Of a DNA stretch of 64,000 nt, positions 1-64,000 are shown in pieces. The notes beneath the pieces are model-generated. The model did no database searches. It saw only the letters and a list, made by a program, of their open reading frames with translations, and had not been told where the DNA came from. Every line of letters begins with the position of its first letter. The first letter of the stretch is position 1. The translations under genes and the position numbers were made by a program. This DNA is from Rhizobium sp. ICMP 5592. GTDB taxonomy: Bacteria > Pseudomonadota > Alphaproteobacteria > Rhizobiales > Rhizobiaceae. Location of the stretch: contig NZ_QSNT01000004.1 of the NCBI RefSeq assembly GCF_009498525.1, positions 1 through 64,000 on the forward strand, given 5' to 3'.

Positions 1-2130
1 CGCACCCGTCGCCGACGAGTCCGCCGCCGTCGAATTGGCATGGAAATATTTGATGCCGCCGCCGGTGGTGATGTTGGTGACGGTGGTGCCGATGGCATCG
101 ACGGCCTGGTTGGTCGCAAAGAGCTGCGAGCCGTTGATCGCGTCGGTCGAGGACCCGTTGATACGCCCTGCCGCGACATTGGTAATGGTGCGCTCGGCGC
201 CAACAGCACCGACGCTGACCGTCGAGGTCGGAGTGGTGCCCTGGAAGGCGTAGGTCGTGCCGTTGATCACTGCATTGGGCGTGCCGACCGCTGCCACAGT
301 CGTCGAGCCGGAACCCAGGGCCACGTCACCGGAACTCGCGGCCGCCGTCGCGCCATTACCCAAGGCGATATTTCCGACGAAACCGCTCGCGCCCGCGGTC
401 GAGCCGTTGCCGAGCGCCACCGAACCCTGGCCGATCGCCTTGTTGTTGTTACCGATCGCAACCGCGCCGCTTGCTTGGTTGGAGGCGGTGGCGGTCGCAG
501 TGCCGTCGCTGTTGGCGATATTGTTGGCGCCGCCGGTGAAGGCGCCGGTGCCGCTTGCGTAGCTCGGATCGCCGATGGCGACCGCGCCGTCGCCGTAGGC
601 TGTGTTGCCGGAGCCGATGGAGACGGCCTTGCCGCCTGTCGCTACCGCATTGTTGCCAACGGCAACCGCTTCGGCAGAGGTCGCTTGGGCCGCTGTCCCG
701 ACTGCAATCGCGTTGTCGCCGCCCCCGTTCGCGTTGATGCCCAAAGCGATCGACTGAAGCCCGCTGGAGACCGACCCGCCGCCGATTGCTGTGCTGCTCA
801 CACCACTGGCGGTGGAGGACTCGCCTAAAGCCAGGGTGTTTGACTGGCTCGCGGCGGCATTCGCGCCGAAGGCGGCTGCATTGATGGCAGTCGCCTTTGC
901 ATTGAATCCCAAGGATGCGGCCCCACTCCCCGAGGCATTTGCGCCGGGGCCGACCGCGGTGGCTAAATTGGAACCGGCGTTTGCATTGTTGCCGAGCGCG
1001 ATGCCGGAGGTCGCGCCATTTGCCACAATTGCGCCCGAGCCTATAGCAACAGCACCGCCACCGGCGATTGCTTGTGCCTGGTTACCCAAAGCGACGCCGA
1101 AAGCTCCCGAAGCGACGGTGGTGGAGCCTATGGCGAGCGAATTGGTTCCCGAGGCGGCAGCTGACGTGCCGAGGGCGATGGTATCGGTGTTCGAGGCATT
1201 GGCGAGATAGCCCATAGAGGAGGCTCTTAGGCCAGAAGCAGTCGCCCCATTTCCGACTGCGGTAGACTGGTTGGCCGACGCGGTCGCCGACGTGCCGAAG
1301 GCACTGGCTCCAGTCCCCGTCGCAGATGCGCTCGAACCCACGGCATTCGACCATGCGCCCGTGGCCGTCGCGGCGGAGCCTAACGCAACAGCCTCGAATG
1401 TGAAGCCGGCAGGAGCGGTGCCGCTTGCATTGGCATTTGTACCGATAGCAACGGGAGAACCGCCGCCCGTTCCAGCGTTTGCCTTGGAGCCGACCCCCAT
1501 GGCAATGGCGGAACCGTTTGAAGATGAGGCGTTGGAGGCCAACCCAATCGCTACCGAGGCGCCACCCGAAGCGCTGGCCGTCGAGCCGAGAGCGACGGCG
1601 TTCGCCCCGTTTGCAGTGGTGTTGACACCGAAGGCCGAAGCTCCGTCCGCCAGTGCGCGGGCGTTTCCGCCCACGGCAAGAGCATTGACGCCGGTGGCGT
1701 TCGCGAAGACACCCATGCCTATGGCGTTGAGACCATTGACACTCATCGTATAGCCGATGGCGATCGAAGCATCGCCCGTTGCACTGTTAGAGGTGCCCAA
1801 CGCCACGCTGTTCGCGCCATTCGCGTTGGTAGCGTTACCGATGGCGACGGAGTTGCCGCCGGTTGCCGTGCCGCCGCCGGCGGCATACTGTGCCAGTGCC
1901 GGAGTGGTGATGCCCCCGAACGCGATCACACCCAACGTCACCGCGCCGCCGATTCCGAGCGACCCAAGCCCCAACCGCTTGCGCTTCATGCCAAGTGCCC
2001 GATGCGCCATACGCAACACGGCCATGAGGCGGCGGCGGAGCGAACGATCATCACTTCCGCCTGAAATCCAATTCCCGACAAATCCGGCTTGAGACTTAGA
2101 CTGCAGACGTTCCCCAACGCACTTCATCAT
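1..2130 (-). CDS. trimeric autotransporter adhesin (YadA-like), C-terminus beyond window
   Basis: Surface adhesin of the type V secretion family, visible for 710 codons with no stop before the window edge. The N-terminus is long: basic clusters (RRR near residue 32, KRKR near 49) precede a hydrophobic stretch at about 53-76 and an ALA|Q cleavage site after residue 80, resembling the extended signal peptides of large autotransporters. Next come about 35-40 degenerate YadA head repeats of the form AxAxGxxAxAxGxxS, dominated by Ala, Gly, Asn and Ser. Close to the window edge is the neck/stalk motif STDAINGSQLFATNQAV. The membrane anchor is not visible. The ATG at 2130 overlaps the stop of the upstream small gene (ATGA), so translation is probably coupled. 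Family assignment is secure; the ligand is unknown. Confidence 0.93.
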   Translation of the reverse strand, partial: MMKCVGERLQSKSQAGFVGNWISGGSDDRSLRRRLMAVLRMAHRALGMKRKRLGLGSLGIGGAVTLGVIAFGGITTPALAQYAAGGGTATGGNSVAIGNATNANGANSVALGTSNSATGDASIAIGYTMSVNGLNAIGMGVFANATGVNALAVGGNARALADGASAFGVNTTANGANAVALGSTASASGGASVAIGLASNASSSNGSAIAMGVGSKANAGTGGGSPVAIGTNANASGTAPAGFTFEAVALGSAATATGAWSNAVGSSASATGTGASAFGTSATASANQSTAVGNGATASGLRASSMGYLANASNTDTIALGTSAAASGTNSLAIGSTTVASGAFGVALGNQAQAIAGGGAVAIGSGAIVANGATSGIALGNNANAGSNLATAVGPGANASGSGAASLGFNAKATAINAAAFGANAAASQSNTLALGESSTASGVSSTAIGGGSVSSGLQSIALGINANGGGDNAIAVGTAAQATSAEAVAVGNNAVATGGKAVSIGSGNTAYGDGAVAIGDPSYASGTGAFTGGANNIANSDGTATATASNQASGAVAIGNNNKAIGQGSVALGNGSTAGASGFVGNIALGNGATAAASSGDVALGSGSTTVAAVGTPNAVINGTTYAFQGTTPTSTVSVGAVGAERTITNVAAGRINGSSTDAINGSQLFATNQAVDAIGTTVTNITTGGGIKYFHANSTAADSSATGA

Positions 2131-2576
2131 GCTGCTTTCTCCTCGCTGTTGTCTGAACGACCGAGCTCGCTTGTGTCCGCTTCGGCGGCTGAGTCGTCAT
2201 TGAAATTGTGCACTTCCTGAAGTGTCCGCCCCATCTTGACGGCTTGGATCTCGATCTGTTCGCGGACGCTCGCGACCCATGGCTGCGTCGGTTCCGGAAC
2301 GGAATACAGCGCGACATGGGCACGATCGGGAGGGAGCTTCGTCCCCACCAAGACGCGGCAGATATCGAAATGAAGGGCCGGCTCCCGCTCGGCATAGGCC
2401 GGAGAGGTCAGTCCAAAGACGAGGCAGGCAAATAGATGATCGAGTTCCGCGCCAGTCAGATGGCTGGCGTATTGCCCTTGCAAGGCAGTCCAGGCTACCT
2501 CGACTTTCGGAGCAAAGATTTCAAAATCCAAGAATTGAATGTCCATAGCGCACCGAATGGTTATGACGGCGAGCAT
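2127..2576 (-). CDS. hypothetical protein coupled to the adhesin gene
   Basis: A 149-residue protein (139 if it starts at the internal ATG at 2546, the MDIQFLDF start) that I do not recognise. It has no signal peptide or membrane segment, is mixed in composition, and ends in an acidic Ser/Glu-rich tail (about residues 128-146). Its stop overlaps the adhesin start by four bases, and codon use looks normal for the window, so I treat it as real and cotranscribed. A cytoplasmic accessory, chaperone-like or regulatory role for the adhesin is only inferred from position. Neither possible start has a strong ribosome binding site; an AAGG lies too close to 2576. Confidence 0.6.
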   Translation of the reverse strand: MLAVITIRCAMDIQFLDFEIFAPKVEVAWTALQGQYASHLTGAELDHLFACLVFGLTSPAYAEREPALHFDICRVLVGTKLPPDRAHVALYSVPEPTQPWVASVREQIEIQAVKMGRTLQEVHNFNDDSAAEADTSELGRSDNSEEKAA

Positions 2577-2598
2577 GGCCTTATTTGCGAAACCGGTA

Positions 2599-2635
2599 TT
2601 TTAGAAAATTACGGACTATTTTTAGAAAATTACGG
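2599..2635. repeat. tandem direct repeat upstream of adhesin operon
   Basis: The 16-base sequence TTTTAGAAAATTACGG occurs at 2599-2614 and again at 2620-2635, a 21-base period, in an AT-rich patch just upstream of the adhesin operon. Two copies on the same helix face suggest a tandem binding site for a regulator. No regulator is identified; the AraC gene at 2861 is a neighbour, and AraC proteins typically bind direct repeats about 21 bases apart. Confidence 0.5.
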
Positions 2636-2860
2636 TTTTTTGCTTAGCCAGCGACAGGTGTATCAGCTTTGCCACACTGACTTCAGGCCGCTAATATTCC
2701 AATGATATGGTGAGGGTAGCGCCCGCCCCGGCTCGCGAATCGGATGGAATAGCGTTGCCGCCACATGGCCTTCGCTAGGCACATGTTTTCGGCGGCAAGT
2801 CTGGAAAAATCGGCCCCTGGCCGGACCTGCTCAAGGCGTTAGCGCTGAAGCTCGCGACGA

Positions 2861-3775
2861 TTATCCCATAAATCGCAGCTCTGTCGGTGTCTTGCCCCTG
2901 TACCGCTTCATCGTGGTGGCTAAATGGCTTTGATCCGAAAATCCGGTCATATAGGCGATTTCGGCAATCGCGATCTCGCCCTCGATCAGCAGCTTTTCGG
3001 CGAAGTCCAAGCGAAGGTTGATCAGGTAGCGATGCGGCGGCATGCCGAACGTCTTGGCGAACCGCAAGATGAAATGGTTCGGTGAAATGCCGGCGACCGC
3101 CGCAAGCTCGGCGACATGTATCTTTTGGGTAAAATGCTCGCGAAGATACTCTTCGACGCGTCGAGCGCTTTTGGCGGAGAGCCCACCCTTGGGCAATGGA
3201 AGCTGTTTCATGGGGCTTGCGTAGGTACGAAGCAGATGAACACCAAATAGGGTAACCAATGAATCCAGATAGAGTTCATTCGGAGTTGCCTTCCCAGTTA
3301 ACTCGACGGAAATCCTGCGGGCCATGTCGAGGGCGCGGAGGTCGACGGTGCCGAAAGCGGGCGGCTGAAGCTCTACAGTGGCGAGATCGAGCTCCTGAAG
3401 AGCCAATTCGGACAACGTTTCCGGAGGTATCGCTACGACGAGATTTTTTCTCGTTTCTGTCCAGGCAAGACTACTGTCGACGCCGGCGGGATTAACGGCG
3501 ATGCAGCCAACCGGTGCATCATATTCCGTGATCCTGTCGCTGCCGAGCGAGGCTCTCAACTTCCGTGTGGGGGTCAACACAATTCCAACAGCATGTTCCT
3601 TGGCCAGGAACGTCTGCGACCCAGGGCTGCGGATGGAGTGTATCACGCTTCCACGCGTGGTGGCCCTTCTCGGGCCAGCACTTTGAGGAATTATATCGAA
3701 GACATATCGATCTGTCCGCCCGGAATCGACGCGGTCGTAGCCGCCTCGTTCCCGAGCCTCTTCCAAATTATTCAT
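2861..3775 (-). CDS. AraC family transcriptional regulator
   Basis: A 304-residue regulator. The C-terminal ~100 residues contain the two helix-turn-helix units of the AraC/XylS family (AELAAVAGISPNHFILRFAKTFG, then IAEIAYMTGFSDQSHLATTMKRYRG), ending near TPTELRF. The N-terminal ~190 residues are a cupin-like ligand domain without a known ligand. I chose the ATG at 3775 (MNNLEEARERG); an in-frame TTG at 3817 would add 14 residues. It is transcribed in the same direction as the adhesin operon but is separated from it by about 285 bases, so it may regulate that operon. Confidence 0.88.
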   Translation of the reverse strand: MNNLEEARERGGYDRVDSGRTDRYVFDIIPQSAGPRRATTRGSVIHSIRSPGSQTFLAKEHAVGIVLTPTRKLRASLGSDRITEYDAPVGCIAVNPAGVDSSLAWTETRKNLVVAIPPETLSELALQELDLATVELQPPAFGTVDLRALDMARRISVELTGKATPNELYLDSLVTLFGVHLLRTYASPMKQLPLPKGGLSAKSARRVEEYLREHFTQKIHVAELAAVAGISPNHFILRFAKTFGMPPHRYLINLRLDFAEKLLIEGEIAIAEIAYMTGFSDQSHLATTMKRYRGKTPTELRFMG

Positions 3776-4172
3776 TCTGTACCGCCCCGCCGAACGAAAT
3801 ACTGCACGCACGAACAAGCAGGCAGAATCACAATCAATGATTGAAATTCCATTTTTCCCAACCCTGCTTGCGCAACGCCGCCCGCAAAGTCGGCGTATCG
3901 CGCGAATGTCAGATAGGGCAAAACAATCAGTTGTGAAGGAGGAATCGTGTGTCAGGCGAAAGAAAGAAATAGTCGATGCAACCCAGCTCTTGTCGACAAG
4001 CGTGGCGCGCCCAGGGGTTCACCGATCGTTTTCTAAGTCGCTCATCAATTTGGCGGCCTAGAATTCTACCCTAGAGTGCACGTCTTTACCTTTCGCACTT
4101 TATGGCAGTTCTTTATGCGGTAAGTACAATGTAAAAGAGAAGTATCGTAGGCCCGTCAACGATATCGAATCG
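3776..4172. other. intergenic region, no supported gene
   Basis: About 400 bases between the AraC gene and the small gene at 4173. Short open frames occur, but none has a ribosome binding site plus plausible composition. No clear terminator or operator was recognised. Confidence 0.5.
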
Positions 4173-4373
4173 TTACAAATCCTCGCGATGCGTCTCGTAC
4201 AGATCCCATGCGAGTTCCACCAAGGCCAGGAGAACATCCTTCTGATTCCATCCAGCCGCGACCGCCGCCTGGACGGTCTCTTGAACGATCGGCAGCAATT
4301 GGCGCTGGCACTCGCTCGAGAGGTCGGCAGCAGCGTCACCCACTGGAGGGCCATCGAAGTTGAACTCTACCAT
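4173..4373 (-). CDS. small conserved-looking hypothetical protein, 66 aa
   Basis: A 66-residue acidic, mostly helical protein (many Ala, Glu, Leu; WNQKD near residue 42 and an ELAWDLYETHRED tail). It has no signal peptide or membrane segment. Support for coding is a textbook ribosome binding site, AGGAG six bases before the ATG at 4373, and an inverted repeat immediately upstream. No function can be assigned. Confidence 0.65.
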   Translation of the reverse strand: MVEFNFDGPPVGDAAADLSSECQRQLLPIVQETVQAAVAAGWNQKDVLLALVELAWDLYETHREDL

Positions 4374-4395
4374 CAGTACTCCTATCTGATGAATA

Positions 4396-4422
4396 TATAT
4401 TAGTTACGATATTCCTAATATA
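4396..4422. promoter_or_regulatory. inverted repeat upstream of the 66-aa gene
   Basis: TATATTAG (4396-4403) and CTAATATA (4415-4422) form a perfect 8-base inverted repeat with an 11-base spacer in AT-rich DNA, 22 bases before the ATG at 4373. The position fits an operator over the promoter. The regulator is unknown. Confidence 0.45.
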
Positions 4423-4967
4423 AATTTAATCCAGGATAAAACATAGAGTCTTTTCAGGGAAACGACAAATCGCACCAACTCTATGCTTCGCTGCGCCAGC
4501 GTGGGTCGGGATGGCTTTGATGCATGACTTGTTACTTAATGGCGTGGCTTGTTTTAAATACTGGACATTATATCGTTTCTGCTGAACACCTCGAGAATCA
4601 ATCATCGGTATTAATTAGGACAATGGTACATGGCGCGCGACCCGTATTGGTGTTGCGCGCGCTCGAAAGCAATCACGCACCAAGACTGACACACCGCAAG
4701 TCCGTCCTGATCGGCTTTAAAAACGTCGGCTTCAAGATCACCCCGCCCATGACCCCGTATGAGCGACGCGCGGCCATCCCAAGGGACATAGCGGATTGCA
4801 TCGATTTCAGGCAAGCAAATGCATGCTATTGCGCTCAATTCGCATAGCTACGCCGACGGCCGTCACGTCGGCAACGGCACGCTTGATATGTACGTCTGAG
4901 ATTGCATGGCTTGCATCGCCCTTCCCCACCGAAGGTGAAGAGACGTCATCCCAAAATCATCCGCCGC
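4423..4967. other. AT-rich intergenic region, possible gene remnant
   Basis: About 545 bases without a convincing gene. The left part is AT-rich. A minus-strand frame at 4611-4838 encodes a soluble-looking stretch from PEIDAIRYVPWDG to the end. It lacks a good start and ribosome binding site and may be a fragment of a small protein such as a DUF1488-type gene, but this is not supported firmly. The plus-strand frame at 4524-4847 looks like a shadow. Confidence 0.35.
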
Positions 4968-5729
4968 TCATGCGTAGCGGACTTCCACGCCCAATTTTTC
5001 CACGCGGTTGCGGATGCTGTGCGGCATGTTGCTGTCGGTGATGATCAGATCGACGCGCGACAGGGAAAAGGCCTTGGATGAGGCTCCAATATCCCATTTG
5101 CTGGAATCCGCGACGAGGACCACGCGGCGGGCCATGCGGACCAGATTGCGCTTGGTACGGGCAATATCCTCCGAGACATCGACGACGTCGAAGGACTGGT
5201 CGATCGCGTGGGCGCTGACGAAGGCCTGATGCGCGACGAGACCGCCGAGCGCCTTGTCGGAATCCGATACGATCGTGCTGACGGTGCTCGGAAAGACCCG
5301 GCCGCCGATCATATGCACGTCAAGTCCCGGCCGGTACATCAGATGCTGCGCGATGTTCATGGCTGTCGTCGCCACCACCACATTGGAGACCGGCGGCATC
5401 TGCATGGCCACCTGCAACAGGGTGGAGCCACTGTCGAAGACGATCGATTGGTTGTCAATGATCTGACGCGCGGCCAGCTGCGCGATCCGCCGCTTAGCGT
5501 CGAAATTGCGTTGCATGCGCTCTTCGAAAGCGGCAGCCGGGGAATCGGCGGGAAGAGCGATCGCCCCTCCATGGGTTTTGATCAGCTGCTTCTTGGCGTC
5601 CATGATTTCGAGATCGGACCGGATCGTCACTTCCGAAACCTCGAAGAACTCCGCGAGTTGACGGGTGCGCGCCTGGCCGACCCGCTGAAGCTCCAACAAG
5701 ATCTGATGCCGTCGTTGTTCTGCAAGCAT
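4968..5729 (-). CDS. DeoR/GlpR family sugar operon repressor
   Basis: A 253-residue DeoR-type regulator. The N-terminal winged helix (MLAEQRRHQILLELQ, then TRQLAEFFEVSEVTIRSDLE) is followed by the DeoRC sugar-phosphate sensor domain, including FDSGSTLLQVA and VADSSKWD. An upstream ATG at 5768 would add 13 residues, but DeoR proteins usually start at the MLAEQRR-like sequence. It is divergent from the aldolase/kinase/ABC genes, which it probably represses until a phosphorylated sugar intermediate appears. CGAAA repeats fill the shared intergenic region. Confidence 0.9.
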   Translation of the reverse strand: MLAEQRRHQILLELQRVGQARTRQLAEFFEVSEVTIRSDLEIMDAKKQLIKTHGGAIALPADSPAAAFEERMQRNFDAKRRIAQLAARQIIDNQSIVFDSGSTLLQVAMQMPPVSNVVVATTAMNIAQHLMYRPGLDVHMIGGRVFPSTVSTIVSDSDKALGGLVAHQAFVSAHAIDQSFDVVDVSEDIARTKRNLVRMARRVVLVADSSKWDIGASSKAFSLSRVDLIITDSNMPHSIRNRVEKLGVEVRYA

Positions 5730-5773
5730 ATGCGACCCCAAAACTGCCTTTGCCGATGATCGGTCCATTCTTT

Positions 5774-5913
5774 CGAAAAGCGAAAGTCTACCTATCGCAC
5801 TATCTCTCCTCTAAAAAGCAAAAAGTCGATAGCATTAGGTAATAGCGTGGTGAAAAAGCCAGAATTGGATCGAAACGAAAGAAATCGAAATATTGAACAT
5901 TGTTTTATTTTCG
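5774..5913. promoter_or_regulatory. CGAAA repeat cluster, probable DeoR-family operator
   Basis: CGAAA occurs at 5774, 5781, 5871, 5876 and 5886, with the complement TTTCG at 5909, in the divergent space between the DeoR-type regulator and the aldolase gene. Pairs such as CGAAAAGCGAAA and CGAAACGAAA are typical of the repeated half-sites bound by DeoR family regulators. The same motif recurs before the binding-protein gene at 9461. Confidence 0.5.
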
Positions 5914-5963
5914 CGTTAGGGTCCACGCGACATCAGCACCCGTAACCGCAAGGGATTTTTGAA

Positions 5964-6764
5964 ATGGGTCTCGGAACAAAAATTCGCCTCTCCCGTCTGT
6001 TCTCAAATCCGTCCGGCAATCTTTTCGGAGGCGCGGTCGATCATTTCGTTGGCTATGGCAATGTGCGTGAAGGTGGGCTCGCTGATCTGCCGGGTGCGCT
6101 GAGGCGTGTCATGAGCGGCCGACCCGACTATATCAGCATTCAGCCAGGTGCCGCGCGTCATCTCTGGTCGGAATATGCCGGCAAGGCGGCGCTGGTCATT
6201 CAGGCCGGCTGCTTCACCGCCGACGACCGCATTCGCCAGCTCATAGCAACGCCTGAGGATGCGGTGCGTTACGGCGCCGATGCGCTCGCAGTCGCCATTC
6301 CTGTGCGCGGCGATACCGAAGGCGAATATATCCGCTGGCTGACCGACACAGTGAATGCCGCCGCCCGCTTCGAAATGCCCGTCGTCGCCCATGTCTATCC
6401 CCGCGACTTCGCCAATGGCGGCAAGATCGTCTTCACGCCGGACGAAATCGCCTATGCGGTACGCATCGGCTACGAGACCGGCGTGGATGTCATCAAGGTC
6501 GGCTACACTGGCGATTTCGATAGCTTCCGCGAAACAGTGGCGACCTGCCCGGTCCCCGTCGTCATCGCCGGCGGCCCGAAGACCGATACGCTCCTTGGCG
6601 CCCTGAAGCAGACGTCCGACGCCCTACGGGCCGGCGCCAAAGGTGCCGTGGTTGGTCGAAACCTCTGGGGCCACGGCGACACCGCCAAGGCCGCGCGCGC
6701 CTTCAGGCTCGTCATCCATGACGGAATGACACCGGAAGAGGCGCTGACCGCTGCCGGTGCGTGA
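5964..6764 (+). CDS. class I aldolase, DeoC/FbaB/LsrF-like
   Basis: A 266-residue TIM-barrel aldolase of the DeoC/LacD/FbaB superfamily. The expected Schiff-base lysine lies in VDVIKVGYTGD (about residue 180), followed by the phosphate-binding strands VPVVIAGGPKTD and GAKGAVVGRNLWGH. It probably cleaves a ketose phosphate produced by the kinase encoded three bases downstream; the exact substrate cannot be read from sequence. It is the first gene of the plus-strand sugar operon and divergent from the DeoR-type regulator. LsrF-type thiolase activity is a possible alternative. Confidence 0.82.
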   Translation: MGLGTKIRLSRLFSNPSGNLFGGAVDHFVGYGNVREGGLADLPGALRRVMSGRPDYISIQPGAARHLWSEYAGKAALVIQAGCFTADDRIRQLIATPEDAVRYGADALAVAIPVRGDTEGEYIRWLTDTVNAAARFEMPVVAHVYPRDFANGGKIVFTPDEIAYAVRIGYETGVDVIKVGYTGDFDSFRETVATCPVPVVIAGGPKTDTLLGALKQTSDALRAGAKGAVVGRNLWGHGDTAKAARAFRLVIHDGMTPEEALTAAGA

Positions 6765-6767
6765 GAC

Positions 6768-7727
6768 ATGCCGCGCCCTTTCCATGTTCTGGGCTTCGGC
6801 GCCCTGGCAATCGATGACATCATCTATGTCGACCGGGTGCTGACGGCCGGCAAGGGAAAGGTGACGGAACGCAGCACCGAGCACGGCGGCAACGTGGCGA
6901 CAGCCCTGGTGGCCGTTGCCCGGCTCGGCGGCCGCGCCGCATTCATCGGCTGGCTGAACGATCAGCCCTCAACCGATCTCAGCGGCAAAGAGCTTGAGCG
7001 GGACGGCGTCGACATATCCCTGGCGCCGCGCCATCCCTCCGCTCGGCCGATCCGGTCGGTGATCACGGTCGGTCCCGACGGCGACCGGTTCATTGCCTAT
7101 GATGACGATGTGCTGCACGGGACTTCGGAAGCGCTGCCGGATGAGGTGCTGATGCAGGCGCCGGTGCTCCTGATCGACGGCTATTCCGTGCACTCGCAGT
7201 CGGTGGTTGCGCGCGCACGCTCTCTTGGCCTTTCCATCGTCGCCGATATCGAATGGACTGTCGGCCCGGCAACCGACCGGATCGTGGCCCTGGCCAATCA
7301 TTTGGTACTGCCGATCTCCTTCGCCAGGTCCTATACAAACGAAAGCGATCCTGCCGGAATCCTCGAAAAGCTCTGGTCCGCCGAGCGCTCGGCAGTCGTG
7401 CTCACCGATGGCGATCACGGCTCCTACGTCCGGCAAAAGGATGACGCCAGCCTCTGGCATGTTCCAGCCCATGCGGTGCTGGCAATCGATACGACTGGCG
7501 CCGGCGATTGTTTTCACGGCGCCTACGCTTTCGCTCTGGCGGAAGGCCAGAGACCGCTCGATTGCGTGGCCTACGCCACAGCCGCCGCCGCCATTTCCGT
7601 GACGGCGCATGGCGGGCGCAGGGGATTGCCCGATAACCGGACATGCCAAGCATGGATGACGGGTGAAAATGCACCCGTCCCACGCGCGCTTGACGCCCAT
7701 ACAAGATCCAAATCGGCGCCTGAATAA
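6768..7727 (+). CDS. PfkB family carbohydrate kinase
   Basis: A 319-residue ribokinase/PfkB-fold kinase. Motifs are the N-terminal substrate-binding GGNVATALVAVARLGG (residues 41-56) and the C-terminal ATP/anion-hole motif DTTGAGDCFHGAYAFALA, whose GAGD aspartate is the catalytic base. It probably phosphorylates the imported sugar, or its first metabolite, for the aldolase encoded just upstream. The GGRRGLPD segment near the end resembles the equivalent segment of sulfofructose kinase YihV, but similar sequences occur in other PfkB kinases, so the substrate stays open. It has a low-complexity C-terminal tail of about 30 residues. Confidence 0.87.
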   Translation: MPRPFHVLGFGALAIDDIIYVDRVLTAGKGKVTERSTEHGGNVATALVAVARLGGRAAFIGWLNDQPSTDLSGKELERDGVDISLAPRHPSARPIRSVITVGPDGDRFIAYDDDVLHGTSEALPDEVLMQAPVLLIDGYSVHSQSVVARARSLGLSIVADIEWTVGPATDRIVALANHLVLPISFARSYTNESDPAGILEKLWSAERSAVVLTDGDHGSYVRQKDDASLWHVPAHAVLAIDTTGAGDCFHGAYAFALAEGQRPLDCVAYATAAAAISVTAHGGRRGLPDNRTCQAWMTGENAPVPRALDAHTRSKSAPE

Positions 7728-7860
7728 TCGGGCGAAGCCGATGACCGTATCGATAGTATTGCGATGTCCGCCTGTAGCAACCCCATGAAAGAGGGTTGGA
7801 AGGTGACGAACGAAGGCCGCCGCCAGATGCGGCCGAGAGTGGGACCTGGGAGGAAATGAC

Positions 7861-9006
7861 ATGGCTACGGTTGTACTGGACAAGATCTACAAGACATTTG
7901 GAAACAACTTCCATGCGATCAAGGATTTGAGCCTGACGATCCATGACGGCGAGTTCCTGATTCTGGTCGGCCCTTCGGGCTGCGGAAAATCGACGGCGCT
8001 GCGCATGATTGCAGGGCTTGAGGAAATCAGCAGCGGAACGCTGAGTATCGGCGGACAGGATGTCGTGGATCTCCCGCCCAAGGACCGTGATATCGCCATG
8101 GTCTTCCAGAGCTATGCGCTCTATCCGCACATGACCGTCTTCGACAACATCGCCTTCTCGATGAAGCTGGCGGGCAAGAACAAGGCCGAACGCACCAAGC
8201 GCGTCCACGAGGTCGCCAAGGTCCTCCAGCTCGAGGCTCTGCTGGGGAGCAAGCCCGCTCAGCTCTCCGGCGGTCAGCGCCAGCGCGTGGCGATGGGGCG
8301 GGCAATGGTGCGCGAGCCCGCGGCCTTTCTGATGGACGAGCCGCTCTCGAACCTCGATGCGAAACTGCGCGTGCAGATGCGCGCAGAAATCGTCAGCCTC
8401 CAGCGGCAGCTGGGCGTCACGACGATTTATGTGACCCATGATCAGACGGAGGCACTGACGATGGGCGATCGCGTTGCGGTCCTGAAAGGCGGCGTTCTGC
8501 AGCAGGTGGATACGCCCAAGGCGCTCTACCACCGTCCGGTCAATGCTTTCGTCGCCGGCTTCATTGGCTCGCCGTCCATGAACCTTTTCGAAGGGCGGTT
8601 GGAAAGCGGCAACATCCGGACGCCGGCCTTTTCCATCCCCGTACCGGAGAGCGCTTTTGCGCGTGCCTCTGGCCTTTCAGATTTCGAAGGAAAGACCGTG
8701 GTCTTCGGTATCCGGCCGGAAGACCTCCACGACAGACACCTACCTTCCGGTGCCGCCCATCCGACGATCCCGGCGCTGGTCAAATCGATCGAGGAGCTTG
8801 GCTCCGAACTGATCGTGCACCTCAGCATCGAGGCGGTCCGCGTCGACTCCGGCGATCCTGACGCTGTCTCGGACCTCAGCGGTGCAGCCAATGCCGTCGC
8901 GAAGTTCGAGGCTGTCAGCACGATCGAGGCGGGCAAAAGCATCGATCTCGCCATCGATCCGGCCAAGTTGCACTTCTTTCATCCGCAGACGCATATGGCG
9001 CTGTGA
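7861..9006 (+). CDS. sugar ABC transporter ATPase (UgpC/MalK type)
   Basis: A 381-residue ATPase of the CUT1 family. It has Walker A GPSGCGKST (about residue 37), Q-loop FQSYALYPHM, signature LSGGQRQRV, Walker B FLMDEPLSNLDAKL, H-loop VTHDQTEA, and a C-terminal TOBE/regulatory domain (GIRPEDL). It powers the permeases encoded at 10797-12586. It precedes the binding-protein gene rather than ending the operon, and a 454-base gap separates the two. A short AGCGG/CCGCT hairpin at 9008-9023 follows its stop. Confidence 0.93.
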   Translation: MATVVLDKIYKTFGNNFHAIKDLSLTIHDGEFLILVGPSGCGKSTALRMIAGLEEISSGTLSIGGQDVVDLPPKDRDIAMVFQSYALYPHMTVFDNIAFSMKLAGKNKAERTKRVHEVAKVLQLEALLGSKPAQLSGGQRQRVAMGRAMVREPAAFLMDEPLSNLDAKLRVQMRAEIVSLQRQLGVTTIYVTHDQTEALTMGDRVAVLKGGVLQQVDTPKALYHRPVNAFVAGFIGSPSMNLFEGRLESGNIRTPAFSIPVPESAFARASGLSDFEGKTVVFGIRPEDLHDRHLPSGAAHPTIPALVKSIEELGSELIVHLSIEAVRVDSGDPDAVSDLSGAANAVAKFEAVSTIEAGKSIDLAIDPAKLHFFHPQTHMAL

Positions 9007-9460
9007 TAGCGGCGTTTTCCGCTTTACCGAGGGTCTCTTGATCCTACCGTAGGACGCTCGCCGTCCTCGAACGCATTTCTTGCGAAAATCGAAAACATGT
9101 TTCCAACGCGGCATTCTCGATGCTGCGCCGCAATAATCCTTTATCCGTTGATAGAATAGCGAAAGATTACTTCTCATAAGACGCGATGGATTGAGTTTCG
9201 ATTTATTGTTTAAACTTTCATTTGTTTACGAAAATCGAGAGAAGCACCTTGCGAGAAGCATAAACGAGGCAGAAAAAGCTTGGCGACGGGATTCTATTTT
9301 ATCGTTTTCTATCAATGGTTTGTGATGGCGGCGTTTTTGATCCGATACCCGCGCCTGTTGCCGATCGCAGTTCTTCGTTGACAGGCAGAGGCCCCAAGAA
9401 CCTACTTTCATCGTGATCGGTGGGAGGATCGATCAACAAAAAATTCAAAGGGAGGGAAAA
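9007..9460. promoter_or_regulatory. intergenic region with CGAAA operator-like repeats
   Basis: A 454-base non-coding gap before the binding-protein gene. It begins with a weak hairpin (9008-9023) after the ATPase stop. CGAAA or its complement occurs at 9083, 9090, 9160, 9196 (TTTCG) and 9229 in AT-rich DNA, the same motif found beside the DeoR-type regulator. This suggests a second regulated promoter for the binding protein and permeases. The last ~220 bases show no clear feature apart from the GGGAGGG ribosome binding site at the end. Confidence 0.45.
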
Positions 9461-10708
9461 ATGAATATCAGAAAATTCGGCTTGACGTTGAAGGTCGCCG
9501 TGGCTGCCTGGGCGCTCTGCGCCACAGCGGCATTTGCCGACACCACCATCGAGTTCATCCAGTGGTGGGAACCTGAAATGCCGGCGGGTGCCCTGCGTCA
9601 CATTATGGATGATTTCGAAGCCAAGAACCCCGGCATCAAGGTCACGCTCGTCAGCGGTCCCTATGCCACCACGCGCGACCAGATCGTCGTCGGCGCGGCT
9701 TCCGGAACCCTCAGCGACGTCGTCGGCCTCGATGGCGCCTGGGTCAACGGTCTTGCCAAGCAGGGCGCAATCGCCTCGATGGACGAGCTGATGCAAAAGG
9801 CGAACTACGACAAGAGCCAGATCGCCGACATCATCAAGGTCGACGGCAAGAGCGTGATGTTCCCGCTGGCGTCCTTCGTTTATCCGGTTTTCGTCAATCT
9901 GGATCTCGCCAAGGCCGCCGGCGTCGACAAGATGCCGACCACCCGCTCCGAATTCGCAGCCGCCGCCAAGAAGATGACCGACGCCTCCAAGAACCAGTAT
10001 GGCTGGGTATTGCCGCTATCGCTGCAGTCGCCGAGCGGCATACAGAATGACGTCATGTCATGGGTCTGGGCGTCGGGTGGATCGATGTTGAAGGATGGGA
10101 AGCCCGACCTGGAAAATCCGGCCGTCGTCGGGGCGCTCGAATACGTCGCCTCGCTGCACAAGGACGGCGTGATTTCGCCGGGCATCTTCGCGAAGAAGGA
10201 GCAGGACAAGGTCGAGGAGTTCGTCAATGGCCGCGTCGGCATGATGGTCGACTCCCTCGCCCACGTAAACCTGATCCGCGAGCGTAATCCGAAGTTGAAC
10301 TTTGGCATCTCCGCATTGCCGGCCGCCGACGGCTACACCGGCAAGCGCGGCCTTCCCTATGCATCCTGGGGAATAGGCATCAGCGAGGCCAGCCAGCACA
10401 AGGAGGAAGCCTGGAAGCTGGTCGAATATCTGATGAGCCCAGACGTGAACGGTCGCCTCGTCTCGATCGCCAACGCCTTCCCCGGCAACGTCAAGGCAAA
10501 GCCCGACTTCGTCGCCTCCGATCCGATTTTCGCCGAGGCCTTCAAGATCTTCCAGAGCGGTTATCCAGCCAACGAATTCGTCGGCCTTCCCGTCGCGGAA
10601 GAGCTGATGCGCGACATGAACATCCAGGTGCAAAAGGAGTTCGACGGCGGGCAAACAGCCAAGGAAGCCGCGGCCAATACACAGAAGGCGTGGCTCGCCA
10701 AATTCTAA
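9461..10708 (+). CDS. sugar ABC transporter substrate-binding protein
   Basis: A 415-residue periplasmic family 1 extracellular solute-binding protein. The signal peptide (basic MNIRKFGLTLK, hydrophobic core, cleavage after AAFA) precedes the mature start DTTIEFIQWW, typical of CUT1 binding proteins. The ATG at 9461 has a strong GGGAGGG ribosome binding site; the longer frame from 9413 would bury the signal peptide. It delivers a sugar or oligosaccharide to the permeases encoded downstream. A perfect hairpin follows the gene. Confidence 0.93.
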   Translation: MNIRKFGLTLKVAVAAWALCATAAFADTTIEFIQWWEPEMPAGALRHIMDDFEAKNPGIKVTLVSGPYATTRDQIVVGAASGTLSDVVGLDGAWVNGLAKQGAIASMDELMQKANYDKSQIADIIKVDGKSVMFPLASFVYPVFVNLDLAKAAGVDKMPTTRSEFAAAAKKMTDASKNQYGWVLPLSLQSPSGIQNDVMSWVWASGGSMLKDGKPDLENPAVVGALEYVASLHKDGVISPGIFAKKEQDKVEEFVNGRVGMMVDSLAHVNLIRERNPKLNFGISALPAADGYTGKRGLPYASWGIGISEASQHKEEAWKLVEYLMSPDVNGRLVSIANAFPGNVKAKPDFVASDPIFAEAFKIFQSGYPANEFVGLPVAEELMRDMNIQVQKEFDGGQTAKEAAANTQKAWLAKF

Positions 10709-10725
10709 GTTAGGCGCATTGACGA

Positions 10726-10757
10726 ATGCTGGCGGCCCGATCCCATGCCGCCAGCAT
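10726..10757 (+). terminator. hairpin between binding-protein and permease genes
   Basis: ATGCTGGCGGC (10726-10736) pairs perfectly with GCCGCCAGCAT (10747-10757) across a 10-base loop, 17 bases after the stop. There is no U-tract, so it is more likely an mRNA-stabilising or attenuating element that keeps binding-protein mRNA in excess than a full terminator. Confidence 0.65.
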
Positions 10758-10796
10758 GGTCGCTGTCATTTTCGATAGAATGGAAAGTCAAACCAC

Positions 10797-11735
10797 ATGG
10801 ATCGTCCCATCCCGGCTATGGTCGCCGCGCAGCCAGAACTGCGCAAGAAGGGGAAGCTTCATTACAAAGTGCTGCGGCGTCTGGTGCCATATCTATACGT
10901 CTCGCCGGCGACGCTTCTCCTTGTTCTGCTGATGCTGTTTCCGATGATCATGGTCTTCCGCTACTCCCTGATGGATGGCGCCATCATGAAGAAGAACGCG
11001 GCATTTGCGGGCCTGCAGAACTATCTGACCATTTTCGAAGATCCGGTCTTCTGGCAGTCGGTCATTCAGACGCTCTATTTCACGGTGATGAGCGTGGTCT
11101 TCCACTTCATCATTGGCCTAGCCTTCGCTCTTCTGCTCAATACGAACCGGGTCGATCCGTTCATCCGCAGCATTCTGCGGGTTCTCTACATCCTGCCGTG
11201 GTTGTTCACCGCCGTCATCATCGCCATCATCTGGCGGCTGCTGCTGGATCCGAACGGCGTCGTCAACAGCATCCTGATGGCGCTCCATATCGTGAACTTC
11301 AAGGTGGAGTGGTTCTCCTCGACAAGCACCGCAATTCACGCATTGACGTTCGCGAACATCTGGGCCGGCTACCCTCTCTACATGGTCAGCCTGCTCGCCG
11401 GCCTTCAGGGTATTCCGAAGGAGCTTTATGAAGCGGCGGGCATCGACGGCGCCAACAGTTTCGAAAAGTTCTGGCACATCACCATTCCGCAGCTGACGCC
11501 GATCATCATCAGCATCGCGCTGCTGGATTTCATCTGGACGATGCAGGTTTTCCCGCTCGTGTGGATGACAACAGGCGGCGGCCCGATCTATTCGACCGAA
11601 GTGCTCAGCACCTTCACTTACAAGCTCGCCTTCTCCCGCTACGAATTCTCTCTGGCCTCGGCGAGCGCGATCATCATCCTCATCATGTCGATGAGCGTCA
11701 CCTACTTCTATATCAAGCACCAGCGGCAGAGGTGA
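10797..11735 (+). CDS. sugar ABC transporter permease, MalF-like
   Basis: A 312-residue inner-membrane permease of the CUT1 family with about six transmembrane segments (first near residues 35-55). The EAA loop that contacts the ATPase reads ELYEAAGIDGANSFEKFWHITIP (about residues 205-227). It pairs with the permease encoded five bases downstream to form the transport channel. Confidence 0.92.
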   Translation: MDRPIPAMVAAQPELRKKGKLHYKVLRRLVPYLYVSPATLLLVLLMLFPMIMVFRYSLMDGAIMKKNAAFAGLQNYLTIFEDPVFWQSVIQTLYFTVMSVVFHFIIGLAFALLLNTNRVDPFIRSILRVLYILPWLFTAVIIAIIWRLLLDPNGVVNSILMALHIVNFKVEWFSSTSTAIHALTFANIWAGYPLYMVSLLAGLQGIPKELYEAAGIDGANSFEKFWHITIPQLTPIIISIALLDFIWTMQVFPLVWMTTGGGPIYSTEVLSTFTYKLAFSRYEFSLASASAIIILIMSMSVTYFYIKHQRQR

Positions 11736-11740
11736 AGGCC

Positions 11741-12586
11741 ATGGCAAAACGCTCCTTCAAAAACTCGGTATTGCCGACCGTCCTGACCTATATCGGACTG
11801 GCCGCCGGCCTGGTCTTCGCCACATTTCCGATCGTGTGGATGTTTTTCAGCTCGCTGAAATCGAACACCGAAATTTTCGCCCTGCCACCCAGGCTTCTGC
11901 CGCAAAACTTCACGATCGCGGCCTATCTGACGATCTTCAACGACCCGGTGAAGGTGCGGTTTTTCATGAACAGCTATTTCGTCGCCAGCATCGTCACCGT
12001 CCTGACGCTCATCATCGCCATCCTGGCAGCTTATGGCTTCAGCCGCTATTCCTTCCGGTTCAAGAACACGCTGAACATCTTCATCATCAGCACGCAGACC
12101 GTTCCGCCGATCACCCTTCTCATTCCCTATTTCGGAATGGTGGTGGCCTTCAGGATCTTCGACACATACCTGGCGCTGATCCTGACTTATATGGTCTTTA
12201 CCCTGCCCTATGCCATCCTGCTGATGACCGGTTACCTCAACACGCTGCCGAAAGAGCTGGACGAAGCCGTGCTGGTGGATGGTGGCTCGAGCTGGACGGC
12301 CCTCTGGCGGGTGATCGTCCCCATCTCCGTTCCCGGCATCGTCGCCACGGCCGTCTACACATTTCTGCTCGCCTGGAACGAATTCCTCTTCGCCCTGACG
12401 CTGACGAAATCCATGAATCTCAGAACCGTCCCGATCGGAATCCAGCTTCTGATGGGCCAGCATGCCTTCGAGTGGAACGAGATGATGGCGATGAGCGTGC
12501 TTGGATCGCTTCCGCTCCTGGTGCTCTATCTGGTCGCCCAGCGCTATTTCCTAGCGGGCATGACGGCCGGCTCGGTCAAGAGTTGA
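11741..12586 (+). CDS. sugar ABC transporter permease, MalG-like
   Basis: A 281-residue CUT1 permease with about six transmembrane segments and the EAA loop ELDEAVLVDGGSSWTALWRVIVP. The ATG at 11741 (MAKRSFKNS) has a good GAGGTGAAGG ribosome binding site; upstream in-frame codons are a shadow of the preceding permease gene. It is the last gene of the plus-strand sugar operon and converges with the response regulator gene at 12653. Confidence 0.92.
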   Translation: MAKRSFKNSVLPTVLTYIGLAAGLVFATFPIVWMFFSSLKSNTEIFALPPRLLPQNFTIAAYLTIFNDPVKVRFFMNSYFVASIVTVLTLIIAILAAYGFSRYSFRFKNTLNIFIISTQTVPPITLLIPYFGMVVAFRIFDTYLALILTYMVFTLPYAILLMTGYLNTLPKELDEAVLVDGGSSWTALWRVIVPISVPGIVATAVYTFLLAWNEFLFALTLTKSMNLRTVPIGIQLLMGQHAFEWNEMMAMSVLGSLPLLVLYLVAQRYFLAGMTAGSVKS

Positions 12587-12652
12587 GGCCGAGACACCGC
12601 TCTCAAACAGCCGACAGCGCTGGACGAAGATCGTGCACTGCCATTCGCCAGA

Positions 12653-13963
12653 TCAGCCACGGCTCCTGAAGGCTGCCCCATCGATACCATGGCGCTGCAG
12701 CCGGGCGTAAAGGCTTCGCCGCGGGAGCCTGAGCGCTTCGGCGGCCTGGCCCACATCCCCCTGGGCGCGGTTGAGCGCCGCCTGGATGATACCGATCTCG
12801 AAGCGATCCATCTGCTCGGATAGCGAAAGCCGGTCGCCATCGCCGTCATTGGCAAGCCCGAGACCGAGCACCGTCTGTGTTGCGAAATTTCGCAACTCGC
12901 GAACATTGCCGGTCCAGTTGTCCGAGATCAGCCGTGCTTCGATTGCGGCATTGATCACCGGGCGCGGGCGCCCGAATTGCTTGGCGGCCTCGCCGATGAA
13001 GTAGGCAAAAAGCAGACCGACATCCGCCCGTCGCTCGCGCAAAGGCGGAATTCGCAACCGAACCGTCTCGAGCCGATAGAGAAGGTCGGAGCGAAAGCGC
13101 CCGTTTGCGACGGCGCCGGCAAGATGATCCTTGGCCGCGGCAATGATCCGCAAATCGACAGCGCGCGGCTCACCCGAAACGGATGGCAATTCACGCTCCT
13201 CGACCACCCGCAGCAATTTCCCCTGCAACGCGGACGACATGCTGTCGATTTCGTCCAGGAACAGCGTGCCGCGGTCCGCATCGGCGATCCGACCGCGCTG
13301 GAGCCGGTTGCCGAACAGCGCCTCGTCGGCGATAGCGTCGGGCAGAGCCGCACAGTCCACGGCCACAAAGCGCCGAGCGCGGCGCGCGCTCCAGCGATGC
13401 AGCAGCTGCGCGACGAGCTCCTTGCCGGTTCCTGTCTCGCCTTCGATCAGCACGTCGACGTTGACGCTTGCCAGCTGGCGAATGGTCTCGCGCAACCGAA
13501 CCATGACAGGAGTTTCGCCAAGCAGCGGCAAGCTCTCTTCGGCCTCGGCGGCCGCCTGGCGCAGGCGACGATTTTCGAGCACCAGACGGCGCATCTCGAG
13601 CGCGCGGCGCACGCTGGCGATCATGTGATCCGTGGCAAATGGCTTTGCAATGAAATCGAAAGCCCCCTGCTTCAGCGCAGCCACCGCCATGGCGATATCG
13701 CCATGGCCGGTCATCAGGATCACCGGAAGCTCCGGATCGCGGGCCAGAGCAGCATCCAGCACACCATGTCCATCGACGCGCGGCATGCGGATGTCGGTCA
13801 CGAGGACGCCCGGAAAATCCGCGTTCAAGCTCGCCAACGCGGAGTGCCCGTCGCTATAGGTTTCAATATCCAGCCCGGCGATTGCAAACGAATCCGCCAA
13901 TGCAACACGAAAGGCATCGTCGTCATCGACAAGCATTACGCGCAACGTTTCGATCTGTGTCAT
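12653..13963 (-). CDS. NtrC/DctD-like response regulator lacking the GAFTGA loop
   Basis: A 436-residue response regulator: receiver domain at about 8-122 (acidic pocket VDDDD, phospho-acceptor D57 in VTDIRMP, KPFA), AAA+ domain at about 145-370 (Walker A EGETGTGKE, Walker B GTLFLDEIDSM, NVREL), and a C-terminal Fis-type helix-turn-helix (VGQAAEALRLPRRSLYARLQ). Between LFGN and GRIADADRGTLFL, where DctD and NtrC carry the GAFTGA loop that contacts sigma-54, only about five residues remain. It probably cannot remodel sigma-54 promoters and may act with sigma-70, as proposed for HupR and Rhodobacter capsulatus NtrC. Its start overlaps the sensor kinase stop (ATGA). Confidence 0.9.
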   Translation of the reverse strand: MTQIETLRVMLVDDDDAFRVALADSFAIAGLDIETYSDGHSALASLNADFPGVLVTDIRMPRVDGHGVLDAALARDPELPVILMTGHGDIAMAVAALKQGAFDFIAKPFATDHMIASVRRALEMRRLVLENRRLRQAAAEAEESLPLLGETPVMVRLRETIRQLASVNVDVLIEGETGTGKELVAQLLHRWSARRARRFVAVDCAALPDAIADEALFGNRLQRGRIADADRGTLFLDEIDSMSSALQGKLLRVVEERELPSVSGEPRAVDLRIIAAAKDHLAGAVANGRFRSDLLYRLETVRLRIPPLRERRADVGLLFAYFIGEAAKQFGRPRPVINAAIEARLISDNWTGNVRELRNFATQTVLGLGLANDGDGDRLSLSEQMDRFEIGIIQAALNRAQGDVGQAAEALRLPRRSLYARLQRHGIDGAAFRSRG

Positions 13964-15711
13964 GCTCGTCTTACCTTGACCACAAAAGCCGCGCCGCCAA
14001 GAGGCGACGGCATGATTTTCAGCGTGCCGCCCAACTCGGCTACGATGTCACGTGCGATACCAAGCCCAAGACCCAAACCGTCGGGTTTGCTGGTCACGAA
14101 CGGGCTGAATATTTTTTCGCCCAGCTCGGGATCGATACCGGGGCCGTTATCCGCAACGACAAGCATGGCCGATGTCTCATCTTCCTCGACGCTCAGGGCA
14201 ACGTGTGGATCGGGACGGCCTATCACCGCATCCAGCGCATTCTGTAGCAGGTTGACGAGCACCTGCTCCAGCTGAACGCGATTGGCGAGCACATCCGGCT
14301 GGCTGGGTTCCGGCAGATCAAGCCGCACCTCCGCATTGCGGAAGCGATCGCCGATCAGAAGCAGCGCACCCTCTATCATTCCATCGAGGGGCACCCGGCC
14401 GGTCTCGCCCTTCCCACGTCGCGCGAAACGTCGCATTTCCTGGGTGATCGCGCCGATCCGGGCCGTCAGCTCGACCGTCGTGGCCAGATTGGCGGCAACA
14501 CGATCCATGCGGGCGTTTGCCAGGTGATGCTGCGCGTTTTCGGCAAGCGTGCGGATGGTCGCCACCGGCTGATTGATCTCATGGATCAGGCCGGCGGTGA
14601 TCGAACCGAGAGAGGCCAGCCGGTTGGCCTGCGCGAGCTCTTCCCGCGCTTCGCGAAAGCGGCGGTCCGCGCGTTCGCGTTCGGCCATCTCGGCGCTCAG
14701 TTCGACGGTGCGCGTCGTGACGGCGGCTTCAAGCGCCGCCCGGTCGGCGGCGATCCGCACAGCGCGCGTCATGCGCCAATAGATCGTGAGGGCGATGGCA
14801 ACCAGAACAATGGTCGCGGCAATGGAGGTCAGCCAGGCAAGATCGCGCGCGCCGCGCAGTGCCGGCGCCGCCTTCACCACATGGATCAGCCTCAGTTCTG
14901 TCTCGGCGATCGGCTCGTCAACCGGCATCAATAGCGCGCCTGATGGGTCACGCATCATGCCGTCCACTTCGAAGCTGTGGCGGCTGGGCTCCAGCGGCAC
15001 GTTGTTGAACTGGCCGCTCTTGGCGATCTGCGCACGGTCCATTGCCGAAAGCGGCCGGAATGTCCGCAACTCCTCTGCCGGATCGGTCGAGGCAAGCACA
15101 ATGCCACGCGGATCGATCACGAAGGTCTGACCCGGATCCTCTGCCCAGACATGCAGCAGCGCCTGAAACTCATATTTGACGACCACCACCCCGAGAGCGC
15201 CCTGTGCGCTGCCGACCCGCCGCGACAGAAACAGGCCTGGGCGCCCGCTGAGATCACCGACGGCATAATACTCAGCCGAGCCGCTGGACAACGCATCGGT
15301 AAAATAAGGCCGAAACCCGTAATTGCGGCCGACGAAGCTTTCCGGGGTATCGGCGTTCGAGGCGGAAATGACCCGCCCGTTGCCGTCGATGATGTAAATG
15401 ACCGGCGCACCGGTCTGTGCCGCCAGAAATGCAAGCTTGTCGTTGAGGCGCGAGGCTACCGCAGACGATCCGCTGGCCAACGCATCTTCCAGATCGCTGT
15501 ATTCCCCGAGCGCCACGGGAAGCAGCCGATATTTGGCGAGTTCGCTATCCATGAACCGGGTTTGCTGACGGGCAACAAGCTCAGCACTCGCCTCCAGCCG
15601 CGCGAGCGCGTCCTTCTCCATCCAGAACGTCACCAGATTCCATAGCCCCACCATCAGCAGCAGGATTACGATCGGCACCGCGATTTTGGCTTTCAACGAC
15701 AAATGCTTCAT
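13960..15711 (-). CDS. DctB-like sensor histidine kinase
   Basis: A 583-residue membrane sensor kinase: transmembrane segment near residues 10-27, periplasmic dCache-like sensor domain, second membrane segment near 285-305 (LAWLTSIAATIVLVAIALTI), coiled coil, H-box SLGSITAGLIHEINQPVATIR with the phospho-acceptor His, and an HATPase domain with LLQNALDAV, VADNGPGID and GLGLGIAR. DctB homologues sense C4-dicarboxylates, but no dctA transporter lies nearby and the ligand is unknown. The start is uncertain: in-frame ATGs at 15738 and 15711 and an upstream start at 15771 all lack a good ribosome binding site. An ATTTTG/CAAAAT inverted repeat at 15753-15766 argues for a start downstream of it. Confidence 0.88.
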   Translation of the reverse strand: MKHLSLKAKIAVPIVILLLMVGLWNLVTFWMEKDALARLEASAELVARQQTRFMDSELAKYRLLPVALGEYSDLEDALASGSSAVASRLNDKLAFLAAQTGAPVIYIIDGNGRVISASNADTPESFVGRNYGFRPYFTDALSSGSAEYYAVGDLSGRPGLFLSRRVGSAQGALGVVVVKYEFQALLHVWAEDPGQTFVIDPRGIVLASTDPAEELRTFRPLSAMDRAQIAKSGQFNNVPLEPSRHSFEVDGMMRDPSGALLMPVDEPIAETELRLIHVVKAAPALRGARDLAWLTSIAATIVLVAIALTIYWRMTRAVRIAADRAALEAAVTTRTVELSAEMAERERADRRFREAREELAQANRLASLGSITAGLIHEINQPVATIRTLAENAQHHLANARMDRVAANLATTVELTARIGAITQEMRRFARRGKGETGRVPLDGMIEGALLLIGDRFRNAEVRLDLPEPSQPDVLANRVQLEQVLVNLLQNALDAVIGRPDPHVALSVEEDETSAMLVVADNGPGIDPELGEKIFSPFVTSKPDGLGLGLGIARDIVAELGGTLKIMPSPLGGAAFVVKVRRA

Positions 15712-15771
15712 TCGTGCAGGATACTGCAATCCCCTCATATTCGCTATGCAGGATTTTGCACAAAATTGCAT

Positions 15772-16527
15772 TGCGTTGCAGCAAAAATATAAAATTATAT
15801 GATCTAAAACAGTAATTTAGATCAATCTTTCTTTAGCGACTGGTAGCATGAGGCGATCTCTTGCATGCTGCGCGGAGCGTCGAAGTGTTGGGCCTATCGG
15901 AGAGGAAAGGGTCATGTCGCCGGACAATCAAAGCAATTTCCGCGCACCGATGATGCCGGCAAAAAGGGGAGCATGGCTCGCCCTGTTTGCGTTGCCCGAT
16001 CGGATCCTGCCGCAAAATTCGCCGCTTGCTGACTTTGATTGCGATTATCCAGCACGGGGCTTCTGATGCGCGACTTCGACCCGGGCAGGGCCCTTGCCGG
16101 GCCTAATAATTGTGAAGAACCGCCGACCATCAATACCGACAGGATGCCCGCCCCCGGCATCACCATTGCCGGCCCGACGACGGGCGCGAGTGTCCGCGCG
16201 AGACGGTGCACCGGCAGACGACACACCTCGGCGATGCAGTCGAGGAGGATCATGGCAAGCCCAAGTGGTCGATTGGACCCGCAATGGGCTGCCCGTCGAT
16301 GAAGACGACCTACTCCACGCTGAAAGGCTTTAAGGTGACAAGTGCGTTGAGCAAAGACCAGTCCGTAATCTGGCAATATGGGGACCGCGCCATGGGAGAA
16401 GAGTGTCCGATCAACGGGCCGTTCGGCATCTAAGCGGTCTGAAGCAGCAACCAAAGACCCGTTCTGCATCCGCCGCCGTTCTCTAAAGCAGGGTTTTCAA
16501 AAGAGATATGGATTTAAGGATTTAAGA
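15772..16527. other. non-coding region upstream of the NRPS gene
   Basis: About 750 bases between divergent genes. A 50-codon frame at 15914-16066 on the plus strand follows a GGAGAGGAAAGG ribosome binding site, but its sequence is not protein-like enough to call. Minus-strand frames over 15912-16469 look like chance open frames. The region holds the promoters of the sensor kinase and NRPS genes; I saw no clear operator. Confidence 0.45.
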
Positions 16528-19500
16528 ATGACTAGGAAGGAGAGACGTCTCCCGATTTCTCCGGCGCAGGCCGGCATGTGGATCGGCGAGAAGGTTGGGG
16601 CAACTGGCCTTATCTTCAATCTTGCGGAATCTGTCGAAATCCACGGGCCGGTTAATCCGGAGAGTTTTCGGCGGGCACTACGTCAATTGACGGAAGAGAT
16701 CGACGCCACCCGGCTTCGCATTCACGAGATAGAAGGGCAGCCTCACCAGATCGTGCTGGAAGAATTCGAGGGCGAATTCAGCGTGCTCGATTTTTCCGGC
16801 GCAGAGGAACCGCGAAAGGCAGCGGACGCCTGGATGGCAGCAGAAATACTAGCTCCTCTTGACCTTGCGCATGACAGATTGTGGGACAGCGCGCTCCTCA
16901 AGCTTGCCGACGATCACTGGCTATGGTTCCAGCGGGCGCATCACATCGCCTTTGATGGCTTCACAGCCGGTCTGTCGTCGCGCCGTGTCGCCGAGATCTA
17001 TACGGCGCTGGAGGAAGGGCGGGAGCCCGCGCCAGTCGATTACGGCACATTGGAAGAGATGCTGGAAGCCGATCGAGCTTACCGCGCGTCGCAGCATTTC
17101 GAGCGTGATCGCGCCTATTGGACGGATCAGCTCCAGCAAACCCCGCCGCCGCCCACGCTGGCCAAACGGCGCGCGACGCCGACAGGCGGTATGCTCCGCC
17201 ACAGCACCTATCTGAGCGCCGAACATGCCCACGCCCTCGGCAACGTTGCAAAAGAGCTGGGTGCTTCCGTTCCGCAAATGCTGATTGCGCTCGTGGCAGC
17301 CTACTACGCCCGGGCGACCGACTGCGAAGATCTGGTCATACTGACGATGCTGACCGCGCGCATCAACCCGGCCATGCGTCGCATTCCCTGCATGATGGCC
17401 AATGCCGTTCCGCTACGTTTCAAGCTCTCACCCGACCTGACGCTGCAGGAACTCGTCAAGCAGGTGTCTCAGCAGATGATGCGGGCGCTGCGCTACCAGC
17501 GCTATCGCTATGAGGACATGCGCCGGGATTTCGGTCTTCTGCGCCACGACGAACAGATCGCCTGGCTCGGCGTCAACATCGAGCCCTTCGACTACGATCT
17601 TCGTTTCGCCGGCCATCCGACAACCGTTCACAACCTGTCCAACGGTTCGATGAACGACATGACGATCTTTGCCTATGATCGCGGCGACGGCAGCGAGATT
17701 CGCATCGATTTCGATGCCAATCCGGGTCTTTACAGCCTGGAGGAGCTCCGGTCGCACGAGGCGCGCTTCACGCAGATGATGAAGACGCTGCTCACGGAGC
17801 CCGGCCAGAAATTGAGCTCCTTCAGCCTGCTTTCGGATGATGAGAGACAAAAGGTCCTGGTGGAGTGGAACGATACGGCTCGTGCAGTTCCTGATCTCAC
17901 ATGGCCCGAACTTTTCCGTCAGCAAGCCGCCAACAACCCCAATGCCATTGCCGTTGCCTTCGGCGACACGGAGTTGACCTATGCGGAGCTGGATGCCGCC
18001 TCCGACAACTGGGCCGGCCTTCTGAGCAAGCGTGGTGTGACGTGTGGCGATCTGGTGGCAGTCGCAGTGCCCCGTTCGGAGCAGATGCTCGTTGGTCTGC
18101 TCGCCGTGCTCAAGGCCGGCGCCGCCTATCTGCCGCTTGATCCTTCCGACCCGCCTAGCCGTATCGGCATCATTCTTGAGGATGCCAGGCCGAGCGCGAT
18201 CATCACCACCAGCGAGGTTGCCGCCAAGCTTCCGGTGGAGGGCATCCCGACGGTGCTCCTCGATCATCCGGAGGATTGCTCGCCGCATCTGGTGACCGGC
18301 ACGCCCTCCCCCGACGACAGGGCCTATGTCATCTTCACGTCCGGTTCAACCGGGCGGCCGAAGGGTGTGGAAATCCCGCATCGCGCGCTGACGAACTTCT
18401 TGTTCGCCATGCAGGATCTTCTCAAGATGACGACAGAGGATCGTCTTCTGGCCGTCACCACCATCGCCTTCGATATTGCAGCACTGGAGCTTTATCTGCC
18501 CCTCTTGGCGGGAGCACGAACCATCATCGCTCCCCGCGAAACCGTGCGGGATCCGGCAGCTCTTGCACAGCTTCTCAAGCAATCGAAGGCCACCATCATG
18601 CAGGCGACGCCATCGCTTTGGCGTGCCTTGCTTGAGGATCACGGCAATGGCGTGCGGGGCCTGCGCCCGGTGGTTGGCGGGGAAACGCTTCCAGCCGATC
18701 TTGCCCACAAGATGGCACGGTTCGATCATTCGGTGCTGAACGTTTATGGTCCGACGGAGACCACGATCTGGTCCACCGCCATGCCGCTGAAGGGCAAGGA
18801 TCTCGACATGCCACCGATCGGCCGCCCGATCTGGAACACCAGGCTTTACGTTCTGGACCGCAACAGCGCGCCCCTGCCTCCCGGCTTTGCCGGAGAGCTT
18901 TACATTGGCGGTGCGGGGGTTGCGAAAGGCTACCTCAACCGACCCGACCTCACGCAGGAACGCTTTCTGCCCGACCCGTTCGCTAGCGATGGCAGCCGCA
19001 TGTATCGCACCGGCGATATGGCTTGCTGGCGCGGTGACGGCGTGATGGAATATCTTGGCCGCAACGACCATCAGATCAAGATTCGCGGCTTCCGCGTCGA
19101 GCCCGGCGAAATCGAGGCTGCCCTGGTCTCCCAGCCTGAAATCCGTCAAGCGGTTGTCATTCTTCGCGAGGATCCGGGCCAGGGCAAACGGCTTGTCGCC
19201 TATCTGGTCATGGCGCATGGCGAAGCGGCCGGTGAGACTGACATCTCCGCCAGACTGGCCCACAGCCTGCCGAGCCATATGGTTCCCTCGGCCTATGTGA
19301 TGCTGGACGCCATACCGCTCAACGTGAACGGCAAGATTGACCGTCATGCACTGCCGGCGCCCCAATGGCAGATACAGGAGGGCTTCGTTGCGCCTCGAAG
19401 CGAGGCGGAAAAAATGATCGCCCGCATATGGTGCGAAACGCTTGGGCTCAATGAGGTCGGCATCCACGACAGCTTCTTCAAGCTCGGCGGCGATTCCCTC

Positions 19501-20508
19501 GCCGCCGCCAGAATGATTGCCGCAGTGCGCTCGAAAATCGACACGGCCATTCCGCTGGGCGCAATTTTTGAATTACCGACCATTGCCAACCTCGCCGTGC
19601 TGATCGGCAATCCCACTCCGAAGAACGAGTATCTCGATCTGGTACTGCCGATCCGTAAAAAGGGGAATTCAGCGCCACTATTCTGCATCCATCCGGTACT
19701 CGGCATGGGCTGGGCCTTCCATTCGCTTGCCGAGCATATCGCACAGGACATGCCGATCTATGCCCTGCAATCGGAAGGACTGAGCGATCCCTCCGACTTG
19801 CCCGGCACAGTCGAGGAAATGGCCGAGCGCTATGTCGACCGCATACGCAAGATACAGCCCACCGGCCCATACCATATCCTCGGATGGTCCTTTGGCGGCC
19901 TCGTCGCCCACGAGATGGCCCGGCAATTGCGGGAGGAGGATGAGATGGTGGCCTTCCTCGGCCTGCTGGATTCCTATCCCTATCGCCAAAAGGACCGTGA
20001 GGCCTCATCGGATGACGTCATTCTGGTCCAGGCGGCGCTCGGCTTTCTCGGCGTCGATGTCGATATAGCGGCACTCGACCCCAGCCGGCCCGCCTTCTCC
20101 ATCCTGTACGATTATCTAATTGCCCAGTATAATATGGGCAATCATCCGCTGATCCATGAAATCCAGACATATGAGCCCGATATTCTGGAGAAGGCGCGCG
20201 CGATCATCATCCATCACCTCGGTCTTGCCCGGAAATTCAAGCCGGGATTTGCCGAGCTGGACATGCATTTCTTCTCAGCCAATCGCGGCAAGGGAAAAGC
20301 CATCGATGACGTGATGAACTATCGCGCCGAAGCGTGGCTCCCCCATGTCGGCGGGCGGGTCTATCGCCGTCATCTCAATTGCCATCACGAAGAGATGCTC
20401 GATGCCGCCCCAGCGGCGGAAATCGGCGCCGTCATCCAGGCAGAGGTGCTCCGCGAATTCCTGGTTCTGCGGGCACCTGACTATTCCGAAAATGCCATGA
20501 CGGCATAG
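16528..20508 (+). CDS. single-module non-ribosomal peptide synthetase (C-A-T-TE)
   Basis: A 1326-residue NRPS with EntF-like architecture. The condensation domain (about 5-440) has an intact HHxxxDG motif (H138, H139, D143). The adenylation domain (about 470-965) has TSGSTGRPKG (near 603), NVYGPTET, YRTGD, IKIRGFRVEPGEIE and the NGKIDR lysine. The thiolation domain has GGDSL with Ser990 as phosphopantetheine site, and the terminal thioesterase has GWSFGG with nucleophile Ser1121. Aligning specificity-pocket positions by eye gives roughly DILSVGVIWK, closest in my recollection to glycine codes (DILQLGLIWK). The ATG at 16528 follows an AAGGA; longer upstream frames are not needed. A glycosyltransferase gene follows 14 bases later. 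The acyl donor for condensation and the product are unknown. Confidence 0.93.
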   Translation: MTRKERRLPISPAQAGMWIGEKVGATGLIFNLAESVEIHGPVNPESFRRALRQLTEEIDATRLRIHEIEGQPHQIVLEEFEGEFSVLDFSGAEEPRKAADAWMAAEILAPLDLAHDRLWDSALLKLADDHWLWFQRAHHIAFDGFTAGLSSRRVAEIYTALEEGREPAPVDYGTLEEMLEADRAYRASQHFERDRAYWTDQLQQTPPPPTLAKRRATPTGGMLRHSTYLSAEHAHALGNVAKELGASVPQMLIALVAAYYARATDCEDLVILTMLTARINPAMRRIPCMMANAVPLRFKLSPDLTLQELVKQVSQQMMRALRYQRYRYEDMRRDFGLLRHDEQIAWLGVNIEPFDYDLRFAGHPTTVHNLSNGSMNDMTIFAYDRGDGSEIRIDFDANPGLYSLEELRSHEARFTQMMKTLLTEPGQKLSSFSLLSDDERQKVLVEWNDTARAVPDLTWPELFRQQAANNPNAIAVAFGDTELTYAELDAASDNWAGLLSKRGVTCGDLVAVAVPRSEQMLVGLLAVLKAGAAYLPLDPSDPPSRIGIILEDARPSAIITTSEVAAKLPVEGIPTVLLDHPEDCSPHLVTGTPSPDDRAYVIFTSGSTGRPKGVEIPHRALTNFLFAMQDLLKMTTEDRLLAVTTIAFDIAALELYLPLLAGARTIIAPRETVRDPAALAQLLKQSKATIMQATPSLWRALLEDHGNGVRGLRPVVGGETLPADLAHKMARFDHSVLNVYGPTETTIWSTAMPLKGKDLDMPPIGRPIWNTRLYVLDRNSAPLPPGFAGELYIGGAGVAKGYLNRPDLTQERFLPDPFASDGSRMYRTGDMACWRGDGVMEYLGRNDHQIKIRGFRVEPGEIEAALVSQPEIRQAVVILREDPGQGKRLVAYLVMAHGEAAGETDISARLAHSLPSHMVPSAYVMLDAIPLNVNGKIDRHALPAPQWQIQEGFVAPRSEAEKMIARIWCETLGLNEVGIHDSFFKLGGDSLAAARMIAAVRSKIDTAIPLGAIFELPTIANLAVLIGNPTPKNEYLDLVLPIRKKGNSAPLFCIHPVLGMGWAFHSLAEHIAQDMPIYALQSEGLSDPSDLPGTVEEMAERYVDRIRKIQPTGPYHILGWSFGGLVAHEMARQLREEDEMVAFLGLLDSYPYRQKDREASSDDVILVQAALGFLGVDVDIAALDPSRPAFSILYDYLIAQYNMGNHPLIHEIQTYEPDILEKARAIIIHHLGLARKFKPGFAELDMHFFSANRGKGKAIDDVMNYRAEAWLPHVGGRVYRRHLNCHHEEMLDAAPAAEIGAVIQAEVLREFLVLRAPDYSENAMTA

Positions 20509-20522
20509 AGGACGGCGAACTC

Positions 20523-21833
20523 ATGAAAATCGTCATTTTCACCATTGGGACGGAAGGCGATGTCCGCCCCCTGGTTGCCCTTGCCTTGGGATTGCGGCAG
20601 GCGGGCCATCAGGTCCGTATCGCCACCGATCCGAGCTGCGCCGATCTGGTGAGGGAAAACGACATAGACTACGCTTGCCTGAACGGCGATTTTCTCGCCT
20701 GGATGCGCAGCGACCAGAGAACGATGGAGCGTGGGCTTGCATCGTTCACGATCATGGCGGAAGCCCGCCGCCGGTTACTGGCCATGGCCGTCGACTGGGC
20801 TGAACAAGGTCGCACTGCCGCGCAAGGGGCCGACCTGCTGATCGGTAACGGCATGGTCTATTATCTGGCCGCATCGTTGGGGGAGCGCCTTGGGATGCCG
20901 GTCGTCGAGAGCCAATTGATGCCGACGCTGCCATCTAGCACATCTCCGCCATTGCCCTTGCCGCAATGGATGTACCGCCTTCCCGGCTTTGCCAACAAGG
21001 CGCTCGGCCATGCGGCCCGTCTTCTGGTCTGGAAGACCCTGAAGCCCGCCTATAACGAGATCGTTAGGCCCGCTTTGGGCCTGCCAGCCTACCCGCGTTT
21101 TGCACCCTTTCAGGCGCAATTTCTCAACCATCCGCGCCTTTTCGGCTTCAGCCCGATACTGATCGAACCTTCTGCAAGCTGGCCCGAGCAAACCCGCGTG
21201 ACCGGACACTGGTATCTGGAAAACAGGGAGAAATGGCGGCCACCCGAAGCTCTGATGCAGTTTCTGGAGAGTGGTCCGCCGCCCATTTACGTCGGCTTCG
21301 GCAGCATGATGCATCACGATGCGGCGGGATTTACCGATAAGGTACTCGGTGCGGTCAAGATGACCGGCAAACGCGCCGTCCTGGCGACAGGATGGGGAGG
21401 TCTGAGCGAAAAGGCCGACTTCGATACCAGCACGGTTTTCGCCCTCGAGCGCGCGCCGCATGACTGGCTCCTGCCGCGCATGGCCCTCGCCGTGCATCAT
21501 GCCGGCGCGGGAACGACGGCCGCCGCCGCCAGAGCCGGCATTCCCTCGGTCGTCACGCCGGTTTTTGGCGACCAACCCTTTTGGGCTGCAAGGCTCGAAC
21601 ATCTGGGCGTCGCCCCCAAAGCGTTACCGAGAGAAAAATTGACCGCCACTTCGCTCGCCTCGGCAATTCTGGATGCCGACGCGCCACACATGTGCGAGGC
21701 TGCGAGAAAGCTCGGCGAGAAACTGAGGGCGGAGCACGGCATTGAAAGCGCCATCGATGCGCTACGTGCCTGGGGCCTGTTGCCGTCGCCCACCGCAGTC
21801 CTCCAAAGCGGCAACAGGCTCAAGTCCGCCTGA
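20523..21833 (+). CDS. family 1 (UGT/MGT-like) glycosyltransferase
   Basis: A 436-residue GT-B glycosyltransferase. The N-terminus KIVIFTIGTEGDVRPLVALALGL is the acceptor-domain start seen in sterol, rhamnolipid-type and macrolide glycosyltransferases. The C-terminal nucleotide-sugar site has PPIYVGFGSM (about 255-265) and the donor-binding LAVHHAGAGTTAAAARAGIPSVVTP with PVFGDQPFWA. It lies 14 bases after the NRPS gene on the same strand, so it probably glycosylates the NRPS product. Sugar donor and acceptor cannot be determined from sequence. Confidence 0.88.
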   Translation: MKIVIFTIGTEGDVRPLVALALGLRQAGHQVRIATDPSCADLVRENDIDYACLNGDFLAWMRSDQRTMERGLASFTIMAEARRRLLAMAVDWAEQGRTAAQGADLLIGNGMVYYLAASLGERLGMPVVESQLMPTLPSSTSPPLPLPQWMYRLPGFANKALGHAARLLVWKTLKPAYNEIVRPALGLPAYPRFAPFQAQFLNHPRLFGFSPILIEPSASWPEQTRVTGHWYLENREKWRPPEALMQFLESGPPPIYVGFGSMMHHDAAGFTDKVLGAVKMTGKRAVLATGWGGLSEKADFDTSTVFALERAPHDWLLPRMALAVHHAGAGTTAAAARAGIPSVVTPVFGDQPFWAARLEHLGVAPKALPREKLTATSLASAILDADAPHMCEAARKLGEKLRAEHGIESAIDALRAWGLLPSPTAVLQSGNRLKSA

Positions 21834-21935
21834 GTGAACCCTCCCTGTTCTATGCATAGCGATCGGGCGCCCGAGCTTTCGGCTCCATAACGCCCGAAGC
21901 TCAAACCGTGATTGCACCGCACAATCAAAAAATCT

Positions 21936-21986
21936 TGAGAAAAGCTTTTCTCATCTTGACTCTCGACGTGAGAAAAGCTTTTCTCA
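21936..21986. promoter_or_regulatory. two identical 18-bp palindromic operators for the LacI regulator
   Basis: The perfect palindrome TGAGAAAAGCTTTTCTCA occurs at 21936-21953 and 21969-21986, 33 bases apart (about three helical turns), directly upstream of the LacI-type gene. Even palindromes with a central GC are typical LacI family operators. The pair probably mediates autoregulation and control of the whole arabinofuranoside operon. Confidence 0.85.
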
Positions 21987-22011
21987 CTGCGAATAATTCG
22001 GGAGAGGACAT

Positions 22012-23010
22012 CTGGAAACTCAACGTGGCAGAAGCGGGCGGACGACGATCCACGATGTTGCCGCCGCCGCGGGTGTGAGCATTTCGACGGCATCGAAGGC
22101 GTTGAACAATACCGGTCGAATGGGCGACGAGACCCGTAAGCGGGTGAAGCGGGTCGCCACCGAGATCGGGTTTCGCCCGAACGCCCTCGCCAAGGGCCTG
22201 CTCAGCAATCGCAGCTTTACCATCGGTCTTCTGACCAACGATACCTATGGACGTTTCACTCTCCCGGTGATGGCCGGCATTACGGAAGCGCTCGTCGATC
22301 ACGGTGTTTCGGTGTTTCTCTGCACGATCGAAGACGATCCTGCGCTCGGAAAGGTTCATGTGGACGCCATGCTCGACAAGCACGTCGATGGCATCATCGC
22401 CTCGGGAAAGAGGATCGACCGCCGGCTGCCGGTGGATCTGTCCAACCTGCCGGTGCCCGTCGTCTACGCCTTCACGGAGGGGACGCCCGACAGCGTCACC
22501 TTTTGCGCAGACGATTTTCAGGGGGCGACGCTTGCCGTCGAACGGCTGATGGGCCTCGGCCGCAAACGGATCGCCCATATCACCGGGCCGGACAGTTTCG
22601 TTTCGGTGCGCGAGCGCGCCAGGGCCTATCGGGATCTCGTCGGCGATACATCGCCGGTGATGTATGGCGAATGGTCCGAAGCCTGGGGGCATGAGGCCGT
22701 TGCCAAACTATGGAACGTGTCCGGATCGAAGCCGGACGGCATCTTCTGCGGCAACGACCAAATCGCGCGGGCGGTCGTGGATGCATTGCGTGAGCGTGGC
22801 GTACGGGTGCCGGAGGACGTGTCCGTGGTCGGTTTCGACAATTGGGAGATTGTCGCCGCTCAAACCCGGCCGCCGCTGACGACGGTGGATATGAATCTCA
22901 AGGCGCTCGGGCGGGAAGCCGGGCTGACGGTTCTGGCGCTGGCGGAGGGACGCGCCGTCGAACCGGGGATCAGGACATTGCCGTGCGAACTGATCGTGCG
23001 GCAGTCGTGA
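22012..23010 (+). CDS. LacI family transcriptional regulator, probable CTG start
   Basis: A 332-residue regulator. The N-terminal helix-turn-helix reads TTIHDVAAAAGVSISTASKAL, with hinge NALAKGLLSNRS, followed by a periplasmic-binding-protein-like sensor domain (DGIFCGNDQIARAVVDALRERG, VSVVGFDNWE). The first in-frame GTG (22075) lies inside the recognition helix and would destroy it. Between the upstream stop (21994) and the helix-turn-helix there is no ATG, GTG or TTG. A CTG at 22012 sits after the ribosome binding site GGAGAGGA (22001-22008), so I call a CTG start. It probably represses the operon that follows until its sugar binds. Confidence 0.85.
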   Translation: METQRGRSGRTTIHDVAAAAGVSISTASKALNNTGRMGDETRKRVKRVATEIGFRPNALAKGLLSNRSFTIGLLTNDTYGRFTLPVMAGITEALVDHGVSVFLCTIEDDPALGKVHVDAMLDKHVDGIIASGKRIDRRLPVDLSNLPVPVVYAFTEGTPDSVTFCADDFQGATLAVERLMGLGRKRIAHITGPDSFVSVRERARAYRDLVGDTSPVMYGEWSEAWGHEAVAKLWNVSGSKPDGIFCGNDQIARAVVDALRERGVRVPEDVSVVGFDNWEIVAAQTRPPLTTVDMNLKALGREAGLTVLALAEGRAVEPGIRTLPCELIVRQS

Positions 23011-23078
23011 GAGAGAAACCTCGAGAATTGACTGGTTGAGGAAAAGGGCGGGAGAAACGCCCATGGGAGGAGAGAAAC

Positions 23079-24317
23079 ATGATGAAGCGACTTCTGGCCG
23101 CGACAGGCCTCATATCCTTATGCTTGATGACAAGCGCGTCTGCCGCCGAAAACATCTCTATGTGGGTGCGGTCCGGCATCGGTGATTCCTTCAAGAAGGT
23201 CGTCGAGGCGTATAATGCCGGTCACGACGACAAGGTCACCCTCACGGAGGTGCCCTTCTCCGAGCTCGTGCAGAAATACGCGACCTCGATCGCCGGCGGC
23301 CAGGCCCCCGACGCGCTGTCGATGGACCTGATATACACACCGGCTTTTGCCGCGGCAGGCCAGCTCGAAGACCTGACAGACTGGGCGAAAGCTCTGCCCT
23401 ATTTCAACTCGCTCTCGCCATCGCATGTGAAGCTCGGTACCTATGACGGCCATGTTTACGGCCTGCCGCTATCTGTAGAGACCTCGGTCTTTGCCTGGAA
23501 CAAGGATCTCTACAAGAAGGCCGGCCTCGATCCGGACAAGGCGCCGACGACCTGGAACGAAATCGAGCAAAATGCCGAAAAGATCCGGGCTCTCGGCGGC
23601 GACACCTACGGCTTCTACTTTTCCGGCGGCGGCTGTGGCGGCTGCATGATCTTCACCTTCACGCCGCTCGTCTGGGGCGGCGGCGCCGATATTCTCTCGG
23701 CGGACGGCAAGAAGGCGACGCTGGATACGCCGCAGATGCGCAAGGCGGTCGATATATACCGCAGTATGGTCAAGAAGGATCTGGTCCCCGCAGGTGCTGC
23801 CAGCGACACCGGCGCCAACTTCCTCAGCATCAGCAACGGTCGGATCGGTCAGCAAACGATCGGCGCCTTTTCGATCGGTACGCTGATCACGCAATATCCC
23901 GATATCCATTTCGGCGTGACCCTGATCCCCGGCGTCGACGGCAACCCGTCATCCTTTGCCGGCGGCGATAATTTCGTCATCTCCAAGGGCACGAAGAAGC
24001 TCGATGCGGTGAAGAAATTCCTCGAATACACCTATTCGCTGGAAGGCCAGAAGATCATGGCGAAATATGGCAGCCTGCCGACGCGCGGCGACATTGCCGA
24101 TCAGGTGCTTCAGGGTCTCGATCCACGCATGCAGGTGGGCTTGAAAGCCATCTCGGTTGCCAAAACGCCCTATACGCTGCAGTTCAATGATCTGATCAAC
24201 AGCGCCAACGGGCCATGGGCCGGCTTCACCAATGCCGCGATCTTCGGCAACGATGTCGACACTGCCTTTTCCAATGCGCAGTCGGAAATGCAGTCGATCA
24301 TCGACAACGCCCAGTAA
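23079..24317 (+). CDS. sugar ABC transporter substrate-binding protein
   Basis: A 412-residue family 1 periplasmic binding protein with signal peptide (MMKRLLAATGLISLCLMTSASA|AE) and mature start ENISMWVRSG. A strong GGGAGGAGAG ribosome binding site precedes a double ATG (23079 or 23082). A CGGCM-type Cys pair near residue 187 (GGGCGGCM) is unusual for the family and could form a disulfide. It is the first transport gene after the LacI regulator and probably binds an arabinofuranose-containing oligosaccharide, given the GH127 gene in the operon. Confidence 0.92.
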   Translation: MMKRLLAATGLISLCLMTSASAAENISMWVRSGIGDSFKKVVEAYNAGHDDKVTLTEVPFSELVQKYATSIAGGQAPDALSMDLIYTPAFAAAGQLEDLTDWAKALPYFNSLSPSHVKLGTYDGHVYGLPLSVETSVFAWNKDLYKKAGLDPDKAPTTWNEIEQNAEKIRALGGDTYGFYFSGGGCGGCMIFTFTPLVWGGGADILSADGKKATLDTPQMRKAVDIYRSMVKKDLVPAGAASDTGANFLSISNGRIGQQTIGAFSIGTLITQYPDIHFGVTLIPGVDGNPSSFAGGDNFVISKGTKKLDAVKKFLEYTYSLEGQKIMAKYGSLPTRGDIADQVLQGLDPRMQVGLKAISVAKTPYTLQFNDLINSANGPWAGFTNAAIFGNDVDTAFSNAQSEMQSIIDNAQ

Positions 24318-24334
24318 CAAAAATCGCGCGACCA

Positions 24335-24359
24335 ACCGGGAGGCTTAAGGTCTCCCGGT
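24335..24359 (+). terminator. hairpin between binding-protein and permease genes
   Basis: ACCGGGAG (24335-24342) pairs perfectly with CTCCCGGT (24352-24359) over a 9-base loop, 17 bases after the stop, without a U-tract. It is likely an intercistronic mRNA-stability element favouring the binding protein. Confidence 0.6.
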
Positions 24360-24388
24360 CCTTCCCATCGGAACATCAGGAGCATTCC

Positions 24389-25306
24389 ATGGCGAGCCCT
24401 GGAGCTATTGGAGCAGTGCGGCGGCGCACACGACGGCGACGTGCCGGCTGGCATGGATTTCTCTACATCGCGCCGGCCATGGCGCTTGTCATCGTCTTCT
24501 TCGTCGTACCCGTTCTCTTCACCGGCTGGATGAGCCTGCACAATTGGCCATTGTTCGGTAATCCGCGCTGGATCGGCTTCAGCAATTACACGAGGATGCT
24601 ATCGGATATCCGCTTCATGGCGGCCTTGCGTTTCACCGCTTACTATACGGTGATCGTCACCATCGCCATATTCGCCGTCGCCTTCCCGCTAGCGTTCTAC
24701 GTCGAAAAGCAGCGGCCCTTCGTCGGCTTCTACCGCACCATTATCTTCCTGCCCGTCGTGGTCGGTCTGGCGACCGCTTCACTGCTCTGGGTTTGGCTTG
24801 CCAATGTCGACAGCGGCTTTTTCTCGCCAGTGGTGCAAGCCCTCGGCCTGGTCGACAAGAAGCCGAACCTGCTTGCCGATTTCGACATGGCCTTCGCCAC
24901 CATCGTCGTCATGGTGGTCTGGAAGATCGCCGGCTTCACCATGATCATTCTGCTGACCGGCCTGCAGGCGATCCCATCGGAACTGACGGAGGCGGCCCGC
25001 ATCGATGGCGCCAGGCGCTGGCAGCGCTTCCGCTTCCTGACCTTGCCGCTGATGCGCCGGACTATCGCGCTTGCCTTGATCATCTCGGTCACCGGCTCCG
25101 TACTCGCCTTCGATCAGTTCTACATCATGACCAGCGGCGGACCGCAAAACCGGATGATCTCGGTGGTATATTACATCTTCAACCAGTCCTTCGTGTCCTT
25201 CAATCTCGGCTATGGCGCGGCGCTATCGATCGTTCTCCTCGTCATTCTCGTGCTGATCAGCATCGTCCAGCTCTGGCTGCTGCGCGTCGGGGAGGATCGT
25301 CCATGA
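24389..25306 (+). CDS. sugar ABC transporter permease, MalF-like
   Basis: A 305-residue CUT1 permease with about six transmembrane helices and the EAA loop ELTEAARIDGARRWQRFRFLTLP. The ATG at 24389 follows CAGGAG; the longer upstream frame is not needed. Its stop overlaps the next permease start (ATGA). Confidence 0.92.
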   Translation: MASPGAIGAVRRRTRRRRAGWHGFLYIAPAMALVIVFFVVPVLFTGWMSLHNWPLFGNPRWIGFSNYTRMLSDIRFMAALRFTAYYTVIVTIAIFAVAFPLAFYVEKQRPFVGFYRTIIFLPVVVGLATASLLWVWLANVDSGFFSPVVQALGLVDKKPNLLADFDMAFATIVVMVVWKIAGFTMIILLTGLQAIPSELTEAARIDGARRWQRFRFLTLPLMRRTIALALIISVTGSVLAFDQFYIMTSGGPQNRMISVVYYIFNQSFVSFNLGYGAALSIVLLVILVLISIVQLWLLRVGEDRP

Positions 25307-26166
25307 GCACAGCGAAGGAACGCCGCACACGGCGGAAATTATTTGGTGGCATCGGCTATCACGGCGTCGGCGTCATCATCGTCATCTTCTTCTTTGCACC
25401 TTTTGCGATCGCGCTGCTCTCATCGTTCCGGCACGGCACAGAAGCAAGCCTGCCGCCTTTGCCGCCGTGGCCGACGACCGGCTTCAGCTTCGATGCCTAT
25501 CGCTCACTCGATGGCTTCGGCGCCGGCGTGTTGCAGCACACGCTGAACTCGCTCTTCGTCTCGGTGGCGACGGTCGTCCTGACGGTCACAGTCAGCCTGC
25601 TCGCCGGCTACGGCTTTTCGCGCTACCAGTTTCCGTTCAAGAACGTCTTCTTCGTCCTGATCATCGCGACGCTGATGATCCCGTTCCAGTCGATCCTGAC
25701 ACCGCTGTTCATCATGCTGGCGAAGCTCGGGCTCAACAATTCGCTCGTCGGACTGACGCTCGTCTATGTCACTCTTCAGCTGCCATTCTCGGTCTTCATG
25801 ATGCGCAACGCCTTCGATGCCGTGCCAAAGGAAATCGAGGAGGCCGCACGCATCGACGGGGCGCGGGACCTGAAGCTGCTGTTCCGGGTACTGCTGCCTC
25901 TGGTGCTACCCGGCGTGGCGACCGTTGCGATCTTCGCCTTTCTCAATGCCTGGAACGAATTCCTGGCGGCGCTGATCCTGCTTTCCAGCAGCGAGAAATT
26001 CACCCTGCCGGTGCTAATGATCGCAGTCAGGACCGGACGGCTCGGCGCGGTCAACTGGGGCGCGGTTCAGGCCGGTATCGCCGTCATGACCATCCCCTGC
26101 GTCATCGTCTTCCTGCTTCTGCAACGCTACTACATGCGCGGGCTGATGGCCGGTGCGGTGAAATAA
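25303..26166 (+). CDS. sugar ABC transporter permease, MalG-like
   Basis: A 287-residue CUT1 permease with about six transmembrane segments and the EAA loop EIEEAARIDGARDLKLLFRVLLP. It starts within the stop of the preceding permease gene (four-base overlap), implying coupled translation and stoichiometric channel assembly. The hydrolase gene follows after 26 bases. Confidence 0.92.
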   Translation: MSTAKERRTRRKLFGGIGYHGVGVIIVIFFFAPFAIALLSSFRHGTEASLPPLPPWPTTGFSFDAYRSLDGFGAGVLQHTLNSLFVSVATVVLTVTVSLLAGYGFSRYQFPFKNVFFVLIIATLMIPFQSILTPLFIMLAKLGLNNSLVGLTLVYVTLQLPFSVFMMRNAFDAVPKEIEEAARIDGARDLKLLFRVLLPLVLPGVATVAIFAFLNAWNEFLAALILLSSSEKFTLPVLMIAVRTGRLGAVNWGAVQAGIAVMTIPCVIVFLLLQRYYMRGLMAGAVK

Positions 26167-26192
26167 ATACTCTAACGAAACGGATTAACGCT

Positions 26193-28157
26193 ATGTCAAA
26201 CAAGCAAAATCGCCAATTCCGTCCCCTGCCCGTTCCGAATGTCGAACTGCACGGACTTTTCGGCGCCCGCCAGGACGCTATCTGCAATTCGACGGCAGCA
26301 ACCTTGCTCGACCGCTGTGTCGAGGCCGGCATGATCCAGGCGATCGACGTCGAGCAACCAAGCCCCGGCATCGTCATTCTTCCGAAGAGCATGAGCCCTA
26401 CGATGCCAGCAACCGAGCAGAAGGCCATGGTGTCCACGCAAATGTTTTGGGATAGCGATCTCGGTAAATCAATCGAAACCATCGCCTATTCGCTCTACCG
26501 CCGCCCGAACCCGGAGCTGGAGGCCCGTGCTGACGCCATCATCGACATGTATGAAAAACTACAGGAGGAAGATGGTTATCTGAATGCTTGGTTCCAGCGC
26601 GTTCAGCCAGGCCGCCGTTGGACCAATCTGCGTGATCATCACGAACTTTATTGCGCGGGTCACCTGATCGAAGGCGCGGTCGCCTATTACCAGGCAACAG
26701 GTAAGCGCAAGCTGCTCGATATTATGAGCCGCTTCGCCGACTACATGACGACCGTCTTCGGCCATGGTGAGGATCAGTTAAAGGGCTATTGCGGCCATGA
26801 AGAGATCGAACTTGCCCTAGTCAAGCTCGCCCGCGTCACCGGCGAGAAGAGTTATTTGAACCTCGCAAAGTACTTCATCGATGAGCGAGGCTCGCAGCCG
26901 CATTATTTTGACGTCGAAGCCCGCCGAGATGACCGAGATCCAAAGAATTACCTCTTCGGCACCTATGAGTACAATCAGGCACACCAGCCGGTACGCAAAC
27001 AGACCAAGGTGGTCGGCCACGCAGTGCGTGCTATGTATCTCTATTCCGGCATGGCGGATATTGCGACCGAATATAACGACGACAGCCTGACTTCGGCTCT
27101 GGAGACGCTCTGGGACGACCTGACCACCAAGCAGATGTATGTCACCGGCGGCATCGGGCCGGCGGCTTCCAACGAAGGTTTCACCGACTATTACGACCTG
27201 CCGAACGAAAGCGCCTATGCCGAGACCTGCGCCTCTGTCGGCCTGGTCTTCTGGGCGAACCGTATGCTCGGCCGTGGCCCGAACCGGCGCTACGCCGACA
27301 TCATGGAGCAGGCGCTCTATAATGGCGCGATGGCTGGGCTGTCGCTCGACGGCAAGACCTTCTTCTACGAAAACCCGCTGGAAAGCGGCGGCAAGCATCA
27401 CCGCTGGACCTGGCATCATTGCCCTTGCTGTCCGCCGAACATCGCCCGCCTGCTCGCCTCGATCGGCTCTTACATGTACGCTGCGGCAGACAATGAAATT
27501 GCCGTGCATCTCTACGGCGAGAGCAGGGCTCGTGTCCCGCTCGCAAGCGGCGTGACTGTCGAGCTCGCTCAGGAGACGCGCTATCCCTGGGACGGCGCTA
27601 TCCGTTTCGAGGTCAATCCGGATCGCGGTGCCAGCTTCGCGCTCTCACTGCGCATTCCTGAATGGGCCGAAGGCGCAACGCTTGCCGTCAATGGAGCATC
27701 GGTCGACCTCTCCGCCGTCACCACCGACGGCTATGCGCGCATCGAGCGTGACTGGCAGGCTGGCGACACGGTCGATCTCAATATTCCGCTGATCCCACGC
27801 ACCCTGTTTGCCAATCCCAAGGTGCGCCAGGATGCGGGCCGTGCGGCACTGATGCGGGGGCCGCTGGTCTATTGCGTCGAGACCACCGACAATGGCGCGG
27901 ATCTCAACGGCATCTCGCTTGCCGGCGATCCGGCATCGGCGCAGACGGCGGAAATTGTAGCGCTGGAAGGCGCTGTTGCGCTCGACATTCCTGTAAAGCG
28001 CGACGAGGCGGACTGGGGAGCCGACCTTTACCGAACAGCGCCGCCGCAAAGCCGCGCCACCACGGCGCGTTTTGTTCCGTATCATCTCTGGGACAACCGC
28101 GAGCCGGGCGAGATGCTGGTCTGGATCCGTGCCGACCAGATGCAACGCGGAGCCTGA
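26193..28157 (+). CDS. GH127 beta-L-arabinofuranosidase-type glycoside hydrolase
   Basis: A 654-residue protein of the GH127 family (formerly DUF1680). The zinc/catalytic site seen in the Bifidobacterium enzyme HypBA1 is recognisable: ETCASVG gives E344 and C346, and HHCPCCPPN gives the C412-C413 pair that supplies zinc ligands and the nucleophilic cysteine. An (alpha/alpha)6-barrel with C-terminal beta-sandwich is expected. It has no signal peptide, so it acts in the cytoplasm on imported oligosaccharides such as plant hydroxyproline-linked arabinans or pectic side chains. Its ATG (26193) has only a weak ribosome binding site. It lies in the LacI-controlled transport operon. Confidence 0.9.
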   Translation: MSNKQNRQFRPLPVPNVELHGLFGARQDAICNSTAATLLDRCVEAGMIQAIDVEQPSPGIVILPKSMSPTMPATEQKAMVSTQMFWDSDLGKSIETIAYSLYRRPNPELEARADAIIDMYEKLQEEDGYLNAWFQRVQPGRRWTNLRDHHELYCAGHLIEGAVAYYQATGKRKLLDIMSRFADYMTTVFGHGEDQLKGYCGHEEIELALVKLARVTGEKSYLNLAKYFIDERGSQPHYFDVEARRDDRDPKNYLFGTYEYNQAHQPVRKQTKVVGHAVRAMYLYSGMADIATEYNDDSLTSALETLWDDLTTKQMYVTGGIGPAASNEGFTDYYDLPNESAYAETCASVGLVFWANRMLGRGPNRRYADIMEQALYNGAMAGLSLDGKTFFYENPLESGGKHHRWTWHHCPCCPPNIARLLASIGSYMYAAADNEIAVHLYGESRARVPLASGVTVELAQETRYPWDGAIRFEVNPDRGASFALSLRIPEWAEGATLAVNGASVDLSAVTTDGYARIERDWQAGDTVDLNIPLIPRTLFANPKVRQDAGRAALMRGPLVYCVETTDNGADLNGISLAGDPASAQTAEIVALEGAVALDIPVKRDEADWGADLYRTAPPQSRATTARFVPYHLWDNREPGEMLVWIRADQMQRGA

Positions 28158-28158
28158 C

Positions 28159-29232
<1,074 letters not shown>

Positions 29233-29331
29233 TGCGTCTCCCTGTCAAAGTGACGCGGCCTAATCATTTGACCGATAACGAAAATTATGGCGATGTTCGC
29301 CCTGTCAGATCGGGTCAAGGGGGGAGTTTTG

Positions 29332-30948
29332 GTGGCGAAGACGTATGATTTCATTATCGCCGGCGGCGGCTCGGCGGCTTGCGTCGCGGCCATGCGGCTG
29401 GTGCGGGATTTCGGCTTTTCGGTGCTCATTATCGAGCGCGGGCCGCGCAAGACCGCCAAGCTGATGGCCTTCCCGGCCGGCTATATGAAATATCTCGCCC
29501 GCGATGACTTTCTAGAAATGCACCATACGGTTCCGCAGCCGCAGCTTGGCGGTCGCGGCCCCATCGTTCCAGTCGCCAAGGCCCTCGGCGGCGGCAGCGC
29601 CGTCAACGCCATGGTCTATATGCGCGGCCAGAAAGAGGATTACGACGGCTGGGCCGCTCATCTCGGCAACGGGACGGAGTGGTCCTACGAGGACATGCTG
29701 CCGCACTTCAAGGGCATCGAAGCCAACACGCGCTTCAACAACGAGTACCACGGCATCTCCGGCAATCTGCGCATATCCGAGCCACAGCACACCTGCGACA
29801 CGACACAGGATTTCCTGCTGGCAGCTCAGGGGCTCGGCCACGCCTACAATCCAGACTTCAACGGCGTCCGGCAAAACGGCGTTGGCATCATGCAGCACAC
29901 CTATGGCCAATGGAACGGCAAGACCGAGCGTTCCGACGCCAAGAAAGCATTTCTCGATCCGCTTAATGGAGATCCACGCCTGGATATCATCACCGGCGCT
30001 CGCGTCGATCGCATCGTCATCGAAAACGGCCGCGCGACAGGTGTCGCCTATACCCGGCATGGCGAAAGCCACACGGTTCGGGCAGAGCGTGAAATCCTTG
30101 TCGCTTCGGGCACCTACAACAGCGCCAAACTGATGATGCTGTCCGGCATCGGCCCGGCCGACCATCTGCGCGAACACGACATTGCCGTCGCTCTCGATCT
30201 CCCCGGCGTCGGCGCCAATCTGCAGGATCATCATGAAGTCCCCGTCATCGCCACAACCAAGGGAAAATCGGGCTATTTCGGCGAGGACAAGGGCTGGCCG
30301 ATGCTGCGCAACGGGCTGCAATATCTGCTGTTCAACTCCGGCCCGGTGACCACGACCGGCATCGAATCCTGCCTGTTCTACGACCCGGATGGCAGCGAAC
30401 GGCCATCGATCCAGCTCTATTGCGCCCCGATCGTCTATCTCGACCGCGATGTTTCCTCCGCCAAACCGACCCACGGCGTCACTTTTACGTCTTGCCTGCT
30501 ACGCCCAAAGGCGCGCGGCAGCGTCACGCTACGTTCGGCCAATCCGGCGGATCAGCCCTTGGTCGATTGCAACTTCTTCGGCGATCCCGACGATCTGCGC
30601 CTGACGCTCGCCTCGCTGAAGGTCGCGCGGCAATTGCTGGAGACGGAACCCTTCAGATCGAAAATTGCCGACGAGATCCTCCCTGGCCGGGCGCTTCAAG
30701 GCGACGAAGCTTTGGCCAAATTCGCCGGTCAAACCGTCAAGACCAACTACCATCCGTCCGGCAGCCTGCGCATGGGGCCGGACAACGATCCGATGTCCGT
30801 GGTCGACGGGACGCTTCGCGTGCGGGGCATCGACGGCCTCAGGGTCATCGATTGCTCGATCATCCCGTTCATCCCCTCGGGCAATACCAATGCCCCGGCC
30901 ATGGCAATCGGCTCCAAGGCGGCGGAGATGATCGGGAAGGGTTTCTAA
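29332..30948 (+). CDS. GMC family FAD-dependent oxidoreductase
   Basis: A 538-residue glucose-methanol-choline oxidoreductase. The FAD-binding motif FIIAGGGSAACVAAMRL lies at the N-terminus. Both GMC signatures are present (the GGGSAVNAMVYMRG region and GTYNSAKLMMLSGIGP), with the active-site histidine in TNYHPSGSLRMG and a C-terminal second conserved position in IPSGNTNAPAMAIG. It probably oxidises a sugar or alcohol liberated in this pathway; the substrate is unknown. The GTG at 29332 follows AAGGGGGG; an ATG at 29287 would add 15 residues but lacks a ribosome binding site. Confidence 0.88.
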   Translation: MAKTYDFIIAGGGSAACVAAMRLVRDFGFSVLIIERGPRKTAKLMAFPAGYMKYLARDDFLEMHHTVPQPQLGGRGPIVPVAKALGGGSAVNAMVYMRGQKEDYDGWAAHLGNGTEWSYEDMLPHFKGIEANTRFNNEYHGISGNLRISEPQHTCDTTQDFLLAAQGLGHAYNPDFNGVRQNGVGIMQHTYGQWNGKTERSDAKKAFLDPLNGDPRLDIITGARVDRIVIENGRATGVAYTRHGESHTVRAEREILVASGTYNSAKLMMLSGIGPADHLREHDIAVALDLPGVGANLQDHHEVPVIATTKGKSGYFGEDKGWPMLRNGLQYLLFNSGPVTTTGIESCLFYDPDGSERPSIQLYCAPIVYLDRDVSSAKPTHGVTFTSCLLRPKARGSVTLRSANPADQPLVDCNFFGDPDDLRLTLASLKVARQLLETEPFRSKIADEILPGRALQGDEALAKFAGQTVKTNYHPSGSLRMGPDNDPMSVVDGTLRVRGIDGLRVIDCSIIPFIPSGNTNAPAMAIGSKAAEMIGKGF

Positions 30949-30961
30949 CAGCGGTAAAGCT

Positions 30962-30981
30962 GCCCGGCGACAAGACCGGGC
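30962..30981. terminator. hairpin between convergent genes
   Basis: GCCCGG (30962-30967) and CCGGGC (30976-30981) flank an 8-base loop between the convergent GMC oxidoreductase and adenine deaminase genes. The T-tract is short (CCTTTGCT), so this is a modest candidate for a bidirectional terminator. Confidence 0.5.
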
Positions 30982-30991
30982 GCCTTTGCTA

Positions 30992-32791
30992 TCAGGCCGG
31001 CTCGAACAACGGCGCGATCGTCATCTCCGGCACGAGCACCAAGCCTTTGTCGGTGATCCGGATTTCGGGAATGACGGAGAGCGGGATCAGATTGAAGCCC
31101 ATATAGGGGATGGTGCAGCCGGCCTTTTCCCATTCAACCTTCAATGCTTTCACTTCCTCAGCGACCTCATGCACGCGCTTGTCGGAGAGCAGCCCGGCAA
31201 TCGGTAAGGGCACCATGGCCGTCACCTTGCCGTCCATGACGACGCAAGCGCCGCCCTGCTTGGCGTCGATCGCATCCAGCGCGACCTGCATGTCCGCCTG
31301 GTTGGTACCGGCAACAATGATGTTGTGGCTGTCGTGCCCCACGGAAGAGGCGACCGCTCCCTTCTTCAAACCAAAGTTGCTCAGAAGACCATGTGCGACA
31401 TTGCCTGATGATTTGCCGTGGCGCTCGACCACCGTGACGAAGCAGAGGCCGTGACGGTCGAAATGCGTCTGCCAGTCATTGGCCGGTTCGAGTTCGACCG
31501 TGACATGGCCGAGCACGATGCCCGGCAATTCGGTCTTGATCGTATGGGCGATCACCGGCTCTGTTGGCAGCTCCGGTGTCAGTTTCAGGTTCTTCGGCAA
31601 TTTCACCGTATGGTAGGCGGCTTCCGGATAGCGATAGGGCTTGGACAGGGCGGCATCGAGGACCGGGGTAATCTTGCGGTTCTCGACCACCAGCTCCCCG
31701 CCATACCATGTACTCACCGGCTTCAGATCGTCGGTCAGAAGCACGAGATCGGCACGGCGCCCGCCGCCGAGGCCGCCGATTTCGTTCTCCATGCCGAAGC
31801 GGGTCGCGCCATGCAGCGAGCCCATGGCCCAGGCCTGCTCCGGCGTCATGCCGGCCACGACCGCCTGGCGCGTGACCCAATCGAGACCGAAGAGCAGCAG
31901 GTCGTCGGCGTCGCGGTCGTCGGTGCAGACAGCTATACGCTTGTGCGACGCGCCGAGTTCCGTGATGGTCTTGATCGCATGCGGCAGGCTATGCCACGCC
32001 GTCGTCGGCGGACCGCCGCGCAGGAAGAGCCAGATACCAGCTTCCAGCAGGTCGTCGGCGATTTCGCGGTCGATCGCCTCATGCGTATCGGTCACGCCGG
32101 AAGCGGCATAGGCGGCGACGAATTCCCGGCCGTAGACATGGCCCGAAACCGGGCGTCCGCGCTCAAGGGCCGCCGCCAGGATGGCATGGCTGCGCTCGTC
32201 ACCCATCGCTACGGGCACAAAATCCATCTTCTCACCAAGCGCCACGGCTTCCGGCCATTTGTCGAACAAGGCGGCGATCTTTCCTGGCGTCAGGTCGCCA
32301 CCGGCGGTTTCAAGCTCAGGCGACGTGGCCGGCACAGTGCTTGGCACGGTCAGGAAGATCGACAGCGGCGCATGGCGGGCATCCTCCAGCATCGCCTCGA
32401 CACCAGCAACATCCATGACATTACCGATTTCGTGGCTGTCGCAGAAGATCGTCGTCGTACCATTCAGAAGCGCCGCCTCGGCATAGGCACAGGCGGTCAC
32501 CATGCTCGACTCGATATGGATATGCGGATCGACGAGGCCGGGCGCGATAATCCCTCCCCTGGCGTCGTAAAGCTTGGCACCGCTGCCTCGATAGCTGCCC
32601 GCCGGCTTGACCGCGGCAATACGGCCGCCGGAGATCCAGATTTCCTTGTCGGCAAGGATGCGCTCGGAGTAGGTCGAGAGCACGCGCGCGCCCTGAATGA
32701 CCAGATCGGGATCGCGGCGGGCAGAGGCGACGTCGGCGAGCGTGCGGGTCAGGGTCGAGAGCGGTTTGACGGAAAAACGTGTGAGCGTCAT
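30992..32791 (-). CDS. ade: adenine deaminase
   Basis: A 599-residue amidohydrolase matching adenine deaminase in length and motifs: the metal site [13 protein letters not shown] (about residue 90), CDSHEIGNV, and the C-terminal-half motif [15 protein letters not shown]. It hydrolyses adenine to hypoxanthine and ammonia. It follows the GST-like gene by 18 bases and is the last gene of the minus-strand arm that also carries the Rieske and acylphosphatase-like genes, so it is probably cotranscribed with them. Activity on a modified adenine cannot be excluded. Confidence 0.92.
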
Positions 32792-32809
32792 CGGATATCC
32801 AGTTCAAAA

Positions 32810-33442
32810 TCAATGATAATCGGGAATGCCGGGCATGGTGCGGAAGCCGTCGATAGCGCGGAAACGACGCAGCCATCGGCGTAGCGCCGGATAGTCGTCG
32901 TGATTGACGCCGTAATCGCGGCTGAGCGCAAAGGATGGAAACAGTGTCAGGTCAGCAAGCGTCGGCTGATCGCCGACGAACCACTCGAACCCGTCGAAGT
33001 GGCGGAGCGTCATGTGGTCATCCATGATGCGGAACGCCTTGCGGGCGCCAGCGTTGAGGGCTGCCTCATCGCCCGACGTATCAAAGAGCGATTGCAGGCG
33101 CGCGGCAACAGCGGGCGCAAGCGCGGTCGCGGAGAAATGCAACCACATCGTCGTCAGAGCGAAATTCGCTGCCTCCTCGGGTAGCCAACGCCGCGCCGGA
33201 TCGTAAACCTTGGCGAGATAGGCAAGGATCGCTTCCGTACCGTGAAGCACGAGGTCGCCGTCGGTGAGCACCGGCATCGTTCCTAACGGATTAAGCGCCA
33301 GCATAGCTGGCTTCCTCTCCTCCTTACCCGGAAACATATCGACGGCGATTGTCTTATACGCAAGACCGAGCATGGAGAGCAACAATCGAACGCGATAGCT
33401 TCCCTCGTCCATCTCGTAATTATAAAGCGTGATCTCCGCCAT
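32810..33442 (-). CDS. glutathione S-transferase-like protein (NdmE-like candidate)
   Basis: A 210-residue protein with GST fold: N-terminal thioredoxin-like domain (ITLYNYEMDEGSYRVRLLLSMLGL, cis-Pro motif GTMPVLTDGD) and an all-helical C-terminal domain containing TLADLTLFPSFA. The ATG at 33442 shares its A with the stop of the Rieske gene (TGATG), so the two are translationally coupled. In Pseudomonas putida CBB5, the GST-like NdmE is a structural partner of the Rieske-less demethylase NdmC. The adjacency here to a Rieske-only protein suggests a similar scaffolding role rather than general detoxification, although a glutathione-linked step cannot be excluded. Confidence 0.85.
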   Translation of the reverse strand: MAEITLYNYEMDEGSYRVRLLLSMLGLAYKTIAVDMFPGKEERKPAMLALNPLGTMPVLTDGDLVLHGTEAILAYLAKVYDPARRWLPEEAANFALTTMWLHFSATALAPAVAARLQSLFDTSGDEAALNAGARKAFRIMDDHMTLRHFDGFEWFVGDQPTLADLTLFPSFALSRDYGVNHDDYPALRRWLRRFRAIDGFRTMPGIPDYH

Positions 33443-34104
33443 CAGGCGACCTCCGCCATAGTTTCGAGACTGAAGCGAAGTCCCTCGGCCCATTGTGCAT
33501 AATGCTTCTGCTTGGCCCCGGCATTGACCGCCGGCGAGCCGAGAATGACGATGTGAACGGCGGTCTTTTCCGGAGAGACGACCTGAACAGCAGTCAGCAA
33601 TCTGTCGCCGCCGAGCTGCAATATGCCGACATTCCTGGCGAGATTGGTCACGCCGGCATTTTTCAGCGCCGGCAAGATATCATCCTCCCCACGCTCGACA
33701 TAGAGGCTGCGCACTGGGGTAACGCCCATCGCCACGTCGATGTCCGGCAAGGAAGCTTCCGCAGCCGTTGTCGCCCAGATGATTCCGTATCTTTCCTCGG
33801 CGACGTAAGTCGGCACCTTGATCGTCTGCGGCACATCGAGGCTTGGATGCGCGGGGATGTAGCGACATTGCCCCGCGGTGTCGTACTGCCAGCCATGATA
33901 GAGACAGGCGATATGATCGCCGCGGACGAAGCCGAAGCTCAGGCGCATGCCGCGATGCGGACAGCGATCCTCCCAGACATGCGCCTTGCCGCTATTGTCG
34001 CGCCAGACGACGATCTCGCTGCCCTCGACGACGGCGCCCGCCGAAGTCCCTGCCTCAATCGATCCAGACAGGGCGACAGGCACCCATCCCGCTTCCAGTT
34101 TCAT
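33442..34104 (-). CDS. Rieske [2Fe-2S] domain protein, detached electron-transfer module
   Basis: A 220-residue protein with an intact Rieske cluster motif: C48-P-H50, sixteen residues, C67-L-Y-H70. Up to about residue 112 (EERYGIIWATT) it looks like the N-terminal part of a ring-hydroxylating oxygenase. Only about 100 further residues follow, without the N/D-H-H mononuclear iron motif, so it has no recognisable catalytic domain. It probably supplies electrons in trans to the Rieske-less catalytic subunit encoded at 39378. It overlaps the small acylphosphatase-like gene upstream by four bases and the GST-like gene downstream by one. Confidence 0.88.
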   Translation of the reverse strand: MKLEAGWVPVALSGSIEAGTSAGAVVEGSEIVVWRDNSGKAHVWEDRCPHRGMRLSFGFVRGDHIACLYHGWQYDTAGQCRYIPAHPSLDVPQTIKVPTYVAEERYGIIWATTAAEASLPDIDVAMGVTPVRSLYVERGEDDILPALKNAGVTNLARNVGILQLGGDRLLTAVQVVSPEKTAVHIVILGSPAVNAGAKQKHYAQWAEGLRFSLETMAEVA

Positions 34105-34337
34105 ATGTCACTCCGCTCGATATCGCGAATGATACAGTCATAAGGCCCGAGACTGCAGGCCATTTCGAAGGCGTCGACCAAATCTTCCTGCCCTTTGACG
34201 GCGAGCGTCGCCGACATCGCGTCACAAGATTCCATCTCGATGTCCAGATCCAGCCGCTGGGCTCGATGCTGCGCGAACTCGATGAAACTGTCGCAGACCA
34301 TTTGTCCTCGAAAGATAAATCGCGCCCGGTCGGTCAT
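34101..34337 (-). CDS. acylphosphatase-like small protein lacking catalytic residues
   Basis: A 78-residue protein whose full length matches the acylphosphatase layout: RARFIFRGQ..., a helix FIEFAQHRAQRL, the strand ATLAVKGQ, helix EDLVDAFEMACSLGP and a final strand CIIRDIER. The catalytic GxVQGVxFR loop is replaced by GQMVCDSFIEF, and the active-site Asn is not evident, so enzymatic activity is unlikely. It overlaps the Rieske gene start by four bases (ATGA) and opens the minus-strand purine operon. A role as partner or assembly factor is inferred from context only. The ATG at 34337 lacks a clear ribosome binding site. Confidence 0.68.
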   Translation of the reverse strand: MTDRARFIFRGQMVCDSFIEFAQHRAQRLDLDIEMESCDAMSATLAVKGQEDLVDAFEMACSLGPYDCIIRDIERSDI

Positions 34338-34510
34338 GTCGTGGAAAGTCCGTTCGCCCTAGCCATGCCTCACCTTGCGCATCAAAAATACTCAGAATGC
34401 ATAAAAAATATACATGCTTCACTTTTGGGCATTCTAGCCGCCCTCCCCCTAAAAATTCAAGAGACTTCCGAACCGGCTCAACAGACAGCATCGATCTCGC
34501 AAGCCGCAAC

Positions 34511-34526
34511 TGGCATAATTGTTGCG
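34511..34526 (+). promoter_or_regulatory. candidate sigma-54 (-24/-12) promoter
   Basis: TGGCATAATTGTTGCG matches the sigma-54 consensus TGGCAC-N5-TTGC, with GG at 34512-34513 and GC at 34524-34525 separated by exactly ten bases. It lies about 50 bases before the ATG of the purine binding-protein gene. It suggests that purine uptake is under RpoN and a nitrogen-responsive activator. No NtrC binding site was clear in the remaining ~170 bases of the divergent spacer. Confidence 0.65.
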
Positions 34527-34574
34527 TCGATTTCCTTCGGACGCAGTTGGCGTGCCAAACCAAAAGAGGATTTC

Positions 34575-35696
34575 ATGATTGACTTGCGTTCGCTGTCCCG
34601 TCGCGGATTTTTGAATATGAGCGCCGCCGGCGCTGCCGCTTTGACGCTGCCTGCCGGCTTTGCCAGCCAGGCGCTCGCGGCGGCATCCTTTCCGGCAATC
34701 AAGGAAGAGGATGCGGTCGTCGGCTTCGGCCATGTGGGGCCGATTTCGGATGAAGGCTGGACCTGGGCACATCACCAGGGCCTGCTCGCGGTCAAGGCCG
34801 CCTATCCGAAGCTGAAGAAGATCCTCGAAGTCGAGAACATCCCCTATTCGGCCGATGCGACGCGCACCTATCGCCAGTTCGTCAGCCAAGGCGCCAATAT
34901 CATCTTCGACACCTCCTCGAATGGTGACTTCCTGCACGCCGTGGTCAAGCAGGCCCCGGAGGTCGCATTCCTCGAATGCGGCGGCCTCGTCAACATGGAC
35001 AATCTCGGCTGGTATTACCTGGCGCACTGGTATCCGACCTATGTCATCGGTGTTGCCGCCGGCCACCTGTCGAAGACCGGCAAGCTCGGCTATGTCGCCT
35101 CCTTCCCGGTCTCGTCGGTTTTCGCCTCCACCAACGCTTTCTTGATGGGCGCTCGCTCCGTCAATCCGAATGCGACGCTACAAACCATCGCCATCAATTC
35201 CTGGTTCGACCCACAGGCCGCCACCCAGGCGGGCACGGCGCTGATCGACAATGGTTGCGACTTCCTGTTCGGCATCATGGACGAGGCCGGCTACCTGCAG
35301 GTCGCGGAAAAGCGCGGCGTCTGGGCCGCCATGTGGAACACCGACGTCCGCCGTTATGGCCCGAACTCCTACGTTTCCTCCGTCCTGATCGATTTCAACA
35401 AGTTCTATGTCGACCAAGTCGCCAAGCGCCTTGCCGGCACCTGGACGCCGAGCGACACGCTCTTTGCGATGGGCGCCGGTGTCGATCGCGACAAATGGGG
35501 TGAGAAGGTTCCAGCCGATGTCGCAGCAGCGGCCGACGCTGTGCGCGCGAAGATCATCGGCGGCTGGTCGCCGTTTGCCGGCGAGATCAAGGATTCGACC
35601 GGCAAGGTCCGTGTCGCTGCCGGCCAGGCAATGACCGACAACGATCTCTACAACTGGGATTGGTCGGTTGAAGGCGTCACAGGCCTGAGCGCCTGA
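34575..35696 (+). CDS. BMP family (purine/nucleoside) ABC transporter binding protein
   Basis: A 373-residue BMP/PnrA-type substrate-binding protein. The N-terminus MIDLRSLSRRGFLNMSAAGA resembles a Tat signal (SRRGF, hydrophobic core, ALAAA cleavage). Mature motifs include GFGHVGPISDEGWTWAHHQGL, IIFDTSSNG and YVASFPVSSVFASTNAF. BMP proteins bind nucleosides or purine bases. An AAGAGG ribosome binding site precedes the ATG at 34575. It heads the plus-strand arm and is followed by a perfect hairpin before the ATPase gene. Confidence 0.9.
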   Translation: MIDLRSLSRRGFLNMSAAGAAALTLPAGFASQALAAASFPAIKEEDAVVGFGHVGPISDEGWTWAHHQGLLAVKAAYPKLKKILEVENIPYSADATRTYRQFVSQGANIIFDTSSNGDFLHAVVKQAPEVAFLECGGLVNMDNLGWYYLAHWYPTYVIGVAAGHLSKTGKLGYVASFPVSSVFASTNAFLMGARSVNPNATLQTIAINSWFDPQAATQAGTALIDNGCDFLFGIMDEAGYLQVAEKRGVWAAMWNTDVRRYGPNSYVSSVLIDFNKFYVDQVAKRLAGTWTPSDTLFAMGAGVDRDKWGEKVPADVAAAADAVRAKIIGGWSPFAGEIKDSTGKVRVAAGQAMTDNDLYNWDWSVEGVTGLSA

Positions 35697-35720
35697 TCGA
35701 ATTCCTTGCCCAACAAGAAT

Positions 35721-35741
35721 CTGGCCGGCATGCCCGGCCAG
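35721..35741 (+). terminator. hairpin between binding-protein and ATPase genes
   Basis: CTGGCCGG (35721-35728) pairs perfectly with CCGGCCAG (35734-35741) across a 5-base loop, 24 bases after the stop, with no U-tract. It probably stabilises binding-protein mRNA or attenuates transcription into the ATPase and permease genes. Confidence 0.65.
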
Positions 35742-35774
35742 AGTTGCTCTTCATGACATTCTGGTGCCTTTCCG

Positions 35775-37349
35775 ATGACTGAGACCGCGACACCCTTCTC
35801 CGCGCCCCCGGGCACACCGCCTCTGGTGCAACTCAAGGGCATCGCCAAATATTTTCCGGGTGTCATCGCTAATGAGGATGTCGATCTCGACGTCCTGCCG
35901 GGCGAGATCCACGCACTGCTCGGAGAGAACGGCGCCGGCAAATCGACCTTGATGAACATCCTCACCGGTATCTACCAACCCGATGCCGGTGAAATCATCA
36001 TCGACGGTTATGTCAAGCAGTTCGCCACGCCGCTTCAGGCGATCGCGACCGGTATCGGCATGGTGCATCAGCATTTCAAGCTGGTGCAGGCCTTCACGGT
36101 GGCCGAAAACATCCATCTCGGCTGGTCGGAGACGCCGCGCCGCGCCTCCGCTCAGATCTTGGAAGCACGCACGGCGGCATTGGCTGCGAAATTCAATCTG
36201 CAAACCCGCCCCGGCGCCCGTGTCAGCGATCTCTCCACCGGCGAACAGCAGCGCGTGGAGATCCTGCGTGTCCTGGCAAGGCAGGCCCGCGTGCTGATCC
36301 TGGACGAACCAACCGCCGTGCTGACGCCGGCGGAAGCCCGCGAACTGTTCAAGGCACTGCGCGATTTCGTGGCGCAGGGCAACGCCGTCATCTTCATCAG
36401 CCACAAGCTCGATGAAGTTCTGGAGATTTCCGATCGCATCAGCATCCTGCGCGGCGGTCGCAAGATTGCCACGGAGAAGACTGCCGATTGCAATCCGCGC
36501 ATGCTCGCCAAGCTGATGGTCGGACGTGACATCGTGCTCGCAGACATGCGGCAACGCGTGGCAGGTGCTACGCCGATCTCGCCTGAACCAGTGCTCAGCC
36601 TCGACAATGTATCCGCCCTCAACGATGCCGGCGACGAAGCCTTGCATGAAATCTCGCTGCAGGTCCATGCGGGCGAGATCCTGGGAGTGGCGGGCGTGGC
36701 GGGCAATGGCCAGCGTGAACTCAGCCAAGTGCTGGCAGGCATGCGGCCGGTCAGCGGTGGACGTATCCTAATCGAGAGAGAGCCTGTCGGCCGCAGCAAC
36801 GCCGCCACCTTCGTCGAGCACGGCATCGGTCATATCCCGGAAGACCGTTTGCATAGCGGCTTGGCGCCGGCGCTCAGCATTACCGTCAATGCAGTGATGC
36901 GCGAATATAAGCACCCTCCGGTTTCATCCGGCGGCGTTTACCGTCCGGGTGCAGCGACGGCGCTTGCCAAGGAGATCGCAGCGGTCGCGGATGTCACTAT
37001 TCCGGATTTCGGCATGCCCATCCGCAATCTCTCGGGCGGAAACCAGCAGCGTCTTGTTGCCCGCCGCGAGATGCGTGTCGCGAACAAGGTGCTGATCGCC
37101 GCCTATCCAAGCCGCGGCCTTGATGTCGGCGCCATCAACACCATGCTGCGTTATATCGTCGAACTGCGCGACGCTGGTGCGGGCATCGTGCTGATTTCCG
37201 AGGAACTGGAAGAGCTCTTGAACCTCTCGGACCGCATCGCCGTCCTCTATGAAGGCAAAGTCATGGGGACTTTGGAAAACGACAAGGCCGATATCGACCA
37301 GATCGGCCTGATGATGGGCGGCCTTGCCCAAATGCGTGAGGTTGCCTGA
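35775..37349 (+). CDS. purine/nucleoside ABC transporter ATPase (double cassette)
   Basis: A 524-residue tandem ATPase like NupA/YufO and sugar-type RbsA. The first cassette has Walker A GENGAGKST, signature LSTGEQQRV and Walker B VLILDEPTAVLTP. The second has a degenerate Walker A (GVAGNGQRE), signature LSGGNQQRL and YPSRGLDVGA. It energises the two permeases encoded downstream; one base separates its stop from the next start. Confidence 0.92.
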   Translation: MTETATPFSAPPGTPPLVQLKGIAKYFPGVIANEDVDLDVLPGEIHALLGENGAGKSTLMNILTGIYQPDAGEIIIDGYVKQFATPLQAIATGIGMVHQHFKLVQAFTVAENIHLGWSETPRRASAQILEARTAALAAKFNLQTRPGARVSDLSTGEQQRVEILRVLARQARVLILDEPTAVLTPAEARELFKALRDFVAQGNAVIFISHKLDEVLEISDRISILRGGRKIATEKTADCNPRMLAKLMVGRDIVLADMRQRVAGATPISPEPVLSLDNVSALNDAGDEALHEISLQVHAGEILGVAGVAGNGQRELSQVLAGMRPVSGGRILIEREPVGRSNAATFVEHGIGHIPEDRLHSGLAPALSITVNAVMREYKHPPVSSGGVYRPGAATALAKEIAAVADVTIPDFGMPIRNLSGGNQQRLVARREMRVANKVLIAAYPSRGLDVGAINTMLRYIVELRDAGAGIVLISEELEELLNLSDRIAVLYEGKVMGTLENDKADIDQIGLMMGGLAQMREVA

Positions 37350-37350
37350 C

Positions 37351-38394
37351 ATGGCCGCATCCTGGCGTTTCCAGCGCATGCCCTCCGCCTCGCCCGCCAT
37401 TGCCTTTGGCGCACGCATTGCCGCCATTCTTCTGGCATTGGTCTTCGCCGGCCTCATCCTGGCCGCCACCGGCGCCAACCCACTGGAGCTTGCCTCGGAA
37501 GTGATCGATGCGAGCTTCGGTTCCAGCTTCGGCCTTCAGGATCTCGGCGTTCTCGTGATACCGCTGATCTTGACCGGACTATCGGTTGCGGTCGGCCAGC
37601 AGATCGGTGTCTGGAACATCGGCGCCGAGGGGCAATTTTATGCCGGTGCCTTCGCCGCCGCCACGGTCGGCCTCTTCGTGCCGGGACCACCGGTCGTGAT
37701 CCTCCCGTTGATGTTCATTGCCGGCCTTGCTGGCGGCGCTGTCTGGATCCTCATCCCGACGCTCGCTCGCGCCTATGGCAACGTCAACGAGCTGATCACC
37801 ACCCTGCTCCTCAACTTTGTTGCCGTCCTCCTGGTCTTCTACGTCGCCACAAGCGCCTGGCGCGACCGGATGGCGAATTCGGCGACGCGGAGACTGTCGG
37901 CCGAAATCCCCACGCTTTGGGGATCGGTCCATTGGGGTTTCCCGATTGCCATTCTTGCCGCCCTCATCGTCGCGGGCGTGCTGGCCTTTTCGCGCTGGGG
38001 TTATGAAGTCCGGCTCGTCGGTTCCAACCCTTCGGCGGCGCATTATGCCGGCATGCCGGCGCGGCGCCATCTCATCACCGTGATGCTGCTCTCCGGCGCA
38101 ATCGCCGGGCTTGCCGGCATGCTGGAAATCGCCGGTACGGTGCACCGTTTGCAGGGCGGCATATCCAACAATTACGGCTATCTCGGCATCATGGTCGCGG
38201 TTCTCGCGCGCAACTCCGCCATCGGTGTCATCTTCTCCGCCGCGCTGATGGCCTTCATCCTCAATTCCGGCATCATCCTGCAGACCCAGGGGCTGACGAC
38301 ATCGGCGGTGCTGGCGATCACCGGGCTTATCCTGTTTCTGACGGCAATTGGCGACGAACTCGCCCATTACCGCATCGCCCGCGACAAGGCTTGA
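37351..38394 (+). CDS. purine/nucleoside ABC transporter permease
   Basis: A 347-residue inner-membrane permease of the BPD_transp_2 family (RbsC/YufP-like) with eight to ten transmembrane helices. The conserved VGQQIGVWNIGAEGQFYAGA and the cytoplasmic loop around VGSNPSAAHYAGMPARRHL are typical of nucleoside permeases. The start MAASWRF at 37351 follows the ATPase gene directly. Confidence 0.9.
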   Translation: MAASWRFQRMPSASPAIAFGARIAAILLALVFAGLILAATGANPLELASEVIDASFGSSFGLQDLGVLVIPLILTGLSVAVGQQIGVWNIGAEGQFYAGAFAAATVGLFVPGPPVVILPLMFIAGLAGGAVWILIPTLARAYGNVNELITTLLLNFVAVLLVFYVATSAWRDRMANSATRRLSAEIPTLWGSVHWGFPIAILAALIVAGVLAFSRWGYEVRLVGSNPSAAHYAGMPARRHLITVMLLSGAIAGLAGMLEIAGTVHRLQGGISNNYGYLGIMVAVLARNSAIGVIFSAALMAFILNSGIILQTQGLTTSAVLAITGLILFLTAIGDELAHYRIARDKA

Positions 38395-38408
38395 AGGGAA
38401 ACGAGACC

Positions 38409-39344
38409 ATGGAACTTCTGACCGGCCTGCTCACCACAGCCTTCCTGGCCGGCGGCGTACTGGCGCTCGCCGCGCTCGGTGAAGTGCTTGCCGAACGTGT
38501 CGGGGTTGTCAATCTTGGCGTCGAGGGCCTGATGGCGATGGGAGCGATAACGGCGATTGCGACGGTCGCGGCCTTCCCCTCGCCGGCAATCGGCTTCATC
38601 GCCGCGCTGGCAGTCGGCGCGGTCTTCGGCATGCTGTTTGCCGCCGCCACCGTTTTGCTGCGCGCCAATCAGGTGCTCTGCGGTCTGGCGCTGACGCTGA
38701 TGGGCAACGGCATTGCCTCCAGCATCGGCCGCGCCTATTCCGGCATGCCGGCCCGCGCCACCTTTTCCGGGATCGCTATCCCGCTGCTGAGCGATATCCC
38801 CATTTTCGGCAAGGCGTTCTTCTCGCAGAACATCCTCGTCTATCTCATCTACATCATTCTTCCGGTGGCACTGAGCTACATCATGTTCCGCACCCGCCAC
38901 GGCCTCAACTTGCGCGCCGTCGGTGAAAATCCGGCCGCAGCCGACGCCGCCGGCATTCCGGTCAATCTTATCCGCTTCGCTTATGTCACCGCCGGCTCAG
39001 CCCTTGCAGCAGGAGCCGGCGCCTACCTGACGCTCGCCTTCGTGCCCTCCTGGTCCGACGGCGTGATTGCCGGGCGCGGCTGGATCGCGGTGGCGCTAGT
39101 AATCTTTGCCGGATACCGGCCGATCCCCGCCGTTCTCTCCGGCCTGCTTTTCGGCCTTATCACCGCGCTCGGCTTCGTCGGCCAGGCGCGCGGCTGGCCG
39201 ATCGCGCCCGCCTTTCTATCCATGCTGCCCTATCTCGGCACCATGGCCTTCATCATCGTGCCGGTCCTTGCCTGGCAGCGCATGCGCCGTATCATGGCAG
39301 CACCCGCCGCAATCGGCCTGCCCTATTATCGCGATGTCCGCTAA
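38409..39344 (+). CDS. purine/nucleoside ABC transporter permease
   Basis: A 311-residue second permease (YufQ/NupC-like) with about eight transmembrane helices. Family motifs are AERVGVVNLGVEGLMAMGA and the loop LRAVGENPAAADAAGI. The ATG at 38409 has AAGGGAAACGAG upstream; an in-frame TTG at 38391 is less likely. It completes the BMP-type transporter and is followed 33 bases later by the oxygenase gene. Confidence 0.9.
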   Translation: MELLTGLLTTAFLAGGVLALAALGEVLAERVGVVNLGVEGLMAMGAITAIATVAAFPSPAIGFIAALAVGAVFGMLFAAATVLLRANQVLCGLALTLMGNGIASSIGRAYSGMPARATFSGIAIPLLSDIPIFGKAFFSQNILVYLIYIILPVALSYIMFRTRHGLNLRAVGENPAAADAAGIPVNLIRFAYVTAGSALAAGAGAYLTLAFVPSWSDGVIAGRGWIAVALVIFAGYRPIPAVLSGLLFGLITALGFVGQARGWPIAPAFLSMLPYLGTMAFIIVPVLAWQRMRRIMAAPAAIGLPYYRDVR

Positions 39345-39377
39345 AGTGGATCGATGAACAAGGAAAAGGAGCGTCGC

Positions 39378-40235
39378 ATGAGCCCATGTTCCGACAAGGC
39401 AGCTCTCGATCATTGGTACGCGCTTGAGACGGAAAAGGAGATTCCATTCGGAACCTCCGCAAACCGTCTTCTCGGCACCAGTCTTACGGTCACCCGCAGC
39501 AGCGACGGCACGGTGATCGTCAAAGCCGAAGGCCGGGAAGAGCCGCTGCCGCTGATTAAGCGCTTCGGCCTCGTCTGGACGACGCTCGGCACCCCGCCCG
39601 GCGGACTTTTCGATCTGCCGGAAGCCGATGAGCCGGACCGACGCGTCGTCAATTGCGGCACGGTCGCGGTGCGCGCCTCGGGGCTGCGGATCGTCGAGAA
39701 TTTCCTCGATCTGGCGCATTTTCCCTTCGTCCACACCGATATTCTCGGCGCCGAGCCGCACACCGAGGTGACGCAATACAATGTCGAGATCCGCCGCGAT
39801 GTCGATGAGGTCTGGGCGACCAATTGCCAGTTCTTCCAGCCACAGGCAGCCCTTTCGGCCAGCGAAGGCATCATGACCGATTACATCTATCGCGTCATGA
39901 CCCCGTTTACGACCCTGCTCTACAAGACCTGCCCGAACGCGGCCAACCGCTGGGATGTGATCTGCCTCTTCGTGCAGCCGCTCGATCCCGACCGCTGCCG
40001 CGCCCATCCGGTGATGTTCCTGATCGACGATGTCTCAACGACCACGGAGCTGGTACATTTCCAGCAGCTTATTTTCCTGCAGGATCGCATCATTCTTGAG
40101 AACCAGCGCCCCGTGCTGCTACCACTGGAGCCGCGCGCGGAAATCCCGACGCGGGCCGACGCCACCTCGATTGCCTATCGCCGCTGGCTGAAGGAAAAGG
40201 GTATCACCTACGGCACGACGATGATGGCCGCCTGA
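39378..40235 (+). CDS. Rieske-less oxygenase catalytic subunit (NdmC-like candidate)
   Basis: A 285-residue protein related to the catalytic part of VanA/Ndm-type Rieske oxygenases. The mononuclear iron site is intact: N108-D111-H114-H119 in ENFLDLAHFPFVH, with the later carboxylate in FLQDRIILENQRP. Residues 12-40 (HWYALETEKEIPFGTSANRLLGTSLTVTR) align with the segment before a Rieske domain, and residues 61-71 (KRFGLVWTTLG) with the segment after it. Only about 20 residues join them, so the Rieske domain is precisely missing. It must receive electrons from another protein, most plausibly the Rieske protein encoded at 33442. NdmC, the N7-demethylase of methylxanthines, has this same defect. 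The ATG at 39378 follows AAAGGAG; an ATG at 39354 is an alternative. Confidence 0.88.
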   Translation: MSPCSDKAALDHWYALETEKEIPFGTSANRLLGTSLTVTRSSDGTVIVKAEGREEPLPLIKRFGLVWTTLGTPPGGLFDLPEADEPDRRVVNCGTVAVRASGLRIVENFLDLAHFPFVHTDILGAEPHTEVTQYNVEIRRDVDEVWATNCQFFQPQAALSASEGIMTDYIYRVMTPFTTLLYKTCPNAANRWDVICLFVQPLDPDRCRAHPVMFLIDDVSTTTELVHFQQLIFLQDRIILENQRPVLLPLEPRAEIPTRADATSIAYRRWLKEKGITYGTTMMAA

Positions 40236-40246
40236 AAGAGAATGCA

Positions 40247-41605
40247 ATGGATTTACGCGGCAAGACGCTGAGCGCATCGGGTTTTCACTCGCCCGAGCGC
40301 GGCAAGATAGACGTTCTGGACGACGTGCTGATCGAGATCGATGCCGACGGCGCGATCACCGCCATTCATCGCCACGGCGATCCGAATTACCGGACCATTC
40401 GCGATGCCCGCGAAGCATCCGGCGAACTCGTGACACTGCGGTCCGGCTCCTACATTCTGCCCGGCTTCGTCGACCTGCATGTGCACGCGCCGCAATATCC
40501 GCAGCTCGGCGACGCGCTCGACGTACCCCTCGAGGTCTGGCTGCAGAAATACACTTTCCCGCTGGAAGCACGTTACCAGGATGCGGCTTTTGCCCGCCGC
40601 GTCTATGGCCTGCTGGTCGAGGACCTGCTTGCCAACGGCACGACCACCGCCCTCTATTTCGCCACCATCCATCAGGAAGCGACGCGAGTGCTGGTCGATA
40701 CCTGCCTGGAAAAAGGCCAGCGCGCCCTGATCGGCAAGGTGGCGATGGACAACGCCGAGGAATGCCCGGATTACTATCGCGACCTGTCGCCGGAAAAGGC
40801 GCTCGACGGCACGCGGGCGCTGATCGATTATGTTCGCAGCCATCCGGACAATCATGAGGGGCGCGTGCTCCCCGTCGTCACGCCGCGGTTCATTCCCTCC
40901 TGCACCGACGCGACGCTCGAAGGTCTCGGTGCCATCGCCAAAGAATGCGGCTGCCATGTGCAGACCCATTGCTCGGAGAGCGATTGGGCACATGGCTATG
41001 TGCTCGCCCGCCATGGCATGACGGATACCGACAGCCTCGATCGCTTCGGGCTGCTTGGACGAAAGACCGTTCTGGCGCACGCAAATTTCTTGACGGCGAA
41101 GGACATGGAGACCGTCAAGGCGCGCAAGACAGCGGTTGCGCATTGTCCGCTGTCGAATGCCTATTTCGCCAATGCCGTCTTTCCCTTGCGCGCTGCGCTC
41201 GAAAAGGGACTGCATGTCGGTCTCGGCACGGATATTTCCGGCGGCCCGAGCGCGTCGATGCTTGAAAACACGCGGGGCGCGATCCTCGTCTCGCGGATGC
41301 TGCAAAGCGGCGTCGACCCGAACCTGCCGCCTGCCGCGCGCTCAACCTTCGGCCCGGCACAGATCGATTTCCGCGATGCTTTCTATATCGCCACATCGGG
41401 CGGCGGCATTGCGCTCGATCTGCCTGTGGGGCAGTTTGCGCCCGGCTATCAGTTCGATGCCGTGCTCATCGACACCGAAGCCGAGAAGGGCACCGTCCGG
41501 CTGTTCGAAGACCGCGACGAAGGCGAAGGCATCCTGCAGAAGATCATCTACACCGCATCGAAGCCAAACCTCACTGCCACTTGGGTCGGCGGCCGCAAGG
41601 TCTAA
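40247..41605 (+). CDS. guaD: guanine deaminase
   Basis: A 452-residue amidohydrolase. The zinc site GFVDLHVHAPQYPQLGD (about residue 77) is diagnostic for guanine deaminase, followed by CHVQTHCSES, VLAHANFL, AHCPLSNAYF and the aspartate in GLGTDISGG. It converts guanine to xanthine and ammonia; some homologues accept modified guanines. It follows the oxygenase gene by 11 bases, implying that the two act on one pathway. Confidence 0.9.
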   Translation: MDLRGKTLSASGFHSPERGKIDVLDDVLIEIDADGAITAIHRHGDPNYRTIRDAREASGELVTLRSGSYILPGFVDLHVHAPQYPQLGDALDVPLEVWLQKYTFPLEARYQDAAFARRVYGLLVEDLLANGTTTALYFATIHQEATRVLVDTCLEKGQRALIGKVAMDNAEECPDYYRDLSPEKALDGTRALIDYVRSHPDNHEGRVLPVVTPRFIPSCTDATLEGLGAIAKECGCHVQTHCSESDWAHGYVLARHGMTDTDSLDRFGLLGRKTVLAHANFLTAKDMETVKARKTAVAHCPLSNAYFANAVFPLRAALEKGLHVGLGTDISGGPSASMLENTRGAILVSRMLQSGVDPNLPPAARSTFGPAQIDFRDAFYIATSGGGIALDLPVGQFAPGYQFDAVLIDTEAEKGTVRLFEDRDEGEGILQKIIYTASKPNLTATWVGGRKV

Positions 41606-41616
41606 GAGAACAAAGC

Positions 41617-43887
41617 TTAGGCGGCCTTGGTGATGCGTACCGGCAACGACTTATAAGACGGCGTGCCGCTTTGCTTGTCCTGATAGTCGATCGGGATCAG
41701 GCAATTCGCCTCCGGATAATAGGCGGCAACCGAGCCCCGCGCGATATCGTAGGAAATCGCCGTCAGCTTCATTCGCCGCTTGCCGCCGGAGGGCAATGCC
41801 GTCGAGATCTCGACGAGGTCGCCATGCTCCAGGCCGTTCGCTGCCAGGTCTCCATCATTCATGAACAGCACGTCGCGCCGGCCGAAGACGCCGCGATAGC
41901 GATCGTCGAGGCCATAGATCGTCGTATTGTACTGGTCATGACTGCGGATGGTGGCGAGCTTCAGGACGCTCGCGTCGGCAAGCTCCTTGTCCTCGTTGAG
42001 ACCCGGAAATAACAGAAACTCTGCCTTGCCCGACGGCGTCTTCCAGACGCGCTCAGTCGGTCCGATAGGCAAACGGAAGCCGCCGGGCACGCGAATGCGC
42101 TCGTTGTAGCGCTCGAAATCGGGGAAGACGATCTCGATCTTGTCGCGGATGCGGTCGTAGTCGTCGACCAGATGCATCCACTCGACCTTGCTATTGGGCA
42201 AGGTCGCCTGCGCCATGGCCGCGACGATTGCCGGCTCTGAGCGCAATTGATCCGAGGCTGGCTTCAGCTTGCCGCGCGAGGCATGCACCATCGACATGGA
42301 ATCTTCGATCGTCACCGATTGCGGACCGGAAGCCTGGATGTCCACTTCGGTACGCCCGAGGACCGGCAAGATGATCGATTCCTTGCCGATCAGCAGGTTC
42401 GAGCGGTTGAGCTTGGTATTCATGTGGACGGCGAGATCGAGCTTACGCATGGCTTTCGCGCAAAGCTCCGGATCGGGAAGCGCGATGGCGAGATTGCCAC
42501 CAAGGCTCAGCAGTATCTTCGATCTTCCCTCCGCCATTGCCTGCATGCCGGCAACCGCGTCATGCCCATGATGTTCCGGTGGCTTGAAGCCGAAAGCGCG
42601 CTCGATGCCGGCGAGCAGCGCGGCATTGGGCTTTTCAGTGATCCCGACCGTTCGGTCGCCCTGGACGTTGGAATGACCACGCAGCGGGCAGATGCCGGCG
42701 CCGGGCTTGCCGAAATTACCGCGCAGCAGCAGCAGATTGGCGATCTGCTGCACATTGTAGGTGCCCTTGGCGTGCTGGGTAATACCCATGCCGTAGGGAA
42801 TGATCGTCGCCTTGGATTTGACGTAGGCGTCGGCCACCCGCTCGAGATCGGCGCGCGTCAGGCCGGAGACGCGCTCGATATCGGCCCATTCCGTCTGCTT
42901 GAGATCGGCGGTGAGCGCATCGAAACCATTGGTGTGTTCGGCGATGAAGGCATGATCGATCGCATCCGGCGATACCTCCGCCAGCGCCAGCACCGCTTTC
43001 ATGATGCCCTTGAGCGCTGCCGCATCGCCGCCGATCTTGACCTGATAATAGGAGGAAGCGATGCGGGTAGAACTGAAGGTACCCATCTCGACCGGGCTCT
43101 GCGGATCGGCGAAGCGCTCGAGCGCCCGCTCCTTCAGCGGATTGAAGACGATGATCGGCACGCCGCGCTTCGAACATTCATGCAGCGTCCCCATCATGCG
43201 CGGATGATTGGTGCCGGGATTGTGGCCCATCGAGATGATCAGGTCGCAATGATCGAAATCGTCGAGCGATACCGTGCCCTTGCCGATGCCGATCGAATTC
43301 GGCAGGCCGGTGCTCGTCGCCTCGTGGCACATGTTGGAGCAATCGGGGAAGTTGTTGGTACCGTATTCGCGCGCATAGAGCTGGAACAGGAAGGCGGCCT
43401 CGTTGGAGGCGCGGCCGGAAGTGTAGAATTCCACCATATCCGGATCGGGCATGCTGCGCATGATTTCGCCAATCCGGGCAAAGGCTGCCTCCCATTCAAT
43501 CGGCTTGTAGGTATCCATCGCACTGTCATAGACCAGCGGATGCGTCAGCCGGCCGGTATTCTCCAGGTCGTAGTCGCTCCACTGGAGCAGCTCGGTCACG
43601 GTATGCTCGGCGAAGAATTCGGGCGTCACACGTTTGTTCGTCGCTTCCCACGTCACGGCCTTGGCGCCGTTTTCGCAGAACTGGAAGGTCGAGGTATGTT
43701 CCTTGTCGGGCCAGGCGCAGCCGGGGCAATCGAAACCATCCGGCTTGTTGGTGCGAAACAACAGCAGCGGCGCCTCGGTCACATCCATCTGCTCGCGGAC
43801 AGCTTTTGCGGTGGCTTTAAGCGCACCCCAGCCGCCGGCGGGGCCGCTGTAAGGACGGATACCCGGGACTTCACGTTTCTGCACCAT
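41617..43887 (-). CDS. FdhF/YdeP-type molybdopterin oxidoreductase
   Basis: A 756-residue bis-MGD oxidoreductase related to formate dehydrogenase H, of the YdeP/CbbBc group. The N-terminal FDCPGCAWP and later Cys (FQFCENG) could hold an Fe-S cluster. The active-site segment DCSNMCHEATSTGLPNSIG has Cys where FdhF has selenocysteine. C-terminal molybdopterin dinucleotide-binding motifs follow (SHDQYNTTIYGLDDRYRG). The ATG at 43887 has a GAAGGAG ribosome binding site. It converges on guanine deaminase. Formate oxidation would fit disposal of formaldehyde from a demethylase, but YdeP family substrates are uncertain. Confidence 0.85.
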   Translation of the reverse strand: MVQKREVPGIRPYSGPAGGWGALKATAKAVREQMDVTEAPLLLFRTNKPDGFDCPGCAWPDKEHTSTFQFCENGAKAVTWEATNKRVTPEFFAEHTVTELLQWSDYDLENTGRLTHPLVYDSAMDTYKPIEWEAAFARIGEIMRSMPDPDMVEFYTSGRASNEAAFLFQLYAREYGTNNFPDCSNMCHEATSTGLPNSIGIGKGTVSLDDFDHCDLIISMGHNPGTNHPRMMGTLHECSKRGVPIIVFNPLKERALERFADPQSPVEMGTFSSTRIASSYYQVKIGGDAAALKGIMKAVLALAEVSPDAIDHAFIAEHTNGFDALTADLKQTEWADIERVSGLTRADLERVADAYVKSKATIIPYGMGITQHAKGTYNVQQIANLLLLRGNFGKPGAGICPLRGHSNVQGDRTVGITEKPNAALLAGIERAFGFKPPEHHGHDAVAGMQAMAEGRSKILLSLGGNLAIALPDPELCAKAMRKLDLAVHMNTKLNRSNLLIGKESIILPVLGRTEVDIQASGPQSVTIEDSMSMVHASRGKLKPASDQLRSEPAIVAAMAQATLPNSKVEWMHLVDDYDRIRDKIEIVFPDFERYNERIRVPGGFRLPIGPTERVWKTPSGKAEFLLFPGLNEDKELADASVLKLATIRSHDQYNTTIYGLDDRYRGVFGRRDVLFMNDGDLAANGLEHGDLVEISTALPSGGKRRMKLTAISYDIARGSVAAYYPEANCLIPIDYQDKQSGTPSYKSLPVRITKAA

Positions 43888-44028
43888 AGCTCGCTCCTTC
43901 AACTGTCTTCCAAGACTCCCTCCCCGAGCCTGGACGATTGACCAATATTCTTCGGACGTTAGCGAGTAAAGTACAATAGATCGATCTCTCGCCGGCACAA
44001 CAAAAAGGGAGGCACGAGCCGTTGGAAT

Positions 44029-44994
44029 TCAGTTCTTGAAAACCAGACAGGTGCCGCCCTGCTGGCGGATCTGGGCGCAAACCTCTTCCGCTTCCGCGCG
44101 TGTTTCCCGGCCGATGCGGGCGGCGTAACGGACGCGGAAGCCGAAGCTGCCGTTACGCTGGCGCACGATGAGAGGTTTCTCCCTATTGAGCGGCGCGGAA
44201 AGCTTGCCGATATCCTCGAAAAACAGGCGGCGGGCGGCGGCGGGCTGAAAATGCTCGGCAAGCTGCACGCCCCAGGGCGCCCAGGCACGCTCCTGCTGCA
44301 ATGCGACCTGTTTCAGCCGGCGGGTGCCGGCGAGCGCCATGCAGGCCTCCAGAAAGGATTTGCTTTTGTCGAGTTCCGGTGCTGCGATCTCGGGCGGATC
44401 ATCCTTCCATTGCTCAACCGTATAGGCGGTGATCGCCGCCACGTAGCTGCGCGTCTCGTAGGGAAGGCTGCCGGAATTGAGAAAATTCGCCAGACCGTTT
44501 TCGCCGGCATTATAGGCCGCGGCCGCAAACCCCAGATTGCCGAAACGGCCACGCAATTCATCGAGATAGACGGCTGCCTTCCCCAGCGCTTCCAAGAGAT
44601 CGTAGCTGTCGCGAACGCCGCGCAATCTCGCCGTTCCCGGCATGAACTGAGCAATGCCCTGCGCGCCCTTCGGGCTGATGGCGTCGGGCCGAAACATGCT
44701 TTCGCGCCAGATCAGCCGGGCGAGATAGTCCGGCGGAAGCTCATTGGCATGGGCGAAATAGTCGATCGCCTTGCAGAGATCGCGATTGTAGCTTTCCTTG
44801 CGGATGCAGAGCGTTTCCCCGGTATCGGTGATGAACGGTCCGGAAATGCAGGACGGCGGCGCTACGCTCCATTCGGGTTGCGCCCTTGCGGGAACAACGA
44901 CGGACATCAAGACGCCGAATGCAACAACGAAACCTATGGTCTTTCCGACAAAGCCGGGCCAAAGCTGTCTGCCTGCCATTCGTGCGAAACCCAT
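44029..44994 (-). CDS. periplasmic lytic murein transglycosylase (SLT domain)
   Basis: A 321-residue protein with a signal peptide (hydrophobic VGKTIGFVVAFGVLMSVVVPARA|QP) and an SLT/goose-lysozyme domain: catalytic Glu in LIWRESMF, then DAISPKGAQGIAQFMPGTA and AAYNAGENG. The C-terminal ~60 residues resemble an SPOR-like tail (QRNGSFGFRVRYAARIG...EEVCAQIRQQGGTCLVF). It releases anhydro-muropeptides from peptidoglycan, the substrates of the recycling genes upstream. An internal ATG at 44979 is a possible start. Confidence 0.88.
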   Translation of the reverse strand: MGFARMAGRQLWPGFVGKTIGFVVAFGVLMSVVVPARAQPEWSVAPPSCISGPFITDTGETLCIRKESYNRDLCKAIDYFAHANELPPDYLARLIWRESMFRPDAISPKGAQGIAQFMPGTARLRGVRDSYDLLEALGKAAVYLDELRGRFGNLGFAAAAYNAGENGLANFLNSGSLPYETRSYVAAITAYTVEQWKDDPPEIAAPELDKSKSFLEACMALAGTRRLKQVALQQERAWAPWGVQLAEHFQPAAARRLFFEDIGKLSAPLNREKPLIVRQRNGSFGFRVRYAARIGRETRAEAEEVCAQIRQQGGTCLVFKN

Positions 44995-45085
44995 TGGAAA
45001 CCGTCAAATCGCTAGGTGAGCTCTAGATAGCATCGATCCGCGACGACGAAAACCGTAAAGGCTGCAATGACGGCTGCGATGCAAT

Positions 45086-46201
45086 CTACTCGGCAAGACG
45101 GCCGCCGCGCATCGGCGCGGGCACGCCTGTCGTGCCGGGGAAGCTGATCGGCAGGCCCCGAAGCACGCGCACGGCCAGGAACGCGAAACATTCGGCTTCG
45201 ACGGCATCGCCGCGCCAGCCAAACATTTCGGCCCCGATCGGCGTTACCCCGGCGCGCGTCTCGAGCATCGACATGATCGTCGGATTGTGGCGGCCGCCAC
45301 CACTCACCACCAGTTTCTTCGGACGACGCGGCAGCAGGTCGAGTGCCTTGCCGACAGCCGAAGCCGTGAAGGCGGAAAGCGTTGCCGCTCCATCCTCGAC
45401 ACCAAGCCCATCGGCCATGGAGGCGCCGAAATCGAAGCGATCCAGCGATTTCGGATAGGGAGCACTGAGATAGGGATGCTCCAAAAGCTTGCCGAGCCTT
45501 ACCTCATCCACCGTACCCGCCTGACCGAGCGCACCATCCCTGTCCATCTCGCCGAGGCCATGGGATTTGATGAAGTCATTGAGCGGGGCATTGGCCGGCC
45601 CGGTGTCGAAGGCAACGAAATTGCCCTCTCCATCCGACCAGGTGATGTTGGCGACGCCACCGAGATTGAGGATGGCCGTGTCATCGCCAGTGCCCGCGCT
45701 GCGCAGCAAGGCTGTATGATAGGCGGCGGCGAGCGGCGCACCCTGACCGCCTGCACGCACATCGGCAGAACGGAAATCATAGGCGACCTTCGTGCCGAGG
45801 ATGGAATGCATCAGCTCGCCATCGCCGAGCTGGCGCGTGTCGCCGAGGCGACCTTTCTGCGGCGCGCGATGCAGTACGGTCTGGCCGTGGAAGCCGACCA
45901 CGCCGATATCGGCCATGGTCAGGCCAAAGCCTTCGACAAGCTCCTTGACCGCAGCCGATTGGGCACGCGTCAATGCCTCCTCAGCCTCCTTGAAAATCTC
46001 CGGTTCCGGCCCGTTGAAATTCCAGACCCTTGCCTGCGCCAAGGTCTCTTCCAGCAGCCGCCTGATCCAGTCCGGATAGGGCGCCAGCGCATAGGGGCCG
46101 AATTCCGCGATCCGCTCACCATCGGTCTTGATCAAGGCGACATCGATATTGCCGTCGAGAACGGTTCCGGTCATCAGACCGACTGCCCAGATTGGTTCCA
46201 T
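45086..46201 (-). CDS. anmK: anhydro-N-acetylmuramic acid kinase
   Basis: A 371-residue AnmK homologue: [24 protein letters not shown] (the canonical family has MSGTSLDG), [23 protein letters not shown] and NLGGVANIT. It converts anhydroMurNAc to MurNAc-6-phosphate, the substrate of the MurQ encoded in the same regulon. The change of Ser to Thr in the first motif (MTGT) and VLDG for SLDG are mild deviations. It starts ten bases after the serine hydrolase stop. Confidence 0.92.
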
Positions 46202-46211
46202 GATCAAGCTC

Positions 46212-47231
46212 CTAGGCTTTATTGATAAGATCGCCGACGCCCTGGCGAAGCGCCAGGATCCCGCTGTCGAAATGGCGGGTCGGATGAATGCGGTTGGTGA
46301 GCAGGGTCCAGGCCCTACCCTTGTCGAAATCGATCCAGAGGCCGGTGCCGGTAAAGCCGGTATGTCCGATCGTGCCCGACGAACATAGCCGACCGCCGGA
46401 CCAGTCATCATAGGGGCGCTCCCAGCCATGGGTGCGCGTCGCCGACAGGGGCGTCCGCATCAGGGCAATCGCGCGTTCGGCGGCACCAGCTCCGGTCAGC
46501 AATCCCTCGGCGAAATCGAGGACCGAGGCAGCCGTTCCGAACAGGCCGGCATGACCGGCACCCTCCAGCGCCGAGCAATTGTCGTCATGGACCTCACCCG
46601 AGAGCACGCGATGACGCCAGGTGCAGTCTTCCGTGGCAGCCGCCTGATCAGGCGCTGCGGAAAAGGCAAAACCGGGACCGGCGTCCATATCGCGGATTGT
46701 CTGCCCGGTCAGGCGCTCCAGCGCGAAGCCGAGCAGGATAAAGTTGATGTCGGAATAGACGGGCGGACCGGCCCGCCATTCGCGCTGCAGTATGAAAGCG
46801 CGCAGCAGATCGGGGGACTGTCCATAGGTGTAAAGCGGCTCTACAGCGGGGAACGGCGTCTGGTGGCCGAGGCACTCGCGGAAAGTCACCTTCCGCTCCC
46901 AGGCCGAGGCATCATATTGGCGCAGGTCCGGCAGCAGCGTAGTCAGCGGCGCGTCGAGATCAATCGTGCCTGCCTCCGCCAAAGCCAGGATACGCGGTGT
47001 CGTGAAAATGACCTTGGTGAGCGAGGCCAGATCGAACCATGTGTCGGTCAGCATCGGCCGTGTGACCGGAATCGTCTGCGCCGAGCCGACCGCCCGGATC
47101 ATGCGGCCGCCATCGAGATCGACAATGCCGAGCACGCCGCCCGGAATACGCCCCGCCGCAACGGCGGCTTCGACAGATGCGAATGCCCGGTCGAAACGCT
47201 GTGCGAATTCCGTTTTCCCCACCGCCGTCAT
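46212..47231 (-). CDS. serine hydrolase, beta-lactamase/esterase family
   Basis: A 339-residue protein of the beta-lactamase/penicillin-binding fold. The nucleophile motif is SLTK (in [16 protein letters not shown]), the second motif [12 protein letters not shown] supplies the Tyr, and GHTGFTGTG takes the third-motif position. No signal peptide is evident from the ATG at 47231, so it is probably cytoplasmic. Its place between a peptide ABC transporter and anmK suggests it trims or hydrolyses imported muropeptides rather than conferring drug resistance. GGGAGG precedes the start. Confidence 0.85.
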
Positions 47232-47251
47232 GTCCCTCCCCGCCGCCTCTC

Positions 47252-48994
47252 TCAAGCTTCCGCCTGGGCCATATGATCCGCAGAAAACCGGCGCCATTCG
47301 GGTGCGTCCGGCTCGAAGCCCAGCGGGCGTACCAGAGACGGAACCTGGCGCGTATCCAGCGCAAAATTCTCCCGCCGGCGCTCGACCGTCGGAACGGCCG
47401 AGATCAGCCGCCTGGTATAGGAATGCTTCGGCTCAGACAGCACCGAAGCGGCATCGCCGATCTCGACGATCTGCCCGGCATAGATCACGGCGATCCTGTG
47501 CGCAATCCGCTCCACTACCGCCATGTCATGCGAGATGAACAGATAGGCGAGACGATATTCGCGCTGCAATTCGATCAACAGGTCCAGAACCTGCGCCTGC
47601 ACCGAGACATCCAGCGCCGAAACGGCTTCGTCCAGCACCAGAACGGACGGATTCAGCATCAGCGCCCGCGCGATGCACAGCCTCTGGCGCTGCCCGCCGG
47701 AAAACTCATGCGGATAGCGCTCAAGACTGTTTTCGGGCAGGCCGACACGCTTCAGCAGCATGACCATCCTGTCGCGCGTCTCGCCGGAAGCCCGGCCACC
47801 AGCAGCGATGACAGGTTCAGCCAGAATACCGTCGACACGAAGCCGGGGATTGAGCGAGGCGTAGGGATTCTGGAACACCATCTGCACGGCGCTCGTCCGA
47901 CTAGCATATCCATCGGAACTTGCCGTGAATGTGCCGCGCGTCGACTTCACCAGCCCAAGGATTGCTCGCGCGGTGGTGGATTTTCCCGAGCCACTTTCAC
48001 CGACGATCGCCAACGTCTCGCCCGGCATCAGATCGAAATCGACACCCTCGACCGCATGCACTGCGCCGGTCGCACGATGAAAGAAACTGCCCGATACGGG
48101 AAAACGAACGGTCAGTCCCTCGACCTTGAGCGCCGGAGCCGGTTCGGCCACTTTATCGCGGCAAAAATCCGAGCGCGCCGCGCGGCCAGCCGAAAAGTGT
48201 GGGACGGAATGAAGCAGATGCTGCGTATAGGGATGCGTGGGTCTGTCGAGGATCTGGTTCAGCTCGCCCTGTTCGACCGCTTGGCCTGCCTGCATCACCA
48301 TGATCTTGTCGGCAATGCCGGCAACGAGGCCGATATCGTGGGTGATGAAGATCATCGACATGCCGGTTTCGCGCTTGAGTTCGGCGAGCAGCGCCATGAT
48401 CTGCGCCTGCACCGTCACATCAAGCGCCGTCGTCGGTTCGTCGGCGATCAGCAAGCGCGGATTGCAGGCGAGCGCGGTCGCGATCATCACCCGCTGCAGC
48501 ATGCCGCCGGAGAGCTGGTTCGGGCAATATTTCAGCCGTCGCGCGGCATCGGGAATACGGACGCGGTCGAGCGCATCCCTCGCGGCCGCTCTTGCTTGTC
48601 GCCCCGTCAACCCACGATGCAAGCGGAAGGATTCCTCGATCTGCGTGCCGATGGTCAGCACCGGATTGAGCGACGTCATCGGCTCTTGGAAGATCATACC
48701 GATCTCGGCGCCACGGATTTTCGTCAGTTCCGCTTCCGTCGCCGTTGTCAGGTCGAGAATACTGTTGTCGGCGCGCTTCAGCCTGATCGAACCGCCGACA
48801 ATGTGGCCACCGCCGAAATCGACGAGGCGGTTGATCGACAGTGCGGTGACAGATTTGCCCGAGCCGCTCTCGCCGACAATGGTCAGCGTCTCGCCGGCGG
48901 CAAGATCGAAGCTGACGCCACGGACGATCTTGTTGGCTTGCGGATTACGCCCGAAACCGACGTCCAGATTGGAGACGGAAAGCAGAGGACTCAC
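47252..48994 (-). CDS. oligopeptide-type ABC transporter ATPase (fused DppD-DppF)
   Basis: A 580-residue tandem ATPase like YejF and GsiA. The first cassette has GESGSGKSV, QLSGGMLQRV and LLIADEPTTALDV; the second has GESGSGKST, EFSGGQRQRL and LVLDEAVSALDV. Each carries the C-terminal oligopeptide extension (HPYTQHLL; HSYTRRLI). The start is a GTG at 48994 overlapping the permease stop by four bases (GTGA). Fused ATPases of this type serve the Yej muropeptide importer of related bacteria, which fits the neighbourhood. Confidence 0.9.
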   Translation of the reverse strand: MSPLLSVSNLDVGFGRNPQANKIVRGVSFDLAAGETLTIVGESGSGKSVTALSINRLVDFGGGHIVGGSIRLKRADNSILDLTTATEAELTKIRGAEIGMIFQEPMTSLNPVLTIGTQIEESFRLHRGLTGRQARAAARDALDRVRIPDAARRLKYCPNQLSGGMLQRVMIATALACNPRLLIADEPTTALDVTVQAQIMALLAELKRETGMSMIFITHDIGLVAGIADKIMVMQAGQAVEQGELNQILDRPTHPYTQHLLHSVPHFSAGRAARSDFCRDKVAEPAPALKVEGLTVRFPVSGSFFHRATGAVHAVEGVDFDLMPGETLAIVGESGSGKSTTARAILGLVKSTRGTFTASSDGYASRTSAVQMVFQNPYASLNPRLRVDGILAEPVIAAGGRASGETRDRMVMLLKRVGLPENSLERYPHEFSGGQRQRLCIARALMLNPSVLVLDEAVSALDVSVQAQVLDLLIELQREYRLAYLFISHDMAVVERIAHRIAVIYAGQIVEIGDAASVLSEPKHSYTRRLISAVPTVERRRENFALDTRQVPSLVRPLGFEPDAPEWRRFSADHMAQAEA

Positions 48995-49830
48995 GGGCCT
49001 GCCCTCCGCATTTTCGGATCGAGAATATCGCGCAGCGCGTCTCCGAGCAGATTGAAGCCGAGAATGCTGATCATGATGGTGATGGCGGGGAAGATCAGCA
49101 GCCAGGGGGCGGTTTCCATCAGATTGCGGCTGTCGCTGAGCATCAATCCGAGCGAAGACGCCGGCGGCTGCGTGCCGAGGCCGAGGAAGCTCAAGCCGGC
49201 TTCGGTCAGAAGCGACCACGCCAGCGCCAGCGTGATCTGCACTGTCAGTGGTGCAACGAGATTCAACAGCAGGTGCCGCGTCAGGATATAGCGCTTGCTG
49301 CTGCCAAAAGTGCGGGCAGCATCGACGAAATCGCGCGCTTTCAGCGAGAGCGCCGGGCCACGTACAACGCGGGTAAAGATCGGCGTATAGACGATGGCGA
49401 TGGCAGCGACGCTGGTCCATGTGCCAGGTCCGACGATGGCGATGATTAGGAGGGCAAGCAGGATCGCGGGGAAAGCCAGGAGCACGTCCATCATACGCAT
49501 GATCACCCCGTCCCAGCGCTTTCCGAACCAGGCAGCAGTCAAACCCAGCACGGTGCCGATCAGGCTCGCCAGCGCAACCGAAAGGAAGGCGACGGTGAAG
49601 GACTCGCCGATGCCATTCATTAGCCGGCTTGCAACATCCCGACCGAAGAGATCGGTGCCCATCCAGTAGACCGCGTTCGGCGAATGCAAGCGGTCGATCC
49701 GGTTCTGGGTCAGCGGATTGTGCGGCGTCAGCCCCAGCATGCCGAGAACGGCAAGTACAAAAAAGATCAGAACGATCACGCCGCCGATCCGGCCGCTCGT
49801 GTGCCCGAAAATGGCCCTGACGATACGCAT
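48991..49830 (-). CDS. peptide-type ABC transporter permease, DppC-like
   Basis: A 279-residue DppC/OppC-type permease with an N-terminal transmembrane segment (GVIVLIFFVLAVLGMLGL), the periplasmic motif GTDLFGRDVASRLMNG and about five more helices; the ATPase-contacting loop lies near ALSLKARDFVDAARTFGSS. The ATG at 49830 shares its A with the preceding stop (TGATG); a TTG at 49833 is an alternative. Confidence 0.9.
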   Translation of the reverse strand: MRIVRAIFGHTSGRIGGVIVLIFFVLAVLGMLGLTPHNPLTQNRIDRLHSPNAVYWMGTDLFGRDVASRLMNGIGESFTVAFLSVALASLIGTVLGLTAAWFGKRWDGVIMRMMDVLLAFPAILLALLIIAIVGPGTWTSVAAIAIVYTPIFTRVVRGPALSLKARDFVDAARTFGSSKRYILTRHLLLNLVAPLTVQITLALAWSLLTEAGLSFLGLGTQPPASSLGLMLSDSRNLMETAPWLLIFPAITIMISILGFNLLGDALRDILDPKMRRAGP

Positions 49831-50789
49831 CAACCCTCTCCCAGACGAACGCGCGGATCGAGCGCGACATAGGCGAGGTCAACGAGAAGATTGACGATCA
49901 TGAAGTTGAAGGCGATGAACAAGACGCTGCCCTGCACCAGCGCGTAGTCACGCTGCAGGATGGCATCGAGCACCATGCGTCCAAGGCCCGGCAGAGCATA
50001 GATCTGCTCGACCAGAACGGCACCACCGAGAAGATAGCCGAACTCGACACCGCTCAGCGTCACCACCGGAATCAGCGCATTCGGCAACGCATGCCGCCAG
50101 ATGACGCCGCGCGCAGGCACGCCGCGGCTGCGGGCGGTACGGACATAGTCATCGCTCAAGACATCGAGCATGGCGGAGCGCACGACGCGCGTGACGGAAG
50201 CCGCAAAGGCAAAACCGAGCGTCAGCGCCGGCAGGATCATCTGTCCGAGATTGCCGAGCGGGTCCTGCCAGATCGGCGTGAAGGCGCCCATGGTCGGCAG
50301 AACGCCAAAGCCCGCCGAGAGCGCATAGATGATGAGAAGGCCGAGCACGAAATTCGGGGTGGACTGCCCGACCATGGCGGCGATACGCACCAGGAGATCG
50401 GACAATTTCTCGTTTCGCGTCGCGGCAAAGACGCCCGCCGGCAGGCCGATCAGGAGCGCAATGACCATGGAGAGCAGCGCCAGCTCAAGGGTCAGCGGAA
50501 ACCGCTCGAGAATGATATCGAGCACCGGCTTTCCGTAAGTGACGGAGAGGCCGAGATTGCCCTGCAGCAAGCCGAATAGCCAGCGCCAGTACTGCACGAA
50601 CCACGACTGGTCGATGCCGAAATAGGCGGCGAGTGCCTGCCGCTGCTCCGGCGTCAGCAGGCCCGCATTGGTTCCCAGCATCGCAGTGATCGCGTCGCCC
50701 GGCACCAGCCGGATGGCGATGAACACGAGGACGGACACCCCCAACATGATCAGCGGGAATGTCATCAGCCGGCGTGCCAGATACCCCAT
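49830..50789 (-). CDS. peptide-type ABC transporter permease, DppB-like
   Basis: A 319-residue DppB/OppB-type permease: MGYLARRLMTFPLIMLGVSVLVFIAIRL start, then six helices, with the DYVRTARSRGVPARGVIWRHALPNA loop that contacts the ATPase. It follows the binding-protein gene by 27 bases and is tightly coupled to the DppC-like gene. Confidence 0.92.
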   Translation of the reverse strand: MGYLARRLMTFPLIMLGVSVLVFIAIRLVPGDAITAMLGTNAGLLTPEQRQALAAYFGIDQSWFVQYWRWLFGLLQGNLGLSVTYGKPVLDIILERFPLTLELALLSMVIALLIGLPAGVFAATRNEKLSDLLVRIAAMVGQSTPNFVLGLLIIYALSAGFGVLPTMGAFTPIWQDPLGNLGQMILPALTLGFAFAASVTRVVRSAMLDVLSDDYVRTARSRGVPARGVIWRHALPNALIPVVTLSGVEFGYLLGGAVLVEQIYALPGLGRMVLDAILQRDYALVQGSVLFIAFNFMIVNLLVDLAYVALDPRVRLGEG

Positions 50790-50816
50790 GAAACGTCCTC
50801 TAGAACAGGCTTTCCA

Positions 50817-52337
50817 TCACTGGATGGAGACTTTGCTGAGACCGAAGAGCGAGCCCGTCGGCGTCGGCACGAAGCCCTGAACGTTCTTCTGCTCGGCTGT
50901 GTAGCCATAGGCGGTGTAGAGCCAAATCCAGGGCGACACCTCGGCGATGTGCTTTTCGAAATCGGCAAAGATCGCCTTGCGCTTGGCCGGATCGGTCTCG
51001 ACACGACCCTTCTGCATCAGACTATCAAGCGTATCGTCGATATAGTTCGCCACCTTCTGCAGGTTGCCAGTCTTCGTCCAGTAACGGTTATACATCGTAT
51101 AGGGATCGGCGCTGCCGCCATTGAGCGCGACCGCCATGTCGAAATTGCCCTTCAGCCAGGCATCGACATAAACGTTGAGCTCCATCACTTTGATGTCGAG
51201 CTTGATGCCGATTTCGGCAAGCTGGGACTGGATGACCTGCGCTTCGGCCGTCGCGGTCGGCGGCTCGCCGGTCGCAGCGATCACGGTTGCAGAAAAGCCG
51301 TTGGCAAAGCCGGCGTCGGCCATCAGCTTCCTGGCTTTTTCGACATCGCGCTTGTAGCAGAAGAGCTGGCTCGGATCGGTCGCGTAGAGCGGCATGGTCA
51401 GCGGACCCGTGACCTTGCCCTCACCGAGCGCCGCCGTATCCATCACATCCTGCCGGCCAATGGCGCAGGAGATCGCCTGACGCACGGCGAGTTGATCCAT
51501 CGGCTTATGCGAGGGGTTGAGCTGCAGGACGTTGTAGGAAAGACCGGGCGTTCGGGTCAGTTGCAGCTTCGGCTCCTTGGGAACGAGCGTTGCCACCAGC
51601 GGGTCGTTCAGCAGCGCGAAATCGATCTGGCCGGTGCGCAGCGACGCCAGGATCGCCGTCTCATCCGGCAGGACGCTGATATTGATGCCATCCACACCGA
51701 CCGTGCCGCCGGCCCAGCCCTTGTTGGCGCTCAGGACTTCCTTGGAATTCGGAACCCAGCTGTCGAGCTTGAACGGACCGGAACCGATCGCCTTCGTACC
51801 GATCGAACCGGCGGTGATTTCGCTGGCCGGAACGATAGAGGCGTTGAGGCTGGTCATCGCGGTCAGGATCGGAACGTCCGGCTGCGATAGGTGAAAGACA
51901 ACGGTCGTTGCATCAGGCGTATCGATGCTGGCGATCGACAGGAAATTTGCGCGGGCGACAGCGGCGGTTGCCTGATCGAGAATGCGCTGGAACGACGCTT
52001 TCACGTCGGCCGAGGTGACCGCAGCACCGTTCTGAAACTTCGCGTTCGCGTTGAGCTTGAAGGTCAGCTCCTTGCCGTCGGGCGAAAACTGCCAGCTATC
52101 GGCAATGGCCGGTACGATCTGCAAATTGCCATCGAGCCGGACGAGCGGCTCATAAATCAGCTCCAGCAGGCGGATCGAGGAAAAGGCCGTCTGCTTGTGC
52201 GGATCGAGCCCTGTCGCATCCTGCGACCATGCCATGCGCAACGTTGCCGCATGCGCCTGCGCCGAGATCGCCGCGATGCCGAGACCGGCCGCCAATGCGA
52301 CACACGATATCAATCTGACTGGAAAATACCTTTTCAT
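50817..52337 (-). CDS. peptide/muropeptide ABC transporter substrate-binding protein (family 5)
   Basis: A 506-residue periplasmic binding protein with signal peptide (MKRYFPVRLISCVALAAGLGIAAISAQAHA|ATL). Family 5 features include RMAWSQDATGLDPHKQTAFSSIRLLELIYEPLVRLD and FSPDGKELTFKLNANAKFQNG. It lies 67 bases after murQ and before matching permeases. I infer that it imports muropeptides or murein-derived sugars; generic DppA-like peptide binding is an alternative. Confidence 0.9.
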   Translation of the reverse strand: MKRYFPVRLISCVALAAGLGIAAISAQAHAATLRMAWSQDATGLDPHKQTAFSSIRLLELIYEPLVRLDGNLQIVPAIADSWQFSPDGKELTFKLNANAKFQNGAAVTSADVKASFQRILDQATAAVARANFLSIASIDTPDATTVVFHLSQPDVPILTAMTSLNASIVPASEITAGSIGTKAIGSGPFKLDSWVPNSKEVLSANKGWAGGTVGVDGINISVLPDETAILASLRTGQIDFALLNDPLVATLVPKEPKLQLTRTPGLSYNVLQLNPSHKPMDQLAVRQAISCAIGRQDVMDTAALGEGKVTGPLTMPLYATDPSQLFCYKRDVEKARKLMADAGFANGFSATVIAATGEPPTATAEAQVIQSQLAEIGIKLDIKVMELNVYVDAWLKGNFDMAVALNGGSADPYTMYNRYWTKTGNLQKVANYIDDTLDSLMQKGRVETDPAKRKAIFADFEKHIAEVSPWIWLYTAYGYTAEQKNVQGFVPTPTGSLFGLSKVSIQ

Positions 52338-52404
52338 TCTTTTTGCCCCCTGAGCTTGCTACCCCAGCCGATTTTGGCCATTTCTTTATGCTTGCGATAT
52401 CACT

Positions 52405-53328
52405 TCATGCAGTCTTCGCACTGATCGCCTTGCGCAGGAAGCCACCAGCGTTTTGCAACGCCGCGCGAGCTTCTTCAATGCCCATTCCGGTAATTTCCAT
52501 CAGAATGGCGAGTTTGACGTCATTGCCCGTCTGGTCGAGCACGCGGCGCGCATCCGCCTGCGTGCAGCCCGTCGCCTGCATGACGATCCTGGTGGCGCGG
52601 GCAACCAGCTTCTTGTTGCTCGCATGGACGTCGACCATCAGGTTCTGATAGCTCTTGCCGATGCGGATCATGCTTGCCGTCGTCAGCATGTTGAGAATGA
52701 GTTTTTGTGCCGTGCCGGACTTCAGCCGGGTCGATCCCGTCAGGATTTCCGGCCCGACGACGGGAGAAATCGCCAGATCGGCAATGCCGGCGATGACGGA
52801 GTTGGGATTGCAGGAGAGCGCGACGGTGACAGCGCCGATACTCTTCGCGTAGTTCAGCCCGCCGATGACGTAGGGCGTGCGACCGCTGACGGCGATACCG
52901 ACGACGACATCAGCGGACGTCAGTTTGATATCCTGCAAAGCTTGTCGGCCCTGATCCGGATCATCTTCGGCGCCCTCGATCGAGTTCTGCAACGCCTCGG
53001 GGCCGCCGGCGATCAGGCCGATCACCATGTCTGGCGGCACGCTAAAGGTCGGCGGGCATTCGGATGCGTCGAGAACGCCGAGCCGGCCGCTGGTGCCGGC
53101 ACCCATATAGATCAGCCGCCCACCCTTCTGGAAAGCAGCCACGATCTGGTTCACAGCAGCGGCAATCGCCGGAATGACTTTTTCGACCGCCGTCGGAACG
53201 GTCTGATCCTCATAATTGATCTCGCGCAGGATATCGAAGGTCGGCAGCAGATCGATATGCATCGTGTTCGGATTGCGCCCCTCGGAAACCAATTGCTCCA
53301 GTTCGGATATCAACCTCTGTTCTGTCAT
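52405..53328 (-). CDS. murQ: N-acetylmuramic acid 6-phosphate etherase
   Basis: A 307-residue SIS-domain lyase. MurQ motifs are [46 protein letters not shown] (substrate phosphate site) and the SIS helix-rich C-terminus with [16 protein letters not shown]. It cleaves the lactyl ether of MurNAc-6-phosphate to GlcNAc-6-phosphate and D-lactate. An RpiR-type operator at 53546 lies about 220 bases upstream; the gene heads the minus-strand transport and recycling operon. Confidence 0.95.
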
Positions 53329-53545
53329 GGGCCTGTTCTCGAAATTATGCGCCGATATCAATGGATCGGGATGGCGAGCTCGATCGATAGCGATCGGACC
53401 AGCCGCAGCAGCCGTGAAATTTTTCAACGCAACAAAACACTCGACATCAGCTCTGGCGGCCGGCCTCTTCGGCTTCGTTCTCCGCCCATTCCCTGTTTAC
53501 CTTCGTTAAGATTATGTCTGTTTATTCCGATCGTCAACTATTTAA

Positions 53546-53560
53546 GGAATAAAATATTCC
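53546..53560. promoter_or_regulatory. RpiR/MurR-type operator upstream of murQ
   Basis: GGAATAAAATATTCC is a GGAAT-N5-ATTCC inverted repeat in the gap between the amino sugar kinase and murQ genes. The same pattern and spacing recurs at 55844-55858 beside the RpiR gene, so both probably bind that regulator. Confidence 0.75.
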
Positions 53561-53600
53561 ATATTCAACGTAAGAAATCCGGCGCCAATGCATCGTTCTT

Positions 53601-54491
53601 TCAGTAGCTGGAGACCGCCTTTCTGGCGAGAATAATAGCGCCCGAGACGGCATCGCCATCGATGGGCTTGAGGCGACGGCGAACATCCGGCGCCAGCCAT
53701 GGTTCAAGCGGGCTGGAGAGACCGCCGAGCAAGGACACGCGCGGTGCGCCCTTGTCGAAGAGCGTACGGATCAGTGTGTCGATGTGTTCGGCAGCACTCT
53801 GGACGATACGCCGCCCGGCGGCATCTCCCTGATCGGCGTGGCGCATGACCATGGGCGCCAAGGCGGCGTAATCGGTAGCGGAAGCGCGGTCCATCCAGGC
53901 AACCGCTTCCATCGGATCCTGTTGAAACCGCTGCATGATCTCGGCCAGCAATGCCGTCTTTTCGTAACGGCCATCATGGGCGCGCAGCGCAAGCTGCACG
54001 GCCTTCAGCCCGAGATAGGCACCACTGCCCTCATCGGAGATCGGAAAACCATAACCGCCGACCCGCAAACGCCGACCCTCGGTGAAACCGAGACCGATCG
54101 ATCCCGTTCCGGCAATGACGATCGCGCCGTCGCGCCCTGAATGAGCGCCGAGGCAAGCGCCCTCGCCGTCGCTGATGAAATCGATGCTGGCAAAGGGGTG
54201 CTTTATGGCCCGCAGCGCCTCGAGCGCTCCCTTTCGTCCGATCCCGGCGAGCCCAACCCCGGCATGAACTCGCGCGATTTCATCTGGCCCCAGTCCAGCT
54301 TCCTCGATCGCGGCACCGAAGGCCCTGGCGATCGAAGCCCAGGCCTCCTCGATGCCGAGCCGCGTCGTTGCGGGGCCGGACAGACCCTGCCCCAACACGC
54401 TTCCGTCCGCACCCTCAATACGGGCACGGCAGCCGGTGCCGCCGCCGTCGATGCCGAGAAAATAGTGCGTGCTGTCCGTGTCGGCGCTCAT
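53601..54491 (-). CDS. N-acetylglucosamine kinase-like, BadF/BadG ATPase family
   Basis: A 296-residue ASKHA-fold sugar kinase: phosphate-1 motif FLGIDGGGTGCRARIEGADG, VHAGVGLAG, INFERRED adenosine region IVIAGTGSIGLGF (about 130-142) and SDEGSGAYLGLKA. It probably phosphorylates GlcNAc or MurNAc released by recycling. Its start overlaps the murA-like stop by four bases (ATGA). The exact amino sugar is not established by sequence. Confidence 0.85.
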   Translation of the reverse strand: MSADTDSTHYFLGIDGGGTGCRARIEGADGSVLGQGLSGPATTRLGIEEAWASIARAFGAAIEEAGLGPDEIARVHAGVGLAGIGRKGALEALRAIKHPFASIDFISDGEGACLGAHSGRDGAIVIAGTGSIGLGFTEGRRLRVGGYGFPISDEGSGAYLGLKAVQLALRAHDGRYEKTALLAEIMQRFQQDPMEAVAWMDRASATDYAALAPMVMRHADQGDAAGRRIVQSAAEHIDTLIRTLFDKGAPRVSLLGGLSSPLEPWLAPDVRRRLKPIDGDAVSGAIILARKAVSSY

Positions 54492-55744
54492 GACGTCAAC
54501 CGCTCGATGTCTGCGCCACAGAGACGGAGCTTGCGATCCAGTTGCTCATAGCCGCGGTCGAGATGATAGACGCGGTTGACGATGGTTTCGCCTTCCGACA
54601 CCAGCGCCGCCAGCACGAGGGAAACGGAGGCACGCAGATCGGTCGCCATCACTTGCGCACCTCGCAAAGACGTTCCTCCGCGCACCAGCGCCGTCGTGCC
54701 TTGCAATTTGATGTTCGCGCCGAGGCGGATCAGCTCGGGGACATGCATGAAGCGGTTTTCGAAAACTGTCTCGCGGAACAGAGAGGCACCCTCGGCGCAG
54801 CAGGCAAGCGCCATGAACTGCGCCTGCAGATCCGTCGGAAAGCCCGGATAAGGCTCGGTGGTAATATCGGCCCCCTTCAGCGGGCCATCCCTCGAAACCA
54901 CAAGGCCGCGGTCGCTCGGCCAGATGCTAACACCCATGGCTTCCAGCATCTGCACGACAGAGGCCAGGTTCTCGAGCCGGGCGTGGATCAGTTCGAGCTG
55001 CCCGCCAGTGATCGCAGCCGCCACGGCATAGGTGCCGGCTTCGATCCGATCAGGTATGCCGTGATGCTTTGCGGGACGCCAGCTCGTGGTGCCGTCGATC
55101 AGAATGCGGTGCGTGCCGGCGCCCTCGATCCTGGCTCCCATAGCGCCGAGGCACGCGGCAAGATCGGCCACCTCCGGCTCGCGCGCCGCGTTCAATATCT
55201 CCGTCTCACCTTTGGCGGCACAGGCGGCCATCATCGCCGTCTCGGTCGCACCGACGGAAGGCGAAATGAGAACGATACGCGCACCCTTCAGCCCCTTCGG
55301 GGCCGATGCGACGATCAGCCCATTCTCGATGGCGATATCGGCTCCCAAGGTCGCCAGCGCCTTGATATGCATATCGACCGGTCGCGCACCGATGGCACAG
55401 CCACCGGGCAACGACACGCGGGCATGGCCGAAGCGTGCCAGCAGCGGCGCGAGCACCAGCACCGTCGCCCGCATCCGCCGCACGGTGTCGTAGGAGGTTT
55501 CCTTCGAGACGATGGCGCTCGCATCGATCGTGGTGCCGTGCGCCATGCGGGTGACAACGGCCCCGTGCAGCGAGATGACGCCAAGCATGTTCTCGACGTC
55601 GGTCACGGCCGGCAGGTTCGTCAATTCCAGCGGATGCGGGCTCAGCAGCGCCGCCGCGATCTGCGGCAAGGCGGCGTTCTTGGCGCCGGCAATGGTCACC
55701 GCACCCTGCAGCCGTCGTCCACCCGATATCCGCAATCTGTCCAT
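54488..55744 (-). CDS. murA: UDP-N-acetylglucosamine 1-carboxyvinyltransferase (MurA paralogue)
   Basis: A 418-residue EPSP-synthase-fold enzyme: [14 protein letters not shown]-like [17 protein letters not shown], the loop with the catalytic cysteine in [15 protein letters not shown], and the late [16 protein letters not shown]. The cysteine means it should be fosfomycin-sensitive and active. It catalyses the first committed step of UDP-MurNAc synthesis. Its place in a recycling operon, under an RpiR operator, rather than with division genes suggests a second, inducible copy. The ATG at 55744 is preferred over 55804. Confidence 0.9.
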
Positions 55745-55841
55745 GATATGAAACCCGCCGAAGAAAGGGGCGAAGGAGCCGGCGACATCGCATCCGACTC
55801 TCATTCAAAACTATTCGGTCATTCCACCATGTCAATGTTGT

Positions 55842-55860
55842 TTGGAATTTTTTATTCCAA
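55842..55860. promoter_or_regulatory. RpiR/MurR-type operator between murA and the RpiR gene
   Basis: TTGGAATTTTTTATTCCAA contains the same GGAAT-N5-ATTCC pattern as the site before murQ, extended to seven-base arms. It sits in the divergent spacer, about 100 bases before murA and 125 before the regulator gene, fitting joint control and autoregulation. Confidence 0.78.
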
Positions 55861-55983
55861 CTGTTTATGCTAACCTCAGCGGGCGACTGGCCGAGAGCAT
55901 GGTTGTTCGTTTCCAACCGAATGCTATCTTTGTGGCTCGACCGTATCGACGCATAAACCGGCCTCCATGGCCTGAAGGGGCGG

Positions 55984-56844
55984 ATGTCTATCTTAAAGAA
56001 AATCAGCGCAAAGCTCGAGGTCATGGCACCGGCCGACCGGCAGATCGGGCAGTTCATCGTCGAAAACCCCGACCAGATGCTGCGCCTCTCATCCGCCGCC
56101 CTTGCCGCCGAGACCGGCCGCAGCCAATCGAGCGTCGTCAAATTCAGCCAGAAGCTCGGCTATGCCGGCTATCAGGAACTGAAGCTTGCCGTGAGCGAGG
56201 CCAAGGCGCAGGAATGGCAGGCTCCGGCCGGCATGATCCACGGCACGATCGAAGTGGATGACGGCTATCTGACCATCCTGCAGAAATTGCTGGGCAGCAA
56301 GCTGCAGGCCATGCAGCAGACCATCGCCGTCAACAACGAGGTGGATATCGGCCGGGCGCTGAAGGCGTTGCACGAAGCACGGCGCATTCATCTCGCCGGC
56401 GTCGGCGCATCGTCGCTGGTGGCGCGCGACTTTTCCTACAAGCTGATGAAGCTCGGACGCATCGTCCTGCATGACAGCGACAGCCATGTGCAGATGGCCA
56501 ATGCCTCGACACTCGGCCCCGACGACCTGCTCTTCGCCCTCTCCTATTCCGGCGCCAGCATCGAAACCCTGCGGATCGCCGAACTTGCCAGCCAGCGGGA
56601 CGCAACCGTCATCGCCGTCACTGGCCTTCAGGACAATCCCCTGACCCGCGTCGCCGATATCCGCCTTTACACCGTCGGCGACGAAGACCGCGTCCGCTCC
56701 TCGGCGATCACGGCGCGCGACGCGCAATTGATGCTGACCGATCTGCTATTCATCCTGCTGGTGCAAAGGCAGCCCGACGCCCATGACTATGTCCACAACA
56801 GCGAAGCGGCCGTCTCGGCGCTGAAGGCCAAGCGCCTGTCCTAG
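55984..56844 (+). CDS. RpiR family regulator (MurR-like)
   Basis: A 286-residue regulator: N-terminal HTH_6 domain (LRLSSAALAAETGRSQSSVVKFSQKLGYAGYQELK) and a C-terminal SIS sugar-phosphate domain (LAGVGASSLVARDFSYKLMKLG; LLFALSYSGASIETLRIAELA). It is divergent from murA and probably senses MurNAc-6-phosphate to control the recycling genes through the two GGAAT-N5-ATTCC sites. The C-terminus carries RSSAITARDAQLMLTDLLFILLVQR, typical of RpiR proteins. Confidence 0.92.
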   Translation: MSILKKISAKLEVMAPADRQIGQFIVENPDQMLRLSSAALAAETGRSQSSVVKFSQKLGYAGYQELKLAVSEAKAQEWQAPAGMIHGTIEVDDGYLTILQKLLGSKLQAMQQTIAVNNEVDIGRALKALHEARRIHLAGVGASSLVARDFSYKLMKLGRIVLHDSDSHVQMANASTLGPDDLLFALSYSGASIETLRIAELASQRDATVIAVTGLQDNPLTRVADIRLYTVGDEDRVRSSAITARDAQLMLTDLLFILLVQRQPDAHDYVHNSEAAVSALKAKRLS

Positions 56845-56955
56845 CCACGACTGGAATCTGGTAAACAGGTCGTGACGAGAGCGATACGACCTGTACTCCA
56901 TCATTCGCAGGACATAGCTTCCAGCTCCTATTGCAATCCATGCGGAGAACATCAA

Positions 56956-57732
56956 ATGGACCTTGGTCTCACCAATAAGGTCGCGCTGATCACCGGCGGC
57001 TCGAAGGGCATCGGTTATGCTTGCGCTCGCCTCTTCCTGTCCGAGGGCGCGCGGGTCGGCATCTGCTCACGAGCGCAAGCCAATATCGACAAGGCACTGT
57101 CCGGTCTGCCCGGTGCCCATGGCTACGCCGCCGATCTCACCTCGGACACACAAGCCCTTGATGTCGTCGACAGGATCGAGAACGAAATCGGCCCCATCGA
57201 TATTCTCGTCAACAGCGCCGGCGCCGCCACGCGAACACCTGCTTCGGAGCTCACGCCAGCTGCCTGGCGCGCCGCGATGGATGCAAAGTATTTTTCCTAT
57301 ATCAACGTGCTCGATCCGGTCATCAAGCGCATGGCCGCGCGCCGTTCGGGCACCATCGTCAACATCATCGGCAATGGCGGCAAGATCGCCTCGCCTGTTC
57401 ATCTCGCCGGCGGAGCCGCCAACGCTGCGCTGATGCTCGCAAGTGTCGGGCTTGCCAATGCCTATGCCAGCCAGGGCGTGCGCGTTGTTGGCCTCAATCC
57501 GGGCCTGACCGAGACGGACCGGGTAGCCGAAGGTCTGAAGGCATCCGCGAAGCTTGCCGGCTCCACCGAGGAAGAGGCGCTGGCGGAAGCGCTTAAGCGT
57601 ATTCCCATCGGCCGCATGGCAAGCCCGGACGATATCGCCAATGTCGTCGCTTTCCTGAGTTCATCCAAGGCGAGCTACGTCACCGGGGTCGTCATCAGCA
57701 TGGATGGAGCGCAGGTCCCGACCGTGATCTGA
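56956..57732 (+). CDS. SDR-fold protein lacking the catalytic Tyr-Lys motif
   Basis: A 258-residue short-chain dehydrogenase/reductase fold. The nucleotide site TGGSKGIG (about residues 13-20), DL, and NSAG (about 89) are intact, as is the C-terminal DDIANVVAFLSSSKASYVTG. At the active site, after the expected serine-containing strand, the segment HLAGGAANAAL replaces YSASKAAL, so both Tyr and Lys of YxxxK are missing. It may be a non-catalytic NAD(P)-binding protein or use a different residue; related SDRs with this segment exist. The ATG at 56956 follows a weak ribosome binding site. It stands alone between the RpiR and nadC genes. Confidence 0.82.
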   Translation: MDLGLTNKVALITGGSKGIGYACARLFLSEGARVGICSRAQANIDKALSGLPGAHGYAADLTSDTQALDVVDRIENEIGPIDILVNSAGAATRTPASELTPAAWRAAMDAKYFSYINVLDPVIKRMAARRSGTIVNIIGNGGKIASPVHLAGGAANAALMLASVGLANAYASQGVRVVGLNPGLTETDRVAEGLKASAKLAGSTEEEALAEALKRIPIGRMASPDDIANVVAFLSSSKASYVTGVVISMDGAQVPTVI

Positions 57733-57750
57733 CCGGGAAGCCGAGCGCTT

Positions 57751-58608
57751 CTACGCGACCGATTGCCAATCGAGCCCGATATCGAGTGTCGGCGCGCTAT
57801 GCGTCAGCCAGCCGACGGAAATTAGATCGACGCCGGATGCGGCGATGGCGCCGGCAGTTGATGGCGTGATGCGGCCCGACGCTTCGGTAATCGCCTGACC
57901 GGCGACGATGCCCACAGCATCGCGAAGCTGGTCGAGTGTCATATTGTCGAGCAGCACGGCGTCAATACCCTCCGCCATGGCCTCGCGGAGCTGGTCAAGC
58001 GTGTCCACCTCAACCTCGATCTTGACCATATGGCCGACACCGGCCTTGGCCCGGCGGATCGCCTCGATGACGCCGCCGGCAATCGCCACATGATTGTCCT
58101 TGATCAGCACGGCATCGTGGAGCGCAAAACGATGGTTCATGCCGCCGCCGGCCCGCACGGCGTATTTTTCCAGCGCCCGCAGCCCCGGCGTCGTCTTGCG
58201 GGTGCAGACGATCGACGCCTTGGTGTCGCCGATCGCCTCGACGATACCGGCCGTGACCGAGGCAATGCCGGAGAGATGACCAAGGAAATTCAGCGCCGTC
58301 CGTTCTGCCGTGAGCAGGCCGCGAGACGAACCTTCGATCGTCGCGATCACGTCGCCGGCCGCGACCTTGGCGCCGTCGTGAAGATGGCGGGTCATGACGA
58401 TGCTTGGATCGACAAGCCGGAAGGCGAGCTCGGAGGCATCGAGACCGGCGACCACACCCGGCTGGCGGGCCACCATGGCGACCTTGGATCGATGATCCTC
58501 GGGAATGACGGCCGCGGAAGTGATATCTCCGGCGAGGCCCAGATCTTCCAACAGAGCGTTGCGGACCAGCGGCTCGACAATAAGGCGCGGAAGAGGGACG
58601 AGAGTCAT
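57751..58608 (-). CDS. nadC: nicotinate-nucleotide pyrophosphorylase (carboxylating)
   Basis: A 285-residue quinolinate phosphoribosyltransferase: LLEDLGLAGDITSAAVIP, RTALNFLGHLSGIAS, CTRKTTPGLRALEKYAVRAGGGMNHR and LIKDNHVAIAGG, followed by VEVEVDTLDQ and DAVLLDNMT. It converts quinolinate to nicotinate mononucleotide. It is the last gene of nadABC; the ATG at 58608 lies one base after the nadB stop. Confidence 0.95.
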   Translation of the reverse strand: MTLVPLPRLIVEPLVRNALLEDLGLAGDITSAAVIPEDHRSKVAMVARQPGVVAGLDASELAFRLVDPSIVMTRHLHDGAKVAAGDVIATIEGSSRGLLTAERTALNFLGHLSGIASVTAGIVEAIGDTKASIVCTRKTTPGLRALEKYAVRAGGGMNHRFALHDAVLIKDNHVAIAGGVIEAIRRAKAGVGHMVKIEVEVDTLDQLREAMAEGIDAVLLDNMTLDQLRDAVGIVAGQAITEASGRITPSTAGAIAASGVDLISVGWLTHSAPTLDIGLDWQSVA

Positions 58609-58609
58609 G

Positions 58610-60151
58610 TCAGGCGCTCCTGGCGAAGGAATAGGGAATGACGGATCGGGCGATGTCCACAGCATCGGTGAGGCGCATCATCCGGCGCTGCGCATGTTGC
58701 TGCTTCAAAGGGAAATCCGTGCGGACATGAGCGCCGCGCGACTCCGTGCGCAGACTAGCGAAGACGGCGATCAATAGCGCTACGATAGCCGGATCGACGG
58801 CCGCATTGTCGCTTTCGGCAAGTGGCAGCAGCGCGGCAATCGCCCCATGGATGGCGCCGGCATTGCGAAGCACGCCGAGATGCCGCGACACGATCGGACG
58901 GACGAGGGAAGCGTCCGGAGCCGTCGAGCGTGAATCCTCCGACAATGGGGCCGTCGGGCGCGCAAAGACGCCGCCAATGTCCTGCGCTGCGCGCATCCCC
59001 ATGACGGCGGCTTCCAGCAATGAGTTGCTGGCAAGGCGGTTGGCGCCATGCAGACCTGTGGACGCGGCCTCTCCTGCCACCCAGAGACCGGGGACAGAAC
59101 TTCGGCCGTTTCCATCCGTCGCGACACCGCCCATGTGATAGTGAACGGCCGGACGCACGGGAATGAGCTCGCAGGACGGATCGATGCCCGCTTCGCGACA
59201 GAGCGCATCGATCACCGGAAAGCGGACCGCGAAACGGTGGCCAAGCGCTTCACGGGCATCAAGGAAGACACGACCGCCCCGGGCGATTTCCGCGCTGATG
59301 GCGCGAGCGACGACGTCGCGCGGCGCCAGCTCTGCACCCGGAACCTGCGCCATGAAGCGCTCGCCTGTCTCATTGACCAGCAAGGCGCCCTCACCCCGCA
59401 CGGCTTCACTGACCAGCGCCAGCGGCCTGCGGCAGGAATCGAGCGCGGTCGGGTGGAACTGCACGAATTCCATATCGGCCAGAAGCGCGCCCGCTCTTGC
59501 GGCAAGCGCGATCCCCTGGCCGAAGTTGCCCATCGGATTGGTGGTTGCATCGAAGAGACCGCCCATGCCGCCCGTCGCCAGAAGCACCCTGGACGTCGGC
59601 AGAATCACCAATCCCTTCTGCGTTGCGCAGAGCAAGCCGCTGATCTGACCTCCATCCAGAAGCAACCGGCGAGCCTCGTATCCCTCCAGCACGGTGATCG
59701 AGGGCGTGCGGGCGACAGCCTCCACCAGCGCGCGGACAATCGCAGCACCCGAGCCATCGCCCTCGGCATGCACGATGCGGCGGCGCGAATGCGCAGCCTC
59801 AAGGCCAAGCGACAGGCTGCCCGTGCTATTCCGGTCGAAACGGACGCCCGCCCGCTCCAGCGAAGCAATCGCCTCCGGCGCTTCGCTGATAATGCTTGCG
59901 GCGACGGTGGGATCGCAAAGTCCGTCGCCGGCGGCAAGCGTGTCGGCAAGATGCAGCTCCGCGCTATCGTCTTCTCCCATGGCGGCGGCGATGCCACCCT
60001 GCGCCCAGGCACTCGATGTCTCCCCGCCGAGCGCCGCGCGGGTGACAATAGCAGTGGGCTGCGGCGCCAGGGTCAGCGCCGCCATCAGCCCGGCAAGACC
60101 GCTACCGACGATAACGACGCGGCCTGAAAGATCGTGGAAAATCTCGGTCAT
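58610..60151 (-). CDS. nadB: L-aspartate oxidase
   Basis: A 513-residue flavoenzyme: FAD site [64 protein letters not shown], the [17 protein letters not shown] active-site region and [21 protein letters not shown]. It oxidises aspartate to iminoaspartate for quinolinate synthesis. The ATG at 60151 overlaps the nadA stop (ATGA). The C-terminal ~100 residues are shorter and more diverged than in the E. coli enzyme. Confidence 0.95.
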
Positions 60152-61119
60152 ATCGCCAGCATCCTCTCGACGGCACGGCGCGCGGCGACGGCAATTGCCG
60201 GGTCGACCGTGACTTCGTGCCGGTTTTCCTCGAGCGCCTTGCGGATATTGCCGAGCGTGATGCGCTTCATATGCGGGCAGAGATTGCAGGGCCGGATGAA
60301 CTCGACACTCGGGTGATGCACGGCGACATTGTCGCTCATCGAACATTCGGTGAGGAGCACCACGCGCGCCGGCTGCTTGCTTCCGACATAGTCCGACATG
60401 ACGGCCGTGGAGCCGGCGAAATCCGCTTCTTTCACGACATCAGGCGGGCATTCCGGATGGGCCAGCACCGTTACGCCGGGATAGTTTTCGCGAAGCTGGC
60501 GGATATCGTCGGCGGTGAAAAGCTCGTGCACCTCGCAATGCCCATGCCAGGCGATGATCTCGACATTGGTCTCGCGCGCCACGTTCTGTGCCAGATATTC
60601 GTCGGGGATCATCAGCACCTTGGGAACGCCCAGCGATTCCACGACCTGCTTGGCATTGCCCGACGTGCAGCAGATATCGGAGGCCGCCTTCACTGCGGCG
60701 GAGGTGTTGACGTAGGTGATGATGGGAACGCCGGGATGGGCCTGGCGCAGCAGTGCGATATCCGCCGGCGTGATCGAGTCCGCCAGCGAACAGCCGGCAG
60801 CCATGTCGGGGATCAGCACGGTCTTTTCCGGATTGAGCAGCTTGGCGGTCTCGGCCATGAAATGCACCCCGGCGAGCACGATGATATCGGCATCGACATC
60901 GATCGCCTTACGGGCAAGCGCCAGGCTGTCGCCAACAATATCGGCGACGCCGTGGAAGATCTCCGGGGTCTGATAGTTATGCGCGAGGATGACGGCGTTG
61001 CGACGGTGTTTCAGCTCGAGGATAGCCTCGACATCGTCCTGAAACGTCATCCATTCGGCTTTGGGAATGACGCGGCTGACGCGATCATAGAGGGAGGATG
61101 CGGATACGGGGGAATTCAT
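60148..61119 (-). CDS. nadA: quinolinate synthase A
   Basis: A 323-residue 4Fe-4S enzyme with the three cluster cysteines in [19 protein letters not shown] and [12 protein letters not shown]. NadA motifs include [23 protein letters not shown] and [22 protein letters not shown]. It condenses iminoaspartate with dihydroxyacetone phosphate to quinolinate. A good AAGGAG ribosome binding site precedes the ATG, and operator-like repeats occupy the short gap upstream. Confidence 0.95.
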
Positions 61120-61134
61120 GACCGGCTCCTTATT

Positions 61135-61187
61135 ATACTCACATTGAGCATATTATGCGCAAATAGATATTCTCGATATGAGCATAT
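61135..61187. promoter_or_regulatory. putative NadQ operator region before nadA
   Basis: The 69-base nadQ-nadA gap holds the imperfect inverted repeat ATACTCA-CAT-TGAGCAT (61135-61151) and a direct repeat of TGAGCATAT at 61145-61153 and 61179-61187. The arrangement fits a repressor site over the nadABC promoter. The assignment to NadQ is by neighbourhood. Confidence 0.6.
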
Positions 61188-61188
61188 G

Positions 61189-62091
61189 TCAATTGCGGGA
61201 GAGCGGCAATTTCGTTCCGGCGAGTTCACGTTCTTCGCGGATGGCATGGCGGAAGCGGAAGAGCTTGGCCGGGCGGCCGCCCGTTTCGCTTTCGGTGCCG
61301 CCCGTTTCCTCCACCAGATCCTGCTGCTCGATGAGGCGACGGAAATTCTGCTTGTGCAGTGTCAGCCCCGCCAGTGCCTCGACGGTGCGCTGCAGTTGTA
61401 GGAGGGTAAAACTCTCGGGCATGAGCTCGAAGACGACGGGGCGATATTTGATCTTTGCCCTGAGCCTGGCCATGCCGGTTGCGAGGATGCGCCGATGATC
61501 GGCAAACATCGGGCGGCCAAACCGGACCGGCTCAGCAGATCCGGCCTCCTGAACGAAGCCAGCTTCGTAAAGAAGTTCGTAGCGCTGCAGGACGAGGTCT
61601 TCATTCCAGGCTGCGCCATTGAGCCCGAAGGCATAATCGACGCGGCGGCGGCGCGGATCGCATTTGCCGCCATCACTGTCGATCCAGTCACCCAGTCGGG
61701 CGGCAATGTCATCGATGATGGCCGGACGACCGTTGCGGTGATCTTCCCATGGGAAATATTCGTACCAGCCATGCCAACCCGACAGACCGGTACCCGAAGC
61801 AGCCTGCTCGCGCACAAGGCCGAGATAGCTGATCGAGATTGTTCGTCCGCCCAGGATCTCATTGTTCCGGTCGCGGTCGGCAAAGGTATAGAGCTGCTCA
61901 AGATAGCCGACCGGATGCGCGGTTTGTTCCTGCACCCATTCGCGCAGCCCGCTTTGCAGCGTCCGGTGCCCGAGCTCGAATGGTCCGGACGGCAACACCT
62001 CACCGGAGCGCACTGTCATAACCCGCGGCTCGTGGCCGGTGACAGCCGTCAAAACCGCAATCAATTCAGCGTGCGCAAGCCCGATGGTCAA
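61189..62091 (-). CDS. nadQ: NAD biosynthesis regulator, NadQ/NrtR-type Nudix repressor
   Basis: A 300-residue protein with an N-terminal Nudix-like domain (LPSGPFELGHRTLQSGLREWVQEQT; ILGGRTISISYLGLVREQ) and a C-terminal winged-helix domain (LLQLQRTVEALAGLTLHKQNFRRLIEQQDLVEETG). The Nudix catalytic REUXEE box is not evident, as expected for a sensor. This composition and its position upstream of nadABC match NadQ of Rhizobiales. An ADP-ribose-like or NAD-related ligand is inferred from the NrtR group. Confidence 0.85.
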   Translation of the reverse strand: MTIGLAHAELIAVLTAVTGHEPRVMTVRSGEVLPSGPFELGHRTLQSGLREWVQEQTAHPVGYLEQLYTFADRDRNNEILGGRTISISYLGLVREQAASGTGLSGWHGWYEYFPWEDHRNGRPAIIDDIAARLGDWIDSDGGKCDPRRRRVDYAFGLNGAAWNEDLVLQRYELLYEAGFVQEAGSAEPVRFGRPMFADHRRILATGMARLRAKIKYRPVVFELMPESFTLLQLQRTVEALAGLTLHKQNFRRLIEQQDLVEETGGTESETGGRPAKLFRFRHAIREERELAGTKLPLSRN

Positions 62092-62191
62092 GGAATCTCC
62101 TTATCTTGTCTTACGCATATTTTGTCGCACGAAGAGCAGCCGAAGCCAAACGCTCAGCACCCATCACCGGACGATATCAACATGAGAGACC

Positions 62192-62899
62192 CTATCGGCG
62201 GACATAGTTCGGATATTGTTCGCAAATCAGATCGATGATCGATAGCGTCCCGGAAAGATGTTTGCGCAAGGCCGCAACCGCCAATTCCGCATCACCCGAC
62301 CGGACGGCCTCGACAACGGCGCGATGGTCAGCCATGACCTGTTGCAGCTTGCCGGGCATCGGCAGGTTCAGCCGGCGCAACCGGTCGAGATGGACGCTCT
62401 GGCGGCGAACGGTTGCCCAAAGCCCCAATATGCCGACCCTCTCGAAGAGAACGCGGTGAAAATCCTTGTCGAGCGAATCGAAGAAGTCGTAGGTCTCGGG
62501 CGACATGACATGCTCTTGCCGGGCCAGAACCTGCGCCAGCGCGGCAGCCGTCTCCGCCGGCTCCTCGGCCGTCAGGCGCCGGATGGCCTCCAGCTCGATC
62601 GACAGCCTCAGGAAATGAGCCTCCCGGGCGTTGCCGATATCGATCCTGGAAACGACGGTGGCATATTGCGGATAGACCTCGACAAGTCCCTCCTCTTCCA
62701 GCCGGATCAAGGCGTCGCGAACCGGCGTCTGGCTGACATTGAACTCGCTCTGCAGCGAGATCCGCGACAACACCGTCGTCGGCGGCAGGCCCATCGAAAG
62801 AATGCGCGACCTCAGGATTTCGAGGATCTGTGGCGCAACCTGGCGCGAACGGTCCAAGGCGAATTCTTTCGGATTTACTCTCACGCGGCCACCTTCCAA
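62192..62899 (-). CDS. GntR family regulator, FCD subfamily
   Basis: A 235-residue regulator: N-terminal winged helix (ILRSRILSMGLPPTTVLSRISLQSEFNVSQTPVRDALIRLEEEGLV) and an all-helical FCD effector domain (HFLRLSIELEAIRRL, DFHRVLFE, MADHRAVVEAVRSGDAELAVAALRKHL). It is divergent from the ABC binding-protein gene at 63014, with an 18-bp palindrome in the shared spacer, so it probably controls that transporter in response to an organic acid or related ligand. Confidence 0.9.
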   Translation of the reverse strand: MEGGRVRVNPKEFALDRSRQVAPQILEILRSRILSMGLPPTTVLSRISLQSEFNVSQTPVRDALIRLEEEGLVEVYPQYATVVSRIDIGNAREAHFLRLSIELEAIRRLTAEEPAETAAALAQVLARQEHVMSPETYDFFDSLDKDFHRVLFERVGILGLWATVRRQSVHLDRLRRLNLPMPGKLQQVMADHRAVVEAVRSGDAELAVAALRKHLSGTLSIIDLICEQYPNYVRR

Positions 62900-62940
62900 A
62901 TCGAAGCTCTCAGTCCATTAAACACAATTTGGGACTTGAT

Positions 62941-62958
62941 GCACTGATACATTAGTGC
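62941..62958. promoter_or_regulatory. palindromic operator for the GntR/FCD regulator
   Basis: GCACTGATACATTAGTGC is a near-perfect 18-base palindrome lying 42 bases before the GntR start and 56 before the divergent ABC gene. Size and position fit an FCD-type regulator operator. Confidence 0.65.
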
Positions 62959-63013
62959 TTTAGTCCGCTCATGCCAACGTAATCTCATGCGTTTGGATCA
63001 TTTTTGGGAGGAA

Positions 63014-64000
63014 ATGATGAGAGCTTTTCTTCGCGGTCTGGCCGCGACCTGTCTCGTGCTTGCCGGCACTCTGTCTGCCGGCGCCGCCGAAAAGACGGAT
63101 ATTTCGATCACGCGCCAGCCGGGTATCCTTTATCTCGTCAGCCACGTCATGGAGACGCAGAAGCTGATCGAGAAGCGGGCGGAGGCCGATGGCCTGGCCG
63201 GCGTCAAGGTCGATTGGCGCACCTTCAGCGGCGGCGGCGCACAGACCGATGCGCTGCTTGCCGGCAATGTCGATATCGTCAATACCGGCACCGGCAATCT
63301 GCTGCTGCTTTGGGACCGCACCAGAGGCAGGGTCAAGGGCATCGTCACCAATTCCGCCCAGCCGGTCATCATGGTGTCGCGCGACCCGCGCATCAAATCG
63401 CTGAAGGACATTCAGCCGGGCGACAGGATCGCCGTGCCGACGGTCGGCGTTTCAACACAGGCGATTCTGCTGCAAATGGCCGCCGCCCAGATGTATGGCG
63501 ACGATCAAGTGCACAAGTTCGACGCCAACACGGTGCAACTCGGCCATCCCGACGCGATGGCGGCGCTCGCAAACCAGACCCATGAGGTGAAGAGCCATTT
63601 CTCGGCGCCGCCCTTCCAATATCTGGAACTGAAGCAGCCGGGCGTTCACGAAGTCGTCAACTCGCGCGACATCATCGGTGGCGAGCTGACCCAGGGCACC
63701 TTCTTCACGACCACGCAATTCGCCGAGACTAATCCGACGATCATCAAAGCGGTTCGCCAGGCGACGGCCGATGCGATCGAAGTGATCAAGAAGGATCCGA
63801 AGACCGCGGTCGAAGCCTATAAGACGGTGAGCGGCGACAAGACCAGCGTCGAAGACCTCCTGGCGATCCTGAACCAGCCGCACATGATGGAGTTCCGCAT
63901 GGATCCGCAGGGAACCATGAAGTTCGCCGCCCATCTCCACAAGGTCGGAACCTTGAAGACGATGCCGAAGGCCTGGACGGATTATTATCTGCCCGAAGCC
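63014..64000 (+). CDS. ABC transporter substrate-binding protein, TauA/SsuA/NMT1-like, truncated by window
   Basis: The first 329 residues of a periplasmic binding protein that runs off the right edge. Signal peptide: MMRAFLRGLAATCLVLAGTLSAGAA|EK. Mature features of the aliphatic sulfonate/nitrate/taurine group include ISITRQPGILYLVSHVMETQKLIEKRA, FSGGGAQTDALLAGNVDIVNTGTGNLLLLWDR, VPTVGVSTQAILLQMAAAQMYG and FFTTTQFAETNP. The GGGAGG ribosome binding site precedes a double ATG (63014/63017). The permease and ATPase genes would lie downstream, outside the window. Sulfonate or similar small anion is a guess. Confidence 0.88.
   Translation, partial: MMRAFLRGLAATCLVLAGTLSAGAAEKTDISITRQPGILYLVSHVMETQKLIEKRAEADGLAGVKVDWRTFSGGGAQTDALLAGNVDIVNTGTGNLLLLWDRTRGRVKGIVTNSAQPVIMVSRDPRIKSLKDIQPGDRIAVPTVGVSTQAILLQMAAAQMYGDDQVHKFDANTVQLGHPDAMAALANQTHEVKSHFSAPPFQYLELKQPGVHEVVNSRDIIGGELTQGTFFTTTQFAETNPTIIKAVRQATADAIEVIKKDPKTAVEAYKTVSGDKTSVEDLLAILNQPHMMEFRMDPQGTMKFAAHLHKVGTLKTMPKAWTDYYLPEA

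Follow-up and report, generated by a model that had tools for sequence, protein, structure and literature searches.

Organization of the locus

The window, i.e., the complete stretch of 64,000 nucleotides of Rhizobium sp. ICMP 5592 DNA that was analyzed, contained a gene for a stand-alone Rieske subunit, here called RSK (33442..34104, minus strand; 220 amino acids; Pfam Rieske E value, 1.2e-23), and a gene for an oxygenase catalytic subunit, OXY (39354..40235, plus strand; 293 amino acids; VanA_C E value, 3.6e-22), which lay 5.25 kb apart on opposite strands. The start of the gene for a GST-like (NdmE-like) subunit with GST_N/GST_C families (32810..33442, minus strand) overlapped the RSK stop codon in the sequence TGATG, and downstream of it was the gene for an adenine-deaminase-family protein (30992..32791, minus strand), which scored under the equivalog cutoff. 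Divergent from RSK, the plus strand carried genes for a BMP/PnrA-type substrate-binding protein (34593..35696, start approximate), the ABC transporter ATPase of a BMP-type importer (35775..37349), with homologs equally placed in relatives, and two ABC transporter permeases (37324..38394, start uncertain, and 38391..39344), at whose places one relative has permease annotations. The second permease gene was separated by 9 bases from OXY, which in turn was separated by 11 bases from the guanine deaminase gene GuaD (40247..41605, plus strand), whose product exceeded the NCBIfam cutoff. The TGATG coupling, the position of OXY about 5 kb away on the other strand, and the lack of a visible reductase had been noted in the original prediction and were confirmed: a search for PDR/VanB-type reductases gave no match in the window. 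There was also no match to FrmA or Gfa in the window, and no Rfam RNA, such as a xanthine riboswitch, was found at the gathering threshold between positions 28000 and 46000.

Complementary metal sites on two subunits

The ligands that had been predicted for both metal sites proved to be invariant. The Rieske ligands of RSK (C48, H50, C67, and H70) were kept in 148 of 148 aligned homologs, and the OXY residues N116, D119, H122, H127, and D244 were present in 184 of 184, in homolog sets that contain near-duplicates owing to the overlap between named and unnamed loci; once the sets were thinned, with cutoffs of 80% and 75% identity, 66 OXY and 79 RSK sequences were left. Pieces of the Cupriavidus locus L218, which were scattered over several frames, were excluded from both sets. 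The OXY family formed one clade (SH-aLRT, 99).

RSK, originally described as Rieske only, indeed carried the Rieske ligands alone, with mononuclear iron ligands absent from its shrunken catalytic domain, but in the predicted model residues ~128 to 219 formed a folded remnant of that domain, and all 220 residues aligned on residues 2..308 of GxtA (Z score, 20.6; rmsd, 3.2). The remnant was weak by sequence (hhalign probability of 70 over 23 columns), and its identification rests on the predicted model. Similarly, the description of OXY as having no Rieske domain held for the motif CxH..CxxH, which was found in 0 of 184 homologs, and for the window OXY, in which no Rieske family was detected at E values up to 1, but not for the fold: the predicted model retained the shell of the Rieske domain, with the cluster loops gone, and 274 residues aligned on residues 1..334 of SxtT (Z score, 31.6; rmsd, 2.1). 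The predicted models of both proteins thus showed the two-domain fold of a Rieske oxygenase alpha subunit. SxtT/GxtA (SxtDIOX) and NdmA/NdmB, which in sequence and fold are the solved proteins closest to both halves or rank with the closest, are complete oxygenases with both metal sites on one polypeptide, whereas in the window the sites are split over RSK and OXY. On these models, RSK and OXY both look like derivatives of a whole alpha subunit that decayed in complementary ways.

Co-inheritance of the two halves

A lack of co-occurrence of the split halves had been named beforehand as a result that would refute the prediction. RSK and OXY were both present in an identical set of 58 of the 247 genomes of the window's family, and neither was present in the remaining 189; two of 60 genomes with OXY matches (G030 and G049) had been removed because these matches, at 26 to 27% identity, sit in full-length oxygenases. 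RSK was a stand-alone protein in 42 of the 58 genomes and was fused to a phthalate-dioxygenase-type (PDR-type) reductase, in the layout of NdmD, in 19, with both forms in 3. The fused frames encoded 582 to 853 amino acids, and one of them matched both PDR (2pia; E value, 4.9e-66) and, with an E value of 2.9e-18, the ferredoxin domain of NdmD (6icm_D). Of the 42 genomes with a stand-alone RSK, 14 had two OXYs for the one RSK, although the second OXY match was interrupted by a stop codon in 2 of these.

A search of genome contigs yielded at least 588 stretches, 554 of them confirmed; the best 80 of these are the named loci, a sample that therefore leans to close, stand-alone relatives. RSK and GST genes were within 10 kb of OXY in 78 of these best 80 of 554 loci, and in the other 2 RSK was elsewhere in the genome. 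The direct neighbor of stand-alone RSK was GST or OXY in 121 of 126 cases (GST, 88; OXY, 34; one both). At locus L111, OXY had no nearby RSK or GST, and a fused RSK was located elsewhere in the genome; this is a real exception, whereas some OXY stretches from duplicated loci lacked RSK only through the 20-kb cut. In addition, a four-part operon, RSK-OXY-GST-reductase, was present in four genomes (L093, L097, L098, and L110). The putative split enzyme is thus encoded as a pair of complementary halves with a probable helper, co-inherited in many rhizobia and related bacteria, and its genes frequently adjoin others for purine uptake and degradation. In the Rieske tree, the stand-alone and fused forms of RSK differed by one change of state; a complete oxygenase from Leptolyngbya (L216) shared an unresolved fork with both RSK clades, so this tree does not establish a single origin of RSK.

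Relation to known oxygenases

The N7-demethylase NdmCDE of Pseudomonas putida CBB5 shares with the window a Rieske-less oxygenase, a GST-like partner, a Rieske domain on another protein, and a purine-type substrate, which is probable here. In NdmCDE, however, an FMN/NADH/2Fe-2S reductase (NdmD) carries the Rieske domain as a fusion, whereas RSK is a separate protein of 220 amino acids, and unlike NdmCDE the window locus has neither a nearby reductase nor adjoining formaldehyde genes. Clusters from a Klebsiella pneumoniae plasmid (L213) and Sinorhizobium meliloti (L199) served as stand-ins for CBB5 NdmC, NdmD, and NdmE in the comparisons. Both have homologs of OXY, RSK, and GST in one cluster, as in the window, with an OXY 46 to 49% identical to that of the window; in both, RSK is fused to a PDR-type reductase. 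The fusion of RSK to an NdmD-like reductase in relatives ties RSK to NdmCDE, and, together with the co-occurrence and the adjacency of RSK to its partners, it supports the original prediction of a related three-part oxygenase with a stand-alone Rieske module, which was largely right.

Clusters homologous to NdmCDE have been reported for 18 organisms, the majority of them Sinorhizobium and Mesorhizobium (PMC4408171), and scattered ndm homologs near ABC transporters have been reported for other bacteria (PMC8055839). No description of the unfused form, with a stand-alone Rieske protein and a Rieske-less oxygenase, was found in the literature searched, which was mostly outside subscription journals. 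The unfused form thus seems not to have been described previously, its fused cousin being known from caffeine-eating Pseudomonas.

Purine context and probable substrate

Among the named loci (best 80 of 554), BMP genes were found in 61, and adenine-deaminase-family genes in 41, and 31 had a guanine deaminase gene with 45% identity or more; 14 of the 80 had no tested purine or BMP gene within the stretch, so the link to purines is not universal. The deaminases and the BMP-type transporter indicate that the substrate is probably a purine, which would be either N-dealkylated or hydroxylated on the ring. In the preferred reading, the BMP-type ABC transporter would import a purine, most likely a modified (N-alkylated) one, which would then be dealkylated to a base for the adjoining guanine and adenine deaminases; these steps are less certain than the architecture of the enzyme. 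Formaldehyde genes would be expected with demethylation. FrmA at 68 to 100% identity was found at 13 of 160 loci, and formaldehyde genes were near 10 of 20 fused-type loci and 3 of 4 four-part loci. No close one was found near window-type or compact loci in the stretches examined; the matches at L078 and L082 reached only 28 to 32%. This absence counts against demethylation.

The same absence favors a tentative alternative, in which the same split enzyme hydroxylates the purine ring (for example, guanine or xanthine at C-8, or else hypoxanthine), as HpxDE does, and the deaminases and nearby molybdenum-type genes form one plain purine-catabolic route. The compact operons, a type present in Rhizobium etli/phaseoli, encode an amidohydrolase resembling 8-oxoguanine deaminase (score of 370.8 bits against a cutoff of 532; best PDB match, 7ww2), which would fit hydroxylation of guanine at C-8, and HpxD, a complete relative annotated as a molybdenum-independent xanthine hydroxylase, is likewise a Rieske oxygenase of purine catabolism. 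HpxD is distant, however, with 32% identity to OXY, and HpxDE consists of a complete oxygenase and a separate PDR/VanB reductase, with no GST gene in the stretch examined, whereas the window has split subunits and no reductase match. Furthermore, canonical XdhB was above the cutoff in 20 of 20 genomes checked, which means that ordinary xanthine oxidation is already covered and that a second xanthine/hypoxanthine oxidizer would be needless unless molybdenum were short. We consider this alternative possible but doubtful.

Proposed split oxygenase

Electron transfer between adjacent subunits is a central rule of Rieske oxygenases, and since each subunit of a homotrimer carries both centers, this transfer is hard to dissect there. 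We consider it likely that RSK, OXY, and the GST-like protein form one NdmCDE-type Rieske oxygenase with its metal centers on two complementary alpha-type subunits. RSK would stand in for the neighboring alpha subunit, and its cluster would send electrons from one subunit to the next, by way of an Asp119 bridge, to reach the iron of OXY. The GST-like protein would bind RSK and OXY to each other, a role that has been proposed for NdmE, and the RSK:OXY:GST stoichiometry may be 3:3:3, as in the 360-kDa NdmCDE complex (PMC10380055). A separate reductase would feed RSK, from an adjoining gene in four relatives and from elsewhere in the genome of the window.

It is improbable that RSK is a mere Rieske-type ferredoxin of the BphA3/CarAc kind that serves OXY or other oxygenases, with OXY a new kind of Rieske-less oxygenase. 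RSK is small, and the naphthalene dioxygenase ferredoxin 2qpz aligned with it over 101 residues (Z score, 15.9), but such ferredoxins have ~100 amino acids and BphA3/CarAc as nearest relatives, whereas RSK, at 220 amino acids, is terminal-oxygenase-like: its nearest sequences were terminal-oxygenase Rieske domains (SxtDIOX E value, 1.5e-24), far ahead of the best ferredoxin (3.2e-6). In addition, a second domain is folded in the RSK model, which covers whole alpha subunits at the higher Z score given above, and OXY is the constant partner of RSK. That the two are leftovers of decayed oxygenases of independent origins, brought into the same island by chance and no longer cooperating, would account for the metal site missing from each protein but is very hard to reconcile with the invariance of the other site's ligands in all aligned homologs and the co-inheritance of the pair in 58 of 58 genomes.

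Beyond the window, we lean toward an obligately heteromeric family of Rieske oxygenases, composed of two complementary decayed alpha subunits, in which a shared, electron-delivering RSK/GST unit serves one or two exchangeable catalytic OXYs and NdmCDE is the branch with RSK fused to the reductase. Because one RSK accompanies two OXYs in a third of the stand-alone genomes (14 of 42), the unit would be modular, and, if so, it could gain further catalytic subunits while its electron chain stayed the same. The Rieske-bearing reductase of NdmCDE would then be a former alpha subunit fused to a reductase, and the GST-like protein may be viewed as a constant partner over dozens of species. With the two centers on different genes, donor and acceptor can be separately mutated, labeled, and counted. 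The findings also suggest that rhizobia, acetic acid bacteria, and roseobacters have in common a widespread oxygenase that probably acts on purines.

Candidate reductases

The PDR/VanB-type search of the window's genome found no dedicated reductase for RSK and OXY. The best match (C18:487018, L200) lay amid dimethylamine-monooxygenase-like genes, named from their translations, and the other matches were each within ~2 kb of another oxygenase-length Rieske gene, so none looks orphan. PDR-type matches were not enriched in stand-alone genomes (25 of 39, compared with 24 of 39 controls hand-picked from genomes without Rieske-less OXY), and 14 of the 39 had no such match at an E value of ≤1e-25; these 39 of the 42 stand-alone genomes include two with the four-part operon (G067 and G179) and omit G160, G214, and G221, which also have a fused copy. 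In the reductase tree, the four-part and fused reductases fell into separate clades whose sister order was unresolved, with the exception of the Klebsiella fused reductase, which grouped with a Cupriavidus one; an outgroup row, L208, had a very long branch and was placed among the fused reductases.

Gene arrangement in the window

RSK, the stand-alone Rieske protein (220 aa; 33442-34104, minus strand), had Rieske as its only Pfam match over the cut-off. The gene for its glutathione S-transferase (GST)-like partner (32810-33442, minus) starts inside the RSK stop codon (TGATG), in agreement with the coupling in the original prediction, and an adenine-deaminase-family gene is located at 30992-32791 on the same strand (350.9 bits against the NCBIfam equivalog cut-off of 472.5, not reached). 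The plus-strand genes divergent from RSK encode a BMP-type substrate-binding protein, an ABC ATPase, and two permeases and are followed after 9 bases by OXY, the oxygenase catalytic subunit (39354-40235; VanA_C the only Pfam match over the cut-off), and 11 bases later by guanine deaminase, which passed its NCBIfam equivalog cut-off (415.7 bits versus 375.4). A formate-dehydrogenase-like molybdopterin oxidoreductase, named from its translation (41617-43998, minus), is convergent with the guanine deaminase gene; in the Rhizobium tumorigenes record, guaD is not followed by a formate-dehydrogenase-like gene.

Co-occurrence of the two halves

Among 247 genomes of the window's family, one per species, 60 had OXY matches at E≤1e-10, of which 58 were retained after exclusion of G030 and G049, whose 26-27% matches were to full-length oxygenases. 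RSK-type matches occurred in exactly 58 genomes, set off by a drop in score from 87.5 to 75.5 bits, below which matches lay mostly in frames of full-oxygenase length. The two sets were identical, with neither half in the other 189 genomes, and the survey proposed with the original prediction thus came out in its favor. Stand-alone RSK (open frames of 216 to 356 aa) was present in 42 of the 58 genomes and fused RSK (582 to 853 aa) in 19, both forms being found in G160, G214, and G221. In 14 of the 42 stand-alone genomes, one RSK accompanied two OXYs; the second OXY of G084 and G224 contained a single TAA in frame within the match (decay, error, or an alignment-end effect).

In the best 80 of 554 confirmed loci, which include Rhizobium, Bradyrhizobium, Devosia, Gluconacetobacter, Acetobacter, Asaia, Gluconobacter, Celeribacter, and Telmatospirillum, RSK and GST lay within 10 kb of OXY in 78; the remaining two had RSK elsewhere in their genomes. 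Among the loci read, stand-alone RSK directly adjoined GST or OXY (same strand, with a gap, measured between match ends, of -40 to +120 bases) in 121 of 126 genes, gene counts from these overlapping locus collections not being independent. GST genes are sparse in the window's 6.7-Mb genome (8 matches at E≤1e-8). One OXY locus, L111, had neither RSK nor GST nearby, and fused RSK was elsewhere in its genome.

Divided metal sites

RSK ligands C48, H50, C67, and H70 were kept in 148/148 homologues, and OXY ligands N116, D119, H122, H127, and D244 in 184/184, bearing out the predicted division of metal ligands. CxH..CxxH was found in none of the 184 OXY homologues; D..H....H occurred in 2 of the 148 RSKs, near residue 14, outside the catalytic region. 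By profile comparison, the OXY N terminus is what is left of a Rieske domain (probability 95 with RSK and 97 with full-length oxygenases) without the part matching RSK about 48-95, and the RSK C terminus showed a weak likeness to the catalytic domain (probability 70). The predicted RSK structure (pLDDT 93.9) aligned over 220/220 residues with residues 2 to 308 of the complete Rieske oxygenase GxtA (Z 20.6, rmsd 3.2), and a Rieske ferredoxin aligned with it over 101 residues (Z 15.9); predicted OXY (pLDDT 86.8) aligned over 274 residues with residues 1 to 334 of SxtT, another complete oxygenase (Z 31.6, rmsd 2.1). Because these models align along whole alpha subunits, both proteins probably derive from complete alpha subunits, each minus the opposite metal site; the original labels "Rieske-only" and "no Rieske domain" therefore hold for the metal sites and probably not for the proteins as wholes. 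Duplication followed by complementary loss would leave both remnants, an outcome not expected from simple splitting of a single gene.

Architectures and phylogeny

Five arrangements were distinguished among relatives. In the window type (RSK-GST-adenine deaminase against BMP-ABC-permeases-OXY-guanine deaminase), R. tumorigenes and others have a second OXY about 12 to 18 kb off, beside an amidohydrolase, xanthine-dehydrogenase-like genes, a GMC oxidoreductase, and a split ThDP enzyme. The others were as follows: a compact operon, RSK-OXY-GST-amidohydrolase-BMP-ABC-permeases (e.g., Rhizobium sophoriradicis, Rhizobium etli, and Shinella); a four-part operon, RSK-OXY-GST-reductase (L093, L097, L098, and L110), with the formaldehyde gene FrmA nearby in three; a fused form comprising OXY, an RSK-reductase fusion, and GST (Sinorhizobium, a Klebsiella plasmid, and others); and RSK-GST against OXY with the tested purine/BMP genes absent from the stretch read (14 of the best 80 of 554 loci, some on short contigs). 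OXY was in two copies at 18/22 fused loci, and FrmA was at 10 of 20 scanned. The fusion of L100 matched 2pia, a phthalate dioxygenase reductase, at E=4.9e-66 and the ferredoxin domain of NdmD at E=2.9e-18. Guanine deaminase matches were in two pieces at L046 and L060 (decay, error, or an alignment-end effect).

Three fused or related loci had further features. At L092, 15715-19061, the fused cluster has as neighbors a complete Rieske oxygenase, a protein named from its translation as GcvT-like, and a separate reductase of the phthalate dioxygenase reductase (PDR) type, and thus two kinds of Rieske oxygenase occur in one cluster. Transposase genes flank the fused cluster of the Klebsiella pneumoniae plasmid (L213), where another ring-hydroxylating oxygenase and a 2-oxoglutarate-dependent one are also annotated, a setting like that of a mobile catabolic island. 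On the Cupriavidus sp. EM10 plasmid (L218), possibly a decayed cluster, OXY, RSK, and reductase homologues are scattered over several reading frames; S-(hydroxymethyl)glutathione dehydrogenase and a nucleobase symporter are also annotated.

All OXYs grouped in one clade (SH-aLRT 99), separate from the eight full-length oxygenases included, with a fused-partner group (20 rows, support 81) and a stand-alone-partner group (44 rows, support 87); the Klebsiella OXY and one Xanthobacteraceae OXY were unplaced. The Rieske tree, of only 128 columns, gave a fused clade (98) and a stand-alone clade (91) with one change of state; a Leptolyngbya oxygenase fell in the same unresolved fork as both, so this tree does not establish a single RSK origin. 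These quick-method trees do not fix the root or the direction of change (fusion or fission).

Proposed mechanism and relation to NdmCDE

Asp119 of OXY, which from the general motif we take to be the bridging residue, is retained despite the loss of OXY's cluster, as would follow if a Rieske partner sat across a subunit boundary from the OXY iron; RSK would be the constant candidate for that partner. A distance of about 12 Å between one subunit's cluster and its neighbor's iron is given for known Rieske oxygenases in PMC12445004. The GST-like protein is a constant partner here, as NdmE is, according to PMC4408171 and PMC13237722, for NdmCDE, the N7-demethylase of Pseudomonas putida CBB5; by analogy with the 360-kDa NdmCDE complex, reported as 3:3:3 in PMC10380055, an equal RSK:OXY:GST ratio would be a fair guess. 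The reductase in relatives is of the PDR type; at E≤1e-25, none was found in 14 of 39 stand-alone genomes, and this type was not enriched in the 39 over controls.

We read the unfused oxygenase of the window as probably acting much like NdmCDE; however, two NdmCDE features, fusion and formaldehyde genes, are absent, which sets it apart as a variant rather than an NdmCDE member. PMC4408171 reports homologous clusters in 18 organisms, most of them Sinorhizobium and Mesorhizobium, genera that would fit the fused branch. The unfused branch is the commoner in the window's family (42/58 genomes), and no description of it was found in the literature searched.

Substrate

The transporter, the guanine and adenine deaminases, and two kinds of amidohydrolase in relatives (8-oxoguanine-deaminase-like and deoxyadenosine/SAH-deaminase-like) point to purines as the substrate class. 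BMP was found in 61, the adenine-deaminase family in 41, and guanine deaminase (≥45% identity) in 31 of the best 80 of 554 loci. Canonical xanthine dehydrogenase was over its cut-off in 20/20 genomes checked, a result in favor of a modified purine. Fused and four-part loci have adjoining formaldehyde genes; none was found near the window-type or compact loci scanned, which argues against plain transfer of the NdmCDE demethylase function to the window. Dealkylation of an N-modified purine is ranked first and hydroxylation of the purine ring second, neither strongly.

Elsewhere in the window, translations named a single-module NRPS-like protein (1376 aa) followed by a UGT-like glycosyltransferase (16378-21833, plus), and a likely cell wall recycling cluster (44029-56844) with lytic transglycosylase-, AnmK-, peptide ABC transporter-, MurQ-, sugar kinase-, MurA-, and RpiR-like products.
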